From an uncultured Flavobacteriales bacterium (GTDB lineage Bacteria; Bacteroidota; Bacteroidia; Flavobacteriales_D; Crocinitomicaceae): a DNA stretch of 64,000 nucleotides. Positions 1 through 64,000 of this stretch are shown in pieces. The position numbers and the translations under genes were made by a program. Numbering within the stretch: the stretch's first letter is position 1; each line of letters opens with the position of its first letter. The stretch is from positions 1 to 64,000 of the forward strand of contig CAJQPA010000005.1 in assembly GCA_905480145.1 (NCBI GenBank), written 5' to 3'. Below the pieces are notes generated by a model, which saw nothing but the letters and a program-made list of their open reading frames with translations, was not told the DNA's origin and searched no databases.

Positions 1-777
1 AACGTGATCAAACCTGATGTATTGGCCGCCGGCGATGTTGCCTTAGCTGCAGCTCCTTTATCTTATTTGGGCAATCCCGCGAACAATGCAGCTATTGACT
101 CAGGTGGATGGCATGTTAGAGGCGGTGGAACATCAATGTCATCTCCTGTTGTGGGTGGAATTGCAGCTTTATACCTAGAAAGATGCAACCAAGCAACTTA
201 TCAAGATTTTTTAACGGACATCAAAGCGACCGCATTCGAAGATGGATTCACGGGTACTATTCCGAATAATGCAGACGGGTATGGAAAGATTCATGCTTTA
301 AATACCTTATTAGAAGAAACAATACCCACTGCGCCAACTGTAACATTAAATTGGGCTGCTGAGAATTTAAGTTCTTCTGAAACAACAGGAAATCAATGGT
401 ATTTAGACGGTAATTTACTTCAAAATGAAACGAATGAAATCTTAATCCCAACAACCCCATACGGTTCCTACCAAGTGCTATACACAAATGGGGATGGATG
501 CAGTGCGATCTCTAGCCCATTAGTTGTGACTGTTGGACTATCGACACTTAAAGAAGATGACATTCAAGTATCCCCTAACCCAGCAAGTTCAGTAATTAAT
601 TTGAAATATGAATATAGTATTGATCAAATCCAATTGTTTGACATGAATGGAAAGGAATATGGTATCCAAAAAATATCTGACAAGTCCTATTCTTTAGATT
701 CATTGCCAAATGGTAATTATATCTTGGAGGTAACAAGTGCCGAAGGAAAATTTACTTCAAAAATTATTAAATTATAG
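1..777 (+). CDS. T9SS-exported subtilisin-like serine protease, 3' part
   Basis: C-terminal 258 residues of a peptidase S8 (subtilase) that begins before the window; the reading frame is open through base 1, so the GTG at 4 is not a true start. The catalytic serine is in the block GGGTSMSSPVVGG (about residues 40-52), preceded by IKPDVLAAG as is usual for the family. The catalytic Asp and His and any signal peptide lie outside. After a linker with an Ig-like look, the last 80 residues (VSPNPASS, then a region ending in SKIIKL) form a type A T9SS sorting domain, so the enzyme is predicted to be secreted or held at the cell surface. Substrate unknown. Confidence 0.9.
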   Translation, partial: NVIKPDVLAAGDVALAAAPLSYLGNPANNAAIDSGGWHVRGGGTSMSSPVVGGIAALYLERCNQATYQDFLTDIKATAFEDGFTGTIPNNADGYGKIHALNTLLEETIPTAPTVTLNWAAENLSSSETTGNQWYLDGNLLQNETNEILIPTTPYGSYQVLYTNGDGCSAISSPLVVTVGLSTLKEDDIQVSPNPASSVINLKYEYSIDQIQLFDMNGKEYGIQKISDKSYSLDSLPNGNYILEVTSAEGKFTSKIIKL

Positions 778-826
778 ATTCGGATATAAAAGATTTTATA
801 TTTTTACATCTATAAAAAAATAAACC

Positions 827-1375
827 ATGGATTTATCAGGTATAATATCAATTTCAGGAAGACCGGGATTGTATCGAGTTATTGCTCAAGGAAAAAACAA
901 TGTAATTGTTGAATCGTTGATTGATAAAAAAAGATTCCCAGCGTATTCTACAGATAGAATATCTGCCTTGAATGACATTAGTATTTACACGCTTGAAGAA
1001 GATAAGCCTCTTCAGGAAATTTACGCTGAAATTCTAGAGAAAATAGGCAATACTACAGCACCATCTCATAAAGAAAGTCTAACTGTTCTTCAAGACTTTT
1101 TGGTCGATATACTGCCAAACTATGACGATGAGCGTGTTTACCCTTCAGACATTAAGAAACTTTTTCAATGGTACAACATCTTATTCAACGCTGGAATACT
1201 TAAGCAAGAGGAAAAAAAATCTGAAGATAAAGCAGAGAAAAAAGCTCCCGCTAAAAAGAAAGTAGCTGCGAATAAGCCTCCAGCTAAGAAAAAAACGATT
1301 CCCAAGAAAGAAACAACACAGAAAACTATTACAAAGAAAATAGTATCGAAGAAACCTGTTTCAAAGAAAAAATAA
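827..1375 (+). CDS. DUF5606 protein with Lys/Ala-rich tail
   Basis: 182 residues. The first ~125 match the Bacteroidota family DUF5606 (start MDLSGIISISGRPGLY, then VIVESL and RFPAYSTDRISALNDISIYT). Its function is not established; it is a small, probably cytoplasmic protein. Residues ~128-182 are a low-complexity tail rich in Lys, Ala and Pro (repeats of the type PAKKK) resembling histone H1-like tails, which suggests but does not prove nucleic acid binding. The gene stands alone, 52 nt before the M3 peptidase and separated from it by a clear terminator. Confidence 0.85.
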   Translation: MDLSGIISISGRPGLYRVIAQGKNNVIVESLIDKKRFPAYSTDRISALNDISIYTLEEDKPLQEIYAEILEKIGNTTAPSHKESLTVLQDFLVDILPNYDDERVYPSDIKKLFQWYNILFNAGILKQEEKKSEDKAEKKAPAKKKVAANKPPAKKKTIPKKETTQKTITKKIVSKKPVSKKK

Positions 1376-1399
1376 TTTACGATAATCACTAAATAATTT

Positions 1400-1423
1400 A
1401 AAGTCGGGCAACCGACTTTTTTT
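1400..1423 (+). terminator. Rho-independent terminator after DUF5606 gene
   Basis: Stem AAGTCGG / CCGACTT around the tetraloop GCAA, followed by seven T. It lies 25 nt after the DUF5606 stop and just before the M3 peptidase start. Confidence 0.9.
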
Positions 1424-1429
1424 ATACCT

Positions 1430-3154
1430 ATGAAAATTTCAAAACCAATAAGACAATTTATTGATCAAGACCTAATTATTGATAGTTGGGAATCCATTGA
1501 ACAATACTTTGAAAACCTTACTTCAAGAAAATTAGAGACGGAATCTGATTTCAAGCTTTGGCTGAGTGACCAAAGTGAGCTAGATGCAATTCTTGAAGAG
1601 AACGCAGCATGGAGGTATATAAAAATGACCATCAACACAAAGTCTAAAGCTTTGAGTGATGATTATACTTTTTTTATTTCTGAAATACAGCCCAAGATTG
1701 CTCCGTATGAAGATTTGCTCAATCGTAAATTAAACGACTCCCCTTTTTCAAATGCGCTGAGTAAAGAAGACGACTCTTATAAGATTATGTTTCGACAAGT
1801 AAAGAAGGCTATAGAACTTTATAAAGAAGAGAATGTCTCCATTATTTCTGAAGTTGCAGAGGAGGCGCAAAAATTCGGTGCTTTATCCGCAAAACAAAGT
1901 ATTGATTACAAAGGAGAAACACTTACAATGCAAAAAGCTTCTGTTCTACTTAAAGAAACAGACGAAGAAGTACGAAAATTGGTTTTTAACAAAATTGCGA
2001 ATCGAAGGAGAGATGATATTGAGGCCTTTGATGATTTATTCAATTCTTTATTAAAGAAGAGGCATCAGATTGCCTTGAATGCTGGATTTGATAATTTTCG
2101 CGACTATAAAATGGTCGCAATGGGAAGGTTTGATTATTCAGTTCAGGATTGTTTCAACTTTCATAGTAGCGTTAAGTCAGAAATTGTTCCTTTAGTAAAA
2201 AAGATTCAACAAGCTCGATTAAACAAACTGGGTAAAGACAAGTTTATGCCTTGGGATTCAGATGTTGATCCAGAAGGTAAAGCGCCACTTAAACCGTTTA
2301 CGGATGGCAAAGAATTGTTACAAGGAACAATTGACATGTTTAATGAAATAGACCCTTATTTTGGTGACTGCTTGAGCACGATGAATGAAATGAATCATTT
2401 GGATCTAGAATCGAAAGATGGCAAGTCACCAGGTGGCTATAACTATCCTCTTTATGAGATAGGTGTTCCTTTTATCTTCATGAACGCCGTTGGGTCTCAT
2501 AGAGATTTGGTTACAATGGTTCATGAAGGTGGACATGCTGTACACTCTTTTCTGAGTAGAGAATTAGAACTTACTGGTTTTAAAAGTTTACCATCCGAAG
2601 TTGCAGAATTAGCCTCAATGTCTATGGAATTGTTATCCATGGAAAAATGGAAGCGATTCTACCCTGACCCAACTAATTTAAACAGAGCAAAGAAAGAACA
2701 ATTAGAAACAACGCTTAAGCTATTACCTTGGATTTCTCAAGTAGATGAGTTTCAACATTGGCTATACGTCAACTTTGACCATACTAATGAAGAAAGAACA
2801 GCTAAATGGGTGGAATTATCTTCTGAATATGGTACAGGATTGACAAACTGGGAAAATAACGAAGATATTCTAGCGACATCATGGCAGCGACAATTGCATA
2901 TTTTTGAGGTTCCTTTTTATTATATAGAGTATGGAATATCTCAGCTTGGAGCACTAAGTGTTTGGAAAAACAGCCTTAACAACAAAGAATTAGCGATTTC
3001 ACAATACAAAAAAGCTTTATCCCTCGCTTACACTAAAAGTATTCCGGAAATATATCATACGGCGGGAATTGAATTTAATTTTAAGAAAGAATATATAGCA
3101 GAGCTCGCAAATTTTGTAGGCGAACAATTAGAAGAATTGTATTCTAAAGATTAA
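1430..3154 (+). CDS. M3 family oligoendopeptidase (PepF-like)
   Basis: 574-residue zinc metallopeptidase of family M3, which cleaves oligopeptides in the cytoplasm. The zinc site HEGGH is at residues 365-369 (context VTMVHEGGHAVHSF), with the downstream Glu ligand in the EVAELASMSMEL helix (about residue 390). The N-terminal half is helical, as in oligoendopeptidase F. No signal peptide is present. The start ATG follows directly on the DUF5606 terminator. A hairpin without T tract follows the stop. The exact subfamily (PepF against other M3) is inference from length and motif context. Confidence 0.9.
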   Translation: MKISKPIRQFIDQDLIIDSWESIEQYFENLTSRKLETESDFKLWLSDQSELDAILEENAAWRYIKMTINTKSKALSDDYTFFISEIQPKIAPYEDLLNRKLNDSPFSNALSKEDDSYKIMFRQVKKAIELYKEENVSIISEVAEEAQKFGALSAKQSIDYKGETLTMQKASVLLKETDEEVRKLVFNKIANRRRDDIEAFDDLFNSLLKKRHQIALNAGFDNFRDYKMVAMGRFDYSVQDCFNFHSSVKSEIVPLVKKIQQARLNKLGKDKFMPWDSDVDPEGKAPLKPFTDGKELLQGTIDMFNEIDPYFGDCLSTMNEMNHLDLESKDGKSPGGYNYPLYEIGVPFIFMNAVGSHRDLVTMVHEGGHAVHSFLSRELELTGFKSLPSEVAELASMSMELLSMEKWKRFYPDPTNLNRAKKEQLETTLKLLPWISQVDEFQHWLYVNFDHTNEERTAKWVELSSEYGTGLTNWENNEDILATSWQRQLHIFEVPFYYIEYGISQLGALSVWKNSLNNKELAISQYKKALSLAYTKSIPEIYHTAGIEFNFKKEYIAELANFVGEQLEELYSKD

Positions 3155-3183
3155 ATAATGTATATCGAAGTATGATTGTTAGG

Positions 3184-3214
3184 TAGTTAGAAGGTGAATT
3201 AGGACTTCTAACTA
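3184..3214. repeat. Inverted repeat after M3 peptidase gene
   Basis: Perfect 10-bp inverted repeat TAGTTAGAAG / CTTCTAACTA with an 11-nt loop, 30 nt after the peptidase stop codon. It lacks a T tract, so it is not a standard intrinsic terminator. It may stabilise the mRNA 3' end. Confidence 0.6.
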
Positions 3215-3242
3215 ACTCGAATAAAAATCTGCTCAGAAACGC

Positions 3243-3272
3243 TTGAATTAAATAAAAATACTACTATATTTG
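3243..3272 (+). promoter_or_regulatory. Bacteroidota-type promoter of the tRNA-Met gene
   Basis: TTG at 3243-3245, 19-nt spacer, then TATATTTG at 3265-3272. This fits the -33 TTG / -7 TAnnTTTG consensus of the Bacteroidota primary sigma factor exactly. The tRNA begins 32 nt after the -7 element. Confidence 0.85.
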
Positions 3273-3304
3273 CACCCGCAATTAGATAAGAATTTTGCGA
3301 TTTT

Positions 3305-3378
3305 GGCGAGGTAGCTCAGTTGGTTAGAGCGCGGGATTCATAACCCCGAGGTCGGGAGTTCAAATCTCCCTCTCGCTA
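3305..3378 (+). tRNA. tRNA-Met (anticodon CAT)
   Basis: A 74-nt cloverleaf: acceptor GGCGAGG pairing with TCTCGCT (two G-U pairs), D-arm GCTC/GAGC, anticodon loop TTCATAA, T-arm GGGAG/CTCCC and discriminator A. The CCA end is not encoded (the next bases are CA). The anticodon is CAT. The paired G1 and the anticodon-stem pattern argue for elongator Met rather than initiator. tRNA-Ile2, which also has CAT, cannot be fully excluded by eye. Confidence 0.93.
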
Positions 3379-3380
3379 CA

Positions 3381-3408
3381 AAAGACAACTTAACGGTTGT
3401 CTTTTTTT
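3381..3408 (+). terminator. Terminator of tRNA-Met
   Basis: Perfect 9-bp stem AAAGACAAC / GTTGTCTTT with a 6-nt loop, running into a T tract three bases after the tRNA. From here to the next start at 3638 I see no gene or clear site. Confidence 0.9.
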
Positions 3409-3637
3409 CTCTTAGGAGACTAAGCTAATCATTGATTCAACAAAAATACTTAAGCAAAACTTTCGGTGAGTTTCTTAGATCATCATAAAAATTACCGCAA
3501 CACAAAAAGAAATATGCTCCACTTACTATGTAGACATTGCGACCCAAAACAACTTGTGCATATTGATTGTAATATTACGGTTTAAGCTACTACTGATTTT
3601 CTAATTCTGTTTAAATTTATTTACCTAAATTCGAACT

Positions 3638-4585
3638 ATGTATTTTTTTAAACTGATTCGTCCTCTTAACCTATCTATAATTGCACTTACAATGTATGGT
3701 CTAGGAGTGTTTTTTGAAACTATTTATTCAAAAAACGAATTGTTTGGTGCAGAATCACTTCCCTTCAGACTGCTCATTTTCTCCACAATACTCATAGCAG
3801 CTGGTGGAAACATTATAAATGATTATTTTGATATAAAAGCAGACAGAGTAAATAAACCCGAACGTCAAATAATAGGAGTTTACATAAAGCGAAGATCAGC
3901 CATTGTTTCCCATTGGGTAATTAATTTCGTTGCTTTTAGTATTGCGATGTACTTGTCATGGGTAATGGAGTCTTTTCTATATTTATTTATACATCTTTTT
4001 TCAATTAACGTCTTGTGGTATTATTCCATGAAAGGAAAAAGGCAATTTCTGTTTGGCAATATTTTAATTGCTGCTTTAACAGCATTAGTTCCTGTTCTTG
4101 TGGGATTCTATTTTCACCAGGTTTATGCAAATGAATTTCCACAAATGGACCAATTTAGTTTTTTGTTAAATTCTGAAATTCATTACACTTACTACTTAAC
4201 AATTGGATTGGGTTCTTTTGCATTCATACTAAACCTAGCAAGAGAAATAGTGAAAGATATGGAAGATGTCGAGGGAGACAAAAAACTTCCAGCGAAAACA
4301 CTACCGATTATCCTTGGGCTTCAAAAAAGTAAATACATTTCTGCTGCTATACTATCAGGTGTCTCAATTTGCACTTTGTACATATGGTTGACAACAAATA
4401 ATTTAACAGCAATGGAAATTTTTCCTGTACTCATTTCTTTATTAATTGTTGTTTTATGTATTGTGTTTTTAATCCTTTCAAAGAGCAAAAAGGATTTTAA
4501 AAGAATTAATGCATTGATTAAAATAGCCATGGCTTTTGGCCTACTCACCCCTATTTATTGGACAATATTATTGCATTATGCATAA
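3638..4585 (+). CDS. UbiA-family prenyltransferase
   Basis: 315-residue integral membrane protein with about eight or nine hydrophobic helices. The two Asp-rich motifs of UbiA enzymes are visible: NDYFDIKADRVNKPER (about residues 62-77) and DMEDVEGDKKLPAKT (about 207-221), which bind Mg and the prenyl diphosphate. Bacteroidota members are often annotated as geranylgeranylglycerol-phosphate geranylgeranyltransferase-like; the acceptor here cannot be read from sequence. The end overlaps the maf start by 8 nt, so the two are cotranscribed and probably translationally coupled. A TAAATTCG box ends five bases before the ATG. Confidence 0.88.
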   Translation: MYFFKLIRPLNLSIIALTMYGLGVFFETIYSKNELFGAESLPFRLLIFSTILIAAGGNIINDYFDIKADRVNKPERQIIGVYIKRRSAIVSHWVINFVAFSIAMYLSWVMESFLYLFIHLFSINVLWYYSMKGKRQFLFGNILIAALTALVPVLVGFYFHQVYANEFPQMDQFSFLLNSEIHYTYYLTIGLGSFAFILNLAREIVKDMEDVEGDKKLPAKTLPIILGLQKSKYISAAILSGVSICTLYIWLTTNNLTAMEIFPVLISLLIVVLCIVFLILSKSKKDFKRINALIKIAMAFGLLTPIYWTILLHYA

Positions 4586-5147
4586 AATAAAAATTGTACT
4601 CGGTTCAAAATCTCCTCGAAGGCAAGAACTGATAAAAGAGTTAGGGATTCCATTTGAAGTAAGAACCAAGGAAGTTGAGGAAAACTATCCTTCTGATTTA
4701 CCCGTAAAACAGGTTGCTGGTTATTTAGCAAAATTAAAGGCCCAGCCACTTATTCCAACTTTAAGAGAAAATGAAGTACTTCTTACTTCTGACACTGTGG
4801 TTTTAAACCAAGGAATTATACTTGGGAAACCTATTGATAAAGAGGATGCCATCCAAACTTTACGAAAATTATCTGGAGGTGTGCACGAAGTAATTACTGG
4901 TGTGCACATGCAAAGCCTGAATAAAGAACTTACTTTTTCTAATTGCACGAAAGTGTACTTTTCAGAATTAACAGAAGAAGAAATTACGGAATATGTTCAA
5001 GAATTCAATCCACTTGACAAAGCAGGTTCTTATGGCATTCAAGAATGGATTGGTCTTATCGGAGTAAAAAAAATAGATGGTTGTTTTTACAGTGTGATGG
5101 GACTTCCAGTCAATGATGTATATCAGCATTTGAAAGAATTTAATTAG
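4578..5147 (+). CDS. maf: Maf family nucleotide pyrophosphatase
   Basis: 189 residues from the ATG at 4578, which overlaps the upstream stop as ATGCATAA. An upstream in-frame start at 4536 would only add residues read from inside the UbiA gene. Family marks are the N-terminal VLGSKSPRRQEL, the catalytic-region LLTSDTVV, and ITGVHM. Maf proteins hydrolyse non-canonical or pyrimidine NTPs (dTTP/UTP or m5UTP class), preventing their use in nucleic acids. Cytoplasmic. The length is normal for the family. Confidence 0.93.
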   Translation: MHKIKIVLGSKSPRRQELIKELGIPFEVRTKEVEENYPSDLPVKQVAGYLAKLKAQPLIPTLRENEVLLTSDTVVLNQGIILGKPIDKEDAIQTLRKLSGGVHEVITGVHMQSLNKELTFSNCTKVYFSELTEEEITEYVQEFNPLDKAGSYGIQEWIGLIGVKKIDGCFYSVMGLPVNDVYQHLKEFN

Positions 5148-5211
5148 AAGATACGATGACTCTAGTTAAACTTTATAATTTTGCCGTTTCAAATTCGTTT
5201 TGATATAGATA

Positions 5212-6669
5212 ATGCAGAAAAAATTCTTCACAAATTTAGTATTGGTTCTTGTGCTCAATGCACTAGTTAAACCATTTTACATTCTTGGAATTGATGCAGA
5301 AATCCTAAAGCAAGTTGAAGCGCACTCCCCTGGTTCATATGGAGAATATTTTTCTTTAATTGGATTCACATTCATATTGAATATTTTTCTAGACTTAGGA
5401 ATAACGAATTACAACACGCGTAATATTGCACAAAACAATCAATTACTGAAGAAACATTTTTCAGGAATAATTACACTTAGGGCTCTGTTGTCAATCGGTT
5501 ACATGGCACTATTAGTTATCTTAGGTTTAATTCTGGGATATAGCGAGCATCAATTCGAAATTCTAGCAATACTTGGACTGAATCAAATTTTCGCTTCATT
5601 CCTCATCTACTTTAGATCAAATCTGGCAGGATTATTACTTTTCAAACAAGACAGTTTCATTTCCGTATTAGATAAGTTTCTACTGATTCTAATTTGTTCT
5701 GTTCTGCTATGGGGAGGTGTCACCAACCAACCATTTCAAATTCAATGGTTTGTATATGCTCAAACATTTGCATATGCTGTCTCTGCAATTATAGCTGGAT
5801 ATTTAGTTGTTCGGAAAACAGGAAAGATTAAATTAACTTTTAACCCTTCATTTTCTTGGATGATTATTAAGCAAAGTCTGCCTTATGCTTTATTGATATT
5901 ATTGATGATGATCTACTACAGAACGGACGGTGTTATGCTAGAAAGAATGCTTCCAAATGGCAAACAAGAAGCCGCTATATATGCAAGAGGGTATCGGTTT
6001 TTTGAAGCATTGAACATGGTTGGTTATCTCTTCGCTGGTTTACTTTTACCCATCTTTGCGAAATTAATTAAGGATAAGGAAAGTATCCATGACATACTTT
6101 ATTTTGCTTTTAAGTTAATCATGTCTTTTTCAATAAGTGCTGGGATTATTTCCTTTTTCTACCAAGCAGAAATTATCGAGTGGCGATTTGAGACAACCGG
6201 AGAAGATTTAATCCATGCTTCAAAATCTTTTGGAATGCTAATGATATGCTTTATATTCATGACAATGACGTATATTTTTGGCACATTATTAACGGCAAAT
6301 GGAAGTTTAAAACAACTTAATATTGCTGCCGGGCTAGGTGTTCTTCTGAATATCGGACTGAATATGTACTTAATTCCAAAAGAAGGTGCTTATGGAGCAG
6401 CAATCGCTAGTTTAATTACTCAAGGGTTAACGGCGTTGATTCAAATCTACCTTGTATTTAAGATTATCAATGTAAATATAAATTGGAGAAGTCTATTGAC
6501 GATTAGCGTATTTGCAGGCACGGTTACTCTAATTGGATACAGTTCTCAAACCATGAATTATCATTGGTCTATAAAGTATTTTGCATCCATCTTAGCTTCC
6601 GCTCTGGTTGCTTTCACTTCAGGAATGATTAGTCTGAAAGGAATTATACGATTATTAGACAATCGCTAG
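5212..6669 (+). CDS. Oligosaccharide flippase / MVF-like membrane protein
   Basis: 485 residues with about 12-14 hydrophobic helices over the whole length and short polar loops, typical of Wzx-type flippases in the MOP superfamily, which move lipid-linked sugars across the inner membrane. Conserved-looking pieces are LDLGITNYNTRNIA near residue 65 and the late AYGAAIASLITQ (about residue 400). No glycosyltransferase cluster is next to it, so the substrate is unknown. A TAATTTTG -7-like box (5176-5183) lies upstream without a clear TTG. Its stop overlaps that of the convergent DUF389 gene. Confidence 0.82.
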   Translation: MQKKFFTNLVLVLVLNALVKPFYILGIDAEILKQVEAHSPGSYGEYFSLIGFTFILNIFLDLGITNYNTRNIAQNNQLLKKHFSGIITLRALLSIGYMALLVILGLILGYSEHQFEILAILGLNQIFASFLIYFRSNLAGLLLFKQDSFISVLDKFLLILICSVLLWGGVTNQPFQIQWFVYAQTFAYAVSAIIAGYLVVRKTGKIKLTFNPSFSWMIIKQSLPYALLILLMMIYYRTDGVMLERMLPNGKQEAAIYARGYRFFEALNMVGYLFAGLLLPIFAKLIKDKESIHDILYFAFKLIMSFSISAGIISFFYQAEIIEWRFETTGEDLIHASKSFGMLMICFIFMTMTYIFGTLLTANGSLKQLNIAAGLGVLLNIGLNMYLIPKEGAYGAAIASLITQGLTALIQIYLVFKIINVNINWRSLLTISVFAGTVTLIGYSSQTMNYHWSIKYFASILASALVAFTSGMISLKGIIRLLDNR

Positions 6670-7991
6670 AATCTCAACACAACATCGTCATCACTCAATC
6701 TTGTCTTCACCCACTCTTCAAGCGTTTCAACTTCTTCTTTAGTGAACTCTTTTTCAGAATCGAAATAAACCATAGTTATAGGTTTTGCTAACTTCATTGT
6801 ATCCACATATAAATCCGTTAAAGAATAGCTGCAACTATTAATTTCAGGAAAGAAAGGTTGAATTTCTTTTAATAGATTCTCACCTACCAATGGGATAGCT
6901 TCAAGACTATCGACAGTTTTTTTACTTTGAAGAAGAAGCAAGCGAAGTTGGTTCAATTCAGATGACATCTTTTGGACATCATCATCTTCTGCCATTAATT
7001 TGTCGTAATCTTTAATTTTCACGCCTTGCTCAACAATAATGCTAGAAGCACCAATTCCCATATCTTTCGCTTTCTGTTTAATTCTGTCAACAGATTTGGA
7101 ATCAAACTCATTCCCAACATAAATTAATTTAATCTCTTTTACTTCAGCATCAATATTAGATCGTAACAAGTAATTCCCTTCCCAAGAATTAACTTGCTCT
7201 ATAAAAAACTCAGAGCGTTCTTGAAATCGTTGCTTATTGACGAGAGAAACGCCTAGAAAATAACTTGGTACAATCGTCAAAAACACGACTATTGCGATTG
7301 AAATATTCTTACTTTTAATTTGTTTCGACAAGAGAAATGTCTTTTTTGGAAACTTCATTAACTGCGAAACCAACATGGCAGCTAGCGCGATAAACACAGA
7401 GTTTATTAAAAAAAGATAAACCGCACCCAAAAAATAGCCAAAATTACCCGTTGCAAGACCATAACCTGCCGTGCACAATGGAGGCATTAATGCTGTAGCT
7501 ATTGCAACACCTGGAATTACATTTCCTTTGTTCTTACTGCTGATTGCAACGATTCCCGCTAAACCACCAAACAAAGCAATAAACACATCATAAATAGTGG
7601 GACTAGTTCTTGCCAAAATCTCAGAATGTTCTGAATGCATTGGCGTCAAAGAGAAATAAATGAATGACGTAACAATGGCAGCAGCAGCTGAACCTATATA
7701 ATTCTTTAAGGATTTACGCAATAATAATCGGTCATAAGTAGCAATACTATAGCCGACTCCTGCAATTGGTCCCATTAAAGGTGAAATAAGCATGGCACCA
7801 ATAACTACAGCGGTTGAATTCATGTTTAACCCGACAGATGCAATTAAAATAGCGAAAATTAAAATCCAGAGATTCGTTCCTCTAAAAACAACTGCCGACT
7901 CTATAGAATTATGAATAATTTCACTGTCCTCTTGCTCATGTGTCAATCTTAAAAAGCGCATAACATCTTTTATCCATTGATAATTTCCCAT
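6666..7991 (-). CDS. DUF389 family membrane protein (TIGR00341-like)
   Basis: 441 residues. The N-terminal half (about residues 40-250) carries several transmembrane helices with the DUF389 signature NSTAVVIGAMLISPLMGPI and later PGVAIATALMPPLCTAGYGL. The C-terminal ~180 residues are soluble and mixed alpha/beta. The family's biochemical role is not known. It is the last gene of the unit arginase-argS-DUF389, with an 8-nt gap from argS. Its stop shares a CTAG palindrome with the flippase stop on the other strand. Confidence 0.85.
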   Translation of the reverse strand: MGNYQWIKDVMRFLRLTHEQEDSEIIHNSIESAVVFRGTNLWILIFAILIASVGLNMNSTAVVIGAMLISPLMGPIAGVGYSIATYDRLLLRKSLKNYIGSAAAAIVTSFIYFSLTPMHSEHSEILARTSPTIYDVFIALFGGLAGIVAISSKNKGNVIPGVAIATALMPPLCTAGYGLATGNFGYFLGAVYLFLINSVFIALAAMLVSQLMKFPKKTFLLSKQIKSKNISIAIVVFLTIVPSYFLGVSLVNKQRFQERSEFFIEQVNSWEGNYLLRSNIDAEVKEIKLIYVGNEFDSKSVDRIKQKAKDMGIGASSIIVEQGVKIKDYDKLMAEDDDVQKMSSELNQLRLLLLQSKKTVDSLEAIPLVGENLLKEIQPFFPEINSCSYSLTDLYVDTMKLAKPITMVYFDSEKEFTKEEVETLEEWVKTRLSDDDVVLRF

Positions 7992-7999
7992 ATGTGAAT

Positions 8000-9901
8000 T
8001 TACATTTTTTCTGGAACATCAACACCAAGAAGTTTCATTGCTAAGTATATTACTTTTGAAACATTTCGGCTAAGAATCAAGCGCATCATTTTGAGATCTT
8101 CATCTTTCTCTTTAAAAATAGATACCGACTGATAAAATGAATTATATAATTTAACCAAATCATACGTATAATTTGCAATTAATGCCGGAGAATAATTCTT
8201 GCCAGCATCCGAAATCACAGATGGGAATTGAACCAAATGCTTAACAATTTCTGTTTCCTCTAATTTCAAATCAACCGAAGGAACATCTCCAATTTTTTCA
8301 GCCTTAGTCAATAATGACTTAATTCTAGCGTGCGTATATTGAATAAACGGTCCTGTATTTCCATTCAATTCAATAGATTCTTCAGGATTGAATACTAATT
8401 TTTTCTTTGGATCAACTTTTAGAAGGTAATATTTCAACCCGCCCATTCCGATCAGATTGTATAGCGTATCTTTATCTTCTCCACTCATTCCTTCTAGATG
8501 ACCACGTTCTTGCGTCATTTCCTTCGCAGAATTCACAATTCCAGCCATCAAGTCATCAGCATCTACTACTGTCCCTTCACGAGATTTCATTCTTCCCATA
8601 CCTTTTGGTAACTCAACCATACCGTATGACAAGTGGTAGCAATTTTTTGCCCAAGAGAATCCTAATTTTTCAAGAATCAAGAATAAAACTTTAAAGTGAT
8701 AGTCCTGCTCGTTTCCAACAGTATAAATAATCCCTCCTAAATCAGGATAATCTTTGTAGCGATCATTTGCCGTACCAATATCTTGAGTCATGTATACCGC
8801 TGTACCATCTGCTCGAAGAACTAATTTCTCGTCCAATCCATCCTCAGTCAAATCAATCCAAACAGAGCCATCTTCTTTTTTGAAGAATATTCCTCTAGAT
8901 AAACCGTCTGCCACTAAGTCTTTACCAAGTATAAAAGTGTCAGACTCATAATACATTTTATCAAAGTCGACACCCATCGCCTCATAGGTCGCCTCAAACC
9001 CTTCATAAACCCAACTATTCATAGTTGTCCACAATAAATAAACCTGAGGATCACGTCCCTCCCATTTGATCAGCATTTCTTTTGCATCTCTCAGAAGCGT
9101 TGTTTGATTCTTTGCCAACTCTTTAATCTTAGCATCTAATCCTGCTGTGACTTTTTCATCTTTACCCGTTTTTGAATTGGCTAAACGGTTAAACTCTTCA
9201 ATTACTGCCTCAGGGAATGAATCAAAATTTCCATTCTCCCAACCTGCAATAATTTCATTCGCTTCTATATTGAATTGCTTATCAAACTCAACGTAATATT
9301 TTCCAACTAGCTTATCGCCCTTTATGCCTGTATTCTGAGGAGTTTCTCTTTCCCCTTTTTCATTTAGTGGTGAGAATTTTTCCCAAGCCAACATACTTTT
9401 ACAAATATGAATTCCACGGTCATTCACTATTTGTGTTTTGACCATTTTGTGACCGTTAGCTTTTAATATTTCTGCGACAGAATAGCCCAAGAAATTATTT
9501 CTTAAATGTCCTAAATGCAAAGGTTTATTTGTATTGGGTGAAGAATACTCAACCATAACTGTGTCTTTAGAATTCTTTACAGCATAGCCATACGTTTCAT
9601 TGGTATCCATTTCTTTCAACTGTGATAACCAATATTGATCCGAGATCACAAAATTCAAGAATCCGCTGACGACATTAAAAGATGAAATAAAATCTAATTT
9701 TGCCGATAAAAAAGCACCAATTTTTTCACCTGCATCAATTGGGGATACTTTTAGTATTTTGACAAAAGGAAAAATAACCAATGTTAAATCTCCTTCGACG
9801 TCTTTCCTTGTGTTTTGAAATTGAATTAATTTATCATCAATATTCAACCCAAATAATTCTTGGGAATTTTCTAAAAGGATTGCTTTTATTGCTGCTTCCA
9901 T
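8000..9901 (-). CDS. argS: Arginyl-tRNA synthetase
   Basis: 633 residues, class I aminoacyl-tRNA synthetase that charges tRNA-Arg. The HIGH-type motif reads HLGHLRNN after VEYSSPNTNKP (about residues 118-138). The KMSKS-region equivalent is GRMKSREGTVVD (about residue 430), degenerate as is common in ArgRS. A DALR-type helical anticodon-binding domain forms the C-terminus (ending LGVDVPEKM). The N-terminal domain resembles the ArgRS additive domain. It lies 3 nt after the arginase gene. tRNA-Arg(ACG), one of its substrates, is encoded at 52.2 kb. Confidence 0.96.
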   Translation of the reverse strand: MEAAIKAILLENSQELFGLNIDDKLIQFQNTRKDVEGDLTLVIFPFVKILKVSPIDAGEKIGAFLSAKLDFISSFNVVSGFLNFVISDQYWLSQLKEMDTNETYGYAVKNSKDTVMVEYSSPNTNKPLHLGHLRNNFLGYSVAEILKANGHKMVKTQIVNDRGIHICKSMLAWEKFSPLNEKGERETPQNTGIKGDKLVGKYYVEFDKQFNIEANEIIAGWENGNFDSFPEAVIEEFNRLANSKTGKDEKVTAGLDAKIKELAKNQTTLLRDAKEMLIKWEGRDPQVYLLWTTMNSWVYEGFEATYEAMGVDFDKMYYESDTFILGKDLVADGLSRGIFFKKEDGSVWIDLTEDGLDEKLVLRADGTAVYMTQDIGTANDRYKDYPDLGGIIYTVGNEQDYHFKVLFLILEKLGFSWAKNCYHLSYGMVELPKGMGRMKSREGTVVDADDLMAGIVNSAKEMTQERGHLEGMSGEDKDTLYNLIGMGGLKYYLLKVDPKKKLVFNPEESIELNGNTGPFIQYTHARIKSLLTKAEKIGDVPSVDLKLEETEIVKHLVQFPSVISDAGKNYSPALIANYTYDLVKLYNSFYQSVSIFKEKDEDLKMMRLILSRNVSKVIYLAMKLLGVDVPEKM

Positions 9902-9904
9902 TAC

Positions 9905-10861
9905 TTAATTATTCTCTAATTGTTGAACTGTTTTCTCCAAAAGGTCGAATGTTACTTCAGCCATTTTATTTGTTTTTTCATCCAAACAAGGATTGACCTC
10001 AACAAATTCAATACACACTGTTTTCTCCAATTTAGCCAATTCCTTCAAAAAGAATTCAGCCTCATCAGGCATTAGTCCATTATCAACCGGTGTCCCTGTA
10101 CCATGCGAAGTATACTCAGGATCCATTGAATCAACATCAAATGAAACATAAATTATGTCGCAATCATTCAATTGACTTTTTATCTCTTCTAAAACCTTTT
10201 CTTTGGATTTAGCTCGAACCTGTTCAACAGTATGATTTTTAATGTTTAAACGATCTATTATTGCATCCTCTTGTTCTTCTGTATCTCTAACTGCTATAAA
10301 AACTAGATCCTCTGACCTTAGTCTTTGACCTGTCGTTTTCATAGTTTTTAATTCTCCCCAAAGATTTACTTCTTCATTGGACAAAGTATTCTTAGCCGCT
10401 TGAGTATTATCTTCATTTAAAGCTGTAGCTAATGGCATTCCATGCATATTGCCAGAAGGAGTTGTATATGGAGTATGTAAATCTCCATGAGCATCAATCC
10501 ACACTACACCCAATCTTTTATTTGGATATGCAGCTTTAACACCAGCTATTGTTCCACCAGCAGATCCATGATCCGCTGCTATGACAAAAGGAAAATCTCC
10601 TTTATCCAAGGTATTCTTCACTTCAGAAGAAACTGATTCAAACACCTTGACTAACCCTTCAATCCTTTTTGCAAAAGGGTATTTAACTTCCATATCCAGC
10701 ATTTCATTAGCGTCCTGAACATGAATTAAAGGATATTTACCAAAGAATAGATTATCGATCTTTCTTGCAGCAGTCATAATAGCCTCCGGACCTAATGAAG
10801 AACCCCTAGTTCCTGCCGTTATTTCCGATTTATTAATTAAAAGTTTGATGTTTTTTTTCAT
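9905..10861 (-). CDS. Arginase (ureohydrolase family)
   Basis: 318 residues with the binuclear manganese site of ureohydrolases: AADHGSAGGT (about residue 96), WIDAHGDLHTP (about 121-131), SFDVDSMDP (about 238-246) and EFVEVNP near the end. It is predicted to hydrolyse arginine to ornithine and urea. Agmatinase or formimidoylglutamase are alternatives within the superfamily. The nearby hutF/hutG genes already provide a route for formimidoylglutamate, so arginase is preferred. It is first in an operon with argS, so one mRNA would serve both breakdown and charging of arginine. Confidence 0.83.
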   Translation of the reverse strand: MKKNIKLLINKSEITAGTRGSSLGPEAIMTAARKIDNLFFGKYPLIHVQDANEMLDMEVKYPFAKRIEGLVKVFESVSSEVKNTLDKGDFPFVIAADHGSAGGTIAGVKAAYPNKRLGVVWIDAHGDLHTPYTTPSGNMHGMPLATALNEDNTQAAKNTLSNEEVNLWGELKTMKTTGQRLRSEDLVFIAVRDTEEQEDAIIDRLNIKNHTVEQVRAKSKEKVLEEIKSQLNDCDIIYVSFDVDSMDPEYTSHGTGTPVDNGLMPDEAEFFLKELAKLEKTVCIEFVEVNPCLDEKTNKMAEVTFDLLEKTVQQLENN

Positions 10862-10997
10862 AATACAAATTGGGTCACGAAGATAGTTATTTTTTCATTC
10901 TTGATTAACGCTATTTAGACTTTAAAGATTCAATTGATAATACTTATAATGGATGAGTTTTCTTTTCTTAACCTAGGTTAATTTATAATCATTTGAA

Positions 10998-11028
10998 TTG
11001 GATTTAATTTGTGGAAAATATATATTTA
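10998..11028 (+). promoter_or_regulatory. Possible promoter of the YceI gene
   Basis: TTG at 10998-11000, 20-nt spacer, then TATATTTA at 11021-11028, one mismatch from TAnnTTTG. It is in the divergent region between the arginase and YceI genes, 13 nt before the YceI ATG. Confidence 0.45.
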
Positions 11029-11041
11029 ACAAAAAACAAAC

Positions 11042-11698
11042 ATGAATAAAATAGTATTATCCCTCGCAGTTATTGGATTGGCATTAACATCTTGTTCTGA
11101 TGGAACGCAAGTTGAAGCATCAGATGCAGCAAATGTAAACCTCATTGAAAACGCTAAAACTATTACTTACGGCAATGTAGATGAAAGCAGTAAATTAGAT
11201 TGGGGAGCATCTCATCTTGGTGGAGCAGCTCCAAGATTCGGGATCATCAGCTTAAAAAGTGCTGAATTCTTGGTCAATGATAATTTATTAACCAATGCAA
11301 GTGTCGAGATTGACATGTCCACTTTGAGAGTTGATAACTTTGGTGAAGACACAGCGTCACAAAATCAATTGACCGGTCATTTAGTTTCTGCTGATTTCTT
11401 TGATGTTCCAAACCATCCTACTTCATCTTTTGAGTTAACTGGCATAGAATCAATAGAAGGTGATTTTAATTCAACATTGACTGGAAACTTGACCATTATG
11501 AATATTTCTAAGAGCATTTCATTTAAGGCAAATGTAGATGTGTCAGATAATGAAGTTTCTATGAAGTCAGAAAAATTCATTCTTGATAGAACAGATTGGG
11601 AGTTAGTATACAATATCGAAGGATCTGAAGGGGTTCCAATTGATTATATCATATCGAATGATTTAGAATTTACAATTGACGTGACGGTTTCTAAATAG
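11042..11698 (+). CDS. YceI family lipoprotein
   Basis: 218 residues. A lipoprotein signal peptide ends with the lipobox ALTSC (Cys18), so it should be anchored in a membrane facing the periplasm. Residues ~45-217 are a YceI beta-barrel, a lipocalin-like fold that binds isoprenoid or other long lipids: visible marks are STLRVDNF, LTGHLVSADFFDVPNHPTSSFELT and the late DRTDWELVY. The ligand is unknown. It is monocistronic between a divergent promoter region and the hut genes, which begin 77 nt downstream. Confidence 0.9.
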   Translation: MNKIVLSLAVIGLALTSCSDGTQVEASDAANVNLIENAKTITYGNVDESSKLDWGASHLGGAAPRFGIISLKSAEFLVNDNLLTNASVEIDMSTLRVDNFGEDTASQNQLTGHLVSADFFDVPNHPTSSFELTGIESIEGDFNSTLTGNLTIMNISKSISFKANVDVSDNEVSMKSEKFILDRTDWELVYNIEGSEGVPIDYIISNDLEFTIDVTVSK

Positions 11699-11775
11699 TC
11701 TATTCATTCTCTTTTGATTAAACGGATTGGACATTGTTCAATCCGTTTTTTAATTTTGTATAAATATATTTTTAT

Positions 11776-12588
11776 ATGAAAGACCCATTCATGATCATAG
11801 AACCTTTGGTTAAAAAGGTTCCGATGATTCTTAGCGTGCCGCATTGCGGAATTGAGTTTCCAAAAGAATTACAAAACGATTACAACTCAGACATGATGTC
11901 TTCTCCGGATGACACAGATTGGTTTGTTCATCAACTTTATAATTTCGCGAGTGAATTGGGAGTTACAATTATCTATGCTAGATATAGCAGATGGGTAATA
12001 GATTTAAACCGAGATCCAGAAAGTGCACCTCTATATAATGATGGGAGAATTATCACGGGTTTAACAACGACCACAGACTTTTTGGGTAACGCTATTTATT
12101 CATCTGAAGATAAAATACCGAATCAGAAAGAAATAGACAGAAGACTTAAAGAATACTACTGGCCTTATTATAAGAAAGTTCAATCTTTATTAGATGATAG
12201 AAAAGAGGCTTTTGGCAGAGCATTGTTATGGGATGCTCACTCTATTCGCAGAAGCGTACCAACGATTCGAAAAGACTATTTCCCTGACATGATTTTAGGT
12301 GATAACGATGAGAGAACAGCTGATATGAAATTAATTTCAACAGCAATGGAAAGTTTAAGTTCGGGAGGTTTTCAAGTAAATCACAACACACCATTTAAAG
12401 GTGGACATATTACTCGATATTTTGGAAAACCCGACCAGAGTATTCATGCATTGCAGTTAGAGATGAATAAAATTCTTTACATGGATGATTCTGAAACAAA
12501 ATTCAATGAAGAAAGAGCCAACAAAATGAGAGCTATTCTTAAACCTACTTTTGAAAACTTAATTGAACAATTGCAACATGTCAAATAG
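11776..12588 (+). CDS. hutG: N-formylglutamate amidohydrolase
   Basis: 270 residues of the FGase family, which cleaves N-formylglutamate to glutamate and formate, the last step of the five-step histidine pathway. Motifs are SVPHCGIEFP (about residue 20), DTDWFVHQL, WVIDLNRDPE and LLWDAHSIRR (about 152), supplying likely metal ligands. Its end overlaps hutF by 11 nt and hutD follows, so context supports the assignment. hutH, hutU and hutI are not in the window. Confidence 0.92.
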   Translation: MKDPFMIIEPLVKKVPMILSVPHCGIEFPKELQNDYNSDMMSSPDDTDWFVHQLYNFASELGVTIIYARYSRWVIDLNRDPESAPLYNDGRIITGLTTTTDFLGNAIYSSEDKIPNQKEIDRRLKEYYWPYYKKVQSLLDDRKEAFGRALLWDAHSIRRSVPTIRKDYFPDMILGDNDERTADMKLISTAMESLSSGGFQVNHNTPFKGGHITRYFGKPDQSIHALQLEMNKILYMDDSETKFNEERANKMRAILKPTFENLIEQLQHVK

Positions 12589-13951
12589 TTATATTATCAA
12601 GAAGCTATTACAAAATGATGGCTGGAAAGAGAATGTATTGATTCAATGTGATAGCAAAGGAAAAATATCTTCCATTGAGGAAAATAGTTCAGAATTAAGT
12701 GCGAAAACGATAAATGGATTTGCATTGCCTGGATTTCAGAATGGTCATTCACATGCTTTTCAATACGCAATGGCCGGCTTAGCCGAAGTCCATGACATTT
12801 CACATACTTCAGATGATTTTTGGTCATGGAGAACAGCGATGTACAAGCTAGCATTGAGTATCTCACCTGATCAAATGGAAGCTATAGCAACAATGCTTTA
12901 TTCAGAGATGGTTCGTCACGGATACACGAATGTTGCCGAATTTCACTATGTCCATCATGACAAAGACGGGAACAGTTATGGAAATTTAGCAGAAATGGGC
13001 AGCAGAATGATTTCTGCTGCAAAGGCAGCAGGCATAAACATTACATTAGTGCCGATCTTCTATCAAAAAGGAGGATTTGGAAAACCAGCAACTGAAGGCC
13101 AAAAGCGCTTCATTTCACCTGACATAGAAAATTACATGGAGCTACTTGAATCAAGCAAAGATGCATGTAAATATTATCAAGGCGCAAACATTGGAATCGG
13201 AATTCACTCAATGCGCGGAGTTGACCCTAAGATAATTGCCGAAATTGCAAAATCAGGACCGCAAAACATTCCGTTTCATATTCACATCTCCGAGCAACTG
13301 AAAGAAATCGAAGATTCTATCGCTTATTTAGGTCAACGACCAGTCGAATGGCTTCTAGATAACGTAGATCTAACTAATCGTTTTCATTTAGTCCACGCGA
13401 CACATTTAACATCTAGCGAGACCATTGGTATTGCGAAAGCAAAAGCCAACGTGGTAATTTGTCCCTCAACGGAAGGAAACTTAGGGGATGGTCTTTTTCC
13501 ATTAAATGAATTTCAAGAAAACAATGGAAAATGGAGTATTGGAACTGATAGCCACATTGGAATTAACCCACTAGAAGAACTTCGTTTACTAGATTATGGG
13601 CAACGTCTTATATCACACAAAAGGAATACATTTACTTCACCAACTACAGGTAATTCAGGAGAATTTTCAATCAACATGACGACTCTCGCTGGAAGAAAAG
13701 CAATGAATAATTTTGAAGAATCTTATTTCAAAGTTGGTGAGTATTTCAATGCATCGATTATTGATGCCTCTTCTCCACTTCTAGCAATGACTTCTAACAA
13801 CAACTTAGCTTCTTCAATAGTTTACACTTCTGATGCCACCAATCAACTGGGAACAATTGTGAATGGACAATATATTGAACGCGAGAATGATAAGCAACAA
13901 ATTATTAAAGAGAATTTCACCAGAACCATTAAAGAGTTAAAAAACCGCTAA
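12578..13951 (+). CDS. hutF: Formimidoylglutamate deiminase
   Basis: 457 residues from the ATG at 12578; a TTG at 12563 would add five residues inside hutG. Amidohydrolase-superfamily enzyme converting N-formimino-glutamate to N-formylglutamate and ammonia. The metal-binding NGHSHAFQYAMAGLAEV (about residues 48-64) is the HutF version of HxH. Later ligands are in PFHIHISEQ, FHLVHATH and IGTDSHIGINP. The start overlaps the hutG stop by 11 nt, so translation is probably coupled. The pair HutF plus HutG defines the Pseudomonas-type route rather than direct formimidoylglutamase. Confidence 0.93.
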   Translation: MSNSYIIKKLLQNDGWKENVLIQCDSKGKISSIEENSSELSAKTINGFALPGFQNGHSHAFQYAMAGLAEVHDISHTSDDFWSWRTAMYKLALSISPDQMEAIATMLYSEMVRHGYTNVAEFHYVHHDKDGNSYGNLAEMGSRMISAAKAAGINITLVPIFYQKGGFGKPATEGQKRFISPDIENYMELLESSKDACKYYQGANIGIGIHSMRGVDPKIIAEIAKSGPQNIPFHIHISEQLKEIEDSIAYLGQRPVEWLLDNVDLTNRFHLVHATHLTSSETIGIAKAKANVVICPSTEGNLGDGLFPLNEFQENNGKWSIGTDSHIGINPLEELRLLDYGQRLISHKRNTFTSPTTGNSGEFSINMTTLAGRKAMNNFEESYFKVGEYFNASIIDASSPLLAMTSNNNLASSIVYTSDATNQLGTIVNGQYIERENDKQQIIKENFTRTIKELKNR

Positions 13952-14506
13952 ATGAATCCTAAAGAATATTCCATAATTAAGAAATCTGATTGGATAATTA
14001 CAAGTTGGTCAGGAGGAACTACATCTCAATTGTTCATCTACCCTGCTGAGTCTGATTTCAAAAATGGCAACTATCAATTAAGAATCAGTATTGCATCAGT
14101 CGAAGTTGAAACTTCAACATTTACACCATTAAAAGATGTCAATAGGACATTACTTGTCTTGGAGGGTAACTTATCATTATCTCATAAAAACCAGCACAGC
14201 TCAGTCTTGAAGCAGTATGATCAAGATTCATTTTCTGGTAACTGGCAGACAAGTAGTATCGGAAAGGTTCTAGATTTTAATGTGATGACTAAAGGAAATA
14301 CTAAATCAGAAGTAAGGATGATAAATGTATCAGAAGAAACTATTCTCACTTGTTTAAAAGATGACTTTATTCATGTTCTTGAAGGCCACTTATCAATTGA
14401 TGACGCAACCGTAAATAGAAAAGAGTCATTACAAATTTCTATCAAATCAAAAAAACTAGTTTTATCACAGGAATCAAGAATTGTTCTCGTCCGCACTACT
14501 TTTTAA
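13952..14506 (+). CDS. hutD: HutD family protein
   Basis: 184-residue cupin-like protein. Family marks are TSWSGGTTSQLFIYP near the N-terminus, YQLRISIASVE, STFTP and VNRTLLVLEG. HutD is thought to fine-tune histidine use, perhaps by binding formylglutamate or a related intermediate; its exact action is unsettled. The start codon follows the hutF stop without a gap. The stop overlaps the stop of the convergent anti-sigma gene through TTAA. Confidence 0.88.
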   Translation: MNPKEYSIIKKSDWIITSWSGGTTSQLFIYPAESDFKNGNYQLRISIASVEVETSTFTPLKDVNRTLLVLEGNLSLSHKNQHSSVLKQYDQDSFSGNWQTSSIGKVLDFNVMTKGNTKSEVRMINVSEETILTCLKDDFIHVLEGHLSIDDATVNRKESLQISIKSKKLVLSQESRIVLVRTTF

Positions 14507-15252
14507 AAAGTTGCTACTAACAAATCCATTAAATCTTCAGAATCCGCTACCGAGATAGATATTATCTTGGCTGAATTCTCTTCTAAAGGTGCAATAAAAA
14601 CACCATCAGGATGACTAGATACTGGCTCCGAAAATGCCGCAGACATTATATCTTCATTCACTTGCGCATTAGAAGTCACTTCGTTTTCAGCAATATCAAA
14701 TTCTATCGACTCTACCTCTGACGAGAATGCCAATCCTTCTTGAGGAATTGTAATTAAGGCATCCTCTTGCTCATTTTTTTCTACCTCAAGGTTAGGGGCT
14801 TCTTCCTCAATTTTTACTGAATCTTCCTTGGCAAATTCTTTTTCAGTAAGTCCCACTTTATTTTCGCTAATTAATACCTTATCGTTTTTCAAGCCCGAAT
14901 TAAAAATTGGTATCGCCAAAAACAACAAAACAACGACCGCAGCAATCTGCACTAAGGGTTGTTTAAAGATTGGCTTATCATTGCGCACAACCATAGTTAA
15001 GAGAGAATTATACCAAATAGGTGCTGCTTGCGGATACTTCTGAGTAAACATATTGTCCAGGCTCTTCTTTGTCTTGAGACTGGGTTTAACCGATGAAAAC
15101 GCATTGGACTCTATAGCAAGAAACGCATGCTTCAACTCATTAAACTCATCCTCATTAGCACAATAATCCTTTATCTCAATCTTTTCAGACGAGTCAAGTT
15201 CAAAGAAACTTTTACTTTTTATTACTTCAATTATATCTCTTTCCATTTTCAA
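14503..15252 (-). CDS. Membrane protein, candidate anti-sigma factor
   Basis: 249 residues not assignable to a named family by eye. The N-terminal ~95 residues are cytoplasmic-looking, with a helical region EFNELKHAFLAIES. One transmembrane helix lies at about 99-119, followed by an acidic, low-complexity periplasmic part (residues ~125-230, many Glu). No zinc anti-sigma motif (HxxxCxxC) is visible. It overlaps the ECF sigma gene by 4 nt on the same strand, the usual place for the cognate anti-sigma factor. That function is inferred from context and single-pass topology. Confidence 0.6.
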   Translation of the reverse strand: MKMERDIIEVIKSKSFFELDSSEKIEIKDYCANEDEFNELKHAFLAIESNAFSSVKPSLKTKKSLDNMFTQKYPQAAPIWYNSLLTMVVRNDKPIFKQPLVQIAAVVVLLFLAIPIFNSGLKNDKVLISENKVGLTEKEFAKEDSVKIEEEAPNLEVEKNEQEDALITIPQEGLAFSSEVESIEFDIAENEVTSNAQVNEDIMSAAFSEPVSSHPDGVFIAPLEENSAKIISISVADSEDLMDLLVATF

Positions 15253-15839
15253 CGATTTAAAACGGGGTTAAAATCTTTCAAACTACTCGCTAAATACTTG
15301 GTTGCATAAAACAACCTTGACTTCACTGTTCCATCACTTATCTCCATTACTTCCGCAATCTCTTTAATGGAAAGTCCACTGATATGTCTTAAACTAAACA
15401 CTTCTTTATGCTTCGAGTCAAGCGCATCTAGACTTACATCAAATTCTTCTCTAAATTGAGAATCTTGTACTTCAGACATTACGTTTGTATTTGTATCTGT
15501 CAACGAAAAATGACTGTCTAACCCACTGGTTGTATTCTTTCTAACCTCTTGTTTTTTATATTCATTTTTACACATGTTATTCGCAACAGAATATAACCAA
15601 GTCTTAAACTTTCGTGTAGGATCAAACGATTCTGGTTTACGAATAATTTTTGCGAAAATATCATGAACAAAATCCTCTGATTTCTCGCGGTCCCTCCAAA
15701 GCTTAGATATAAAGTACCCTAACAAAGGACCAGAGTATCTATTGTATATCTCATCAAATGCTCTCTTATCCCCTTTGGAGATAGAAATCATAAGCGACTC
15801 ATCAGTCATTGTTTTATATTGAGGTCGTATCAAACGCAT
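15249..15839 (-). CDS. ECF-type RNA polymerase sigma factor
   Basis: 196 residues. Sigma region 2 runs over about 25-90 (FDEIYNRYSGPLLGYF, then FVHDIFAKII and TWLYSVANNMCKNEYKK), and region 4 over about 135-185 (LDSKHKEVFSLRHISGLSIKEIAEVMEISDGTVKSR, split here only by helix turns). It directs RNA polymerase to an unknown regulon. The gene overlaps an upstream secreted-protein gene by 1 nt and a downstream membrane gene by 4 nt, so all three are likely one operon. Confidence 0.92.
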   Translation of the reverse strand: MRLIRPQYKTMTDESLMISISKGDKRAFDEIYNRYSGPLLGYFISKLWRDREKSEDFVHDIFAKIIRKPESFDPTRKFKTWLYSVANNMCKNEYKKQEVRKNTTSGLDSHFSLTDTNTNVMSEVQDSQFREEFDVSLDALDSKHKEVFSLRHISGLSIKEIAEVMEISDGTVKSRLFYATKYLASSLKDFNPVLNR

Positions 15840-17005
15840 TAATATCTATCCTTCAGCTTTTGAACCTTTTCATATTTACCGCTTTGGGCACTTATTTTAT
15901 CTATTGCTGCGTCCAATTCGGTCACCATTTTATGATCACTTAAAGAGTTGTAAACCTTTCTAATCTGAAGAAGCATCGGCAAATAATTAGAAGATAACTG
16001 CTTCCCCTTATTCGTCAAAGCTTTATCTACCAAGTCTTTTTTAAGAATAGAGCGCCATAAAATTTCATTTTCCTGAACATTAAACTTTCCTGTGAGAGCA
16101 TAGTTAGCAACGACGCCAGTAATAAAAAAACGATCTGAATTAATTCTAAAATATTCTTTCGGAGTTGTTAAAGAAACTACAATATTTTTTGCAGAATTGA
16201 GCTTACAAAATTCTGAGAAAAAATTTACATCTATCAAATCCAAACCAGGCATCTTATAACCCTCCGAAATTAATTGATTCCTATAAAACTCACTTTGTAA
16301 AAAATTTAAAGAAACAATACGGACATCTCTTCTCAAATTATTTTTATTCTGGGTATACCATGTGCTATAGGTATCTTCAAATCCATGAGTAATGAGAGTA
16401 GAATTTACAGGCGCTGATAACAAAATATCTTCTGAATACAGCATTACTTCATTCAGCAACCTACCAGACCCAATCACTTCTTCTATATTCAACAAACCAT
16501 TTACTTTATCACCTTTAATTATATAATAACCAGACATTTCTATATTTACATCTACATTATTGGGTCTGATTTTATCAGCTTCTTTTAAATTAGGAAACAG
16601 ATTAACATCATAGTTGCTTGATACATACTTGTAATAATTGTATTCAAAAGAATTTGGAGCAACTGAATCAAAGTAACTTACAATATTATCCATTTCAATT
16701 TGCTCTTCCTGACTTGGTGATCTTTGCATTCTTTGATTACTTGAAGAATAGCTTTTCGATTTAAAAAGTGCACTATTTTTTGAAATCTCTGTGTTTAATT
16801 GGTTATCCTGCCGATACTTAGGTACTCCTTTAGCTCTAGATTCTGCCTTTCGCAATAAAACTTTTTTCTCAGGAACATTTTCCAACTGAACATCCTCGAC
16901 CGAATCACTGCTTGCTTTAGTTGCAGGTTTAACATCTTGTTGCGCGTGAAGTCCAAGTGTAAAATTTATAAATATTAAGAAAACTGCGTAACGCATAATT
17001 GTCAT
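15839..17005 (-). CDS. Secreted protein with DUF2723-like motif
   Basis: 388 residues, or 385 if the second ATG at 16996 is used. A signal peptide ends near LGLHAQQ. Residues ~25-95 are polar and disordered-looking. Residues ~188-253 (SAPVNSTLITHGFEDTYSTW, then RRDVRIVSLNFLQSEFYRNQL) resemble a C-terminal block of Bacteroidota DUF2723 membrane proteins, but no transmembrane helices are present. The C-terminus is helical. Function unknown. It is the first gene of a coupled unit with an ECF sigma factor and putative anti-sigma, so a role in signal input or as a co-regulated envelope protein is possible. Confidence 0.7.
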   Translation of the reverse strand: MTIMRYAVFLIFINFTLGLHAQQDVKPATKASSDSVEDVQLENVPEKKVLLRKAESRAKGVPKYRQDNQLNTEISKNSALFKSKSYSSSNQRMQRSPSQEEQIEMDNIVSYFDSVAPNSFEYNYYKYVSSNYDVNLFPNLKEADKIRPNNVDVNIEMSGYYIIKGDKVNGLLNIEEVIGSGRLLNEVMLYSEDILLSAPVNSTLITHGFEDTYSTWYTQNKNNLRRDVRIVSLNFLQSEFYRNQLISEGYKMPGLDLIDVNFFSEFCKLNSAKNIVVSLTTPKEYFRINSDRFFITGVVANYALTGKFNVQENEILWRSILKKDLVDKALTNKGKQLSSNYLPMLLQIRKVYNSLSDHKMVTELDAAIDKISAQSGKYEKVQKLKDRY

Positions 17006-17070
17006 TTTTGTTCTTTAGTACATTTAAGCTCACTAAAGGTTCAATTTATAAAAGGAAAATACAAAAAATA

Positions 17071-17745
17071 TTAGTTGCTTGCAGAAAACAAGAACTTGTT
17101 TGGCGAAATTAAATTGGCCTTAACAGCATACATCACAATACCTGCAGTGTTTTTTACACCTAGCTTCCCAAGGATATTCTTACGATGTGTATTTACAGTA
17201 TGGTTACTCAAAAAAAGCTTCTCTGCGATTTGTGCATTTGTTAAACCTTCAGCTATAAGAACAATTATTTCTTGCTCTCTTTTAGATATCGTGACTGCGT
17301 CACAGCTAAACGCATCATAATCCAATTCATCAACATTTAAATTAGCCTCTTGAATTGTTTTTACAATTTGTCCGCAGAAAAATGCATTCCCCTTTGACGT
17401 TTCTCTGACGGCATCAATAATTTCAGGAATCGAACAATTTTTCTTCACATAACTCGTGACTCCCGATTTTAAGGCATCAACAAGAACTTGGGCAGATTGT
17501 TCTGGGGTTATCGCTAATTGATAAACTGACTTGTGTTTTGACTTCATATTAGCCAAAACATCAATATTGAAGCCATCAACCGTATAATCAATCATAACTA
17601 CGTCAACCTCGAAAGATTTCAATAAATCCAATAGATCTTGACTTGTACGCGCCTCTCCAACAACGAAAATATCTTTTTGCTTTGAAAGAATCGATCGAAG
17701 GCCTGCTCTAACTAAATCATTGCTATCCGCTAATACTAAGTTCAC
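17071..17745 (-). CDS. LuxR/NarL-type response regulator
   Basis: 224 residues. The receiver domain (1-120) has Asp4 of the acidic pocket, the phospho-acceptor Asp in VVMIDYTVDG (about residue 53), Thr in AITPEQ and Lys in SYVKKN (about 103), so it is complete. The LuxR-type HTH is at about 155-215 (KREQEIIVLIAEGLTNAQIA, then LFLSNHTVNTHRKNI). No histidine kinase is adjacent, so it is an orphan regulator here. It is transcribed toward the sigma-factor operon with a 65-nt gap. A TATATTTG box lies upstream. Confidence 0.9.
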   Translation of the reverse strand: MNLVLADSNDLVRAGLRSILSKQKDIFVVGEARTSQDLLDLLKSFEVDVVMIDYTVDGFNIDVLANMKSKHKSVYQLAITPEQSAQVLVDALKSGVTSYVKKNCSIPEIIDAVRETSKGNAFFCGQIVKTIQEANLNVDELDYDAFSCDAVTISKREQEIIVLIAEGLTNAQIAEKLFLSNHTVNTHRKNILGKLGVKNTAGIVMYAVKANLISPNKFLFSASN

Positions 17746-17772
17746 TATTTAGATTGATTTTAAATAAGATTA

Positions 17773-17780
17773 CAAATATA
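17773..17780 (-). promoter_or_regulatory. Probable -7 element of the response regulator gene
   Basis: On the minus strand this reads TATATTTG, a perfect -7 element. The position 19 nt further upstream holds GTG instead of TTG. It predicts a leader of about 23 nt. Confidence 0.5.
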
Positions 17781-17813
17781 TTCTTTTTTTATAAATTAAC
17801 ACGGAATAGAAAG

Positions 17814-17846
17814 CAAAAAAAAGCCTTTTGAACAGTAACAAAAGGC
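17814..17846 (-). terminator. Terminator of ilvE
   Basis: On the minus strand, stem GCCTTTTG / CAAAAGGC with an 8-nt loop is followed by eight T. It lies 24 nt after the aminotransferase stop. Confidence 0.88.
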
Positions 17847-17869
17847 CTTTAATAAATTTAGCTCAGAAG

Positions 17870-18934
17870 TTAGATTTTCACTAACCAATTAAAAACGTCA
17901 TTAGTCTTACCTGCCTTGAGGTCATTTAAAAATTTCTTTATTTTATTAGAAGAAGTTCTTGGTTCTGATGGCACTTCAAACAATTCTTCTCTGAATCCAA
18001 TTTTAGCAATTGGAGCAATAGTAGCAGCTGTCCCTGCACCAAAAGCATCAGTCAATCTTCCCTCTTTCAGCGCGTTCACCACTTCTTCTACCGTAACTTT
18101 TCTTTCAACAACTTTAATACCCAAGTGCTTTGCTACTTGAACAACAGATCGTTTTGTTATCCCCCTTAAAATTGTATCAGAATCCTCAGCTGGCGTCACT
18201 AACTCTCCATCAATTTCAAAAACAACATTCATTGTACCTGATTCTTCAATGTATTTATGCTCAACGCCGTCTGTCCATATTAATTGGTCAAAACCTTCTT
18301 CATTTCCTTTTTTTGCAGGATATAAAGAGGCTGCATAATTCCCAGCCGTTTTAGCTCTCCCAACTCCACCTGCAGAAGCACGTGTATAAAATTCTTCAAT
18401 CTTCACATTGACCGGTTTAGAGTAATATACTCCAACAGGACAAGTAAATATTAAAAACTTGTATGTATCTGAAGGTTTAATACCAATAAATTCATCTGAG
18501 GCATACATAAAAGGTCTTATGTATAAAGAATAGCCTTCGGCTGTTGGAACCCAAGCACCATCAATTTCAACCAACTTAGTAACCAAATCAACAAAAACTT
18601 CTTCAGGAACAACAGGCATACACATTCTTTCGCATGATTCTGCAAATCTCTTTGCATTCATGTCAGGTCTGAAAAGAACCACCTCTCCATTATCTTGCCG
18701 AGAAGCTTTCATTCCTTCAAAAATTGATTGTCCGTAATGAATTGCAGAAGTAGCAGGGTGCATATTAATATTTGCAAAAGCTTTAATTTCTGGAGCTTGC
18801 CATTTTCCATCTCTATAATTCATTTCCACCATATGATCAGAGAATTCTCTACCAAAAGGTAGGTTATCCCAATCGATGTCATTTACTCTAGACTGTCCTA
18901 CTTTATTGATACTTAAGGATAGTGTTTCGTTCAT
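17870..18934 (-). CDS. ilvE: Branched-chain amino acid aminotransferase
   Basis: 354 residues from the ATG at 18934 (start MNETLSLSINK); an ATG at 18958 would add eight residues. Fold-type IV PLP enzyme that transaminates leucine, isoleucine and valine. The PLP lysine is in RAKTAGNYAAS (about residue 195), and the EESGTMNVVF block and late DAFGAGTAATIAPI are typical of class IIIa BCATs similar to the eukaryotic form. Cytoplasmic. It is monocistronic with its own terminator and is divergent from recQ. Confidence 0.93.
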   Translation of the reverse strand: MNETLSLSINKVGQSRVNDIDWDNLPFGREFSDHMVEMNYRDGKWQAPEIKAFANINMHPATSAIHYGQSIFEGMKASRQDNGEVVLFRPDMNAKRFAESCERMCMPVVPEEVFVDLVTKLVEIDGAWVPTAEGYSLYIRPFMYASDEFIGIKPSDTYKFLIFTCPVGVYYSKPVNVKIEEFYTRASAGGVGRAKTAGNYAASLYPAKKGNEEGFDQLIWTDGVEHKYIEESGTMNVVFEIDGELVTPAEDSDTILRGITKRSVVQVAKHLGIKVVERKVTVEEVVNALKEGRLTDAFGAGTAATIAPIAKIGFREELFEVPSEPRTSSNKIKKFLNDLKAGKTNDVFNWLVKI

Positions 18935-19063
18935 AATGGATGCTTTAATTGAGTGCAAAGATACGCTATTTAAAGAAGTATTCCTAGACTTCGACGTTTC
19001 AAGAGCAGAAAACTTATTATTATTGAACTCTTATTTTGTTATTTTCGCAGTAGAACTAGTGAA

Positions 19064-20968
19064 TTGAAAAAGGCTAAAGAAATATTAAAGAAATATTGGG
19101 GGTTTGATTCTTTCCGGCCTTTACAGGAAGATATCGTAGACTCTGTAATCTATGGTCATGACACGGCTGCCATACTACCAACTGGAGGCGGTAAGTCAAT
19201 TTGTTTTCAAGTTCCAGGAATGGCCTTAGAGGGCCTAACTCTTGTAATCTCACCACTTATTGGGCTGATGGAAGATCAAGTAACAACCTTACGGAAAAAA
19301 GGTATTGACGCTGAAATGATCACAAGCTCAATGACCTATCGTGAAATTGACATCGCCTTGGACAATGCTCGCTTTGGGAATATGAAATTTCTTTACACTT
19401 CGCCAGAAAGAATTAAAACACCGCTATTCATCAGCAGATTTAAACTAATGAAAATTGGATTAATTGCAATTGATGAAGCACATTGCATTTCAGAATGGGG
19501 ACATGATTTCCGACCTGCTTATTGCGAAATCGCAAAACTGAGAGAGCATCACCCACACACACCTTTAATTGCATTAACAGCATCTGCAACACAAAGAGTT
19601 AAAAAGGACATTTTTGAATCTCTAGAACTAAAGCATCCTAACGTTTTTGAAGGAGATCTGGAACGTAAAAATTTAAGCTACAACGTAGAATTTACAGAAA
19701 ATAAACTCCAAACAATAATTGAACTAGTTCAAGCAAAACCAAACGAAACCGGTATTATATACTGTAGAACGCGCAGAAGTGTTAAACATATCGTAACACA
19801 ATTGAGAGCTCTCAATGTTCCAGCGGGCTTCTATCATGGAGGTTTAAAAATTGAAGACCGAAAGTATATGCTTGACAATTGGCTTAACGGATCTTTAAAA
19901 GTCATGGTTGCCACGAATGCATTTGGCATGGGAATCGACAAACCTGATGTGCGCTACGTACTGCATTTTGAGATCCCTAACAACATTGAAGCGTTTTACC
20001 AAGAAGCAGGCAGAGCAGGACGCGACAATCAAGAAGCTAAAACTATCGCTTACTATTCATCTGAAGATATTGATTTAATGAAAAATCAGTTTTTAATGAA
20101 GTATCCACCTTTGGATAGAGTCAAAACTATTTTTTCAGCGGTATGCAATTTTTTGCAAGTTGCTGTTGGTTCAGGAGATCAAGAATCATATGACTTCGAT
20201 ATACAAACATTTCATAAAAACTTTGGAGTTCCCATCACAGAAACATACTACGCCTTAAAAATCCTCCAATTAAATGAAACAATCAACTTTGATGAAGCCG
20301 GATTTCACTCAACTAGATTAAGAATTACTGTTGGCAATTCTACCCTATACAAATTTCAGGTTAGTCATGATAAAATAATGAATTTAGTTGCGCTCCTCAC
20401 AAGAAGCTACCCAGGAATATTTGACCGATTCATAAACATCAATGAATATGAATTCGCAAAACGATTGAAAATAAGCAGAAAAGAATTAACGAAACAGTTA
20501 TTATTCCTTGAAGAATACGGTGTAATTGACATCAACTTCCAATCAAATCTACCTAAAATTACACTGACAGGCGAACGTTTACCTGATTCTATGCTGGCAA
20601 TTTCACCTAGTGCATATTTAAACCGAAAAGCAATTGAAGAGGAAAAATTAAACTCAATGATTCATTTTATCACGAGTAATGATTGTCGTTCAGAATTGAT
20701 CATAGCTTACTTCAACGGCAATGAAATAGGCCCAGAGGGAAACAAATGCGGTAAATGTGATAATTGCATTCGCCTAAAACAAGTGAATCATAAATTTGAA
20801 GATCTCACTGAAATGATCAAGGCTATACTGCCGGGTACTTTAAAAAAGATAATGACGGATTTAAATCTGCCAAAAGAGATCATTGCAAAAGGACTGCATC
20901 ATTTGATTCTTGAAGAAGAAATAATTTTCAAGACAGATACCTACTCTATTCGAAAAAAAAACAACTAG
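19064..20968 (+). CDS. recQ: RecQ family ATP-dependent DNA helicase
   Basis: 634 residues from a TTG at 19064; no ATG or GTG lies in frame just upstream, and the N-terminus aligns with the RecQ start. Superfamily 2 helicase, 3'-5', in recombination and repair. Visible motifs are GGGKSICFQ (about 40-48), DEAHCISEWGHDFRP (about 135-149) and QEAGRAGRD (about 320). The zinc cysteines (CGKCDNC, about 562-568) come after a ~200-residue winged-helix-like stretch instead of directly after the helicase core as in E. coli. No HRDC domain is evident. The stop overlaps that of the convergent XRE gene. Confidence 0.92.
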   Translation: MKKAKEILKKYWGFDSFRPLQEDIVDSVIYGHDTAAILPTGGGKSICFQVPGMALEGLTLVISPLIGLMEDQVTTLRKKGIDAEMITSSMTYREIDIALDNARFGNMKFLYTSPERIKTPLFISRFKLMKIGLIAIDEAHCISEWGHDFRPAYCEIAKLREHHPHTPLIALTASATQRVKKDIFESLELKHPNVFEGDLERKNLSYNVEFTENKLQTIIELVQAKPNETGIIYCRTRRSVKHIVTQLRALNVPAGFYHGGLKIEDRKYMLDNWLNGSLKVMVATNAFGMGIDKPDVRYVLHFEIPNNIEAFYQEAGRAGRDNQEAKTIAYYSSEDIDLMKNQFLMKYPPLDRVKTIFSAVCNFLQVAVGSGDQESYDFDIQTFHKNFGVPITETYYALKILQLNETINFDEAGFHSTRLRITVGNSTLYKFQVSHDKIMNLVALLTRSYPGIFDRFININEYEFAKRLKISRKELTKQLLFLEEYGVIDINFQSNLPKITLTGERLPDSMLAISPSAYLNRKAIEEEKLNSMIHFITSNDCRSELIIAYFNGNEIGPEGNKCGKCDNCIRLKQVNHKFEDLTEMIKAILPGTLKKIMTDLNLPKEIIAKGLHHLILEEEIIFKTDTYSIRKKNN

Positions 20969-21765
20969 CTTTTTATATATGTTTTTAAATCATGAACTTC
21001 TTTCTGAAGATTTTGTAAAGACTTAGAAACATCGTTACCATCCAATTGCATCTCTGGTAGTTCAGGAGAAATATAATTGACAAATTTCCACATCTCTAAA
21101 ATGTCATTCGCATTCACCAAATAAGGCTCATAGAAAGGGTTTGTTGAACATAACTGAAACGACTGGTTTGTATCTAAAAGATTATGTACAACTTTAAAAA
21201 CAACTCCATCATTTTTTGTTACCACAATGCAAGGTGTTCCCTTTCTTATGGACATCCAATTCTGCACAAATTCACCAACTACAAATGATCCATTAACAAC
21301 AGGAGGCATAGAATCACCTTTTATTGGAAAAGTTCTATACTTTCTATCCCTAGATAGAAAAGGAAGATGGAAAGTTGGTAAAACCTTCAAATAGTCTGGA
21401 TCAGCATAACCTGAGGTATAACCAGCGCTTGCCTTAACTGAAACTAGTTCGATTAGCTCCTCATTATTCTCATCCACCATCGAAGTTAAAACCCTCAATT
21501 TAGAACCTTTCAAATCAGAAAAGATTCCTTTATCGATTATTTCCCATTCAGAATCCGATAACTTTTCAAAATCTTTACGGACAAGGTCATCAATGCTAAC
21601 TTTGTAAAAATCACTAAATAGAATTAGACTTTCTATATTAGGCTGCGCAACCCCATTTTCATAACCAGAATAAGAACTCCTAGTTAAATTAAGATTCTTT
21701 GCCACTTCTTCTTGTGAGAATTTTTTTCTTTTCCTCAGCAATTTGAGATTCGCTCCTACTTCCAT
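20965..21765 (-). CDS. XRE/S24 LexA-like transcriptional regulator
   Basis: 266 residues. An N-terminal helix-turn-helix (about 5-60: LRKRKKFSQEEVAKNLNL, then SSYSGYENG) is joined to a C-terminal S24/LexA-type domain. The likely Ser/Lys pair is Ser in IKGDSMPP (about residue 151) and Lys in VVFKVVHN (about 190). An Ala-Gly pair in KASAGYTSGY (about 114) matches the expected self-cleavage site. It therefore has all parts of a cleavable repressor, although cleavage is not shown. No phage genes are nearby. A short coiled coil ends the protein. Confidence 0.86.
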   Translation of the reverse strand: MEVGANLKLLRKRKKFSQEEVAKNLNLTRSSYSGYENGVAQPNIESLILFSDFYKVSIDDLVRKDFEKLSDSEWEIIDKGIFSDLKGSKLRVLTSMVDENNEELIELVSVKASAGYTSGYADPDYLKVLPTFHLPFLSRDRKYRTFPIKGDSMPPVVNGSFVVGEFVQNWMSIRKGTPCIVVTKNDGVVFKVVHNLLDTNQSFQLCSTNPFYEPYLVNANDILEMWKFVNYISPELPEMQLDGNDVSKSLQNLQKEVHDLKTYIKS

Positions 21766-21864
21766 AAAATGATTATTATTTTATTACAGGTGCAAAGTAC
21801 AAGATAATTAATTATTAAGCAAACTTTTGATTAGAATTTAATCTTAATATTATCCGAATTACAT

Positions 21865-22728
21865 TTAACGAACAATATCCTCACCAATCATTTTTGAATA
21901 AACCGCAATATACTTAGCGCCGAAAAAAATGATTTGAGAAGAGTAATACACCCAAACCAAAATAATTAGCATTGCTCCCGCAACTCCACCTGAAGCTCCA
22001 AAAAAGAAATAAGTTAAATAGTATTTAATCAATAACTGACCAAAATAAAGTAAAATACTCGTTAAAAAAGCTCCACGAAAAGCTGCTTTCCATAAAACCT
22101 TTCCGTCGTGAAGAAATTTAAAAATAAAGCTGAAAATGAACATGTTTGTCAAAATGGGCGCAACATGACTAAGAATGAAGGAGAATAAAAAATCGAGCAC
22201 TTCAACCCCTTTAAATAACTTATTGACTAATGATAACAAAATGGGTTCAGCAAAATAGAGAATAATAAAGAAAAGTGTTATCCCAATAATAAAACCAAGT
22301 GAAATCAGTCTTGATAGCACTGTGCTGATTAATAAATTCTTTTTTTCTTTTTTTGAATGTCCGATGTCATAAAACTCATTTATACTGCCTTTCAAAGAGT
22401 TAAAAATAACAGTGCACGAAAACATAAGAGCAATAACCCCCATTGTCTCAACCAACCAACTTCCACTTAAAAAATCTACTTCTTTTAAAAAGGCAAGAAT
22501 TCCACTTGGATCTTTTAATCCAACATTATCCCTAAGCATAAAACCTATTTCCTCAATTACAACTGCTTCTCCGACAAGTTTACCAACAAAAGTAACTGTG
22601 AGATACAAAATAGGAACGAGCGCAAGCATTGCGTAATACGCTAGCGCTGCTCCATGCATAAGCGATCGTTCTTGCCCAAACTCAACAAATGTTGATTTTA
22701 TCATTTTTTTGCGATCCAACCAATTCAT
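21865..22728 (-). CDS. YihY/BrkB family membrane protein
   Basis: 287 residues with about six transmembrane helices and the family pieces HGAALAYYAMLALVPILYL near the N-terminus and LIILVWVYYSSQIIFFGAKY near the C-terminus. Family members were once called RNase BN in error; their role is unsettled, with transport or envelope functions proposed. The start overlaps the stop of the ABC ATPase gene by 4 nt, so both are probably made together. It ends the three-gene unit. Confidence 0.88.
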   Translation of the reverse strand: MNWLDRKKMIKSTFVEFGQERSLMHGAALAYYAMLALVPILYLTVTFVGKLVGEAVVIEEIGFMLRDNVGLKDPSGILAFLKEVDFLSGSWLVETMGVIALMFSCTVIFNSLKGSINEFYDIGHSKKEKKNLLISTVLSRLISLGFIIGITLFFIILYFAEPILLSLVNKLFKGVEVLDFLFSFILSHVAPILTNMFIFSFIFKFLHDGKVLWKAAFRGAFLTSILLYFGQLLIKYYLTYFFFGASGGVAGAMLIILVWVYYSSQIIFFGAKYIAVYSKMIGEDIVR

Positions 22729-23639
22729 CTTATAATTCTTATTTTATTCACTTTAGTCATTCTTTTATTACTAGAAAGAATAATGTCCGTTTTTGTATCT
22801 AATTTAAAATAATTCAAAATAGTGAGTCCTGTATCTTCTGACCCCGTGTATTGAACGTTAATGTTTGGGTTATCTAAAGAATATTGGCTTGGTCTAAAAA
22901 ATATTTTCTCACCGTCAACATCTATTTCATTAACTTCCCCCAATAGCATTCCTTCCTCCATTGTTTTTGGGGAATAATAGACTTCAGAAGTCAAACCTTG
23001 TCGTAAAATCTTATTCTTAGAAAGATAAATAATTTCATTCGCAAACCCCATCAATTCTGAACCATCATGGGAAACCATTACTAAAAGCATTTTTCTGATC
23101 TTTTGTAGATCTTTTAAATAATGTAAAATTTTGCGTCTCAAGCGCTGATCAATATGCACAAATGGCTCATCCAACAATAAGACTTTTGGTTCTGAAGCTA
23201 AGGCACGCGCAATTGCAAGTCTCTGCTGCTCTCCTCCAGATAACATATGAGCCTTTCTAGATCTGATATCACTCAATTCTACAAGTTCCAAATAATCCTC
23301 TACCAACTCCAATTGATCTTTTGGATGCCGAGACAACACCTTCTCTTTGACATTTTCATAAACCGTATGGTAAGGTTCTACCGCAAAATCTTGATTAACC
23401 AATTGAATCTCATCATAACCGGGCACTAACCTTTGAGATGGACCAATCAATTTTTCTCCATCAATTAAGACTTCCCCTTCGCTTAAATCGACTAGGCCAG
23501 ACATGGCTTTAAGAAGAGTCGTTTTACCTGCCCCACTTTTACCAATCACACCATAAATCTGATCAAAATGCAGATCTAGGCTGATTTCCTTCAACACCAC
23601 ATTTTCTCTAATTACACTTATTTTATTAAGTCTTAACAT
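22725..23639 (-). CDS. ABC transporter ATP-binding protein without permease
   Basis: 304 residues. The ATPase domain has Walker A GKSGAGKTT (about 33-41), a Q-loop at IQLVNQDF, the signature LSGGEQQRLAIARAL (about 138-152), Walker B VLLLDEPF and the switch His in VMVSHDGSEL. Residues ~235-304 (FFRPSQ, then TGLTILNYFKL) look like a TOBE-type extension of importer ATPases. No permease or binding protein is encoded nearby; the coupled partners are a BrkB-family membrane protein and a 140-residue unknown. The transported substrate is therefore unknown. Confidence 0.88.
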   Translation of the reverse strand: MLRLNKISVIRENVVLKEISLDLHFDQIYGVIGKSGAGKTTLLKAMSGLVDLSEGEVLIDGEKLIGPSQRLVPGYDEIQLVNQDFAVEPYHTVYENVKEKVLSRHPKDQLELVEDYLELVELSDIRSRKAHMLSGGEQQRLAIARALASEPKVLLLDEPFVHIDQRLRRKILHYLKDLQKIRKMLLVMVSHDGSELMGFANEIIYLSKNKILRQGLTSEVYYSPKTMEEGMLLGEVNEIDVDGEKIFFRPSQYSLDNPNINVQYTGSEDTGLTILNYFKLDTKTDIILSSNKRMTKVNKIRIIR

Positions 23640-24062
23640 TTAGTCGATTAATTCCTTCGGGAATTCTTGAGCAGCAATAAAAACTCCAGGAACGGGGTTT
23701 GACATTGGCTCATAATCTTTTATTAAAATTTTTATTGTAAAGTCTGTCGCATTCTTAATTAATTCACAAGAATCAAGAATTGACTCAGAACAGCCTACTT
23801 GAAGATTTCCATCTGAAGTTTCGATTTCAAAAACCCTCATCTTAGCAACATCATACGAGAAGGAATTCCCATCAGCATTACTACCCTGCAATACATAAAT
23901 ACTGTTTTCTAATTCCTGAACTCCTAGAACGTTCTTTACATTCAACTCATCTTCCCATTCAAATTTACGATTCATTTCAGACTCTTCGCCATCATGATTG
24001 GCATTTGCATGCTCAACGGAGAAATGTTCATTTAATAAGTACAGGTGGATTCTACAATTCAT
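23640..24062 (-). CDS. Protein of unknown function ahead of ABC ATPase
   Basis: 140 residues, not recognised. The protein is acidic and predicted to be mostly beta-stranded, without signal peptide or membrane helix, so probably cytoplasmic. An internal ATG at 23975 (MNRKFEWEDEL) is an alternative start. The stop codon is immediately followed by the ABC ATPase start (0-nt gap), so it is first in the unit unknown-ATPase-BrkB and may belong functionally with them. Confidence 0.65.
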   Translation of the reverse strand: MNCRIHLYLLNEHFSVEHANANHDGEESEMNRKFEWEDELNVKNVLGVQELENSIYVLQGSNADGNSFSYDVAKMRVFEIETSDGNLQVGCSESILDSCELIKNATDFTIKILIKDYEPMSNPVPGVFIAAQEFPKELID

Positions 24063-24169
24063 ATAAGATGGCTTTTAAGAATGTAAAAGTATCAACTTTA
24101 ACGAGAATTAAGAAATAACGCACCAAAGAGAAAACGGTTTTATTAGTTTTACACTACAAAGTTGACTAA

Positions 24170-25498
24170 ATGTTAGATTTAAGCTATCGCTCTATATTAA
24201 GAATGGCCGTTCCTTTAATGGCATCGACATTCATTCAGTCTATCGTTCTAATTACAGATTCTTTTTTTTTAAGCAGGTATGACGTCATTGCGTTTGATGC
24301 AGCTGGTAATGGCGGATTAGTATACATTACTTTAATAATGCTTTTAGTAGGAATGAGTGATGGCTCTCAAATATTAATGGCCCGCAGAATTGGAGAAGGT
24401 CACCAAAATTTTCTAGCAAGAATTTTTGGTACTACAATCTTGAATAATTTTTTAATTACGATTATCTTGTTTTCGAGTATCTTCCTATTCATACCGGACT
24501 TAATAACGCACTACTCCAAGAATCTAGAGGTTGGTCAAGGACAAATAAATTATATCCAAGTAAGAAGCCTAGGATTGGTTTTTACTTTTATTTCTTTATC
24601 GATCAATGCTTATTTCATGGCCATTGGCAAAACTAAGTTGGTTTTTATCAATGCAATATTCATAGCAGTTTCGAACATTGGACTAGATTACTTGCTTATT
24701 AATGGTAACTCTGAATTCCCAGAGTTAGGGCTGAAAGGTGCAGCTCTAGCTTCTTCTATAGCAGATGCCATCGGTATGCTTTTCTTAATTACAGCTCTTT
24801 ACTTTTCCAAAGAACAAAGGGCACACTCTCTATTTAAAAACATTAGCATAAATAAGGAAAGCTTTCAACAACTCTTTAAAATAAGTTCACCTATAATGTT
24901 GTCAGGACTTGTTGCATTATCAACGTGGACAGTTTTTTTCGCATGGATAGAGCAAATTGGAACATATGAATTAACGATCTCACAAAATATTCGTTCTTTA
25001 TATTTCCTTGCTTTTGTTCCAATATGGGGATTTGGTGCAACTACAAAAACTTATATTAGCCAATATGTAGGGAATAAAGATTTTGATTCCATTCCAATAA
25101 TAATTCGCAAAGTTCAAATATTAACGAGCCTTTCTTTGGTTTTCTTTTTTCATGGTGCAATTTTATACCCGGACTTTATGATTAAATTGGTTAACCCAAA
25201 TGAATTATACATCATAAAAAGTGTTGAAATTCTTCAATTCGTTTTTGGCTCTGTTATTATATATGGATTAGGTAGTGTCTATTTTCAGACAATTAACGGC
25301 AGTGGAAATACGCGCCACAACTTTTATATTGAATTAATATCAGTATTAATATATATACTTTCTGCTTACCTTTTGATTAAAGTATATAAGGTAGAGTTGT
25401 TTTGGGTATGGGCGGTTGAATACATCTACTTTTCTACATTAGGAATCTTATCCTATCTATATATAAGACATTATCATTGGCAGAGAAAAGAAATTTAA
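24170..25498 (+). CDS. MATE family efflux transporter
   Basis: 442 residues with about 12 transmembrane helices in the two-fold MATE arrangement. The N-terminal MAVPLMASTFIQSIVLITDSFF (broken by helix turns) and the mid-protein ELGLKGAALASSIAD are typical. It probably exports drugs or metabolites in exchange for Na+ or H+; the substrate is not readable. It precedes fmt by 12 nt, so the two likely share an mRNA. Confidence 0.87.
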   Translation: MLDLSYRSILRMAVPLMASTFIQSIVLITDSFFLSRYDVIAFDAAGNGGLVYITLIMLLVGMSDGSQILMARRIGEGHQNFLARIFGTTILNNFLITIILFSSIFLFIPDLITHYSKNLEVGQGQINYIQVRSLGLVFTFISLSINAYFMAIGKTKLVFINAIFIAVSNIGLDYLLINGNSEFPELGLKGAALASSIADAIGMLFLITALYFSKEQRAHSLFKNISINKESFQQLFKISSPIMLSGLVALSTWTVFFAWIEQIGTYELTISQNIRSLYFLAFVPIWGFGATTKTYISQYVGNKDFDSIPIIIRKVQILTSLSLVFFFHGAILYPDFMIKLVNPNELYIIKSVEILQFVFGSVIIYGLGSVYFQTINGSGNTRHNFYIELISVLIYILSAYLLIKVYKVELFWVWAVEYIYFSTLGILSYLYIRHYHWQRKEI

Positions 25499-25510
25499 AA
25501 ATAATAAAGC

Positions 25511-26479
25511 ATGAGTGAATTAAGTATTGTTTTCATGGGAACTCCAGGTTTTGCCACAGAGATTCTAAGAAAACTTCACAAAGAAGAAGTAAACATCAAA
25601 GGTGTAATAACATCCCCTGATAGAAAATCTGGACGCGGACAGAAGGTAAATAAAAGTGATGTTAAAATATTTGCTGAAGAAAACAATCTTCATATCATGC
25701 AGCCAACGAACCTCAAAGATCCAGAATTCATTTTGGAACTCAAGGCCCTCAAGGCTGACTTGTTCGTTGTCGTAGCGTTCAGAATGCTTCCAGAAATTGT
25801 TTGGGGAATGCCACCAAGAGGCACAATTAATCTTCACGCTTCTATTCTACCTGACTATAGAGGCGCTGCACCAATTAATTGGGCTATAATAAATGGAGAG
25901 AAAGAAACAGGAGTAACTTCATTTTTTATCGAAAAAGAAATTGACACAGGAATGATTATCGAAAAAGAAAAATTGTCTATTGGAGAAAACGAAAGCGCCG
26001 GAGAACTGCATGATCGACTAATGCATTTGGGAGCAGATGTTATTTACTCTACTTATTTAAAAATAACGAGCGGTAATGTCAAAGCAATTGATCAAGATAA
26101 CTTAATGAATAAAGAAATAAATCCAGCGCCAAAGATTTTCAAACCAGATTGCAGAATTAACTTTAATCAACCTGTTTACAAAGTTCATAATTTTTGTCGT
26201 GGTCTATCTCCCTATCCTGCTTCATGGTGTGTAATTCATAACAATGAAAAAAATGAATCAAAAACGTATAAGTTATTCACTACTGAAAAAACAGGAATAG
26301 ATTCTAGCAATACAAACGAAATAAAAACGACAGAAGAAGGTATTCTTTTTCCTTGCCTTGACAAATACTTATTAGTGAAAGAAATTCAAATGGAAGGCAA
26401 AAGAAAAATGCACTTCAAAGATTTTTTAGCAGGTAACACTCTTGAAAACTGCACTATAGAAGACAATAAACCGGAATGA
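25511..26479 (+). CDS. fmt: Methionyl-tRNA formyltransferase
   Basis: 322 residues, normal length. It formylates Met-tRNAi using 10-formyl-tetrahydrofolate. The N-terminal formyltransferase domain shows FMGTPGFA, SPDRKSGRGQK and the active-site block NLHASILPDYRGAAPINWAI (Asn, His; the catalytic Asp is in DTGMI further on). The C-terminal OB-like domain spans about 205-315. Cytoplasmic. It lies downstream of the MATE gene in the same direction. Confidence 0.96.
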   Translation: MSELSIVFMGTPGFATEILRKLHKEEVNIKGVITSPDRKSGRGQKVNKSDVKIFAEENNLHIMQPTNLKDPEFILELKALKADLFVVVAFRMLPEIVWGMPPRGTINLHASILPDYRGAAPINWAIINGEKETGVTSFFIEKEIDTGMIIEKEKLSIGENESAGELHDRLMHLGADVIYSTYLKITSGNVKAIDQDNLMNKEINPAPKIFKPDCRINFNQPVYKVHNFCRGLSPYPASWCVIHNNEKNESKTYKLFTTEKTGIDSSNTNEIKTTEEGILFPCLDKYLLVKEIQMEGKRKMHFKDFLAGNTLENCTIEDNKPE

Positions 26480-26599
26480 TTCTTAGCGACAAAAACTTTC
26501 CGTTCGTCGAAAAGACCTTTAAAATTGCGGATTTTGGGGGTGTTTATCAACAAATTGGCTCACTTTTCCACAATTTATGAGTTTTTTTCCCTAAAACAC

Positions 26600-26629
26600 T
26601 TGCCTAGCAAGGAAATTACAATATATTTG
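26600..26629 (+). promoter_or_regulatory. Promoter of the HU gene
   Basis: TTG at 26600-26602, 19-nt spacer, TATATTTG at 26622-26629. It has the same boxes and spacing as the tRNA-Met promoter. The predicted leader before the ATG at 26671 is about 37 nt. Confidence 0.85.
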
Positions 26630-26670
26630 TTAGGAACAATTTATTATTAATAAACTAATAACAACAAACT

Positions 26671-26943
26671 ATGAACAAAGCAGAATTAATTGATGCAATG
26701 GCATCTAACGCGGGATTATCAAAAGCTGACGCAAAAAGAGCATTAGACGGATTTATTGATGCTACAGGAGTTGCATTAAAGAAAGGTGATAGAATTTCTC
26801 TAGTAGGATTCGGATCTTTCTCAGTATCTAACCGTGCTGCTAGAGTTGGACGTAACCCACAAACTGGTAAAGAAATTCAAATCGCTGCTAAAAACGTTGT
26901 ACGTTTCAAAGCTGGATCTGATTTAGCTGGAAAGGTTAACTAA
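26671..26943 (+). CDS. HU-family DNA-binding protein
   Basis: 90 residues, the standard HU/IHF length. Nucleoid protein that bends and compacts DNA as a dimer. The family signature is clear: VGFGSFSVSNRAARVGRNPQTGKEI (interrupted only by strand turns) with the arm proline in RNPQTG, and the N-terminal helices MNKAELIDAMA and KADAKRALDGF. It has a strong promoter and terminator of its own. Codons are of the highly expressed type. Confidence 0.97.
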   Translation: MNKAELIDAMASNAGLSKADAKRALDGFIDATGVALKKGDRISLVGFGSFSVSNRAARVGRNPQTGKEIQIAAKNVVRFKAGSDLAGKVN

Positions 26944-26965
26944 GAGAAACCAAAAGAATAAAATG

Positions 26966-26993
26966 AAGGGAGTCTAACGACTCCCTTTTTTTA
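26966..26993 (+). terminator. Terminator of the HU gene
   Basis: Stem AAGGGAGTC / GACTCCCTT around the loop TAAC, then a T tract, 22 nt after the HU stop. Confidence 0.93.
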
Positions 26994-27011
26994 TACTCCA
27001 AAATATACTTT

Positions 27012-27019
27012 TAACTTTG
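27012..27019 (+). promoter_or_regulatory. Possible -7 element of the TrmH-like gene
   Basis: TAACTTTG matches TAnnTTTG and ends five bases before the ATG at 27024, which would put transcription start at the start codon itself. No TTG is found at the -33 position. Confidence 0.4.
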
Positions 27020-27023
27020 CTGC

Positions 27024-27707
27024 ATGACTATAGATGAAAAAGTATTAGAAGCCTTTTATGACATCATAAATGAAAACAAGCAAGAGAAATTTGACGGTAT
27101 TTCTTCTGACAGAACCAAATACCTAACAGTTGTAATGGAGAGTATTTCCAAAGAACACAATTCTTCTGCCGTATTAAGAACTTGCGATTGCTTTGGTATT
27201 CAAGACTTACACACCATAGAAAAGGGTAATTTCATTCATGAGCCCATGCGAGATATTGCTTTAGGAGCAGGAAATTGGGTTAATCTTCACACCTATTCTC
27301 AGGGTGAAAATCCATCAATAGAATGTCTTGATCAATTAAAGAAATCTGGTTATAAAATAGTCGCTACAACTCCCCATACGGAAAAAGACATCAATGATAT
27401 CGAAATAGACCAGCCAATAGCCTTAGTTTTTGGTACTGAATTGACAGGTATTTCTCAAGAAGTCACTGAAATGGCCGATGAATTAGTTAAAATTCCAATG
27501 TATGGATTTACTGAAAGTTTTAACATAAGTGTTTCAGCTGCTGTTGCTCTAAATATACTTCGAAATAAACTAATGAATAGTTCTTTGAATTGGAAACTAT
27601 CTACTGAAGAACAAATAAAACTTAAAATAGAATGGTGTTCCAAAATAATTAAAGATGGGGATAAGGTTGAAAAAGAGATAAGAAGACGAATCGTTGAGAC
27701 CGATTAA
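27024..27707 (+). CDS. TrmH/SpoU family tRNA 2'-O-methyltransferase
   Basis: 227 residues of the SPOUT class. Motif 1 is KEHNSSAVLRTCDCFG (about residues 42-57; Asn and Arg are catalytic-site residues). Motif 2 is ALVFGTELTGIS (about 135), and motif 3 is PMYGFTESFNISVSAAVAL (about 158-176), which forms the trefoil-knot SAM site. It most resembles TrmH, which methylates the ribose of G18 in tRNA. An rRNA methylase of the same family is the alternative. Confidence 0.88.
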   Translation: MTIDEKVLEAFYDIINENKQEKFDGISSDRTKYLTVVMESISKEHNSSAVLRTCDCFGIQDLHTIEKGNFIHEPMRDIALGAGNWVNLHTYSQGENPSIECLDQLKKSGYKIVATTPHTEKDINDIEIDQPIALVFGTELTGISQEVTEMADELVKIPMYGFTESFNISVSAAVALNILRNKLMNSSLNWKLSTEEQIKLKIEWCSKIIKDGDKVEKEIRRRIVETD

Positions 27708-27768
27708 TCCCAAAAAGATATTATATTTGTGAAGCAAATCAATCTAAAAAAATAAATACAACCGAAAT

Positions 27769-28077
27769 ATGGGAAGAGGAGACAAAAAATCGAAGAAAGG
27801 TAAAAGAACTATGGGATCATACGGCGTTTTAAGAAAACGTAAATCCTCTGCTCCTATCGTTGTCGAAAAACCAAAAGCAAAGAAAAAAGCTACTCCAAAA
27901 GCGAAAACTGAAACTGCAGAAAAAGCTCCTGCAAAAAAAGTTGCAGCTAAGAAAGCTCCTGCTACAAAAAAAGTTGCAGCTAAGAAGCCAGCCGTTAAGA
28001 AAGCTCCTGCAGCAAAAAAAACTGTTGCGAAAAAAGCTCCTGCGAAAAAAGCTCCTGCTGCTAAAAAAGAAGACTAA
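27769..28077 (+). CDS. Ribosomal protein THX with Lys/Ala/Pro-rich tail
   Basis: 102 residues. The first ~28 (MGRGDKKSKKGKRTMGSYGV, then LRKRK) match bacterial ribosomal protein bTHX, which sits in the head of the 30S subunit; in Thermus it is only about 26 residues. The remaining ~70 are a repeated, highly basic tail built from KKAPAKK and KKVAAKK units. The DNA there contains near-identical direct repeats of about 33 bp between 27925 and 27990. The tail may reach along rRNA; its role is not known. Own terminator. Confidence 0.85.
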   Translation: MGRGDKKSKKGKRTMGSYGVLRKRKSSAPIVVEKPKAKKKATPKAKTETAEKAPAKKVAAKKAPATKKVAAKKPAVKKAPAAKKTVAKKAPAKKAPAAKKED

Positions 28078-28090
28078 GATTACCATATAT

Positions 28091-28120
28091 AAAAGCCGCC
28101 TAAATGGCGGCTTTTTTTTT
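28091..28120 (+). terminator. Terminator of the THX gene
   Basis: Stem AAAAGCCGCC / GGCGGCTTTT with the loop TAAAT, followed by more T, 13 nt after the stop. Confidence 0.95.
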
Positions 28121-28150
28121 ACATAATATTCAATAATTAACATCAATTTG

Positions 28151-29218
28151 ATGAAACATAACTTCGGCGCAGGACCCTGTATTCTTCCAGAATCAGTTTT
28201 TAAACAATCTTCCGATGCAATACTTAACTTTAATGGGCTTTCATTGCTAGAAATATCTCATAGAAGTTCTGATTTTGTTGATGTAATGAGCGAAGCTCAA
28301 GAATTAGTCAAAAAAGCATTAAACGTTCCCTCTGGTTATACTGTATTATTTCTTCAAGGAGGAGCTTCTCTCGGCTTTACAATTGCAGCATTAAACATGA
28401 TGCGTGACAATAAAAAAGCTGGATATATAAATACAGGGACATGGGCAAAGGGCGCTATCGCTGAAGGAAAAGCAGTTGGAGTTGACACAAACATATTAGC
28501 TTCATCAGAAGATAAAAACTTCAACTATATTCCCAAAAACTTTAATATTGCCGATGATTTAGATTATGTCCATTTCACATCAAATAATACCATTTTTGGG
28601 ACACAATTTCAGTCAATCATTGATACTGACAGACCTTTAGTTTGCGACATGTCGTCTGACATTTTTTCGAAGCCTGTAGACGTTTCTAAATTTGATTTAA
28701 TTTATGCAGGTGCTCAAAAAAACTTGGGGCCTGCTGGATCAACTTTATATATTGTAAAAAATGAGATCTTAGGAAAATCAAGCAGTCCATTTATGCCAAA
28801 ATACATGGATTTAAAAAATCATGTCGACAAAGGTTCAATGCTTAATACGCCTCCTGTTTTTTCAATTTACACTTCGATGCTTAACTTAAGACATTTGATT
28901 AAAAATGGCGGCGTAAGCGCTGCTTCAGATAGAAACACGGCTAAAGCAAACTTGTTGTACAACGAAATAGATTCTAACCCACTATTTAAAGCCGCGGTTA
29001 AGGGAGAAGATCGTTCGTTAATGAATGCAACGTTTTTACTGAATAACAATAATCATCAAGCTGATTTTGATAATTTATGGAACGATGCTGGAATTGTAGG
29101 ATTGAAAGGTCATAGATCTGTAGGAGGTTATAGAGCTTCAATGTACAATGCATTAACTATTGAAAGTGTTCAAATTTTGGTCGATATAATGCAAGAATTA
29201 GCACGTACAAAAGGATAA
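28151..29218 (+). CDS. serC: Phosphoserine aminotransferase
   Basis: 355 residues from the ATG at 28151; the preceding in-frame TTG at 28148 is less likely. PLP enzyme that makes 3-phosphoserine from 3-phosphohydroxypyruvate. Marks are the N-terminal NFGAGPCILPE, FLQGGASLGF (about residue 72) and the PLP lysine in YAGAQKNLGPAG (about 195). The C-terminus has the HRSVGGYRASMYNA block. It is the first gene of a serine-synthesis operon, with serA starting 2 nt after its stop. Confidence 0.96.
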   Translation: MKHNFGAGPCILPESVFKQSSDAILNFNGLSLLEISHRSSDFVDVMSEAQELVKKALNVPSGYTVLFLQGGASLGFTIAALNMMRDNKKAGYINTGTWAKGAIAEGKAVGVDTNILASSEDKNFNYIPKNFNIADDLDYVHFTSNNTIFGTQFQSIIDTDRPLVCDMSSDIFSKPVDVSKFDLIYAGAQKNLGPAGSTLYIVKNEILGKSSSPFMPKYMDLKNHVDKGSMLNTPPVFSIYTSMLNLRHLIKNGGVSAASDRNTAKANLLYNEIDSNPLFKAAVKGEDRSLMNATFLLNNNNHQADFDNLWNDAGIVGLKGHRSVGGYRASMYNALTIESVQILVDIMQELARTKG

Positions 29219-29220
29219 CT

Positions 29221-30177
29221 ATGAAGATTTTAGCGAATGATGGAATTTCGAATTCTGGTATTAAAGTACTAACTGAATCAGGGTACAGAGTACTTACAGA
29301 AAAAGTAAAACAAGAAGATTTAATTCAAACAATTAATGACCAAAACATTGAAATCTTACTAGTTCGAAGTGCTACAACTGCTCGTAAAGATTTGATTGAT
29401 GCCTGTCCCAATTTAAAGATTATCGGGCGAGGTGGTGTTGGAATGGATAATATTGATGTTCAATATGCGAGAGACAATGGCAGAACTGTTATAAATACGC
29501 CTGGCGCTTCTTCCCAATCTGTGGCTGAATTGGTTATGGGACATTTGTTCGCTATTTCTAGATCTTTGCACGGTTCATACAAGAATATGGAAAGCCATGA
29601 TTTTAAAACTTTGAAAAAAAAATACGGCAAAGGTGTTGAATTGAGAGGTAAAAACTTGACGATAATAGGATTTGGAAGAATTGGGCAAAAACTTGCTCAA
29701 TATGCGATTGGATCAGGAATGAACGTCACGGCAGTTCATTCTTCAGCACAAAGAATAAATTTGCCTATTGAACTTGGCAATAGCACTGTTGCTTCCGTAG
29801 AAATTAATCCTATCAAATCACTTGAAGAAGGAATAAAAAATGCTGATTACATCTCATTACATGTTCCTAAACAAGCTAATGGGTCCGCTGTTTTAGGAGA
29901 GAAAGAGTTCGAAATTATGAAAAAAAATGTCAGAATTGTTAATACTGCTAGAGGTGGTGTTATAAACGAAGACGCTCTTTTAGCGGCATTAAGTTCGGGT
30001 AAAGTCGCAGCAGTTGCTTTAGATGTTTTTGAAAACGAACCCAATCCCAGAAAAGAGCTATTGAACCACCCTCAAATCGCCTGTACTCCGCACATTGGAG
30101 CTGGAACAAATGAAGCTCAAGATAGAATTGGTACTGAATTAGCTAAAACAATCATCTCCCATTTAGGAGAGTTTTAA
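29221..30177 (+). CDS. serA: D-3-phosphoglycerate dehydrogenase
   Basis: 318 residues, the short form without the C-terminal ACT domain. It oxidises 3-phosphoglycerate with NAD, the first step of serine synthesis. The nucleotide-binding GFGRIGQKLAQYA is at about residues 151-163. The catalytic Arg is in NTARGGVINEDAL (about 241), and the catalytic His in CTPHIGAGTNEAQ (about 290). Lack of the ACT domain means no allosteric control by serine through that domain. It is directly downstream of serC. Confidence 0.92.
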   Translation: MKILANDGISNSGIKVLTESGYRVLTEKVKQEDLIQTINDQNIEILLVRSATTARKDLIDACPNLKIIGRGGVGMDNIDVQYARDNGRTVINTPGASSQSVAELVMGHLFAISRSLHGSYKNMESHDFKTLKKKYGKGVELRGKNLTIIGFGRIGQKLAQYAIGSGMNVTAVHSSAQRINLPIELGNSTVASVEINPIKSLEEGIKNADYISLHVPKQANGSAVLGEKEFEIMKKNVRIVNTARGGVINEDALLAALSSGKVAAVALDVFENEPNPRKELLNHPQIACTPHIGAGTNEAQDRIGTELAKTIISHLGEF

Positions 30178-30187
30178 CGTATAAACA

Positions 30188-31423
30188 ATGACTAAAATAA
30201 GTACATTTAAGGCTTTACGTCCCGCTAGGGATAAAGCACACTTAGTCAGTGCTTTGCCAATTTACACTTATAAAAAAAAGGTTTTAAACGCAATACTTGC
30301 GGATAATCCATATTCGTTTCTACACATCGTTAATCCAGAGTTTGGACCAATATTCACGCTTCAAAACTCACCTGAAAGATTCAATTTAATCAAGAAGACT
30401 TACGATGATTTTATCAATAAAGGAACTCTTATCCAGGAAAATGACTCCAAAATTTATTTGTATCGTCAAACAAAGCAGGATCATGAATATACAGGAATCA
30501 TTGCCGGAGCATCAATTGCAGAATATTTGAATAAAAAAATTAAAGTACATGAAGCAACAATTACTAATAGAGAAGAGATGTTTACCAACTATCTTAATAC
30601 TGTTGGATATAACGCTGAACCTGTTCTACTAACCTATTCAGATAAAGAAAATAAAATTGACTCACAATTTACTTCTATCATGGCTAAACGGCCAGAATAT
30701 GAATTTGCTACAATTGATGAGCTCAAGCATGAATTATGGATACTGACAAATCAAGAACAAAAGTCAATACAAAAATCTTTTGATTCTCTAGAACATGTTT
30801 ATATCGCCGATGGTCATCATAGAACAGCTTCTTCTGTTGGATTGTCAATACTAAGGTCAAACAATAATGAAAAACGATTTAAAAATGATGAAGCATTTTT
30901 AGCATTTTTCATTAATGAGTCTAGAATTCACATACATGAATTCAATCGAATCATTAGAAATTTAAATGGCCATACAAAAGAGCAAATTTTAGATCTTCTT
31001 CAGGTTAATTTTGATATAAAACCAATTTCAGAAGCGAAAAAACCTTCAAGGCAGCATGAACTTACAATGTTTATTGAGAATGATTGGTTTGTTTTGTGTT
31101 GTAAACCAAAAATAATCAATTCTCAGCACCCTGTAAAATCAATAGACACACAAATATTAACTGACTATGTCTTAACTCCAATTCTCAACATTGAAGATCT
31201 TAAAAACAGCAAAGACATTGATTTTTTAAGTGGTGACATATCTCTAGAAGATTTTCAAGAAGAAATTCATAAAAAGGATTTTAAAATTGGATTTGTTCTC
31301 TACCCTCTTAACATCGAAGACATAAAGAAAGTTGCTGATAACGAGATGATAATGCCTCCAAAGTCAACATGGATTGAACCAAAATTAAGAAGTGGACTTA
31401 CTATCTATAGCCTAAACGAATGA
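30188..31423 (+). CDS. DUF1015 family protein
   Basis: 411 residues. The conserved motif YIADGHHRTASS (about residues 205-216) and the N-terminal FKALRPARDKA identify DUF1015. Function is not established. The gene follows serA by 10 nt and overlaps yggS by 4 nt (ATGA), so it is inside the serine operon. Its position next to serC and serA suggests a role in serine metabolism; no serB is visible in the window. Cytoplasmic, no membrane helix. Confidence 0.88.
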   Translation: MTKISTFKALRPARDKAHLVSALPIYTYKKKVLNAILADNPYSFLHIVNPEFGPIFTLQNSPERFNLIKKTYDDFINKGTLIQENDSKIYLYRQTKQDHEYTGIIAGASIAEYLNKKIKVHEATITNREEMFTNYLNTVGYNAEPVLLTYSDKENKIDSQFTSIMAKRPEYEFATIDELKHELWILTNQEQKSIQKSFDSLEHVYIADGHHRTASSVGLSILRSNNNEKRFKNDEAFLAFFINESRIHIHEFNRIIRNLNGHTKEQILDLLQVNFDIKPISEAKKPSRQHELTMFIENDWFVLCCKPKIINSQHPVKSIDTQILTDYVLTPILNIEDLKNSKDIDFLSGDISLEDFQEEIHKKDFKIGFVLYPLNIEDIKKVADNEMIMPPKSTWIEPKLRSGLTIYSLNE

Positions 31424-32079
31424 TTAAAGAAAACTTAAAAAACATAAAAGCAGTAATGCCTTCTAGCGTATCACTGGTTGCCGTTTCTAAAACAAAACCA
31501 AATGACGCTATTCTTGAAGCATACAATGCTGGTCAAAGAATTTTTGGCGAAAACAAAGTTCAAGAACTAACACAAAAACAATTAGATTTGCCTGAAGATA
31601 TTGAATGGCATTTCATTGGTCATCTGCAATCCAAGAAAGTTAAGTCTATTGCCCCTTTTGTTTCCTTGATTCATGCGGTCGATAGCATTAAATTATTAAC
31701 TGAAATCAATAAGCAAGCATTAAAGAACAACCGAACAATAAATTGCTTATTACAATTTCATATTGCTACAGAACAATCAAAATTCGGACTTACTTTTGAA
31801 GAAGTAAGAGAAATTCTGGAATCTGATGCTTTTGTTGAGCTACAAAACATCTCAATAACTGGCGTCATGGGAATGGCAACATTTACAGAAAATGAAAATC
31901 AAGTCAGAGAAGAATTTCAAGCTTTAGAAAATTATTTCAATGTACTAAAAAGTCATTATTTTAAATTTAATGACAACTTCGAACACATCTCTATGGGGAT
32001 GAGTGGAGATTTTCAAATTGCTATCGAAGAAGGAAGCACTATGGTTAGAATAGGAAGTTCAATTTTTGGTTCACGATGA
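31420..32079 (+). CDS. yggS: YggS/PROSC family PLP homeostasis protein
   Basis: 219 residues, TIM-barrel PLP-binding protein of the YggS family. It has no known catalytic activity and keeps PLP and amino-acid pools in balance. The PLP lysine is in VAVSKTKP (about residue 24). Other marks are FGENKVQEL, WHFIGHLQSKKV and the C-terminal SMGMSGDFQIAIEEGSTMVRIG (two blocks). It is coupled to DUF1015 upstream and to the DUF1684 gene downstream by ATGA overlaps. PLP supply for SerC is a plausible link. Confidence 0.93.
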   Translation: MIKENLKNIKAVMPSSVSLVAVSKTKPNDAILEAYNAGQRIFGENKVQELTQKQLDLPEDIEWHFIGHLQSKKVKSIAPFVSLIHAVDSIKLLTEINKQALKNNRTINCLLQFHIATEQSKFGLTFEEVREILESDAFVELQNISITGVMGMATFTENENQVREEFQALENYFNVLKSHYFKFNDNFEHISMGMSGDFQIAIEEGSTMVRIGSSIFGSR

Positions 32080-32675
32080 GATACTTAAGTCTTTTATTAA
32101 CAGCTTTTTGCATTGTAAATTACACTTTCTCACAAAAGACTGAAAATGAAATTGTAGAAATTAGAAAAGACCATAAACTATTGCTTCTAGACTCTACTCA
32201 GAACATGCTAACTTCTCAAGAAATTGCAAATTTCAATGGGCTAGATTACTTTGAGTTCGATTCAGAATTTCAAATTGAAGCAAAGTTCAAAAAGAAAAAA
32301 GGCAAGAAATTTGAGATGGCTACTTCTACGGACCGAAAACCTTTCTATAGAAGATATGGATACCTATATTTCACAATTGATGGAGTTGATTGTAAATTGG
32401 AGGTCTACCAAAATATTGCTTTGAAAAGAAATCCAGAGTACAAAAACTATTTATTCATACCATTTAAGGATGGAACTTCTGCTCTTACTACCTATGGTGG
32501 CGGACGATTCATGGACGTAGAGCGAACAAAAGAAAAAACAATTCTAATAGATTTCAATCTAGCATACAACCCTTATTGCGTCTATTCATATAGATACTCA
32601 TGCCCTATTCCTCCTAAATGCAATACTCTCAAAGTAGACATTAGAGCCGGGGAAAAAACACCAATAGGTCATTAA
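32076..32675 (+). CDS. DUF1684 family exported protein
   Basis: 199 residues. A signal peptide ends about residue 20 (CIVNYTFSQ). The DUF1684 core is recognised from FNGLDYFEFD, RKPFYRRYGYLYF, TYGGGRFMDVE, IDFNLAYNPYC and the last RAGEKTPIG. Function is unknown. The presence of a signal peptide suggests the periplasm or outer membrane. The start overlaps the yggS stop by 4 nt; whether it is functionally tied to serine/PLP genes or merely coupled is unclear. Confidence 0.85.
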   Translation: MRYLSLLLTAFCIVNYTFSQKTENEIVEIRKDHKLLLLDSTQNMLTSQEIANFNGLDYFEFDSEFQIEAKFKKKKGKKFEMATSTDRKPFYRRYGYLYFTIDGVDCKLEVYQNIALKRNPEYKNYLFIPFKDGTSALTTYGGGRFMDVERTKEKTILIDFNLAYNPYCVYSYRYSCPIPPKCNTLKVDIRAGEKTPIGH

Positions 32676-32726
32676 GCTGAAACTATTTTTAGTTTATTAC
32701 TTATATTTGATATTAAGAACAACATT

Positions 32727-33419
32727 ATGAAGAAATTACTTTACCTATTCCTATTCACCTTTTATATAAGTAGCGCATTTGCCCAACCCTATAAAACGAT
32801 TAAGAAATATAAGCCCTATGATTGGATGGTTGGAGTTAGCTGGAGTGTAGTTGAAGATGACGGAAGTCCTTTTTCTGGTATTTTTAATGTTGCAAGCAGC
32901 TGGAATTATTTATTCTACCCAACAAGAATAAGTGTAGATAGATACTTAAAAAGTGGATGGAGCGTCGAAGCTGTCGTTACATACAATACTTATTTACCAG
33001 GTAAAATGGTCAACGGAAAACTCGATGCTTCTGGAATATTTTTATCTGGAGACATAAATTCAAAGTATAGTTTTACTAACTTGTATGTTCCAAAATTAAA
33101 ATGGTTTGATCCATATGTAAATATGGGCCTAGGTTATACATTTAGAGCAGGTGCTAATACTTCTATCCACACTCCTACTTTGAACCTGGGTATAGGAATG
33201 AATTTTTGGATTTATAAAGGTTTTGGAATACAGTTGCATTCGAATGCTAAACTAGGTGTAGCAATGCCTTTAATCAAAACAAGTACAAATTACTTGCAAC
33301 ATTCTGCAGGAATCGTCTATAGATGGAAAAAAGGTGGGAGATCTAAAAATCCTTCTGACAAAAAACGCTATAAATGGACCAAAGATAATCAGCGTCATAA
33401 ACCGAACAAAGGGCATTAA
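32727..33419 (+). CDS. Outer-membrane beta-barrel-like protein
   Basis: 230 residues. A signal peptide ends near ISSAFAQPY. The rest alternates polar and hydrophobic residues with many Gly, Tyr and Trp, as in small outer-membrane beta barrels (WSVEAVVTYNTYLPG, PYVNMGLGYTFRAG, LNLGIGMNFWIYKG). The last ~35 residues are very basic (RWKKGGRSKNP and on). No specific family is recognised. It lies between the DUF1684 gene and uvrA with short gaps of 51 and 27 nt. Confidence 0.7.
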   Translation: MKKLLYLFLFTFYISSAFAQPYKTIKKYKPYDWMVGVSWSVVEDDGSPFSGIFNVASSWNYLFYPTRISVDRYLKSGWSVEAVVTYNTYLPGKMVNGKLDASGIFLSGDINSKYSFTNLYVPKLKWFDPYVNMGLGYTFRAGANTSIHTPTLNLGIGMNFWIYKGFGIQLHSNAKLGVAMPLIKTSTNYLQHSAGIVYRWKKGGRSKNPSDKKRYKWTKDNQRHKPNKGH

Positions 33420-33446
33420 TCAAGTAATTTATTTAAGTCAAATAAC

Positions 33447-36230
33447 GTGGGACAAAAATTCATTGAAATTAAGGGTGCGAGAATGCACAACTTAAAAAAC
33501 ATTGATGTAAAGATTGCTCACGGAAAACTTACCGTTATTACGGGACTGTCTGGCTCTGGTAAATCATCACTCGCATTTGATACGCTCTTTGCCGAAGGTC
33601 AACGAAGATATATAGAAAGTCTTTCCTCCTATGCTCGACAATTCCTAGGGAAATTAAATAAACCTGAAGCTGACTATATTAAAGGCATTGCTCCGGCTAT
33701 TGCAATCGAGCAAAAAGTCACTTCGAATAACCCAAGATCTACGGTTGGAACAAGCACTGAGATATACGATTACTTTAAAGTTCTATTTTCAAGAATTGGT
33801 AAAACCTTTTCTCCTATATCTGGTAAACAAGTTAAGAAAGATAAAGTATCCGATGTTATTGATTTTCTTCAAGACCAAAAAAGTGGTTCGCGTCAGTTAA
33901 TATTGGCACCGCAAGAGGGATTTAAAAAATATGGGGCTGAACGTCAATTGGAAATTTTAAAGAAACAAGGATATGTTCGTTTGTTCTTAAATCAAGATTT
34001 TCTATTAATTGACGACCTTCTAAAAGAAACACCAAAAAACATTAATAAAGCTTTTCTTGTTATCGACAGAATTGCAGTTGATTTCTCAGATGAAGATAAT
34101 TTATCAAGATATGGCGATTCAATTGCGCTAGCTTTTGCCGAGGGCAGTGGAGTTTGTATAATTCATTCTTTGGAATCAAAAATAGAAACTAAATTTTCTA
34201 ACAAATTCGAACTAGACGGCATCGAATTTCAAGAACCGAATGAACATTTCTTCACATTCAACAACCCATTTGGAGCATGTAAAAAATGTGAAGGATATGG
34301 AATGGTGATTGGTATTGATCCAAACCTGGTCATTCCAAATAAGAATTTGAGTCTATTTGAAGGGGCTGTATCTCCATGGAAAGGTGAAAAAATGAGTCGA
34401 TACAAGGATCAGTTTATTGATAAAGCAAACGACTTCCCTATCCATAGACCCATAAACGAATTAACGTCTGAGCAGCTGGATACACTTTGGAATGGAGGAA
34501 AGGGTATTAAAGGAATTAATCAATTCTTTACGTTTGTAGAAAGTAAGTCCTATAAAATTCAATATCGGGTTCTATTGTCTCGCTACAGAGGTAAAACGGA
34601 TTGCCATGAGTGCAAAGGTGTTCGACTAAGAAAAGATGCAGGAAACGTTAAAATTGAAGGGAAATCAATATTTGACGCAGTATTAATGCCTATTGAAGAA
34701 TCTTTACTATTCTTTCACTCTCTTAAACCTGGCAAACATGAAGCTCAAATAATAAAACGAATCCTACCTGAAATCACTAGCAGGTTAGAATTTCTTCAAG
34801 AGGTTGGACTAGGATACTTAACTTTGAATCGAGCTTCGAATTCATTATCCGGTGGTGAATCTCAACGAATACATCTCGCAACATCATTGGGAAGTAGTTT
34901 GGTTGGAGCCATGTATATTTTAGATGAACCCTCAATTGGTTTGCACTCGAAGGATACAAAAAAACTCATCAATGTGCTACTTTCTCTCAGAGATTTAGGA
35001 AATACTGTGATCGTAGTGGAGCATGAAGAAGACATGATGCAAGCTGCTGATCAAATAATTGATATTGGTCCAAAAGCTGGATTATACGGTGGAGAAATAG
35101 TTTTTCAAGGAGTTCATAAAGATTTAATTAAAGCTTCGAAAAGCCTTACTGCAAAATATTTAACCGGGACCGAGCAAATTCCAGTTCCGCAGAAAAGAAG
35201 AAAGACTAAGAATAAATTAACGATTAACGGTGCTAGACAGCACAATTTGAAAAATTTAAATGTAGATTTCCCATTGCATAGTCTAGTATGCGTAACGGGA
35301 GTAAGTGGTTCTGGGAAATCAACATTGGTGAAAGATATTCTTCTCCCAGCTGTAAAAAAACACTTGGGAATATACGGTGACAAGCAAGGAGAGTATAAAT
35401 CATTCTCTGGAGATATGACCCATGTCAAGGCCATTGAATTTGTAAATCAAAACCCAATTGGTAAATCCTCTAGAAGTAATCCAATTACATATGTAAAGGC
35501 CTTTGATGACATAAGGGAACTCTTCTCTCGCCAGCCGTTATCAAAAGTTAGAGCATATAAACCAGGTTTTTTTAGTTTCAATGTTGACGGAGGAAGATGT
35601 GAAGTTTGTGAAGGTGAAGGAGATATTTCAGTGAGCATGCAGTTTATGGCTGATGTCCATTTGGTGTGTGATCAATGTCAAGGTTCACGATACAAATCAG
35701 AAACTTTAGAAATAAAATATAGAGAAAAATCCATAGCTGACATCCTAGAAATGGACATTGAATCAGGCCTTAAGTTTTTTAAGGAAGGTACTGACAGAAT
35801 TGAATTGAAAATTGCAGCAAAGATTGAACCCTTGGTGAAAGTTGGTCTAGGATATCTGAAAATTGGCCAAGCCTCAAATACACTGAGTGGCGGTGAAGCA
35901 CAAAGGATTAAATTGGCTTCATTCTTGTCAAAAGGAATCAGCAGTCCATCTACTCTATTTATTTTTGATGAACCGACAACCGGTTTGCACTTTCATGATG
36001 TTAGAAAATTGCTTATTGCGTTTGATGAATTAATTAACATTGGTCATTCTATAATAGTTATTGAACATAATTTGGATGTCATTAAATGTGCCGATCATAT
36101 TATTGACATAGGACCAGAAGGAGGAAACAAAGGTGGAGAAATAGTCTTTGAAGGAACACCCGAAGAAATTATTCTATCTAAAGAAAGCGCAACAGGAGAA
36201 TTCTTAAAAGAGAAACTTACGGTTAAATAA
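33447..36230 (+). CDS. uvrA: UvrA-like excinuclease ABC subunit A
   Basis: 927 residues from a GTG at 33447 (start GQKFIEIKGARMHNLKNI). DNA damage recognition ATPase of nucleotide excision repair. The first ATPase has GLSGSGKSS (about 33) and the second GVSGSGKST (about 618). ABC signatures are NSLSGGESQRIHLA and NTLSGGEAQRIKLA. The zinc finger near 718-745 is complete (CEVC and CDQC). The first zinc finger is broken: the CKKC pair (about 278) is present, but its upstream partner CxxC is replaced by FSNKFELDG. The UvrB-interaction region is present, so it is not the UvrA2 type lacking that domain. Confidence 0.93.
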   Translation: MGQKFIEIKGARMHNLKNIDVKIAHGKLTVITGLSGSGKSSLAFDTLFAEGQRRYIESLSSYARQFLGKLNKPEADYIKGIAPAIAIEQKVTSNNPRSTVGTSTEIYDYFKVLFSRIGKTFSPISGKQVKKDKVSDVIDFLQDQKSGSRQLILAPQEGFKKYGAERQLEILKKQGYVRLFLNQDFLLIDDLLKETPKNINKAFLVIDRIAVDFSDEDNLSRYGDSIALAFAEGSGVCIIHSLESKIETKFSNKFELDGIEFQEPNEHFFTFNNPFGACKKCEGYGMVIGIDPNLVIPNKNLSLFEGAVSPWKGEKMSRYKDQFIDKANDFPIHRPINELTSEQLDTLWNGGKGIKGINQFFTFVESKSYKIQYRVLLSRYRGKTDCHECKGVRLRKDAGNVKIEGKSIFDAVLMPIEESLLFFHSLKPGKHEAQIIKRILPEITSRLEFLQEVGLGYLTLNRASNSLSGGESQRIHLATSLGSSLVGAMYILDEPSIGLHSKDTKKLINVLLSLRDLGNTVIVVEHEEDMMQAADQIIDIGPKAGLYGGEIVFQGVHKDLIKASKSLTAKYLTGTEQIPVPQKRRKTKNKLTINGARQHNLKNLNVDFPLHSLVCVTGVSGSGKSTLVKDILLPAVKKHLGIYGDKQGEYKSFSGDMTHVKAIEFVNQNPIGKSSRSNPITYVKAFDDIRELFSRQPLSKVRAYKPGFFSFNVDGGRCEVCEGEGDISVSMQFMADVHLVCDQCQGSRYKSETLEIKYREKSIADILEMDIESGLKFFKEGTDRIELKIAAKIEPLVKVGLGYLKIGQASNTLSGGEAQRIKLASFLSKGISSPSTLFIFDEPTTGLHFHDVRKLLIAFDELINIGHSIIVIEHNLDVIKCADHIIDIGPEGGNKGGEIVFEGTPEEIILSKESATGEFLKEKLTVK

Positions 36231-36235
36231 TTAGA

Positions 36236-36685
36236 ATGAATCCTTTTGTAATTCGATCCTACTCAGCAAAAGACTTTAAGCAAGTAGTTATTCTGTTCCG
36301 AGCGAATACACCTGAATTCTTTTCCACCCAAGAAGAATCTGATCTTATTCAATACCTCAAAAATGAAACGGAAGATTACTTCGTCATAGAAAAAGAAAAC
36401 CAAGTAATTGGAAGTGGAGGAATAAATTATTCCAATCAAAACTCAATCGGAATCATCAGTTGGGATATAATAGACCCAAAGCATCAAGGGTTGGGTATTG
36501 GGCTACTGCTGCTCAATCATAGATTGCACCTACTTAAAAATAAAAGTTCAATTCAAAAAATTATCGTTAGAACCTCACAAGTAGTATTTCCTTTCTACGA
36601 AAAAGCCGGTTTTGAATTAATAGAAGTGAAAACTGATTATTGGGCAAAGGGTTTCGATCTATACTTAATGGAAATCAATTCATAA
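36236..36685 (+). CDS. GNAT family N-acetyltransferase
   Basis: 149 residues with the GNAT fold. The acetyl-CoA loop is DPKHQGLGIGLLLLNHRL (about residues 82-99), and the late FYEKAGFELIE is the usual C-terminal strand-helix. The acceptor is unknown. The gene follows uvrA by 5 nt and may share its mRNA. Its stop overlaps that of the convergent YhhN gene by 6 nt. Confidence 0.85.
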   Translation: MNPFVIRSYSAKDFKQVVILFRANTPEFFSTQEESDLIQYLKNETEDYFVIEKENQVIGSGGINYSNQNSIGIISWDIIDPKHQGLGIGLLLLNHRLHLLKNKSSIQKIIVRTSQVVFPFYEKAGFELIEVKTDYWAKGFDLYLMEINS

Positions 36686-37333
36686 CACTTTTTTTCTCAT
36701 GGTCGATGCCTTAGCGATTAAAAAAATAGCTGTCCAATAAGTTGTCATAACAACCAGTTTTGACAATTCAAAACTGTAGACAAATTTATTAAGAGCTATT
36801 ATACTATCAGAAATCATAAATAATAAAGCACCCAAAAGAATATACAAAAATGGCTTTTTCTTTTTCCATATATACAAACCTGCACCTTGCCACGCCATTA
36901 GTGCGATGCAAATAACATAGACCAATACTGGCAGTGCAAGTGATCCAAGATTTGGGTAAAGGAATGCATAGAACATTCCACCAAACAATAGAAGTAGAAC
37001 AAACGGTTTAAAATAATTCTTAAATCCGTCAATTTTCACAAAACTTATTATGAAAAGTATGTGTGCGACTAAAAATGCTAATAATCCGTAAACGAAAAAA
37101 GTATCTTTCATCAAAAGAATATCTCCTAACAAACAAAAAAACAAACCGTAAATAGTCATTTTTAGAATTTCTTTCTCACTTCTGTGTCCATGGATAAGAG
37201 CGAATAATAAAATTAATACTGTCGTAATTGGTTTAAGGAAATAATACAAAAAATCATGCTCGAAATAATAAGATAAAATGGCACCTGCTCCACTTAACAA
37301 GATTATAATAGCATGTACTTTCTTAAAGAGCAT
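36680..37333 (-). CDS. YhhN (TMEM86) family membrane protein
   Basis: 217 residues with about eight transmembrane helices and short loops. The family features are a KPITTVLILLFAL helix near residue 35 and the acidic GDILLM pair (about 69-74), with ISDSIIALNKF near the end. Animal relatives (TMEM86) hydrolyse lysoplasmalogens; activity in bacteria is uncertain. It begins 2 nt after the stop of the upstream symporter gene, so both are probably cotranscribed. Confidence 0.82.
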   Translation of the reverse strand: MLFKKVHAIIILLSGAGAILSYYFEHDFLYYFLKPITTVLILLFALIHGHRSEKEILKMTIYGLFFCLLGDILLMKDTFFVYGLLAFLVAHILFIISFVKIDGFKNYFKPFVLLLLFGGMFYAFLYPNLGSLALPVLVYVICIALMAWQGAGLYIWKKKKPFLYILLGALLFMISDSIIALNKFVYSFELSKLVVMTTYWTAIFLIAKASTMRKKVL

Positions 37334-37335
37334 TT

Positions 37336-38736
37336 CTACTTGATGTTTTCGGACTTAGCAATAATTGCAGATACTGTAACATCACTTGTAACATTGACAA
37401 CAGTTCGGCACATATCTAGGACTCTATCCACTGGAAGAACAATTGCGATCCACAGCGGATTTAAGCCTATAGAATCCAAAACAATCATTAGCATGATAAG
37501 ACCTGCACTCGGAACTGCTGCAGCGCCTATAGATGCCATAGTTGCAGTCGCTACAATTCCTAACTGTTGCAATAAAGTTAAGTCTACATCATGGTATTGA
37601 GCTAAGAATATTACCGCAATTGCCTGATACAAAGAAGTTCCATCCATATTGACAGTTGCACCAATGGGTAACACAAAATCGGTTACTTTTTCAGGTATCT
37701 TTAAATTATCATTTGCACACTCAATTGTAACTGGCAAAGTCGCAGCACTAGAGCTTGTTGAAAAAGCTAAAAATTGCGCCGGACTAAGACCTCTAAAGAA
37801 AGTTGAATATTTAATTCTAACGCCAAAAAACCTAAGTAAAAGAGGATAAAATCCGAACAACATTAGCATAAGCCCACTAAACACGAGTAAAGTGTAATAA
37901 CTCAATGCAACAAATATATCAACCAATTCATCCAATGTATCAGCAGATTTAGCTAGAATACCAGCCATCAAGCAAAAGACAAAAAATGGAGCGTAATCCA
38001 TAATGATATGAACCATTTTTACGAAGATATCATTCATATTTTGAAAGAAAACATTAACTGATTCAGTTTTTTCCTTTGGCAGTAAGATCATTGCTATTCC
38101 AAAGAACAAGGCGAAAAAAATAACCTGAAGCATGAGTTTTCCATTACCCAAAGCTTGAATTAAATTACTTGGGACCATATCAATCAATGGCTGCAAAGGA
38201 CCTTTTTTCTTATTCGCGTTTTTTGATTCATTTTTCATTGCGGCTTTCTGATATTCATCAGTGGACATATCTGAACTTATTTTTGCTCTGATATCATTTA
38301 TTTTATCCAATGAAACAGTTGCCATCAGATTACGCCCATCTTTAATTTCAATAGCGTTATCTGCCGCCCAAACCTCGTATTCCAATCGATGATTTAATTT
38401 CGTATCTTCATTACTTTGTATTCCAGGCCCAAAAAAGTTAACCAATAAAAGTCCAACAGAAACAGAAAAAACAGTGGTAATTAAATACATTCCTAAAGTC
38501 TTTGCCCCCATTCTACCCAATTTTGATGGGTCCCCCAATCCAGCAACTCCAGTAATGATAGAAAACAGAACTAAAGGAACTGCAATAAATTTCAAAATAT
38601 TGATAAAGATTGTTCCAAATGGATCAATCCAATCAGCGGTAAACTGATTCCATCCCATAGCTCCAGAAAGGATAGACCACAGAATACCAAGTACCATTGC
38701 TATTAATATTTTCCAATGAAGCGCTAATTTTCTCAT
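37336..38736 (-). CDS. Dicarboxylate/amino acid:cation symporter (DAACS)
   Basis: 466 residues of the GltP/DctA family, importing glutamate, aspartate or C4-dicarboxylates with Na+ or H+. The serine-rich re-entrant loop is STSSSAATLPVTIE (about 333-346), followed by PIGATVNMDGTSLYQAI (about 361-377). HP2 is SIGAAAVPSAGLIML. Between helix 3 and helix 4 there is a polar Lys/Asn-rich stretch of about 75 residues (roughly 110-185), longer than usual. It is followed by the YhhN gene. Confidence 0.93.
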   Translation of the reverse strand: MRKLALHWKILIAMVLGILWSILSGAMGWNQFTADWIDPFGTIFINILKFIAVPLVLFSIITGVAGLGDPSKLGRMGAKTLGMYLITTVFSVSVGLLLVNFFGPGIQSNEDTKLNHRLEYEVWAADNAIEIKDGRNLMATVSLDKINDIRAKISSDMSTDEYQKAAMKNESKNANKKKGPLQPLIDMVPSNLIQALGNGKLMLQVIFFALFFGIAMILLPKEKTESVNVFFQNMNDIFVKMVHIIMDYAPFFVFCLMAGILAKSADTLDELVDIFVALSYYTLLVFSGLMLMLFGFYPLLLRFFGVRIKYSTFFRGLSPAQFLAFSTSSSAATLPVTIECANDNLKIPEKVTDFVLPIGATVNMDGTSLYQAIAVIFLAQYHDVDLTLLQQLGIVATATMASIGAAAVPSAGLIMLMIVLDSIGLNPLWIAIVLPVDRVLDMCRTVVNVTSDVTVSAIIAKSENIK

Positions 38737-38926
38737 GGTGTGAAGTTAAAAAGAAATTGCATAATTAATAATTATCATTCCTTGTTGTTATGTTTTAATT
38801 TTTTACGTATTATTGTACCATCGATTAACGATTTCGATTGCATTTCGCAAAAACAATTTCCCAAAAAAAACAATTATCAATTTTCTAAATAACTTAGAAA
38901 TTTAATTTTCATCTTTTATTATCTAT

Positions 38927-40624
38927 ATGGATAAGTCTGAATTACAAAGTAAAAAATTACCGGAATTAAGAGAATTAGCAAAAGCTATCGGTGTTGACGG
39001 AGCTGAAACCTTAAAGAAAGCCGATTTAGTGGATCAAATTATCGGTCAACCATCAAGCGAAACTTCTGCTGAGGATAAGCCAAAGAAAAAACGTATCCGT
39101 AAGCGAGTAATTTCTGAGGAAGGTGAAAAAGAAACTAAGGATTTGTTTAGCGAACCTAAAATTGAGGCACGTGATGTGAAAACAGAAACGAAAAGTGAGA
39201 AAGAAACTCAAGCTGAAAAAGCAGTTGGAATTCTTGAAAACGCTGCAAATAAAAATAAAGAAAGAGACGTTAAAAGATCTTCAAATGATTCAAAGAAAAA
39301 CGAATCAAGAGAGTCTAAGCATTCTAAGTCTGAAGTAAAAAAAGACGATAATAGAAAGCCACACGATCGCTCAAACACTCAAAAACAAGGCGAACAACGC
39401 CATCAACATAAGAATCAACGGAACAGCAACCCTAACGCTAATACAAATAGCAATAATAATACTCGCAACAAAAACAAGCCTACGAAAGATGAGGAAACTT
39501 ATAACCTAGTTGGTATTGTTTCAGCAGAAGGTGTTTTGGAGGTTATGCAAGATGGATATGGTTTTTTAAGGTCTTCGGATTACAACTACCTGTCTTCTCC
39601 TGATGATGTTTACGTTTCTCAAAGTCAAGTCAAATTATTTGGATTGAAAACTGGAGATACAGTTGTAGGAACTATTCGTCCTCCGAGAGAAGGAGAAAAA
39701 TTCTTCCCATTAGTGAAAGTTGATTCAATCAATGGACGTGACCCATCATACATTCGTGATAGAGTTCCTTTCCAATACTTGACTCCTTTATTTCCTGATG
39801 AAAAATTTAAATTAACAGGACACTCGCAAGAAACACTTTCTACGAGAGTTATGGATCTATTTGCCCCAATTGGTAAAGGTCAACGTGGTATGATTGTCGC
39901 ACAGCCTAAAACGGGTAAGACAATGTTACTTAAGGACGTTGCCAATGCCATTGCAGCAAATCACCCTGAAACATATTTAATTGTATTACTTATTGATGAA
40001 CGACCTGAGGAGGTTACAGATATGGCACGATCAGTAAATGCAGAGGTTATTGCTTCTACATTTGATGAACCAGCAGATCGTCATGTAAAAGTGGCAAACA
40101 TGGTACTTGAGAAAGCGAAGAGAATGGTTGAATGTGGACATGACGTTTGTATCCTTCTAGATTCTATAACTCGTTTAGCAAGAGCTTACAATACAGTATC
40201 TCCGGCTTCAGGAAAAGTACTTTCTGGTGGTGTTGATGCGAATGCACTTCACAAACCAAAACGATTCTTTGGGGCAGCTCGTAAGATTGAAAATGGTGGT
40301 TCTCTATCTATCCTTGCAACAGCCTTGACAGAAACAGGATCTAAAATGGATGAAGTTATTTTTGAAGAATTTAAAGGTACTGGTAACATGGAACTTCAAT
40401 TGGATCGTAAGATTTCAAACAGAAGAATCTACCCGGCCATTGATATAACTTCTTCTGGTACACGTCGGGAAGATCTATTAATTGACAAAGAAGAACTTCA
40501 AAGAATTTGGTTGATCCGTAAATTTATTGCGGACATGAATCCTGTAGAAGCTATGGAGTTTATGAAGGATAGAATTAGCGGTACAAAATCAAATCAAGAG
40601 TTCTTGGCAACAATGAACGGATAA
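38927..40624 (+). CDS. rho: Transcription termination factor Rho
   Basis: 565 residues. The N-terminal Rho_N/SAP-like helices (residues 1-45: [14 protein letters not shown]) are followed by a low-complexity insert rich in Lys, Glu, Asn and Ser (about 50-190), known from Bacteroidota Rho. Next come the RNA-binding OB domain ([15 protein letters not shown], about 205-220) and the ATPase: Walker A PKTGKTML (about 327), [10 protein letters not shown] and [13 protein letters not shown]. It forms a hexameric RNA translocase that ends transcription. Low-complexity segments in Bacteroidota Rho may promote condensation; this is not tested here. Confidence 0.96.
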
Positions 40625-40634
40625 ATAGGCCCAC

Positions 40635-41195
40635 ATGCGAATTACTGTTAAAATAGGATTGTTGTTTGCCGCTATATGGATAGCGATTAAAATGATATTT
40701 TTTATGACTGGATTAACTGGAGACAGCATTCAGACATCAGCCATGATTAATATACTTTGCTTACTCCTTTCTATTTCAGTAGGTTTATACCTTGTCAAAC
40801 TAAGAGCTACAGAAGAAACTTCATTAATGACAGACATTAAAAATGGAATGACTTCCGGTGTACCATATATATTGGTTGTAAGCATTTTTATGTACATTTT
40901 TTATGCTGAAATTAACCCGGAATTCATTTCTCATTTAAGAGCCGAAAAAGTTCAAGCGATGAAAACTAGATTGGATGACCCAGCAACTTTAGCTCGATTA
41001 AAATCTGAAAACGCTGATTTTGAAGTTATGTCGAAAGAGCAGATTTTTGAGAGAATGAAACAAGGGCCAGAGAATACGATTAATGCGAAGTCCACATCAG
41101 TATTGAACTTATTAGCACTTCTCCTCTTAGCCACCATGAATAGTATATTTGTAGCGGTGATTTATAGAAAGGTTGTTTTCATCCCCAGAAGTTGA
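40635..41195 (+). CDS. DUF4199-like membrane protein
   Basis: 186 residues with four transmembrane helices: two near the N-terminus (about 5-25 and 35-55), one near 75-95 and one near 155-180, with a long polar loop of ~60 residues before the last. The layout and the Bacteroidota setting resemble DUF4199; the match is by pattern only. Function unknown. It begins 10 nt after rho and is probably cotranscribed with it. Confidence 0.7.
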   Translation: MRITVKIGLLFAAIWIAIKMIFFMTGLTGDSIQTSAMINILCLLLSISVGLYLVKLRATEETSLMTDIKNGMTSGVPYILVVSIFMYIFYAEINPEFISHLRAEKVQAMKTRLDDPATLARLKSENADFEVMSKEQIFERMKQGPENTINAKSTSVLNLLALLLLATMNSIFVAVIYRKVVFIPRS

Positions 41196-41300
41196 AGCCC
41201 CTGAGTTTTAATCAATCGTTTATTCTTGAAATTATAAATATACTTTAACGTCTATTTTTTCGTTATCTTGAAACGCTAATGCTTCCAAAAAATAAACTTT

Positions 41301-42224
41301 ATGAGAAACCTACTAATAATTTTAATAGTTGCTATTGCTCCAATATCAGCATGTAAGAAAAAAGGATGTACGAACCCTCTTGCAACAAATTATAATGAGA
41401 GTGCTGCAAAGGATGATGGAAGTTGTATCGTTGAGACACCAACTACGTCAGGCCCGAAATTGATTATTAAACTACATTTTGACTCATTAGCTCCTCGATT
41501 GAATAATTTTGGTAATCCTGCAACAATTCCTACTGGAAATTCAACTCAATCTCCTAGATTTCATGGAATGAGTGCTCATTATATTGAACTAGCGCAGTCT
41601 CCTACAACACAACTCGGAGCAGGTGAAATAATTTATAAAGGTGCAGAGACGACTGCTGGTGGTTCTAATGCTGTAGCTTTTGATCAAGCTATCACTAAAG
41701 GAGACAACGAAGTTTTTGTAGAAATACCACTGAGTGAATTAACAGCCGATACATACAATTGGATCCGTGTATCTTTGACTTATCAGAACTTTGACATAAA
41801 CTATAGAGCTTCTGGTTTCGACTTAACAGGACGATTAGCCTCATTTGTGGGTTTCAACAATTTCATAACATCCCATACGGTTGAATCCCAAAGTGTCAGT
41901 GTTAACGCTAACAAGCTACAAGGATATTGGGCATTCGAAACTTTAGGACAAATCTCTGAAGGAGATGCTCCTGGAACGACAGTTCCTAATCCATTATCAG
42001 CGACCTCCCCTATTCCTGCCGGGTCATGTGTAGTTACAGGAGATTTTGATGTTCCATTTGTATTTACTGGTAACGAAACTGAAGATATCATTTTAACACT
42101 AAATCTTTCTACAAACCAAAGTTTCGAATGGACTGATGCTAATCAAAACGGAATTTTCGAACCATTAGATGGTGATGTAGTTGTTGACATGGGTTTAAGA
42201 GGAATCGACCCGGTAATACAGTAG
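41301..42224 (+). CDS. Lipoprotein with Asp-rich calcium-binding-like motif
   Basis: 307 residues. A lipoprotein signal with the lipobox PISAC (Cys18) is followed at once by GCTNPLATNYNESA and DDGSC, an Asn/Asp-rich cysteine-paired segment common in marine Bacteroidota surface proteins and similar to thrombospondin-type calcium sites. The rest is beta-rich, with no family I recognise; the late DANQNGIFEPLDGDVV may be another calcium loop. It is likely exposed at the outer membrane or in the periplasm. Monocistronic between the DUF4199 gene and trhO. Confidence 0.7.
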   Translation: MRNLLIILIVAIAPISACKKKGCTNPLATNYNESAAKDDGSCIVETPTTSGPKLIIKLHFDSLAPRLNNFGNPATIPTGNSTQSPRFHGMSAHYIELAQSPTTQLGAGEIIYKGAETTAGGSNAVAFDQAITKGDNEVFVEIPLSELTADTYNWIRVSLTYQNFDINYRASGFDLTGRLASFVGFNNFITSHTVESQSVSVNANKLQGYWAFETLGQISEGDAPGTTVPNPLSATSPIPAGSCVVTGDFDVPFVFTGNETEDIILTLNLSTNQSFEWTDANQNGIFEPLDGDVVVDMGLRGIDPVIQ

Positions 42225-42298
42225 ATTGGTTCTTTTGAGAATAATGTAAGATTCCTTATCTTTGCATTTTATTCATCGTAATTAATTATTGATATAGC

Positions 42299-43330
42299 AT
42301 GCAACTGTATAATAAACTAAGCGCGATAGAGAGAGCTGAAATGATTGATCAAGCTGGCGAAAAGCGTTTGACAATCTCTTTCTATCAGTACCATAACATT
42401 GGAAACCCACAAGTATTTCGAGACAGTCTTTTTATCGCTTGGAATGATTTAGGAGTTTTGGGAAGAACTTATGTTTCCCAAGAAGGAATCAACGCCCAAA
42501 TTTCTGTTTCAGCTTTGAGATTCAACGAATTCAAAACTCATTTAGATTCTATTACGTTTTTAGAAAATGTTAGGTTAAATATTGCAGTTGAGCAAGACAA
42601 CAAGTCATTCTTAAAACTAAAAGTTAAAGTCAGAGAAAAAATTGTAGCTGATGGCCTTGAAGATAAAAGCTTCGATGTAACAGATATTGGCACGCATTTA
42701 AAGGCAAAAGAATTTAATGAAATCATAGCTCAAGAAAATACGATCCTTGTGGATATGCGTAACCATTATGAAAGTGAAATTGGTCATTTTGATGGTGCTA
42801 TAACTCCTGACGTAGATACTTTTAGAGATTCTCTAGATATTATTGAAAAAGATTTAAAAGAGCATAAGGAAGATAAAAACCTTGTGATGTATTGCACAGG
42901 AGGAATTCGATGTGAAAAAGCAAGTGCATACTACAAACACAAAGGATTCAAAAATGTCTTCCAACTGGAAGGTGGAATCATAGAATACACAAGACAAGTA
43001 AAAGAAGATAACCTAGAGAATAAGTTTAAAGGGAAAAATTTCGTTTTTGATCACAGACGAAGTGAACGAATTTCAGATGACGTTATCTCCGTTTGTCATC
43101 AATGTGGAGAAGCAAATGATGACCATGTCAATTGTGCTAACGAAGCTTGTCACCTACTTTTCATTCAGTGCCCATCTTGCCAATCTAAAATGGATTTATG
43201 TTGTTCTAGCGAATGCCAAGAGGTAAATGCTCTTCCTTTTGAAGAACAAAAAGAATTGAGACGGGGGAAAAATGAAAGCAATAAGATTTTTAAAAAGGGA
43301 CGTTCGGAGAAATTAAAATTCAAAGCTTAA
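42299..43330 (+). CDS. trhO: tRNA uridine-34 hydroxylase TrhO (rhodanese family)
   Basis: 343 residues. TrhO (YceA) hydroxylates U34 of certain tRNAs, leading to 5-hydroxy- and then 5-methoxy- or carboxymethoxy-uridine. An N-terminal acylphosphatase-like domain (about 25-125) is followed by a rhodanese domain (about 140-240) with the active Cys in VMYCTGGIRCEKAS (about residue 199). The C-terminus has a Cys/His-rich segment (CHQCGEA, NCANEACH, CPSCQSK and CCSSEC) likely binding zinc. Cytoplasmic. Confidence 0.93.
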   Translation: MQLYNKLSAIERAEMIDQAGEKRLTISFYQYHNIGNPQVFRDSLFIAWNDLGVLGRTYVSQEGINAQISVSALRFNEFKTHLDSITFLENVRLNIAVEQDNKSFLKLKVKVREKIVADGLEDKSFDVTDIGTHLKAKEFNEIIAQENTILVDMRNHYESEIGHFDGAITPDVDTFRDSLDIIEKDLKEHKEDKNLVMYCTGGIRCEKASAYYKHKGFKNVFQLEGGIIEYTRQVKEDNLENKFKGKNFVFDHRRSERISDDVISVCHQCGEANDDHVNCANEACHLLFIQCPSCQSKMDLCCSSECQEVNALPFEEQKELRRGKNESNKIFKKGRSEKLKFKA

Positions 43331-43351
43331 AATTGAAAGCTGAGGCTTCAT

Positions 43352-43966
43352 CTACCCCAATCGTTTTAATACAACAAAGCTAAATTCTTGTTCTGTATTG
43401 AATGGAGTTGAATGTAATTCTTGAAAAGAATTTTCAAGACTGAAATCACCAGAAAACAATTCTGCTAATTCTTGAATACTGTATTTAGAAATAGCTATTC
43501 CACTGCATTTATCTGGACCATTTTCTGAAAAAGTTCCTATTATCAAATGGCCTCCAGGTTTTATAAAATTTTTAACTAATAATTTGTATCTCTCAATTTG
43601 ATCTTGCTCTGTTAAGAAATGAAAAACTGCTCGGTCATGCCATATCTCAAACTGATTGTTTGTCTCAAATTCAATAATATCGGAAACAATAAAATTGACG
43701 GTTGATCCTTTTAATCCTAACCTTTTTTTTGCTTTTTTAATGGCATATGAAGAAATATCCAAGACAGATAAATCACGAAAACCTAACTCTAAAAGATTGT
43801 CAACCAACATACTATCCCCTCCTCCAACATCAATAATATTAGAGTTAGAGGTTGAGGCAGCATGCTTAATTAATTTTAACGAAGTCTCAGGTATTGGTTG
43901 ATACCAAGAAACTTCGTTTATTTTTTTGGTGGAATATATGTTATTCCAATGTTCTTTTTTATTCAT
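43352..43966 (-). CDS. Class I SAM-dependent methyltransferase
   Basis: 204 residues with the Rossmann-type methyltransferase fold. Motif I is NIIDVGGGDSMLVD (about 39-52); an acidic end of strand 2 (VLDISSYAI) and DIIEFE (about 94) follow. The N-terminal SWYQPIPETSL and the central WHDRAVFHFL are found in thiopurine- or tellurite-type methylases of small molecules, but the substrate cannot be told. It ends 22 nt from the trhO stop on the other strand. Confidence 0.83.
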   Translation of the reverse strand: MNKKEHWNNIYSTKKINEVSWYQPIPETSLKLIKHAASTSNSNIIDVGGGDSMLVDNLLELGFRDLSVLDISSYAIKKAKKRLGLKGSTVNFIVSDIIEFETNNQFEIWHDRAVFHFLTEQDQIERYKLLVKNFIKPGGHLIIGTFSENGPDKCSGIAISKYSIQELAELFSGDFSLENSFQELHSTPFNTEQEFSFVVLKRLG

Positions 43967-44100
43967 ATTTTATTTAGCGAATAGCGTTATTCCATTACAC
44001 CTAAAGCGCATCTTAATTTCACAAAATAGAAATTAGTTTTACTTTATGCTCATAAAAATTAGATGAAAAATATGAATAACCAAATAGAAAAGGGCGTTCT

Positions 44101-44406
44101 CTAATTATAACTTACATTCTGCCAAGCTCCAGCATTGTGAGCCGTTATTCCGTTTCTTTCCAATAAGCCTTTTGCGCTTCCTGCTCTGCCTCCTGACATA
44201 CATACCAGAATTACTTCTTTACCTTTTAGTTTTTCTACATGAGCACCAATTGTCTGCAAAGGCACATTCATGCTTCCTTTCGCATTTCCTGATTTAAATT
44301 CTTCTTTTGAACGAACGTCGACAACTACTGCCCCGTTATTAATTTTTTCTCTGTAATCCATTGTTCCTTGTTTAAAAATTGATGTTAATTTATTTAGTAT
44401 TCCCAT
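44101..44406 (-). CDS. Single-domain rhodanese
   Basis: 101 residues. One rhodanese domain with the active-site Cys in LVCMSGGRAGSAKGLL (about residue 71). No signal peptide is evident, so it is probably cytoplasmic. It transfers or carries sulfane sulfur. It is 29 nt downstream of the metallo-beta-lactamase/rhodanese gene in the same direction, so they are probably one operon for sulfide/persulfide detoxification. Confidence 0.9.
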   Translation of the reverse strand: MGILNKLTSIFKQGTMDYREKINNGAVVVDVRSKEEFKSGNAKGSMNVPLQTIGAHVEKLKGKEVILVCMSGGRAGSAKGLLERNGITAHNAGAWQNVSYN

Positions 44407-44435
44407 TGTTATATATTGATTATTATTTCTTTTTT

Positions 44436-45842
44436 TTATAAGTCACATATGCTGTCAGTTGTCGGAATATTTGCATTCTTAATAGCCCCAAAGCCTTCCT
44501 GGATATCAATAATATTATGAACTCCTCGTGATTTTAGGATTGACGAAGCAATCATAGATCGATAACCGCCTGCGCAGTGTATATAATTATCTTCTTGCTT
44601 GCTAAAACTAGATAGCGTCGTATTTATTTCAGTCAAAGGAACATTGATAGCTGAAATAATATGTCCATTGTCATGCTCTGATTGCTTTCTGACATCTATG
44701 ATTTTAAGACTTTTCTTCCTGCTCATAATTTCCGAAAGCTCAGAAGCGCTTATATTTTCGACATTGTCAACTTCATTGCCGTAATTTTCCCAAGCGTTTA
44801 TTCCTCCGGCCAAATAACCAAGTACATTATCGAATCCGACACGCGCTAATCGAGTGATTACCTCCACTATTCTATCTTCCTCAGAAACAATTAAGATAGG
44901 TTGTTTCACATCTTTAATCATCGCCCCCACCCAAGGAGCAAATCCACCATCGATACCTATAAAAATAGATCCAGGAATGTGTGACTTAGCAAATTCATCT
45001 TGATGACGCGTATCAAGAATTAACGCATCACTGTCATTGGAAATTTTTTCAAAGTCTAATGGAGTGTAACCTAATTGACCTTGCTTTAGAACATCATCAA
45101 TATCTTTATAGCCCTTTTTATTGAGCAATACATTCAATGGAAAGTATGCCGGAGGAGGTAACAAACCATCAGTAACTTCAGCTACAAATTCTTGCTTTGT
45201 CATATTCGCTCTTAAAGCATAATTGTTTGCTTTTTCAGAACCGATAGTACCAACAGTCTCTGAGCTCATTCTTTTCCCACAAGCACTTCCAGCGCCATGT
45301 CCTGGATAAACTTTGGTAGAATCAGGGAGAGGCATTATTTTAGACCTTAAACTATCAAATAATATTTCGGACAAATCTTCTTGCGTCATTGAAGCTGATT
45401 TCTGAGCCAAATCTGGTCTTCCTACATCTCCTAAAAACAAAGTATCTCCGGTGAAAACCGCATGTTCTTCTTGATTTTCATCAATTAATAAGTAGGACGT
45501 ACTTTCCATCGTATGACCTGGAGTATGAAGTACTCTAATTTTTATATTACCTAGTATAAATTCTTGATTGTCTTTTGCAATTATACAATCAAATTCAGTT
45601 TCTGCATTTGGACCATAAACAATATCAGCTCCTGTTTTTTTTCCTAAAGTTACATGGCCACTTACAAAGTCAGCATGAAAATGAGTTTCAAAAACATACT
45701 TAATTTTTGAAGCATTCTTATTTGCCATGTCTATGTATGGCTGAACTTCTCTTAATGGATCGATAATGGCAACTTCCCCTTCACTCTCTATGTAATATGC
45801 CCCATGCGAAAGACACCCTGTATATATTTGTTCTACTATCAT
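44436..45842 (-). CDS. Persulfide dioxygenase-like MBL/rhodanese fusion
   Basis: 468 residues. The metallo-beta-lactamase domain (1-~245) has ETHFHADFVSGH (about 52-63), PGHTMEST, FTGDTLFLGDVGRPDL and YPGHGAGSACGK. The His-x-His-x-Asp-Phe form, lacking the last His, is usual in this group and fits a single iron. Two rhodanese domains follow. The first (about 260-355) has Ser-Glu-Glu in place of the active Cys and is probably inactive; the second (about 370-468) keeps HCAGGYRSM. It is predicted to oxidise glutathione- or low-molecular-thiol persulfides to sulfite and shuttle sulfur. A Crp/Fnr gene and a palindrome lie upstream. Confidence 0.9.
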   Translation of the reverse strand: MIVEQIYTGCLSHGAYYIESEGEVAIIDPLREVQPYIDMANKNASKIKYVFETHFHADFVSGHVTLGKKTGADIVYGPNAETEFDCIIAKDNQEFILGNIKIRVLHTPGHTMESTSYLLIDENQEEHAVFTGDTLFLGDVGRPDLAQKSASMTQEDLSEILFDSLRSKIMPLPDSTKVYPGHGAGSACGKRMSSETVGTIGSEKANNYALRANMTKQEFVAEVTDGLLPPPAYFPLNVLLNKKGYKDIDDVLKQGQLGYTPLDFEKISNDSDALILDTRHQDEFAKSHIPGSIFIGIDGGFAPWVGAMIKDVKQPILIVSEEDRIVEVITRLARVGFDNVLGYLAGGINAWENYGNEVDNVENISASELSEIMSRKKSLKIIDVRKQSEHDNGHIISAINVPLTEINTTLSSFSKQEDNYIHCAGGYRSMIASSILKSRGVHNIIDIQEGFGAIKNANIPTTDSICDL

Positions 45843-45859
45843 TGTAATGTTTTATACAA

Positions 45860-45867
45860 CAAATTTA
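45860..45867 (-). promoter_or_regulatory. -7 promoter element of the persulfide operon
   Basis: On the minus strand this reads TAAATTTG, a perfect TAnnTTTG. Transcription would start near 45855, 13 nt before the ATG. No TTG is present at the -33 position, which suggests an activator-dependent promoter. Confidence 0.6.
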
Positions 45868-45889
45868 ACTGATCATCTTCTATTAAATA

Positions 45890-45903
45890 GTAACAAAAGT
45901 TAC
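45890..45903. promoter_or_regulatory. Candidate Crp/Fnr-type operator
   Basis: Perfect palindrome GTAAC-AAAA-GTTAC. Its centre is 41.5 bp upstream of the start predicted from the TAAATTTG element, the standard place for a Crp/Fnr class II activator. The Crp/Fnr gene directly upstream on the same strand is the obvious candidate to bind it. Confidence 0.6.
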
Positions 45904-46074
45904 ACATAGAAGAATTTCATTCCAATAGAAGTACGGAATAGATAATGTATATATTGTAACTAACAATCACTTTATGACAATTAGGACCCACAGAAATATG
46001 ATGAATGTTAGGTCTTACTTAAAAAGTGGATAACAGCAGAAACTGACTATACTCTATACAAATCATTAAAGATT

Positions 46075-46707
46075 TTAGAATTCTAAGACTTCTAATTTGT
46101 TTCTAGACAATTCAATTTTCCCTTCTTTCTCAAGCGCTTTAAGAAGTCTAGATATAACGACTCTAGAAGTGTTTAAGTCATATGCAATATCTTGATGCGT
46201 AATCTCAATTAACGCTGATTTATTGACGACTACTTTATTCTTGAGATACTTATAAAGTCTATCATGCAGGTTAACAAAGGCCAAATTGTCTATTGCTTCG
46301 AGTAATTCATTGAATCGGTTGTTATAACTTTCGAAAACAAAGGAAGTCCAACTTTTGTATTTTTTCATCCATATTGACATATACTCCACTGGAATTAGAA
46401 AAAGAACGCTGTTTTTCTCTGCAATCGCTTTAATTTCACTTTTTGACTTACCAATACAGCAATTCATGGTCATTGAACAGCTATCTCCAATTTCAAGAAA
46501 ATACAATAACAATTCATCTCCTTCTTTATCTTGTCTTAGAATTTTGATTGCACCGTCCAGTAGCAAGGGCATGTGCGTTACATCTTGCCCGTATTCTATG
46601 AGAACATCTCCTTCAGCCACATTAATTTTGTGACCAACTTTTTCTATTTCATTGATTAATTCATCTTCGAAAATGTATCCATAACTTTCAGTCAATTCTT
46701 TCCTCAT
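46075..46707 (-). CDS. Crp/Fnr family transcriptional regulator
   Basis: 210 residues. The N-terminal cyclic-nucleotide-type beta-roll (about 20-125: INVAEGDVLIEYGQ, MPLLLDGAIKI) is followed by a dimer helix and a winged helix (about 155-208) with recognition region IAYDLNTSRVVISRLLKALEK, broken by turns. The roll lacks an evident cAMP phosphate cassette but holds Cys residues in GDSCSMTMNCCIGKS (about 75-89), possibly redox- or persulfide-reactive. It precedes the persulfide dioxygenase gene by 232 nt, so it is likely to regulate it. No FNR-type N-terminal iron-sulfur cysteines are seen. Confidence 0.88.
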   Translation of the reverse strand: MRKELTESYGYIFEDELINEIEKVGHKINVAEGDVLIEYGQDVTHMPLLLDGAIKILRQDKEGDELLLYFLEIGDSCSMTMNCCIGKSKSEIKAIAEKNSVLFLIPVEYMSIWMKKYKSWTSFVFESYNNRFNELLEAIDNLAFVNLHDRLYKYLKNKVVVNKSALIEITHQDIAYDLNTSRVVISRLLKALEKEGKIELSRNKLEVLEF

Positions 46708-46821
46708 TGCACTTTGATTTATTCTAAATTAGTTATTTAAAGGAACAGATAGAAACTTCATTGTAATTACTTTTCAATTAATTTTCTTTTGCGTAAACTA
46801 TATAAATTGTATTTTTAATTA

Positions 46822-47388
46822 ATGAGGTTGTTTGCAGTATTAATTGGAATTTTATTTTTGTCAAGCTGCTCTTATTATCGGTTTAGGTCAGTCAACTTGG
46901 TCAAAGTGAATTCTGAGAAAGCTTATATACATTCCGAAGAATTACACGATCACGACGTTTTTATAAGAGTAAACAAAGGCGCTGCCTCGCACGATTCAGT
47001 TATTACGGTTTCCGACGTTACATTTAGTGATGATAGCATTCATTTTTCATTAGACTCTGTTCCAATATTTGCAGCTCATGAAAATTATTATAATAAGGGC
47101 CTGGATAAGCTTAACAACTCCAGAAAAAAAATGAAAGTAAACGAAAAAAAATATTCAGGTGAATTGGACTTCGTGAATCAAATTCATTTTCTTTTTAATG
47201 ACTCATTAGCGTCAGAGTTAGAAAATACAGTTTCTATCCAAAGAAATCAAATCACCAAAATGTATGTCATTGAAGATAATGGTCTTTATGGCTTCTTGAT
47301 ATTACTTGGAATATTAACCGGATTGATAGTGATCCTTCTGCCTATTTTTGTCTTGATTGCCCTTTCCAATATTCAGTTCAAATGGTGA
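46822..47388 (+). CDS. Small lipoprotein with C-terminal membrane helix
   Basis: 188 residues, not recognised. A lipoprotein signal with lipobox FLSSC (Cys16) starts the protein. A beta-rich polar part (about 20-145) follows, and a strongly hydrophobic helix lies at about 153-182. A lipid anchor plus a C-terminal transmembrane helix is uncommon and may place it in the inner membrane. It is divergent from the Crp/Fnr gene and ends before a bidirectional terminator. Confidence 0.65.
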   Translation: MRLFAVLIGILFLSSCSYYRFRSVNLVKVNSEKAYIHSEELHDHDVFIRVNKGAASHDSVITVSDVTFSDDSIHFSLDSVPIFAAHENYYNKGLDKLNNSRKKMKVNEKKYSGELDFVNQIHFLFNDSLASELENTVSIQRNQITKMYVIEDNGLYGFLILLGILTGLIVILLPIFVLIALSNIQFKW

Positions 47389-47473
47389 ATACTAATGGTC
47401 TATTCAATCCACAAGTTTATACATCAAAATATAACTAGCTACAAGAATTAAGGGATGATTAAAATACTGAGCA

Positions 47474-47509
47474 TAAAAAAAAGCGCTCCAGATGGAGCGC
47501 TTCTTTTTA
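47474..47509. terminator. Bidirectional terminator
   Basis: Stem AAGCGCTCC / GGAGCGCTT with the loop AGAT. An A tract lies on the left and TTCTTTTT on the right, so it can serve the minus-strand hydrolase gene (16 nt from its stop) and the plus-strand lipoprotein gene. Confidence 0.9.
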
Positions 47510-47524
47510 TATCAAATAATTAAC

Positions 47525-49132
47525 TTATTTAATGATTACTTTTTTATTAATCATATGACCATCAATTTCTACAGAGCAGAAATAAATTCCAGCCTTTAAA
47601 TTCAAATCAGAAAAAGAAATCATACTAGAAGAAAGATTTAATTCAGAAAGAACTTTCTCTCCAAGAGTTGAATGAATTTCAATCGATTCAATGATCCCCT
47701 CTTTCGCCGTGAAAACCAATACATCTGATGCTGGGTTTGGATATACCTCTAATGCTCTAAGTGCAGCAAACTCATCAAGACTATTTAAACCATCAAGATT
47801 CGTTGCTCTAACAATTCTTCTACAGAAATAACCTAATGTAGAATCAACATAAGCACTAGATTTTGCAAGTCCCATATCTGGGTTTGTAGCTAATGCATCA
47901 GCTGCAATTTGAGTTCCTGTTCCAGCAGCAAAGCCTAATGAACCTGCAATAAACTCAACGGTAGCAGGATCCCAAAAATCCCATGGAGATGCTTCTCCTG
48001 GATTACCTGTTATATATGGGAATACGTTATCAACAGGCGCTCCTATTGTTGTTCCTCCAAAATCAGTCATACCATCTGCGATTGCAGATGCTGCTTGTGC
48101 AGCCAAAGTATAAGGATCAGATCCAGCATTTATAGGTGCCAATATATCATTGTTTCCAAGTAGATTCGCTTTTGCCATTACATCATAAGAACCACTAATT
48201 TCCGTTGTAATTAAACCTGCAGAAGGAACAGAAACGTTACCTGTAGTATATATAGCAACAGGATCAGTTGGACAATGCACAGCACACATTGGTATTTCAC
48301 CAGCTTCTAGCCAGCTTAAATCTCCAATACCACCTCCCATGCTACATACCATATGCACATCATTCGAATAACCAGGAGTATTTACAGTGTTCATTGAACC
48401 TCCGTAACCATCCCAATCTCCCATCTCAGTTGTATCAATAAGAGCAGTTACATCTCCCGAAACTGGATCAACATCTAAAAACTTTGGAAGTGTTATCTCT
48501 TCATATTTATTTACTGTTGCATAACCTAAAGCTACCCAACCACCAGAACCTTGTCCAGAAAGAATAATTCTTGATGTATCAATACCATAAGTATTCCCGT
48601 TTTCATAATCTTCTCTGAAATAACGAACAGCACTTTTAGTATCCTGGATTGCACGGTATACAGCCTTCATTAAACTTGCACCTTTCAATGCTTGAGTTGC
48701 AGCAGCAGGGTTCCATCCTAAACGGTATTCAAGATTTGCCACGACATAACCACGCTTAGCATAGCTTTCACAAATCGCTGTTGTAGCAGCATCTTGTCGC
48801 ATACCAGTTGGGTTTCCGTTGTATATAATTGGTGCGAAAGTACCCGTATGTAAAACGATAACCAAAGGTCTTTCCGTTTCCGTATCGCCAGATGGCTGAT
48901 ATAAATCAAATTCTAATGCCGGAATGTCTGGAACTCCATCGCCAGTAATATCTGCTCCTGTTGGCACAAAAGGAACACCCTGACTTGCGGCTATTACAGA
49001 AAAATTTACACCGTAACCGATGTTGTTATCGACAGTAAAATCTGTAAAGACTTCATCTATATATCTATCTTGTGCATATGAGCTTCCAAGAATTGCTATA
49101 CAGCTTAAAAAAGGTAAAATTATTTTTTTCAT
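47525..49132 (-). CDS. T9SS-secreted alpha/beta hydrolase-like protein
   Basis: 535 residues. A signal peptide ends near LGSSYAQDR. The alpha/beta hydrolase fold (about 60-330) has the oxyanion region PLVIVLHTGTF and the elbow LSGQGSGGWVAL (about 195-206). Aligned to the usual GDSAGG of carboxylesterases, the nucleophile position holds Gly with Ser one residue later, so activity is uncertain. The last ~80 residues (VYPNPASD, then GIYFCSVE and ending KKVIIK) form a type A T9SS sorting domain. It follows the TonB receptor gene by 51 nt, so both probably act on one external substrate. Confidence 0.82.
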   Translation of the reverse strand: MKKIILPFLSCIAILGSSYAQDRYIDEVFTDFTVDNNIGYGVNFSVIAASQGVPFVPTGADITGDGVPDIPALEFDLYQPSGDTETERPLVIVLHTGTFAPIIYNGNPTGMRQDAATTAICESYAKRGYVVANLEYRLGWNPAAATQALKGASLMKAVYRAIQDTKSAVRYFREDYENGNTYGIDTSRIILSGQGSGGWVALGYATVNKYEEITLPKFLDVDPVSGDVTALIDTTEMGDWDGYGGSMNTVNTPGYSNDVHMVCSMGGGIGDLSWLEAGEIPMCAVHCPTDPVAIYTTGNVSVPSAGLITTEISGSYDVMAKANLLGNNDILAPINAGSDPYTLAAQAASAIADGMTDFGGTTIGAPVDNVFPYITGNPGEASPWDFWDPATVEFIAGSLGFAAGTGTQIAADALATNPDMGLAKSSAYVDSTLGYFCRRIVRATNLDGLNSLDEFAALRALEVYPNPASDVLVFTAKEGIIESIEIHSTLGEKVLSELNLSSSMISFSDLNLKAGIYFCSVEIDGHMINKKVIIK

Positions 49133-49183
49133 AGTAATTATTTTTTGGTTGGTGCAAGATAGGGAATATTAAATAAAAACAAC

Positions 49184-51976
49184 TTATTTAGTTCCTTTAT
49201 CTACCCAGTTAAAAGTTAAGGAAGTATAAATCATTCTTCCTATAAAAGGTCCTCCATAAACTTGCAGGACATCATTATTCAATAAATTTGAGGCCCCTAT
49301 TTTGATAATAAGGTTCGCTTTTTCAATCTTTTTGTTAATCTGAGCATCGAGTAACCCATATGAAGGAACACTGCCTGTAAATTGAGGTGAACCCTCATAA
49401 ATAAAGCCTTCTATCCATTTGTAATTCACATTAAACCCAAAACCTTTCATTCGTTTGATATTAAAATCTCTACCCCTAAACCCTATATTGAACTTATTCC
49501 TTGGAGTATTATAAGATGGAATAATAGGATCGCTAGACTCTTTGTTTAACACATTCCATGAATAATTTCCATTAATAGCATAATGATCTCCCAGGTAATA
49601 GTTTATACCAATGGTCGCTCCTTGTGTAGTAATTGTTTCTTTTGAATTGGTTGCTATACGGTAGACATCATTAATTGTTGGTGGTCCTAGGTCATTAGGG
49701 GTAATATCTGCACCAGTAGTATAACCTATAAAATCGGTATAAAAATTAAAGTAATAGTTCATGTCCAAGTAAAGATTTTCAAAAAGCACTGCTCTGTATC
49801 CCACCTCAATAGACTTTACTTTTTCAGGTGCTATTGGGTCTAAGCTAAAGTAAGAAAGCGCATCCGGGTCTTGTGTATTGAAGTTAGTAATTAAAGACTC
49901 AATAGTAACCAATGAGTCATAACCATTGATGTTTCCTACAAGTTTTGCCCGCCCCACGTTGTAATACATATACTGGTTTAACAGAGTTGGGTTTCTAATA
50001 GCCGAAGTCACGGTAGCTCTAAGTGTATGTTTTTTGTTTGGTTGCCAGATAAGTGAAGCAGCAGGAGAAGGCAAGAAATCAAAATTTTGATTCTTATCAA
50101 GGCGCATGGTAGCTTTAAAAATAAGTTCATCCTCAAAAAAGCGTTTTTCAATCCCCGCATAAACTCCAAATTCTCGGTTTGTAATTCTTACCCCTCCCGT
50201 ATCACTGAACAAAGCACCACCAGATTTAGGTGTATATAACCGTCCATTTGCCCCTATGGTAATTTTGGCAAACTCTGTATCAAAAATCTTTTCACCATGA
50301 ACATGATACAATGCAGATTTGTCCTGAATTCTAGAACCTCCATCTAAAAAAGAGGACTTCTTGGTAATCTCAGTCAATAAAGAATCAAAACGTTCAGTGC
50401 CTGGTTCATAATAAGCATCACCCCCATTGTAATTTTCAAACGCTTCGTTTGCAAATGCTTCCGCTTCATCATGCCAAACTGATAATAAATCAGGGTTTGC
50501 GGCAACCACAGAATCAACGGCTCCAATGTCAAAGGTTGTTCCAAGTTGCGGTACCCAATCGATACTAGTATCTAAAGCGCGCACCTTATCGACCACATCA
50601 CTCGTCCAATAGTCTCTGTAGCGTTTGTCCCAATCCGAATCAATACTAGCTGCATCTTGCATTAAAAAAGCGGTTAGAACAGCGTCATAAGAATTACCGG
50701 CATCTTCATTTGTTGCGTAAGCGCGTATAAAAAAGTCGTCTTTCTTCCTAAGTTCTAATCGGTTTTGGATAAATAAAATATCTTTTAAACTGAACCTGTT
50801 ATCTCCCTGATAAACAGTTGTCCCTGTCCCTAAGTTAGAAGCCAAAATAAGCTCAACATCCTCTGTAAATAAGTAATGAAGAGCTGCAGATGCCTTTAAA
50901 TTTTTTGTGTCGTAATCTACAATGTCTTTTTCCCAGTAACCTGTTCGATGCCATCTACCTAGCCCAGGTGATTGTATTCTAGAATTTACATCTAATGCAT
51001 TATTAATGCTTTGAGACAAGTTTTCATCGCCATATTTATTGACAGCATCATATCCCCCAACATTATTTTTGTCCGTATCAAGTCCTTCTACAGAGTTTGT
51101 ATTATTGGCAATCCAATCATCGGCAGATAAATAAGAAAAATTTAGTTTGAAAGCGAACTTATCTTTTCCTTCTTTATTTTGAAAAGCTTTAGCATATCGA
51201 ACAGCGTATTCATTTAAGAATCTTTCTCCTCCTTTCACAGAAGCACTGAATCCTTGAAATTTAAACGGGCTTTTTGTATACATGCTAATAACACCATTGA
51301 ATGCATTTGGGCCATAAAACGCAGAGCTTGCGCCAGATACAACTTCGACCTTCATCAAATCTAGTTCCGAAGCTCCCAAAAAATTTCCTAGAGCAAAATT
51401 TAATCCCGGTGAAGCATTATCTACTCCATCTATTATCTGTAAGGTCCTAACAGGAGATGTGCTATTGAAACCTCTCGTATTTATTACCTTAAAGCCTAAA
51501 CTTGCTGATGTTAAATCCACACCTTTCATATGGCTCAAACCTTCATAAAAATCAGTTGAAGGCGTTTCTTGAATTTCAGAAAGAGACATTGTTTCTATGG
51601 AAAGTGCAGATTCCTTTTCTTTGTCACTCGCAAAAACTCTTACATTAACTTCTTCAAGATCTAATGAGCTATTGGTCCTCAACCTAAGCACAAGGGGTTC
51701 GAGTGGTGCTTCTAGAACAACTGTCTCCAAATCTAAATATCCCAGAGATGAGCTCAAAAGGACGATTGGAAAGTCCGTGTCCAATGAAAAAGAGAAGGCC
51801 CCCTTATCATCTGAAAAAGCTCCGACATTAATTCCTTTCACCTTTATTTTTGCCCCCTCAATCGGAGCGCTTGTGTAATCGTCTACAAGTGATCCAGAAA
51901 TTTGAACTTGTGCATTCGCAACCAAATTTACACAGATGGTCATGAAACAAATAAATTGTAAAATAATAATTCTCAT
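49184..51976 (-). CDS. TonB-dependent outer membrane receptor
   Basis: 930 residues. A signal peptide ends near LVANAQVQ. A carboxypeptidase-regulatory-like domain (about 25-105: ISGSLVDDYTSAPIEGAKIKV) is followed by a TonB-box-like stretch (LEEVNVRVF), a plug domain (about 130-240: TRGFNSTSPVRTLQIIDGVD, VEVVSGASSAFYGPNAFNGVI) and a 22-strand-type barrel to the end. It imports an unknown ligand across the outer membrane. No SusD partner is adjacent. The next gene encodes a T9SS-exported hydrolase-like protein. Confidence 0.92.
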   Translation of the reverse strand: MRIIILQFICFMTICVNLVANAQVQISGSLVDDYTSAPIEGAKIKVKGINVGAFSDDKGAFSFSLDTDFPIVLLSSSLGYLDLETVVLEAPLEPLVLRLRTNSSLDLEEVNVRVFASDKEKESALSIETMSLSEIQETPSTDFYEGLSHMKGVDLTSASLGFKVINTRGFNSTSPVRTLQIIDGVDNASPGLNFALGNFLGASELDLMKVEVVSGASSAFYGPNAFNGVISMYTKSPFKFQGFSASVKGGERFLNEYAVRYAKAFQNKEGKDKFAFKLNFSYLSADDWIANNTNSVEGLDTDKNNVGGYDAVNKYGDENLSQSINNALDVNSRIQSPGLGRWHRTGYWEKDIVDYDTKNLKASAALHYLFTEDVELILASNLGTGTTVYQGDNRFSLKDILFIQNRLELRKKDDFFIRAYATNEDAGNSYDAVLTAFLMQDAASIDSDWDKRYRDYWTSDVVDKVRALDTSIDWVPQLGTTFDIGAVDSVVAANPDLLSVWHDEAEAFANEAFENYNGGDAYYEPGTERFDSLLTEITKKSSFLDGGSRIQDKSALYHVHGEKIFDTEFAKITIGANGRLYTPKSGGALFSDTGGVRITNREFGVYAGIEKRFFEDELIFKATMRLDKNQNFDFLPSPAASLIWQPNKKHTLRATVTSAIRNPTLLNQYMYYNVGRAKLVGNINGYDSLVTIESLITNFNTQDPDALSYFSLDPIAPEKVKSIEVGYRAVLFENLYLDMNYYFNFYTDFIGYTTGADITPNDLGPPTINDVYRIATNSKETITTQGATIGINYYLGDHYAINGNYSWNVLNKESSDPIIPSYNTPRNKFNIGFRGRDFNIKRMKGFGFNVNYKWIEGFIYEGSPQFTGSVPSYGLLDAQINKKIEKANLIIKIGASNLLNNDVLQVYGGPFIGRMIYTSLTFNWVDKGTK

Positions 51977-52175
51977 GTGGAATAGTAATTACGTTAGATT
52001 TTTTATAAAGATAAGAAATATTGAAATAGTTTGTCACTATTTTTATTCATCTAATTTCCTTGTTGCTAGTTACTTTTATTAAAGGCATTTTTTTTACTTT
52101 CACTTAGTTCCATTAATCTAGTACAAGTATTTAATTGGATTTGTTTCGATAACCCAAATAGCCATAAATGAACAA

Positions 52176-52215
52176 AATAAAAAAAGCTCCAAACCTATAA
52201 GGAATGAAGCTTTTT
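52176..52215 (-). terminator. Terminator of tRNA-Arg
   Basis: On the minus strand, stem AAAAAGCT / AGCTTTTT with an internal CA/TG and CC/GG continuation starts 2 nt after the tRNA and runs into further T. The stem is imperfect. Confidence 0.6.
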
Positions 52216-52216
52216 G

Positions 52217-52290
52217 TGACCCCGGCAAGATTCGAACCTGCAACCGCCACATTCGTAGTGTGGTACTCTATCCAGTTGAGCTACGGAGCC
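52217..52290 (-). tRNA. tRNA-Arg (anticodon ACG)
   Basis: A 74-nt cloverleaf read on the minus strand: acceptor GGCTCCG pairing with CGGGGTC, D-arm GCTC/GAGT, anticodon stem CCACA/TGTGG with loop CTACGAA, and T-loop TTCGAAT. Anticodon ACG, whose A34 would be converted to inosine by TadA, reads CGN arginine codons. CCA is not encoded. Confidence 0.95.
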
Positions 52291-52382
52291 ATTTTTCGCT
52301 TTGCTTTCATTAAGCGAGTGCAAATATAATTCGTTTTTTGCTTTCACCAAGATTTTAGGAAGAATATTGATGATTTTTTTAG

Positions 52383-52664
52383 CTATTCTATTTCTGCAGA
52401 TATTCCTCTATCCAATAATGCCGTACATAATGGCTCTAGAGTTTCATACTCCCCTCTCTTCACTTGACATTTTCCTTTATGATGAATCAACCAAGTGCAT
52501 TGTTCAGCCTGCATAGCCTCATGCTTACAAACTTTTATTAAAGAGTTTATTACGTGATCAAAAGTATTATAATCATCATTATAGACAATCAAATCTTTCT
52601 TGTCAATTAATTCATCCTGAACTAATTCCTCTACTGCAATTTCTATCTGTGGTTCTTTAATCAT
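52383..52664 (-). CDS. clpS: ATP-dependent Clp protease adaptor ClpS
   Basis: 93 residues. ClpS delivers N-degron substrates to ClpA/ClpC with ClpP. The core LIVYNDDYNTFDHVINSL (about 25-42) holds the substrate-pocket Asn-Asp motif, followed by HEAMQAEQC and HHKGKCQVKRG. The start codon overlaps the stop of the 2280-residue gene by 8 nt (ATGATTAA), so translation is probably coupled. Relation to the envelope genes upstream is not obvious. Confidence 0.93.
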   Translation of the reverse strand: MIKEPQIEIAVEELVQDELIDKKDLIVYNDDYNTFDHVINSLIKVCKHEAMQAEQCTWLIHHKGKCQVKRGEYETLEPLCTALLDRGISAEIE

Positions 52665-55600
52665 TCTCCTCTAATTCAAATTGTGACTCCACTACTTCTA
52701 TAGCTTCTAATGCAAATTTACGAAATTGTGATTGAATTTCTTCTATATCTTCATCAACTACATCATAAATTCTTAATTCCAGACCGTCTGCAGTTTCTTT
52801 AAAATCTCTTTGATAAGAAAAACGCAATAACCAATCCATAAGATCTCCAGGTATTGTTCCACCCTCAATTGACACAGATAAAATCTTAGTATCTAGTTGT
52901 TGAAGCTCAGAAAGAGGAATATAAACTGTATCAATATCATCCTTAAAATTATACAGTCTAGGCAAATCATCTTCGTTTTTATAGATAACTGATTTCACGC
53001 GTTGATCAAGCTCATCAAAATAAAATGCTCCTTCCGCGTTATACCGATTTAAAACATCTCTCGGGAATTCACTAAATTGTTTTTTAGTCACAATCTGAAT
53101 TCTATCTGTTGACAATTTCTCAACTTCTAATAATGGTATCATGTTTTCTGAAGAAACAGAATCTGTGCGAACTGCAATTTTAGTGGTTGGTTCTTCAATA
53201 AACTCAGTTTCCAATGTACCCAATTCAGATTGAAGAATTCCTTTTCCTTCTTTTTTAAGAAGTTGCTGAGCAGACCATAATGAAATTCTTTGTCCTTTAT
53301 AATATGCTACAACAAACGCTCCTCGAATTCCTCTTTTTAAAGCTTCATCTCTTCTAGGTTCTGCTTCTTTAATAGAATTATATAACCCAGTATTATATCG
53401 AATTTGGCCTGTTGGCAAACGAACAGTGCTTAACTCTGGAAGATTATACACCACAGCAGCGCTAACGGGTCTATTGAACACGCCTATCTGAACGGTGAAA
53501 AACAATCCTTGCATCATTTCAATTGCATCCGCTTTCGATGCTCCTGGTGCTTGATTGTAGGATGCTTCATCTACAGCTGGGATTTCAGTCGTTAATGGTA
53601 TACCTAATTTTTCTGCGGTTTTTTCTGCGACTTCAACAAGTAATTCGTTTGTTCCTTTTGGCACACAAGTTCCAGAAGCTTCAAGTCTTCTTGCATTACC
53701 AAACGAAATTCGTTCTCCATCACAGTAGGCCACAACAAAGGCATCAGAATATCCTAATCCGCGAATATCAGATCTTGCTTGAGTAACTTTATCACTGCTA
53801 TTGAAAAATCCTGCCATATAACGTGTAACGTTTGTTCCAGCAATTTTCTCTCCAGAAACAGGGCTAAATTCTTTGTATAAATTTTGAGGTATTGGTTTTG
53901 CGAAAGCTCCAATTTGAACACGGTAAACTAATCCACTTGGGCTTTCAACATCTACAGGTATAGGGTTGGCTTCAGAATATGTGCTTTCAGTATTGGTGTT
54001 CATTGCAAAGCCTTCTGCCGGCAACTGAATCAATGTCGCTATAGCAATTGCTTGAATAGGCTTTATACTTCTAGCAACCAGGTTTTGCATTTTCATAGCC
54101 TGTTCTTCGTTCTTTGGTAATAATTCATCTGCAGCATACTTCTCTTGGATTAAATCCACTTTCAGTTGGTCAATATTAGTGTTTAATTCTTTAATTAATA
54201 CAATATTAGAATCAATTTTACCTTTGTTTTCCTCTGGAGTATTCTGAGCAATTAAAGCATTTGTAGCAATAATTTTCTTTCTCAATTCTTGTTCTAACAG
54301 ACTTATTTTTCTTTCTGTATCCAAGGCAATAGTTCCTTTTTCGAAATACTCTTTGTACTCCTCTTCACCAGCCATTTGTCTTTCATCATTAAAAGAAATG
54401 ATTTCATCAACAGACTTAGGATTGATCACTGGGCTCGTTGGAGTATCTGCCAAGAGTAACTCTTCGACCGTTCTCAATTCTTCTTCCAATAAAGATTTTT
54501 CTGAAATTAAACGGGCTTGTTTTACTTCAAGATTTGGAAGATCTCTTTTCTTAGCATCTTTGATTTCATCCCCTAAAGCAATAATTGAAGTTGTCAGTTC
54601 TCCAATTTGAACAGAAAAGGTTCTCTTTCTTTTTTGAAGTTCTTCTTGAGTCATTAAGGAAATATTTTCTCGGTCTTCTATTTCCTTTCGCTGCTCATTG
54701 GCGACTGTTCTTGCAATATTGGTATTAGTAAGTTCTTGACGCTCATTTATTTGATTCGTGAGAAATACTTTTTCTTCATCCGATTTAGCCGCCTCAACCT
54801 CTTTAATTAAAAGTCCAATTTCGGTTTGAGCATTTTCATTTGCGTCAATTGCTTTATCAATGACTGTGTTGTCTTCAGCCCCTTTATTGATTTCATCTAA
54901 TTCGGATGACAATTCTTTATTGATCTGGTTTTTCTCATTGATTTGATCAATAGATGAAATTGGAGAAGCTGGTTCTATAAACTCTTGTTCAAGCTCACCA
55001 ACTGTAACGTTGATTCTTCTTCTTTTCTGTTGAATCATTCCCAACTCTTCAGAAAGAATATCTTTATTATTCGACAATTGCTCTGTTTCACCTCCAGACT
55101 CAATCTCTTTATTGATTTGTTCTATTTCTGATTCAAGCTGATTTTCATATGTCTCTAAAATTTGATCTTGCTCTTTTAAAGCCTCCAGTTCATTATGTTC
55201 AGCATCAATTTGAGACACGTTTTCACCAAGAATATCAGTACGTAAAGATTCTATGAATTCATTCTCATTAGTCGGTTGCACGGCAAGTTGATTAGAAGCA
55301 TTGATCGCTTGGGTCTCACGGTTTTTACTTTGTCCAAGTGCTTTTTCTAAAGCCATTTCTTCCAACTCTATAGAGACAGACCAACTGCGGGTTATTGCTT
55401 TCTTTTTTGATGCAATTTCCTTGGTTAGCTTTTCTTGAAGTTCTCTTTCTCTATCTGCAAGCTGTTCAAACTTGTCACGTGCATTTTCATCATTGATTTT
55501 TGCAATGTCAGCGATATAATCTTTATCCGTCTGTGAAATAACTAGCTGCACTTCTTCTTCTCCGATTGAATTTCTTAAATTCTCTACATACTCTTCTCTT

Positions 55601-58600
55601 CTAGAATCATTTGATCCTTCCATCGCTTCAACTATTTCCAATTGCTCTTCTAAAGAAGTGCTCTCTGGTTGACGCTTAATATTAGTTTGAAGCTCCACTT
55701 TCTTATCCGATAGTTTTGCAGCCAAAGAATTAATGATTTCTAACAATGCCTTATTTTTCTCAATTCGCGAAAGGTCAGATTCTTCAATTTTCTGAATTTC
55801 ATCATCAAAAGGTAAAATCAATTCTTTTTCCAACTCTTGCTTAGCGTCAACTGATGCGATCGGTTCATTCACATTATTTTCACTCTCAATGATTTGAGCT
55901 CGTTCGGCTATTGTATTTTCTTTCTTTGAAATCAATTCATCTAGCTTCTCAATGCGATCAATCAAATTTCTATCCTCTGGTTTATCATTTAATTTTTCTT
56001 GTGACTTTTCTTTATCCAAAATGATTTTCGCTAAGGTTTTTTCATCAACCTCTTGTAATTCAACTAATTTCTCATTGTCACTAAGTACATCGTTGGATTC
56101 AATTTTTTCGATATCACGGTCATAATTTTTAGCAATTTCAGAGAAAATTTCATCCGTTGAAGGAGTATCCATTGTTAAATTATTCAACACTTCAATCTCA
56201 GATTTATAATTTTCAATTGCCCTTCTTTTATCCTGAATTAATTCTGTCAATTTTTCATTCCTATCTTCTATTAATTTATTTTGAGGATCTGAACTTAACT
56301 TCTCTTCTGTAATCTCTTTTTCTTGAATTATTTTAGCTAAAACATTTTCGTCTAACTCTCTCAAACCGTCCAAAACCATAATTTCAGTCAAGGATTCATC
56401 ATCCTTAATACGCTTTATTTCGCTTTCATAACCTTGCGTAATCTCCGCTAATATTTCACTAGCCGTTGAGGGATCGGACTCTGTTTGTTCTCCAGTATCA
56501 ACTTGAGGTTTCCGGTCAACAATTGCTTCTTCTTTTTCTTTAATTAATTCTGAAATTAATTCCTTTTTCACTTTTAATTCTGAATTCGTTGGATCTTGAT
56601 CAATTTCTTTTTGAACATTATTCAACGCCTTTTCCAATTCAGAAATCGTTTTTCGATCAATAGTTTGAAGGTTTTCCATCTTCTCACTAAAAGAAAGAGA
56701 TTTATCGTTTTCAACATTATCTATTTGCTCTTCATAATTCTCTACTATCTCGCTTAACATATCTTCTTTTGTCAAAGCAATATTAGTTGGTGTTTCGCTA
56801 TTTTTTAACTCTGCGATGCGTTCATTGTGTACTTTATTTTCTTCTATGGCATTAATCTTTAGTGTCTCCAACTGATTCAGTTCTTCCTTAATCTCGACAT
56901 TTTCAGGCGAGTCTCCCAATTCTGTTTCTAGTTCACCTATTCGGTTATTAAGAGTTTCTATAGCACTTAAATTAGTTTTAAACAACGCCTCTTCTTTTTC
57001 TAAATCACTTTTAGATTGATCTGCAAGAATCGATTCCTTTTCATTACTAATCTTTTTAGAAATATTTTCAATTTGGCTCACATGTTCTATCCTCGGAACT
57101 GATGCGTCAGGAACATAATTAGGATTTAATTCAGGATGTTCTTTTTCTATTTCAAGAAGTTCATTTTCAAAAGAGGCAATATCATTTTCATCTGAAACAT
57201 CTTCACCAATTTTTAGAGAAGCAATGACTTCTTGTCCATTAACCGCAACTGATGCATCATTTAGCATGGCACTTTGGAGAGAAGCTATGTTATTGTCAAT
57301 AACACTTAATTTTTCATTTTTTCTGTTTATCCTATCAGAAGTAGTATTAATTACTTCATCAAGTAAATCGATTTCGGCTTCATTTTCAGCTATTTCATTT
57401 CTAATTGCTTCAGCTTCTTTCTTTTTAGCATTCGAAAGTTTGTTGTTAAGAATAATATTCTTCCCATTTAAAACTTCTTTAGATTCTTCGTAGCCTAAAA
57501 CCTCTTTTCGGAGTTTTGAAACATCTTCAGTCATAGCTACGCTCTGATCTATCAAATTCTGTACAATTGCATCAGGAGATTCGCTTTTTATTTTTTGAAT
57601 TAAGTCTTTATTGTCTGCCAATAACTTCAATGCCTCAGCCTCTTTATCTTGCCCTAATAATGTATTGAATTCATTTTCAAGAGAAGAAATGTTTTGGTTT
57701 GATGGTTTCTTTATCGTTCTTAAAGATTCATTTTTCAATATTTCTAAACCTACAATTTCTTCAGATAATTGATTTATCTCAAGCTCTAGTGTCAATGCAT
57801 CCGAGAGGAGCTCATGTTTTCTAGCCACATCAACCTCATTATTTGCTTGAGTAACTAATTCGTCTTGTTTCTCTTTTATCTCCCTGATTTCATTTGCTTT
57901 AGCTACAATTTCAGCGTTCAGGTTACTCTCGATATTCTCAACCTTTTCCTCTTTTAATTGCTCTGTAATAGCCAAATCTTCTAATTGCTCACTTACTTCG
58001 CGCATTGTCATATCTGAAAACCCCAATTCAGAGAGTACTTTATTCCGCATTTGTTGGGCATCTAATTCTTTTAGATCAAATTTATCGACATTGACATCAA
58101 GGGTAGATCGCTTTCGAATAACTTCTGCCATCATTGCCTCTGCTCCTTCGACACTTTCATCAAATAAATTGATGATTTTCACAACCTCTTCGCCATCAAT
58201 ATTGGCGTGCATTGTCTTTTGTTTTAAGGGTCTGAATTCATCTAAAAAAGGTACTTCAACTACAAACTTATAGATGTTCTCGCTACCTCCCACTTCAACC
58301 TCATAATTATACTTTCCGCCTTTGGGAAAGACAAATGAATATTTACCCGTTTCATTGGATTTGATTTGTCCTATCTCTTCATTGTTCGTAAATGAAGTTA
58401 TACGAACGTTCATTTCTTTATTATCAGGATTAATTTCAGAAAGGAAATCTCCCATAACAATAACTTCACGAATAGGAACCCTTGCAACTCTAACATTATA
58501 AACATGAAGTTTGCCATCTTGTGATTGTCTGGCTGAAGCAAAATAAGCATTCTGAAAAGTTGAATCTACCACATAAAATAAATCATCATCCGGCGAACTG

Positions 58601-59499
58601 ATTGCAAAATCAACATTTTCAACTTTCTCAAAACTACCAGTCTCATGATTCAATCTTCCCATAAAAACATCATAACCTCCCATTGAGTTATGACCTTTAG
58701 AGCTAAAGAACAAAAAATCTCCTGATGAATGCATAAAAGGAAAATCTTCATCTTCATTCGTGTTAACTTCTCCTAATATTTTTTGTGAATCACCCCACTC
58801 GTTATTTGGCAACCTTCGCCTAACATAAATGTCCTTGCCCGACGCAACGTTATCTCCGTAACTTGAATAATAAATAGCTTGGGCATTTGGAGGATAGTGA
58901 ATTATTGGAGTGTGACCTTTCTTTTTATCAATTTTAGATTGAAATTCTTCAGACACAAGAATATTACCACCTACAGTTTGCATATTCTGGTACAACCTAA
59001 AAAACTTGGCTTTATCAATTTCTTTTTTTTCTGAAACTACAATGTCAGTAAATGTGGTCAACAATCGTTTTCCATTATTACACATTTGAATCTCACGTTC
59101 GACGTTATAACGATCATCTTTTTTTGATCTCTTATTTATGTACAGATTATAATACTTTATGGCTGAATTAAATTCAAAATTTAGATGAAGTGCTTTTCCA
59201 TAAAAATAGAAAGCTCTAGGTTCTGGATTGCTTTGTTTTACTGCAAAATCCAAATAACGTAGCGCGTCTTTCTTTTTATAAGAATTGAATAATAGACACG
59301 TTCCGTATTGATAATTGTAATTGCCGTCTGATGGATTTAATGAGATTAAACGTAAAAATAAAGACGTAGCTTCCACGTATTGTTCATTTTCAAACAATTT
59401 GTTCGCATCTTCTTTTATCTCTATCTCAGTTTGGCAAAATGACCAGACTGAAAGAAACAAGAATAGAACCGTGTGAATAATATGCCCTCTTTTCTTCAT
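52657..59499 (-). CDS. Giant PorE-like, coiled-coil and SPOR-domain protein
   Basis: 2280 residues in one open frame. A signal peptide ends about residue 22 (SVWSFCQ). TPR-type helices follow (about 30-165), then a PD40/WD40-like propeller (about 190-360; AIYYSSYG, FLFFSSKGHNSMGGYDVFMG) and a regulatory beta domain (about 365-430). A coiled coil of ~1300 residues (about 480-1800) contains 5-6 tandem repeats of ~95 residues. Two SPOR-like domains come next (about 1853-1935 and 1996-2075; YRVQIGAF, DAFVVAYCDGERIS, FTVQIGVF, GAFVVAYYKGQRIS), then a unique C-terminus. The front half resembles T9SS PorE, but the OmpA-like anchor is missing. Function unknown; predicted periplasmic and peptidoglycan-associated. 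Confidence 0.85.
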   Translation of the reverse strand: MKKRGHIIHTVLFLFLSVWSFCQTEIEIKEDANKLFENEQYVEATSLFLRLISLNPSDGNYNYQYGTCLLFNSYKKKDALRYLDFAVKQSNPEPRAFYFYGKALHLNFEFNSAIKYYNLYINKRSKKDDRYNVEREIQMCNNGKRLLTTFTDIVVSEKKEIDKAKFFRLYQNMQTVGGNILVSEEFQSKIDKKKGHTPIIHYPPNAQAIYYSSYGDNVASGKDIYVRRRLPNNEWGDSQKILGEVNTNEDEDFPFMHSSGDFLFFSSKGHNSMGGYDVFMGRLNHETGSFEKVENVDFAISSPDDDLFYVVDSTFQNAYFASARQSQDGKLHVYNVRVARVPIREVIVMGDFLSEINPDNKEMNVRITSFTNNEEIGQIKSNETGKYSFVFPKGGKYNYEVEVGGSENIYKFVVEVPFLDEFRPLKQKTMHANIDGEEVVKIINLFDESVEGAEAMMAEVIRKRSTLDVNVDKFDLKELDAQQMRNKVLSELGFSDMTMREVSEQLEDLAITEQLKEEKVENIESNLNAEIVAKANEIREIKEKQDELVTQANNEVDVARKHELLSDALTLELEINQLSEEIVGLEILKNESLRTIKKPSNQNISSLENEFNTLLGQDKEAEALKLLADNKDLIQKIKSESPDAIVQNLIDQSVAMTEDVSKLRKEVLGYEESKEVLNGKNIILNNKLSNAKKKEAEAIRNEIAENEAEIDLLDEVINTTSDRINRKNEKLSVIDNNIASLQSAMLNDASVAVNGQEVIASLKIGEDVSDENDIASFENELLEIEKEHPELNPNYVPDASVPRIEHVSQIENISKKISNEKESILADQSKSDLEKEEALFKTNLSAIETLNNRIGELETELGDSPENVEIKEELNQLETLKINAIEENKVHNERIAELKNSETPTNIALTKEDMLSEIVENYEEQIDNVENDKSLSFSEKMENLQTIDRKTISELEKALNNVQKEIDQDPTNSELKVKKELISELIKEKEEAIVDRKPQVDTGEQTESDPSTASEILAEITQGYESEIKRIKDDESLTEIMVLDGLRELDENVLAKIIQEKEITEEKLSSDPQNKLIEDRNEKLTELIQDKRRAIENYKSEIEVLNNLTMDTPSTDEIFSEIAKNYDRDIEKIESNDVLSDNEKLVELQEVDEKTLAKIILDKEKSQEKLNDKPEDRNLIDRIEKLDELISKKENTIAERAQIIESENNVNEPIASVDAKQELEKELILPFDDEIQKIEESDLSRIEKNKALLEIINSLAAKLSDKKVELQTNIKRQPESTSLEEQLEIVEAMEGSNDSRREEYVENLRNSIGEEEVQLVISQTDKDYIADIAKINDENARDKFEQLADRERELQEKLTKEIASKKKAITRSWSVSIELEEMALEKALGQSKNRETQAINASNQLAVQPTNENEFIESLRTDILGENVSQIDAEHNELEALKEQDQILETYENQLESEIEQINKEIESGGETEQLSNNKDILSEELGMIQQKRRRINVTVGELEQEFIEPASPISSIDQINEKNQINKELSSELDEINKGAEDNTVIDKAIDANENAQTEIGLLIKEVEAAKSDEEKVFLTNQINERQELTNTNIARTVANEQRKEIEDRENISLMTQEELQKRKRTFSVQIGELTTSIIALGDEIKDAKKRDLPNLEVKQARLISEKSLLEEELRTVEELLLADTPTSPVINPKSVDEIISFNDERQMAGEEEYKEYFEKGTIALDTERKISLLEQELRKKIIATNALIAQNTPEENKGKIDSNIVLIKELNTNIDQLKVDLIQEKYAADELLPKNEEQAMKMQNLVARSIKPIQAIAIATLIQLPAEGFAMNTNTESTYSEANPIPVDVESPSGLVYRVQIGAFAKPIPQNLYKEFSPVSGEKIAGTNVTRYMAGFFNSSDKVTQARSDIRGLGYSDAFVVAYCDGERISFGNARRLEASGTCVPKGTNELLVEVAEKTAEKLGIPLTTEIPAVDEASYNQAPGASKADAIEMMQGLFFTVQIGVFNRPVSAAVVYNLPELSTVRLPTGQIRYNTGLYNSIKEAEPRRDEALKRGIRGAFVVAYYKGQRISLWSAQQLLKKEGKGILQSELGTLETEFIEEPTTKIAVRTDSVSSENMIPLLEVEKLSTDRIQIVTKKQFSEFPRDVLNRYNAEGAFYFDELDQRVKSVIYKNEDDLPRLYNFKDDIDTVYIPLSELQQLDTKILSVSIEGGTIPGDLMDWLLRFSYQRDFKETADGLELRIYDVVDEDIEEIQSQFRKFALEAIEVVESQFELEEND

Positions 59500-59544
59500 T
59501 TATTTATATACGCAACCCATTTTACATGATACGTTACAGTACGT

Positions 59545-60168
59545 TTATTTATTAAAAAGGTTCATTTTGTTCTCTGTTCCGCTCAATAGTCTACCAATAT
59601 TTTTACGATGGGCAAAAATAACAGCAAAACTTAAAATTATGCTAAAAGCGATTAGAAATGGAGAAGTCGCACCAAAAATGAATATTACAGAAATCGGAAA
59701 ACTGATAGCCCCAACAATAGCACCGAGTGAAACATAATTAGAGCTAATAAAAAAGATTAAGAACAAAAGAATACATATTCCTGCAGCCTGAGGATGAACA
59801 CCTATGATCACACCTAAAGATGTAGCTACTCCCTTTCCTCCATTAAATCCTGCAAAAATGGGAAGAACATGTCCCACTACGGAAATCAATGCACATACCA
59901 ATTGAATTTCAATTAATTTATCACTACCCCATTGATGATCTAATAAAATATACGGCAGCAATACTGCAATTAACCCTTTAAATATATCAATGGTTAGCAC
60001 TATAATTCCTGGTTTTTTACCCAAAACACGAAACGTGTTGGTTGCCCCAGCATTATTGCTTCCATGTTCACGAACATCTAATCCATATTTGGCTTTACCT
60101 AGCCACACTGCTGTTGGTATAGACCCCAATAAATAAGCAATAATTCCAAAAAGTATTAGTTCATTCAT
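59545..60168 (-). CDS. plsY: Acyl phosphate:glycerol-3-phosphate acyltransferase
   Basis: 207 residues with five to seven transmembrane helices. PlsY transfers acyl groups from acyl phosphate to glycerol 3-phosphate, the first step of phospholipid synthesis. The family motifs are GSIPTAVWLGK (about 16-26), REHGSNNAGATNTFRVLG (about 34-51) and FNGGKGVATSLG (about 108-119). Inner membrane. The start codon shares one base with the stop of the upstream large gene (TAATG), so they are coupled. The giant gene follows 45 nt downstream. Confidence 0.96.
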   Translation of the reverse strand: MNELILFGIIAYLLGSIPTAVWLGKAKYGLDVREHGSNNAGATNTFRVLGKKPGIIVLTIDIFKGLIAVLLPYILLDHQWGSDKLIEIQLVCALISVVGHVLPIFAGFNGGKGVATSLGVIIGVHPQAAGICILLFLIFFISSNYVSLGAIVGAISFPISVIFIFGATSPFLIAFSIILSFAVIFAHRKNIGRLLSGTENKMNLFNK

Positions 60169-63100
60169 TATTCTGCAAATAAGCCCATGAACTTGCCTAA
60201 ATAGGCATTGTTGTTCGTGGATTCAAATTTAAAATTCTTTTTCTTTCTCTTGTCTTCTTTCATTTCAGTTAACTTAGTTTGCATTTCAACATCACCCGTT
60301 TTTATTTTTAAGGTTCCATTTTTCTTCTCCATTGAATAATGCATGAAGTAATCTCTTCCTCCTGGAATGTTTATATACATAGAGAATTTATCACTTGGTG
60401 TTTTTGAATAGTATTGCTGAAAAAAGGCTTTGAAAGGAACATATTTCATGACAGGGACATTATACATTGATACTAGCACTGCAGCTTCAACATTAGTAAT
60501 TAATCCCTTGTCTTGAGAATCTCTATCATATGAGCTCAATTTTAATCCAGAAATCGTTATTGATTTTTCCAAACAGTTCGGAAGTCTTTTAACAGCTCCT
60601 AAACGAATAAATTCATCTTTCAATTTATCTGCAGCTTTTTGGTCTTCCCACTCTACCACAGCCATTTCTAGTTTAGTAGAATTAAAGTCCATTGGTTTAA
60701 GCTCTTCAATCTCATTGATTCTTTTAGCTACGTCCTGAAAAATTCCTTTATCCATAGCCATATCAAATCTTGAGGTTAAATCCATTGAGGTTTCTCCTGT
60801 AGTTTGATTGTAACTAATCGTACCAACACTCTCTACAATTGCATCTCCATAATTCATCCCCAAATCAATAACTCCCATTCCATTTAAAGAACAACTTTCG
60901 GTATGAAGAGCCAAATAATTCCCTTTCTCATTCATATTAATGAGCTTCTCACGTGAACCAATTTCAAATTGATTTGCACCATAGTTATATTGTAAGTAAC
61001 CATTTGATGTCATAACTATTTGGTCATTTTTATCCACTAAAGAAGAAAGAAAGGTCGGATACAACTTTAAACTATCAGTCGATGGAGAATCTCTCCAAAC
61101 AATACCAGCGGAAATAATTTCGCCATTTAAATCCTTCATTTTATTAGCAACAGGAATTTGAATATTCTTAGGGTCTATTTCAGACTCAAAAGCCATCCAA
61201 TTCCTATCAAACTTTTCACAGCCATGATTAATCCGTGTGGCACCTGTAAATGATATCAGAGGATTAGCCGCAGCTACCGATACTTTCCCATAATAATCAA
61301 ACTCATTACTTAACTTGAAACTCGTTTCAGCCGCTATTTCGCCAGATGCTCTTGTTTGAAAAGCCGTATCCAAACCAATATTATTCATGGAGATATAAGT
61401 TACATTACTATCCATGTCAAAGTATGGATACATACCGGAAGCTTCGTAGTCTCTTCTCGCCTTAATAGACACATCCGCTTTTTCAAACTTATGATACTTC
61501 GTTATATAATTGGCAACTATCTTCGCATTCTTTAACTTATCGAGCTTTGCCTTTTTACGAACAGTCAATTTCATACTATCTGGAAATATTCTAGCATCTG
61601 CAATGTCTATGTATTCAACTTTATCACAAAAAATTGTTTTCGCTTTTAAATCGAATTTGGCTTTCGGCGCTCTAAATTGAAGAGAATCTTGTTTTGGATG
61701 CATTGAGTAAAAGTTAGGTCCAACTAGATCAACTCCAGAATTAATTGCAATTTCTTTATCCGCCTTTTTCTGCATCTCTATAGACAATTCATCCATCAAC
61801 CAGGTAAACATGTCCATTCTGCACATGTACTGATTTACTGGGAAATATACTTCTGATTCACCCGCATTAGATTTAAATTTACCGTTTCTATCTCTAAAAG
61901 AAACATGTGCGTTTACATTATCTGTTTTAAACGCTAAAGCATTTTCATTAATATCGTCACTTTCATTCTTCAAACTAAAACCGGCAGTATCTGAATCAAT
62001 ATCATACCTTGAATACTTGAAATTATCAGAGATGAGAGTAGCCGTTGCAAATGACATCAATCCCCTACCCGTTAATCCTTCTGGGCGAACAAAAGCTATT
62101 CCTTTCAGGGTGGCTTCACTATCATAAAATTGCATCTCATTCTTAGGAGTTGATTGTGCTTTTAACACATTATCTTTTGGCACATAAGTAATGTATGCAT
62201 CGATACCAATAACATCTGGAAACTCAACCCCCGATTCAACAGGCTTGTTCTCAAACTGAGCAATTCCAACAGTAGAATCTGGCAAAAAAGTTAACGCTTT
62301 AGACACAGAAGTTGATTGAACAAAATTAATCGTACCCGCACCTTGCAATCCATTATTTGAAAGAACTATTTTGTTTTCAAATTTTGCACCAGTTCCATAA
62401 AAATCTAGACCTCCCTCAGGTGCTTTAGTTACGAAACCAAATGAATAATCTGGCATTATTTTCAACTCTTCCGTAATCTTAGGGAATATTCCAGCAGAAG
62501 TTAACTCACCTTTTAATCTAAACGTTGTTTCTTCAAAACTATTTAAACTATCTCTTTCAAAAGGATTAACAGTATAGTAGAAACGTGTGCTATCGTATGC
62601 ACCCCTGTATATATCCTTATCATTATAATATACCTTTGTAGAATTATCAGAAACTAGTTTCGGATACATTCCAAAATCTAAATTTTTCCCCGACTTATTA
62701 TTTACATCGTCAATTAATATTTCTCCTGAAACACCAAAAATGCTGCTCACCATCGCAATAGACTTTTCACTATCCTGCTTCCTCATTGGTCGGACTCTAA
62801 ATAGTGCTTCTTCAGTACTCAATAATTTGAATTTATAATCACCGTAATCAAATAATGCTGCCTTAGTATTCACCTCTAACTTTCCAGCATTAATCCATCC
62901 AGCAAAATTAAAATTTCTATTTTTTTTGATTTTGACTGTACTATTCGTTGGAAAAGCAACTGTATTTTTCGCCTTAGAGATCAACACTTTATCAATGGCC
63001 TCAAGGTCTAAATCAAAAGTCACAAGACTCATAACCCCAAAATTCTTCATGAGACGCCGCTCACTATTTTGCTTATTATAACTCTTTTGAACTGATGATA

Positions 63101-64000
63101 AATATTCATCTTTATCAATTTCTTCTTGAGAATATCCTTTTAAAGTTTTGGGTCTAAAATCAGACTTGAAGGCTATATTATCATAATCTTTCTTACCCGC
63201 TTTTGCATTGACAAAAGTTTGCAACTTTTTATTGACTTGAACCATTTTCAAGTCAGTGTCATAGCTAATGAATCCCATATTTGATAAATTGATCAAAGTT
63301 CCTTTAGCTTGAGAAACTGTTTGTCCTAAAGCAGTTGCTGCTTTTCCTTCAGTAATATAATATTCATCATATTTGTAACAGTAATTCGCAATCGCACTTA
63401 ATGGATGAACTGTCTCCATAGCTTGTAATCTGTCGTATACTTGCTCATTGAAATAATCTGAAGATTCAAACGTAGCTACTTTCTGCTCTTGAGATGTTCC
63501 AAACTCAAAGGTGAAATGAAGATTGTCTGAGTCTTCTTGCCAAATAATTTTAGGTACATATATTTCCAATTGATGATAAGAATCTTGAAAAGGAGCTTTT
63601 GCAATTCCAGAACCTGAGCGCGATAGTTGAATGTTCTTTTTCTCCAAATCATACGTGAAATTTATACCAGCATGAGAGATAGAGTCTCCTGAACTCAAAT
63701 AAAGTGCAAATAAAGCCCTATCAATAGCAATTTTATCTTTTGAAATAAGAATCTTTTTAGAGGTTGCTTTCATAAAAACGGTACCATCTTTCTTGTAGGT
63801 AATCTTTGCAGGTTTGGTGCTCGTCCCAGCACCAATAAAACTAGCACCTTGCATCGCATACCCTCCAATATAATCAACATTCGCAACGATATCTTTAATT
63901 AAAAGGTTTTTATCAAAGGATAAAAACTGGGGGTAAACTTTATCGGCGTCTCTATTGATTTTAAAAGCTCTATCTACCAATCCCCCAGAAATTTGTTCTG
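60168..64000 (-). CDS. Very large beta-rich protein, N-terminus outside window
   Basis: At least 1277 residues; the frame is open through base 64000, so the TTG at 63980 is only an internal codon and the start lies outside. Not recognised. The protein is almost all beta-strand-like, with recurring Gly-containing turns such as LQGAGTINF, LTGRGLMSF and LNGMGVIDLG, each followed by strands ending in polar residues; a repetitive beta structure, perhaps of LptA/OstA-like jellyroll type, is possible. The C-terminus is basic (KEDKRKKKNFKFES). No T9SS sorting domain ends it. It is coupled to plsY by TAATG, which suggests an envelope role. Confidence 0.7.
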   Translation of the reverse strand, partial: EQISGGLVDRAFKINRDADKVYPQFLSFDKNLLIKDIVANVDYIGGYAMQGASFIGAGTSTKPAKITYKKDGTVFMKATSKKILISKDKIAIDRALFALYLSSGDSISHAGINFTYDLEKKNIQLSRSGSGIAKAPFQDSYHQLEIYVPKIIWQEDSDNLHFTFEFGTSQEQKVATFESSDYFNEQVYDRLQAMETVHPLSAIANYCYKYDEYYITEGKAATALGQTVSQAKGTLINLSNMGFISYDTDLKMVQVNKKLQTFVNAKAGKKDYDNIAFKSDFRPKTLKGYSQEEIDKDEYLSSVQKSYNKQNSERRLMKNFGVMSLVTFDLDLEAIDKVLISKAKNTVAFPTNSTVKIKKNRNFNFAGWINAGKLEVNTKAALFDYGDYKFKLLSTEEALFRVRPMRKQDSEKSIAMVSSIFGVSGEILIDDVNNKSGKNLDFGMYPKLVSDNSTKVYYNDKDIYRGAYDSTRFYYTVNPFERDSLNSFEETTFRLKGELTSAGIFPKITEELKIMPDYSFGFVTKAPEGGLDFYGTGAKFENKIVLSNNGLQGAGTINFVQSTSVSKALTFLPDSTVGIAQFENKPVESGVEFPDVIGIDAYITYVPKDNVLKAQSTPKNEMQFYDSEATLKGIAFVRPEGLTGRGLMSFATATLISDNFKYSRYDIDSDTAGFSLKNESDDINENALAFKTDNVNAHVSFRDRNGKFKSNAGESEVYFPVNQYMCRMDMFTWLMDELSIEMQKKADKEIAINSGVDLVGPNFYSMHPKQDSLQFRAPKAKFDLKAKTIFCDKVEYIDIADARIFPDSMKLTVRKKAKLDKLKNAKIVANYITKYHKFEKADVSIKARRDYEASGMYPYFDMDSNVTYISMNNIGLDTAFQTRASGEIAAETSFKLSNEFDYYGKVSVAAANPLISFTGATRINHGCEKFDRNWMAFESEIDPKNIQIPVANKMKDLNGEIISAGIVWRDSPSTDSLKLYPTFLSSLVDKNDQIVMTSNGYLQYNYGANQFEIGSREKLINMNEKGNYLALHTESCSLNGMGVIDLGMNYGDAIVESVGTISYNQTTGETSMDLTSRFDMAMDKGIFQDVAKRINEIEELKPMDFNSTKLEMAVVEWEDQKAADKLKDEFIRLGAVKRLPNCLEKSITISGLKLSSYDRDSQDKGLITNVEAAVLVSMYNVPVMKYVPFKAFFQQYYSKTPSDKFSMYINIPGGRDYFMHYSMEKKNGTLKIKTGDVEMQTKLTEMKEDKRKKKNFKFESTNNNAYLGKFMGLFAE

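Follow-up and report, generated by a model that had tools for sequence, protein, structure and literature searches.

A widespread giant protein of Bacteroidota with a PorE-like TPR–PD40 head, a helical-repeat middle and two SPOR domains

The minus-strand gene at 52657-59499 of the window (the whole 64,000-nucleotide stretch analyzed, from an uncultured Flavobacteriales bacterium) encodes a 2280-residue protein that is a new combination of known parts. A signal peptide, TPR helices, a reduced PD40 propeller and a CRD-like beta domain form its head; a long, charged helical middle with tandem repeats follows, and the tail carries two SPOR domains. The protein is widespread, it is undescribed as far as the searched literature goes, and it is among the largest envelope proteins in these bacteria. 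The initial annotation had recognized a giant multi-domain protein here, and this observation was confirmed, as the domain order recurs in nearly all relatives examined. The features of the locus are the following.

52383..52664 (-): clpS, downstream neighbor (PF02617, 62 bits)
52657..59499 (-): complete gene for an exported protein of 2280 aa with TPR, PD40, CRD-like, helical-repeat and dual-SPOR parts
59434..59499 (-): residues 1-22, signal peptide of type I without lipobox (by eye and from 33 aligned relatives)
59053..59427 (-): TPR domain, residues 25-149 (AF2 model, VIA)
58438..59037 (-): residues 155-354, reduced propeller region with three clear PD40 repeats (PF07676, model strands)
58165..58413 (-): CRD-like beta domain, residues 363-445 (model strands, alignment to paralogue L094)
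54070..58140 (-): helical, highly charged middle, residues 454-1810 (composition, helical periodicity)
55576..57063 (-): residues 813-1308, tandem array of five helical repeats of ~103 residues (self-alignment, profile)
55000..55224 (-): sixth, detached repeat, residues 1426-1500 (repeat profile)
53665..53937 (-): SPOR domain 1, residues about 1855-1945 (PF05036, SPOR-like model fold, invariant columns)
53230..53514 (-): SPOR domain 2, residues about 1996-2090 (model fold, VIA, invariant columns)
52675..53106 (-): C-terminal alpha/beta domain, residues about 2132-2275, second half ferredoxin-like (model, weak fold matches, alignment)
59545..60168 (-): plsY, upstream neighbor (TIGR00023, over cut-off)
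60168..64000, continuing to contig position 64775 (-): exported protein of 1535 aa, first gene of the operon

The window is part of a 133,583-base contig in an assembly of 2.44 Mb and 63 contigs, and the nearest named relative is a metagenome-derived Fluviicola sp. genome (L033), which makes membership in the Crocinitomicaceae probable. The gene is a single open reading frame with an ATG start, and its limits had been given exactly by the initial annotation, which had also considered that the frame might be split into separate proteins. It was found unsplit: the frame is long and intact in 35 relatives, most of them encoding 1.7-2.9 kaa, with L050 among the 35 cut by a contig end. These continuous frames rule out a frameshift or fusion artefact. 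In L048, the gene appears as two overlapping frames (6804-7556 and 7541-13783), due to a frameshift or an assembly error. Since dS was saturated in many comparisons, dN/dS was taken only from those where dS was estimable; it was well below 1 in all of these, at 0.03-0.2 in head, middle and tail. The helical middle evolves fastest, at 2-3 times the rate of head and tail; across the 35 proteins, residues 1-480 and 1840-2080 are well conserved and those in between poorly. Judged from these sequence comparisons, the 2280-residue frame is a real gene, selected as one protein under strong purifying selection.

The head was described from an alignment of 33 sequences, and its AF2 model reached a mean pLDDT of 86.8. 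By eye, the signal peptide of the window copy was recognized as MKKRGHIIHTVLFLFLSVWSFC, followed by Q. Signal peptides end in ..AQ or ..GQ in the relatives and in ..FCQ in the window copy, Q23 being nearly invariant after A or G in the 33 aligned relatives. No lipobox was seen by eye in the signal peptides of the family alignment, which argues against a lipid anchor in the giant proteins. Residues 25-149 are helical in the model, with a VIA Z of about 16 to solved TPR domains over 119-130 residues. Residues 155-354 show blade-like strands. PF07676 (PD40) was matched by 31 of the 33 family members; the window copy alone scored 17.1 bits, under the 20.9 threshold. Residues 363-445 form a beta sandwich in the model at the position of the PorE CRD, and CarboxypepD_reg was matched by 5 of the 33. 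A sequence search of the PDB with the head returned TPR matches only, and Foldseek and VIA comparisons of the whole head gave mainly TPR matches. The signal peptide, TPR, PD40 and beta domain read earlier from the sequence were thus all recovered.

The head profile of the giant family retrieves many PD40-OmpA proteins from the same genome. The best paralogue, L094 (E 9e-76), aligns over the TPR, blade and CRD parts; it has about two blades more than the giant protein, and its C-terminal domain is OmpA. Its own best family match is NF053607 (CHU_0125), under the cut-off. The window protein scored 71.9 bits against NF053607, below the 620-bit cut-off. NF052230 (PorE; cut-off 600) gave 69 bits at the giant locus in the genome search and 82 in the best relative; no match to it was listed for the window protein itself, and no OmpA (PF00691) match was found in the giant gene. 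A separate, better PorE candidate, L090, scored 393 bits against NF052230, also under the 600-bit cut-off, and has a lipobox-like signal peptide. About 17 OmpA domains are present in the genome. In a FastTree of the blades, which was midpoint-rooted on a short alignment with outgroups from a single own-genome set, the giant proteins formed one clade (support 0.958) beside L094, L084 and L078, away from the PorE-like L086 and L090. Tree and domain order fit a single event, in which the helical-SPOR tail appears to have taken the place of the OmpA end.

On these alignments, the giant protein is best described as an extra, diverged paralogue of TPR-PD40-CRD-OmpA proteins of the PorE/CHU_0125 type, and not as PorE: it lacks a lipobox and an OmpA domain, and L090 is a better PorE candidate in a genome that also has about 17 OmpA domains. 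A replacement of PorE by the giant protein is ruled out by L090 and these OmpA domains. The PorE domain order assigned to the front therefore stands as a homologous head. The proposed exchange of wall contact holds for this paralogue, where a SPOR tail takes the place of OmpA; it is not supported for PorE itself, for which the genome has the separate candidate L090. The outer-membrane link proposed with it was not borne out, since PorE is a lipoprotein and the type I signal peptides of the giant family lack a lipobox. Elsewhere in the window, 47525-49132 encodes an esterase-like (BD-FAE) protein with a type IX sorting domain (PF18962); from this sorting domain, the organism probably has a type IX secretion system (T9SS).

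The composition of the middle is of helix type, with 0-8% proline plus glycine per 60 residues and aromatics almost absent. A self-BLAST gave the diagonal only and so showed no repeats. Windowed self-alignment reached a top score of 169 at offset 110, as compared with 95 for the best of 600 shuffled pairs, and the profile built from it found copies in 25 of 35 proteins, with six in the window (residues 813-898, 917-1001, 1019-1104, 1121-1205, 1231-1308 and 1426-1500). The median spacing was 103 residues, and 71 of 89 spacings fell between 90 and 115. Within the genus, copy number (1-10) followed protein length (r = 0.93, n = 18 related and hence non-independent proteins), at ~90 aa per copy. 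Two conserved breaks in the consensus, SLS and DPxN, suggest three helices per repeat. The profile had no match in giant proteins outside the order, whose middles are likewise charged and helix-like. Hydrophobic periodicities of 3.4 (z 4.7) and 3.8 (z 6.4) exceeded the heptad value of 3.5 (z 2.1).

These repeats with conserved breaks, which make up at least part of the middle, together with the lack of a clean 3.5-residue period, lead us to prefer a stack of helical bundles over one coiled coil. The earlier description of a giant coiled coil was therefore right as to a helix-type middle, but is not supported as to a single coiled coil. A continuous helix extends 0.15 nm per residue and a spectrin-sized repeat about 5 nm, and the periplasm is 20-30 nm deep. 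The ~1,350-residue middle would be ~200 nm long as a single helix and ~65 nm as spectrin-sized repeats. Both geometries exceed the depth of the periplasm, so the middle is expected to run along the wall or to fold back. The long rod across the periplasm envisaged in the initial annotation is unlikely, given the ~200 nm of a single helix.

In the tail, PF05036 (SPOR) was matched by 34 of 35 C-terminal segments, that of the window included (23.7 bits, over the 21-bit cut-off; 17.4 in the full-length scan). All 35 aligned sequences keep both copies conserved, in keeping with the two SPOR-like domains reported earlier; with PF07676 in 31 of 33 heads, profile searches found both PD40 and SPOR. In SPOR1, Q1862, A1865 and R1893 are invariant and F1866 nearly so; in SPOR2, Q2004 and Y2035 are invariant. 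RlpA Q270 contacts denuded glycan (PMC6895207), and Q1862 and Q2004 correspond to it by position in the VQxG motif. The Ala and Phe at +3 and +4 after the Gln of SPOR1 are invariant or nearly so. A basic patch is general in SPOR domains (PMC6895207). The AF2 model of the tail had a mean pLDDT of 81 overall and about 90-96 in both SPOR-like domains. SPOR2 matched the CwlC SPOR domain 1x60 with a VIA Z of 7.5 over 69 residues, tied with other ferredoxin-like folds; Foldseek of the tail model gave nothing at E 0.001 or better, and a PDB sequence search with the tail gave nothing significant. The C-terminal alpha/beta domain had weak fold matches (Z 6.6-8.8). Further degenerate SPOR-like C-terminal copies with Asn-rich linkers between them were seen in L049 (13914-15869), L034 (6028-7716) and L050 (2317-4209); such extra copies occupy the place of the alpha/beta domain in some other families. 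The genome carries an Amidase_3 gene, a source of denuded glycan, the SPOR ligand.

Among 60 relatives searched, the full-length protein was present in most genomes of the genus, and most of the order's other families had it as well. The same arrangement (TPR, PD40, CRD-like, helical middle, two SPOR) was seen in 35 proteins from the order, and all 20 loci examined outside it have the head, a middle of 991-1,609 residues and the SPOR pair. In the order sample, 126 of 199 genomes had a SPOR-pair match of E 1e-40 or lower, and most of these matches lay in very long frames. In the family-balanced class sample, about 105 of 247 genomes, roughly two fifths, matched at 1e-30 or better, the matches falling in some two dozen further families. 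Only 3 of 296 genomes matched at 1e-20 in the phylum sample of high-quality genomes. Confinement to one order, suggested by that sample, is ruled out by the class sample and the 20 out-of-order loci. The difference between phylum and class rates points to a family that is rare in well-cultured lineages; this rarity would account for the missing description. The initial annotation knew of no protein with this arrangement; neither did the literature searched describe one, and PD40 with SPOR gave no relevant paper.

The gene order is conserved: a gene for a ~1,500-aa exported protein, plsY, the giant gene and clpS. In the window, the exported gene and plsY overlap by 1 base, 45 bases separate plsY from the giant gene, and clpS overlaps the giant gene by 8. 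Among 36 loci of the order, 32 have the exported gene and 27 have clpS, and contig ends account for some of the absences; at the 20 loci outside it, clpS was found in 14, and plsY and the exported gene in 8 each. The 1535-aa protein (L070 2169-6776) had no convincing match in Pfam, NCBIfam or the PDB. It has a signal peptide and is highly conserved: in 13 sequences drawn from many families, column identity averaged 50%. Even in a distant family (L118), its gene adjoins plsY, and other families have the gene with no giant gene next to it. In three genomes (G015, G024 and G042), the exported gene is followed directly by clpS and the giant gene is absent; these natural empty sites lie at L150 885-954, L153 673-984 with L147, and L152 629-937. 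For G024, a contig gap is ruled out by clpS directly beside the upstream gene. The giant gene would thus have been lost cleanly or never been present there, and with the flanking genes directly adjacent, it is dispensable and cannot be a core division factor in these genomes. G015 also encodes a 283-aa protein (L154 6379-7230 (-)) composed of a signal peptide, CUB and SPOR, 50% identical to SPOR1 of the window. As a CUB-SPOR chimera, it was rejected as a short member of the giant family.

We consider it somewhat probable that the giant protein is a soluble periplasmic scaffold, probably septum-enriched, whose tail binds amidase-processed wall and whose head docks a protein, the two being separated by a helical spacer of variable length. 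The recurrence of the architecture, the SPOR and PD40 matches across the family, the invariant SPOR Gln, the Amidase_3 gene, the missing lipobox, the repeats that track length, the conserved ends around a variable middle and the conserved operon argue for this. By its signal peptide, the protein would be exported through Sec. The two SPOR domains, given SPOR biology and the conserved residues, would bind glycan strands stripped of peptides by amidases and so place the protein at the cell wall, chiefly where cells divide. The TPR-PD40-CRD head, inherited from PorE/CHU_0125-like envelope proteins, would dock an envelope protein; the candidate partner is either the ~1,500-aa exported protein encoded in this operon or the machinery of division or envelope constriction. 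Gain and loss of the ~103-residue repeats would set the distance between head and tail, with the middle probably lying along the wall or folded back rather than radial. Against this scaffold stand the several genomes without the giant gene and the cytosolic or inner-membrane location of the neighbors PlsY and ClpS, which may be operon passengers.

Three other functions were weighed against the scaffold. The head is homologous to that of PD40-OmpA proteins, and loss of CHU_0125 damages outer-membrane integrity in C. hutchinsonii (PMC5891637), as would fit the tether favored in the initial annotation, with the head on an outer-membrane protein and the SPOR tail on the wall, a longer-range counterpart of PorE, Pal or OmpA tethers. 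We regard this as rather unlikely, since the giant protein has neither lipid anchor nor barrel, its middle is much longer than spanning the periplasm needs, and the genome already holds many OmpA-domain tethers. A role in the biogenesis of envelope lipid or the outer membrane, together with the ~1,500-aa protein and PlsY and with SPOR only positioning the machinery at new envelope, draws on the operon being conserved over many families: the exported gene lies upstream at 32 of 36 loci within the order and at 8 of 20 beyond it. However, that gene is found in other families without the giant gene and stays where the giant gene is lost, which makes this role improbable. It is likewise improbable that the protein is an accessory of the T9SS or of the machinery for gliding, with the PorE-like head holding the machine to the septal or polar wall. 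The PorE-like head (NF052230, up to 82 bits in relatives) and the T9SS-type cargo in the window (PF18962 in 47525-49132) speak for it, but the giant gene lies away from T9SS genes, the genome has L090 (393 bits) as a PorE candidate of its own, and only 3 of 296 phylum-sample genomes match, though many presumably carry T9SS.

The soluble scaffold can be extended by analogy to a widespread class of periplasmic, spectrin-like scaffolds, in which a length-tunable rod along the wall would connect denuded septal or polar wall to an envelope machine, with the ~1,500-aa protein as partner. We hold this to be speculative and unlikely as a whole. If true, a spectrin-like rod would organize division or envelope constriction in many environmental Bacteroidota. 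The giant protein unites two wall-binding traditions, those of the PD40-OmpA tethers and the SPOR division proteins. The lengths of its tandem-repeat spacer are a natural series on what sets distance in the periplasm, and the natural empty sites and length variants make the protein testable in cultured relatives.

Among known systems, rods of spectrin-type repeats resemble the middle in their tandem helical repeats and variable copy number, a spectrin repeat having ~106 residues as compared with ~103 here; the likeness is one of analogy, as the repeats have no sequence match to spectrin. The SPOR proteins FtsN, DamX, DedD, RlpA and CwlC (PF05036) share the conserved glycan-contact Gln, and RlpA has the Ala and Phe of SPOR1 at the same spacing from it. 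They are far smaller and lack the TPR-propeller head, whereas the giant repeat protein ends in two or more SPOR copies. The CHU_0125 family (NF053607; PMC5891637) has the same TPR-PD40 front but an OmpA end and ~650 residues. PorE of the P. gingivalis T9SS is an outer-membrane lipoprotein with five blades, and its OmpA_C domain binds the peptide stem (PMC7192894). PorE (NF052230) and the giant protein, both expected to be periplasmic, share the N-terminal order of TPR, PD40 propeller and CRD-like domain and a C-terminal wall-binding domain. Unlike PorE, the giant protein has no lipobox, about three PD40 blades and no OmpA, and it adds a helical stretch of ~1,350 residues and SPOR domains, which are expected to bind stem-less glycan.
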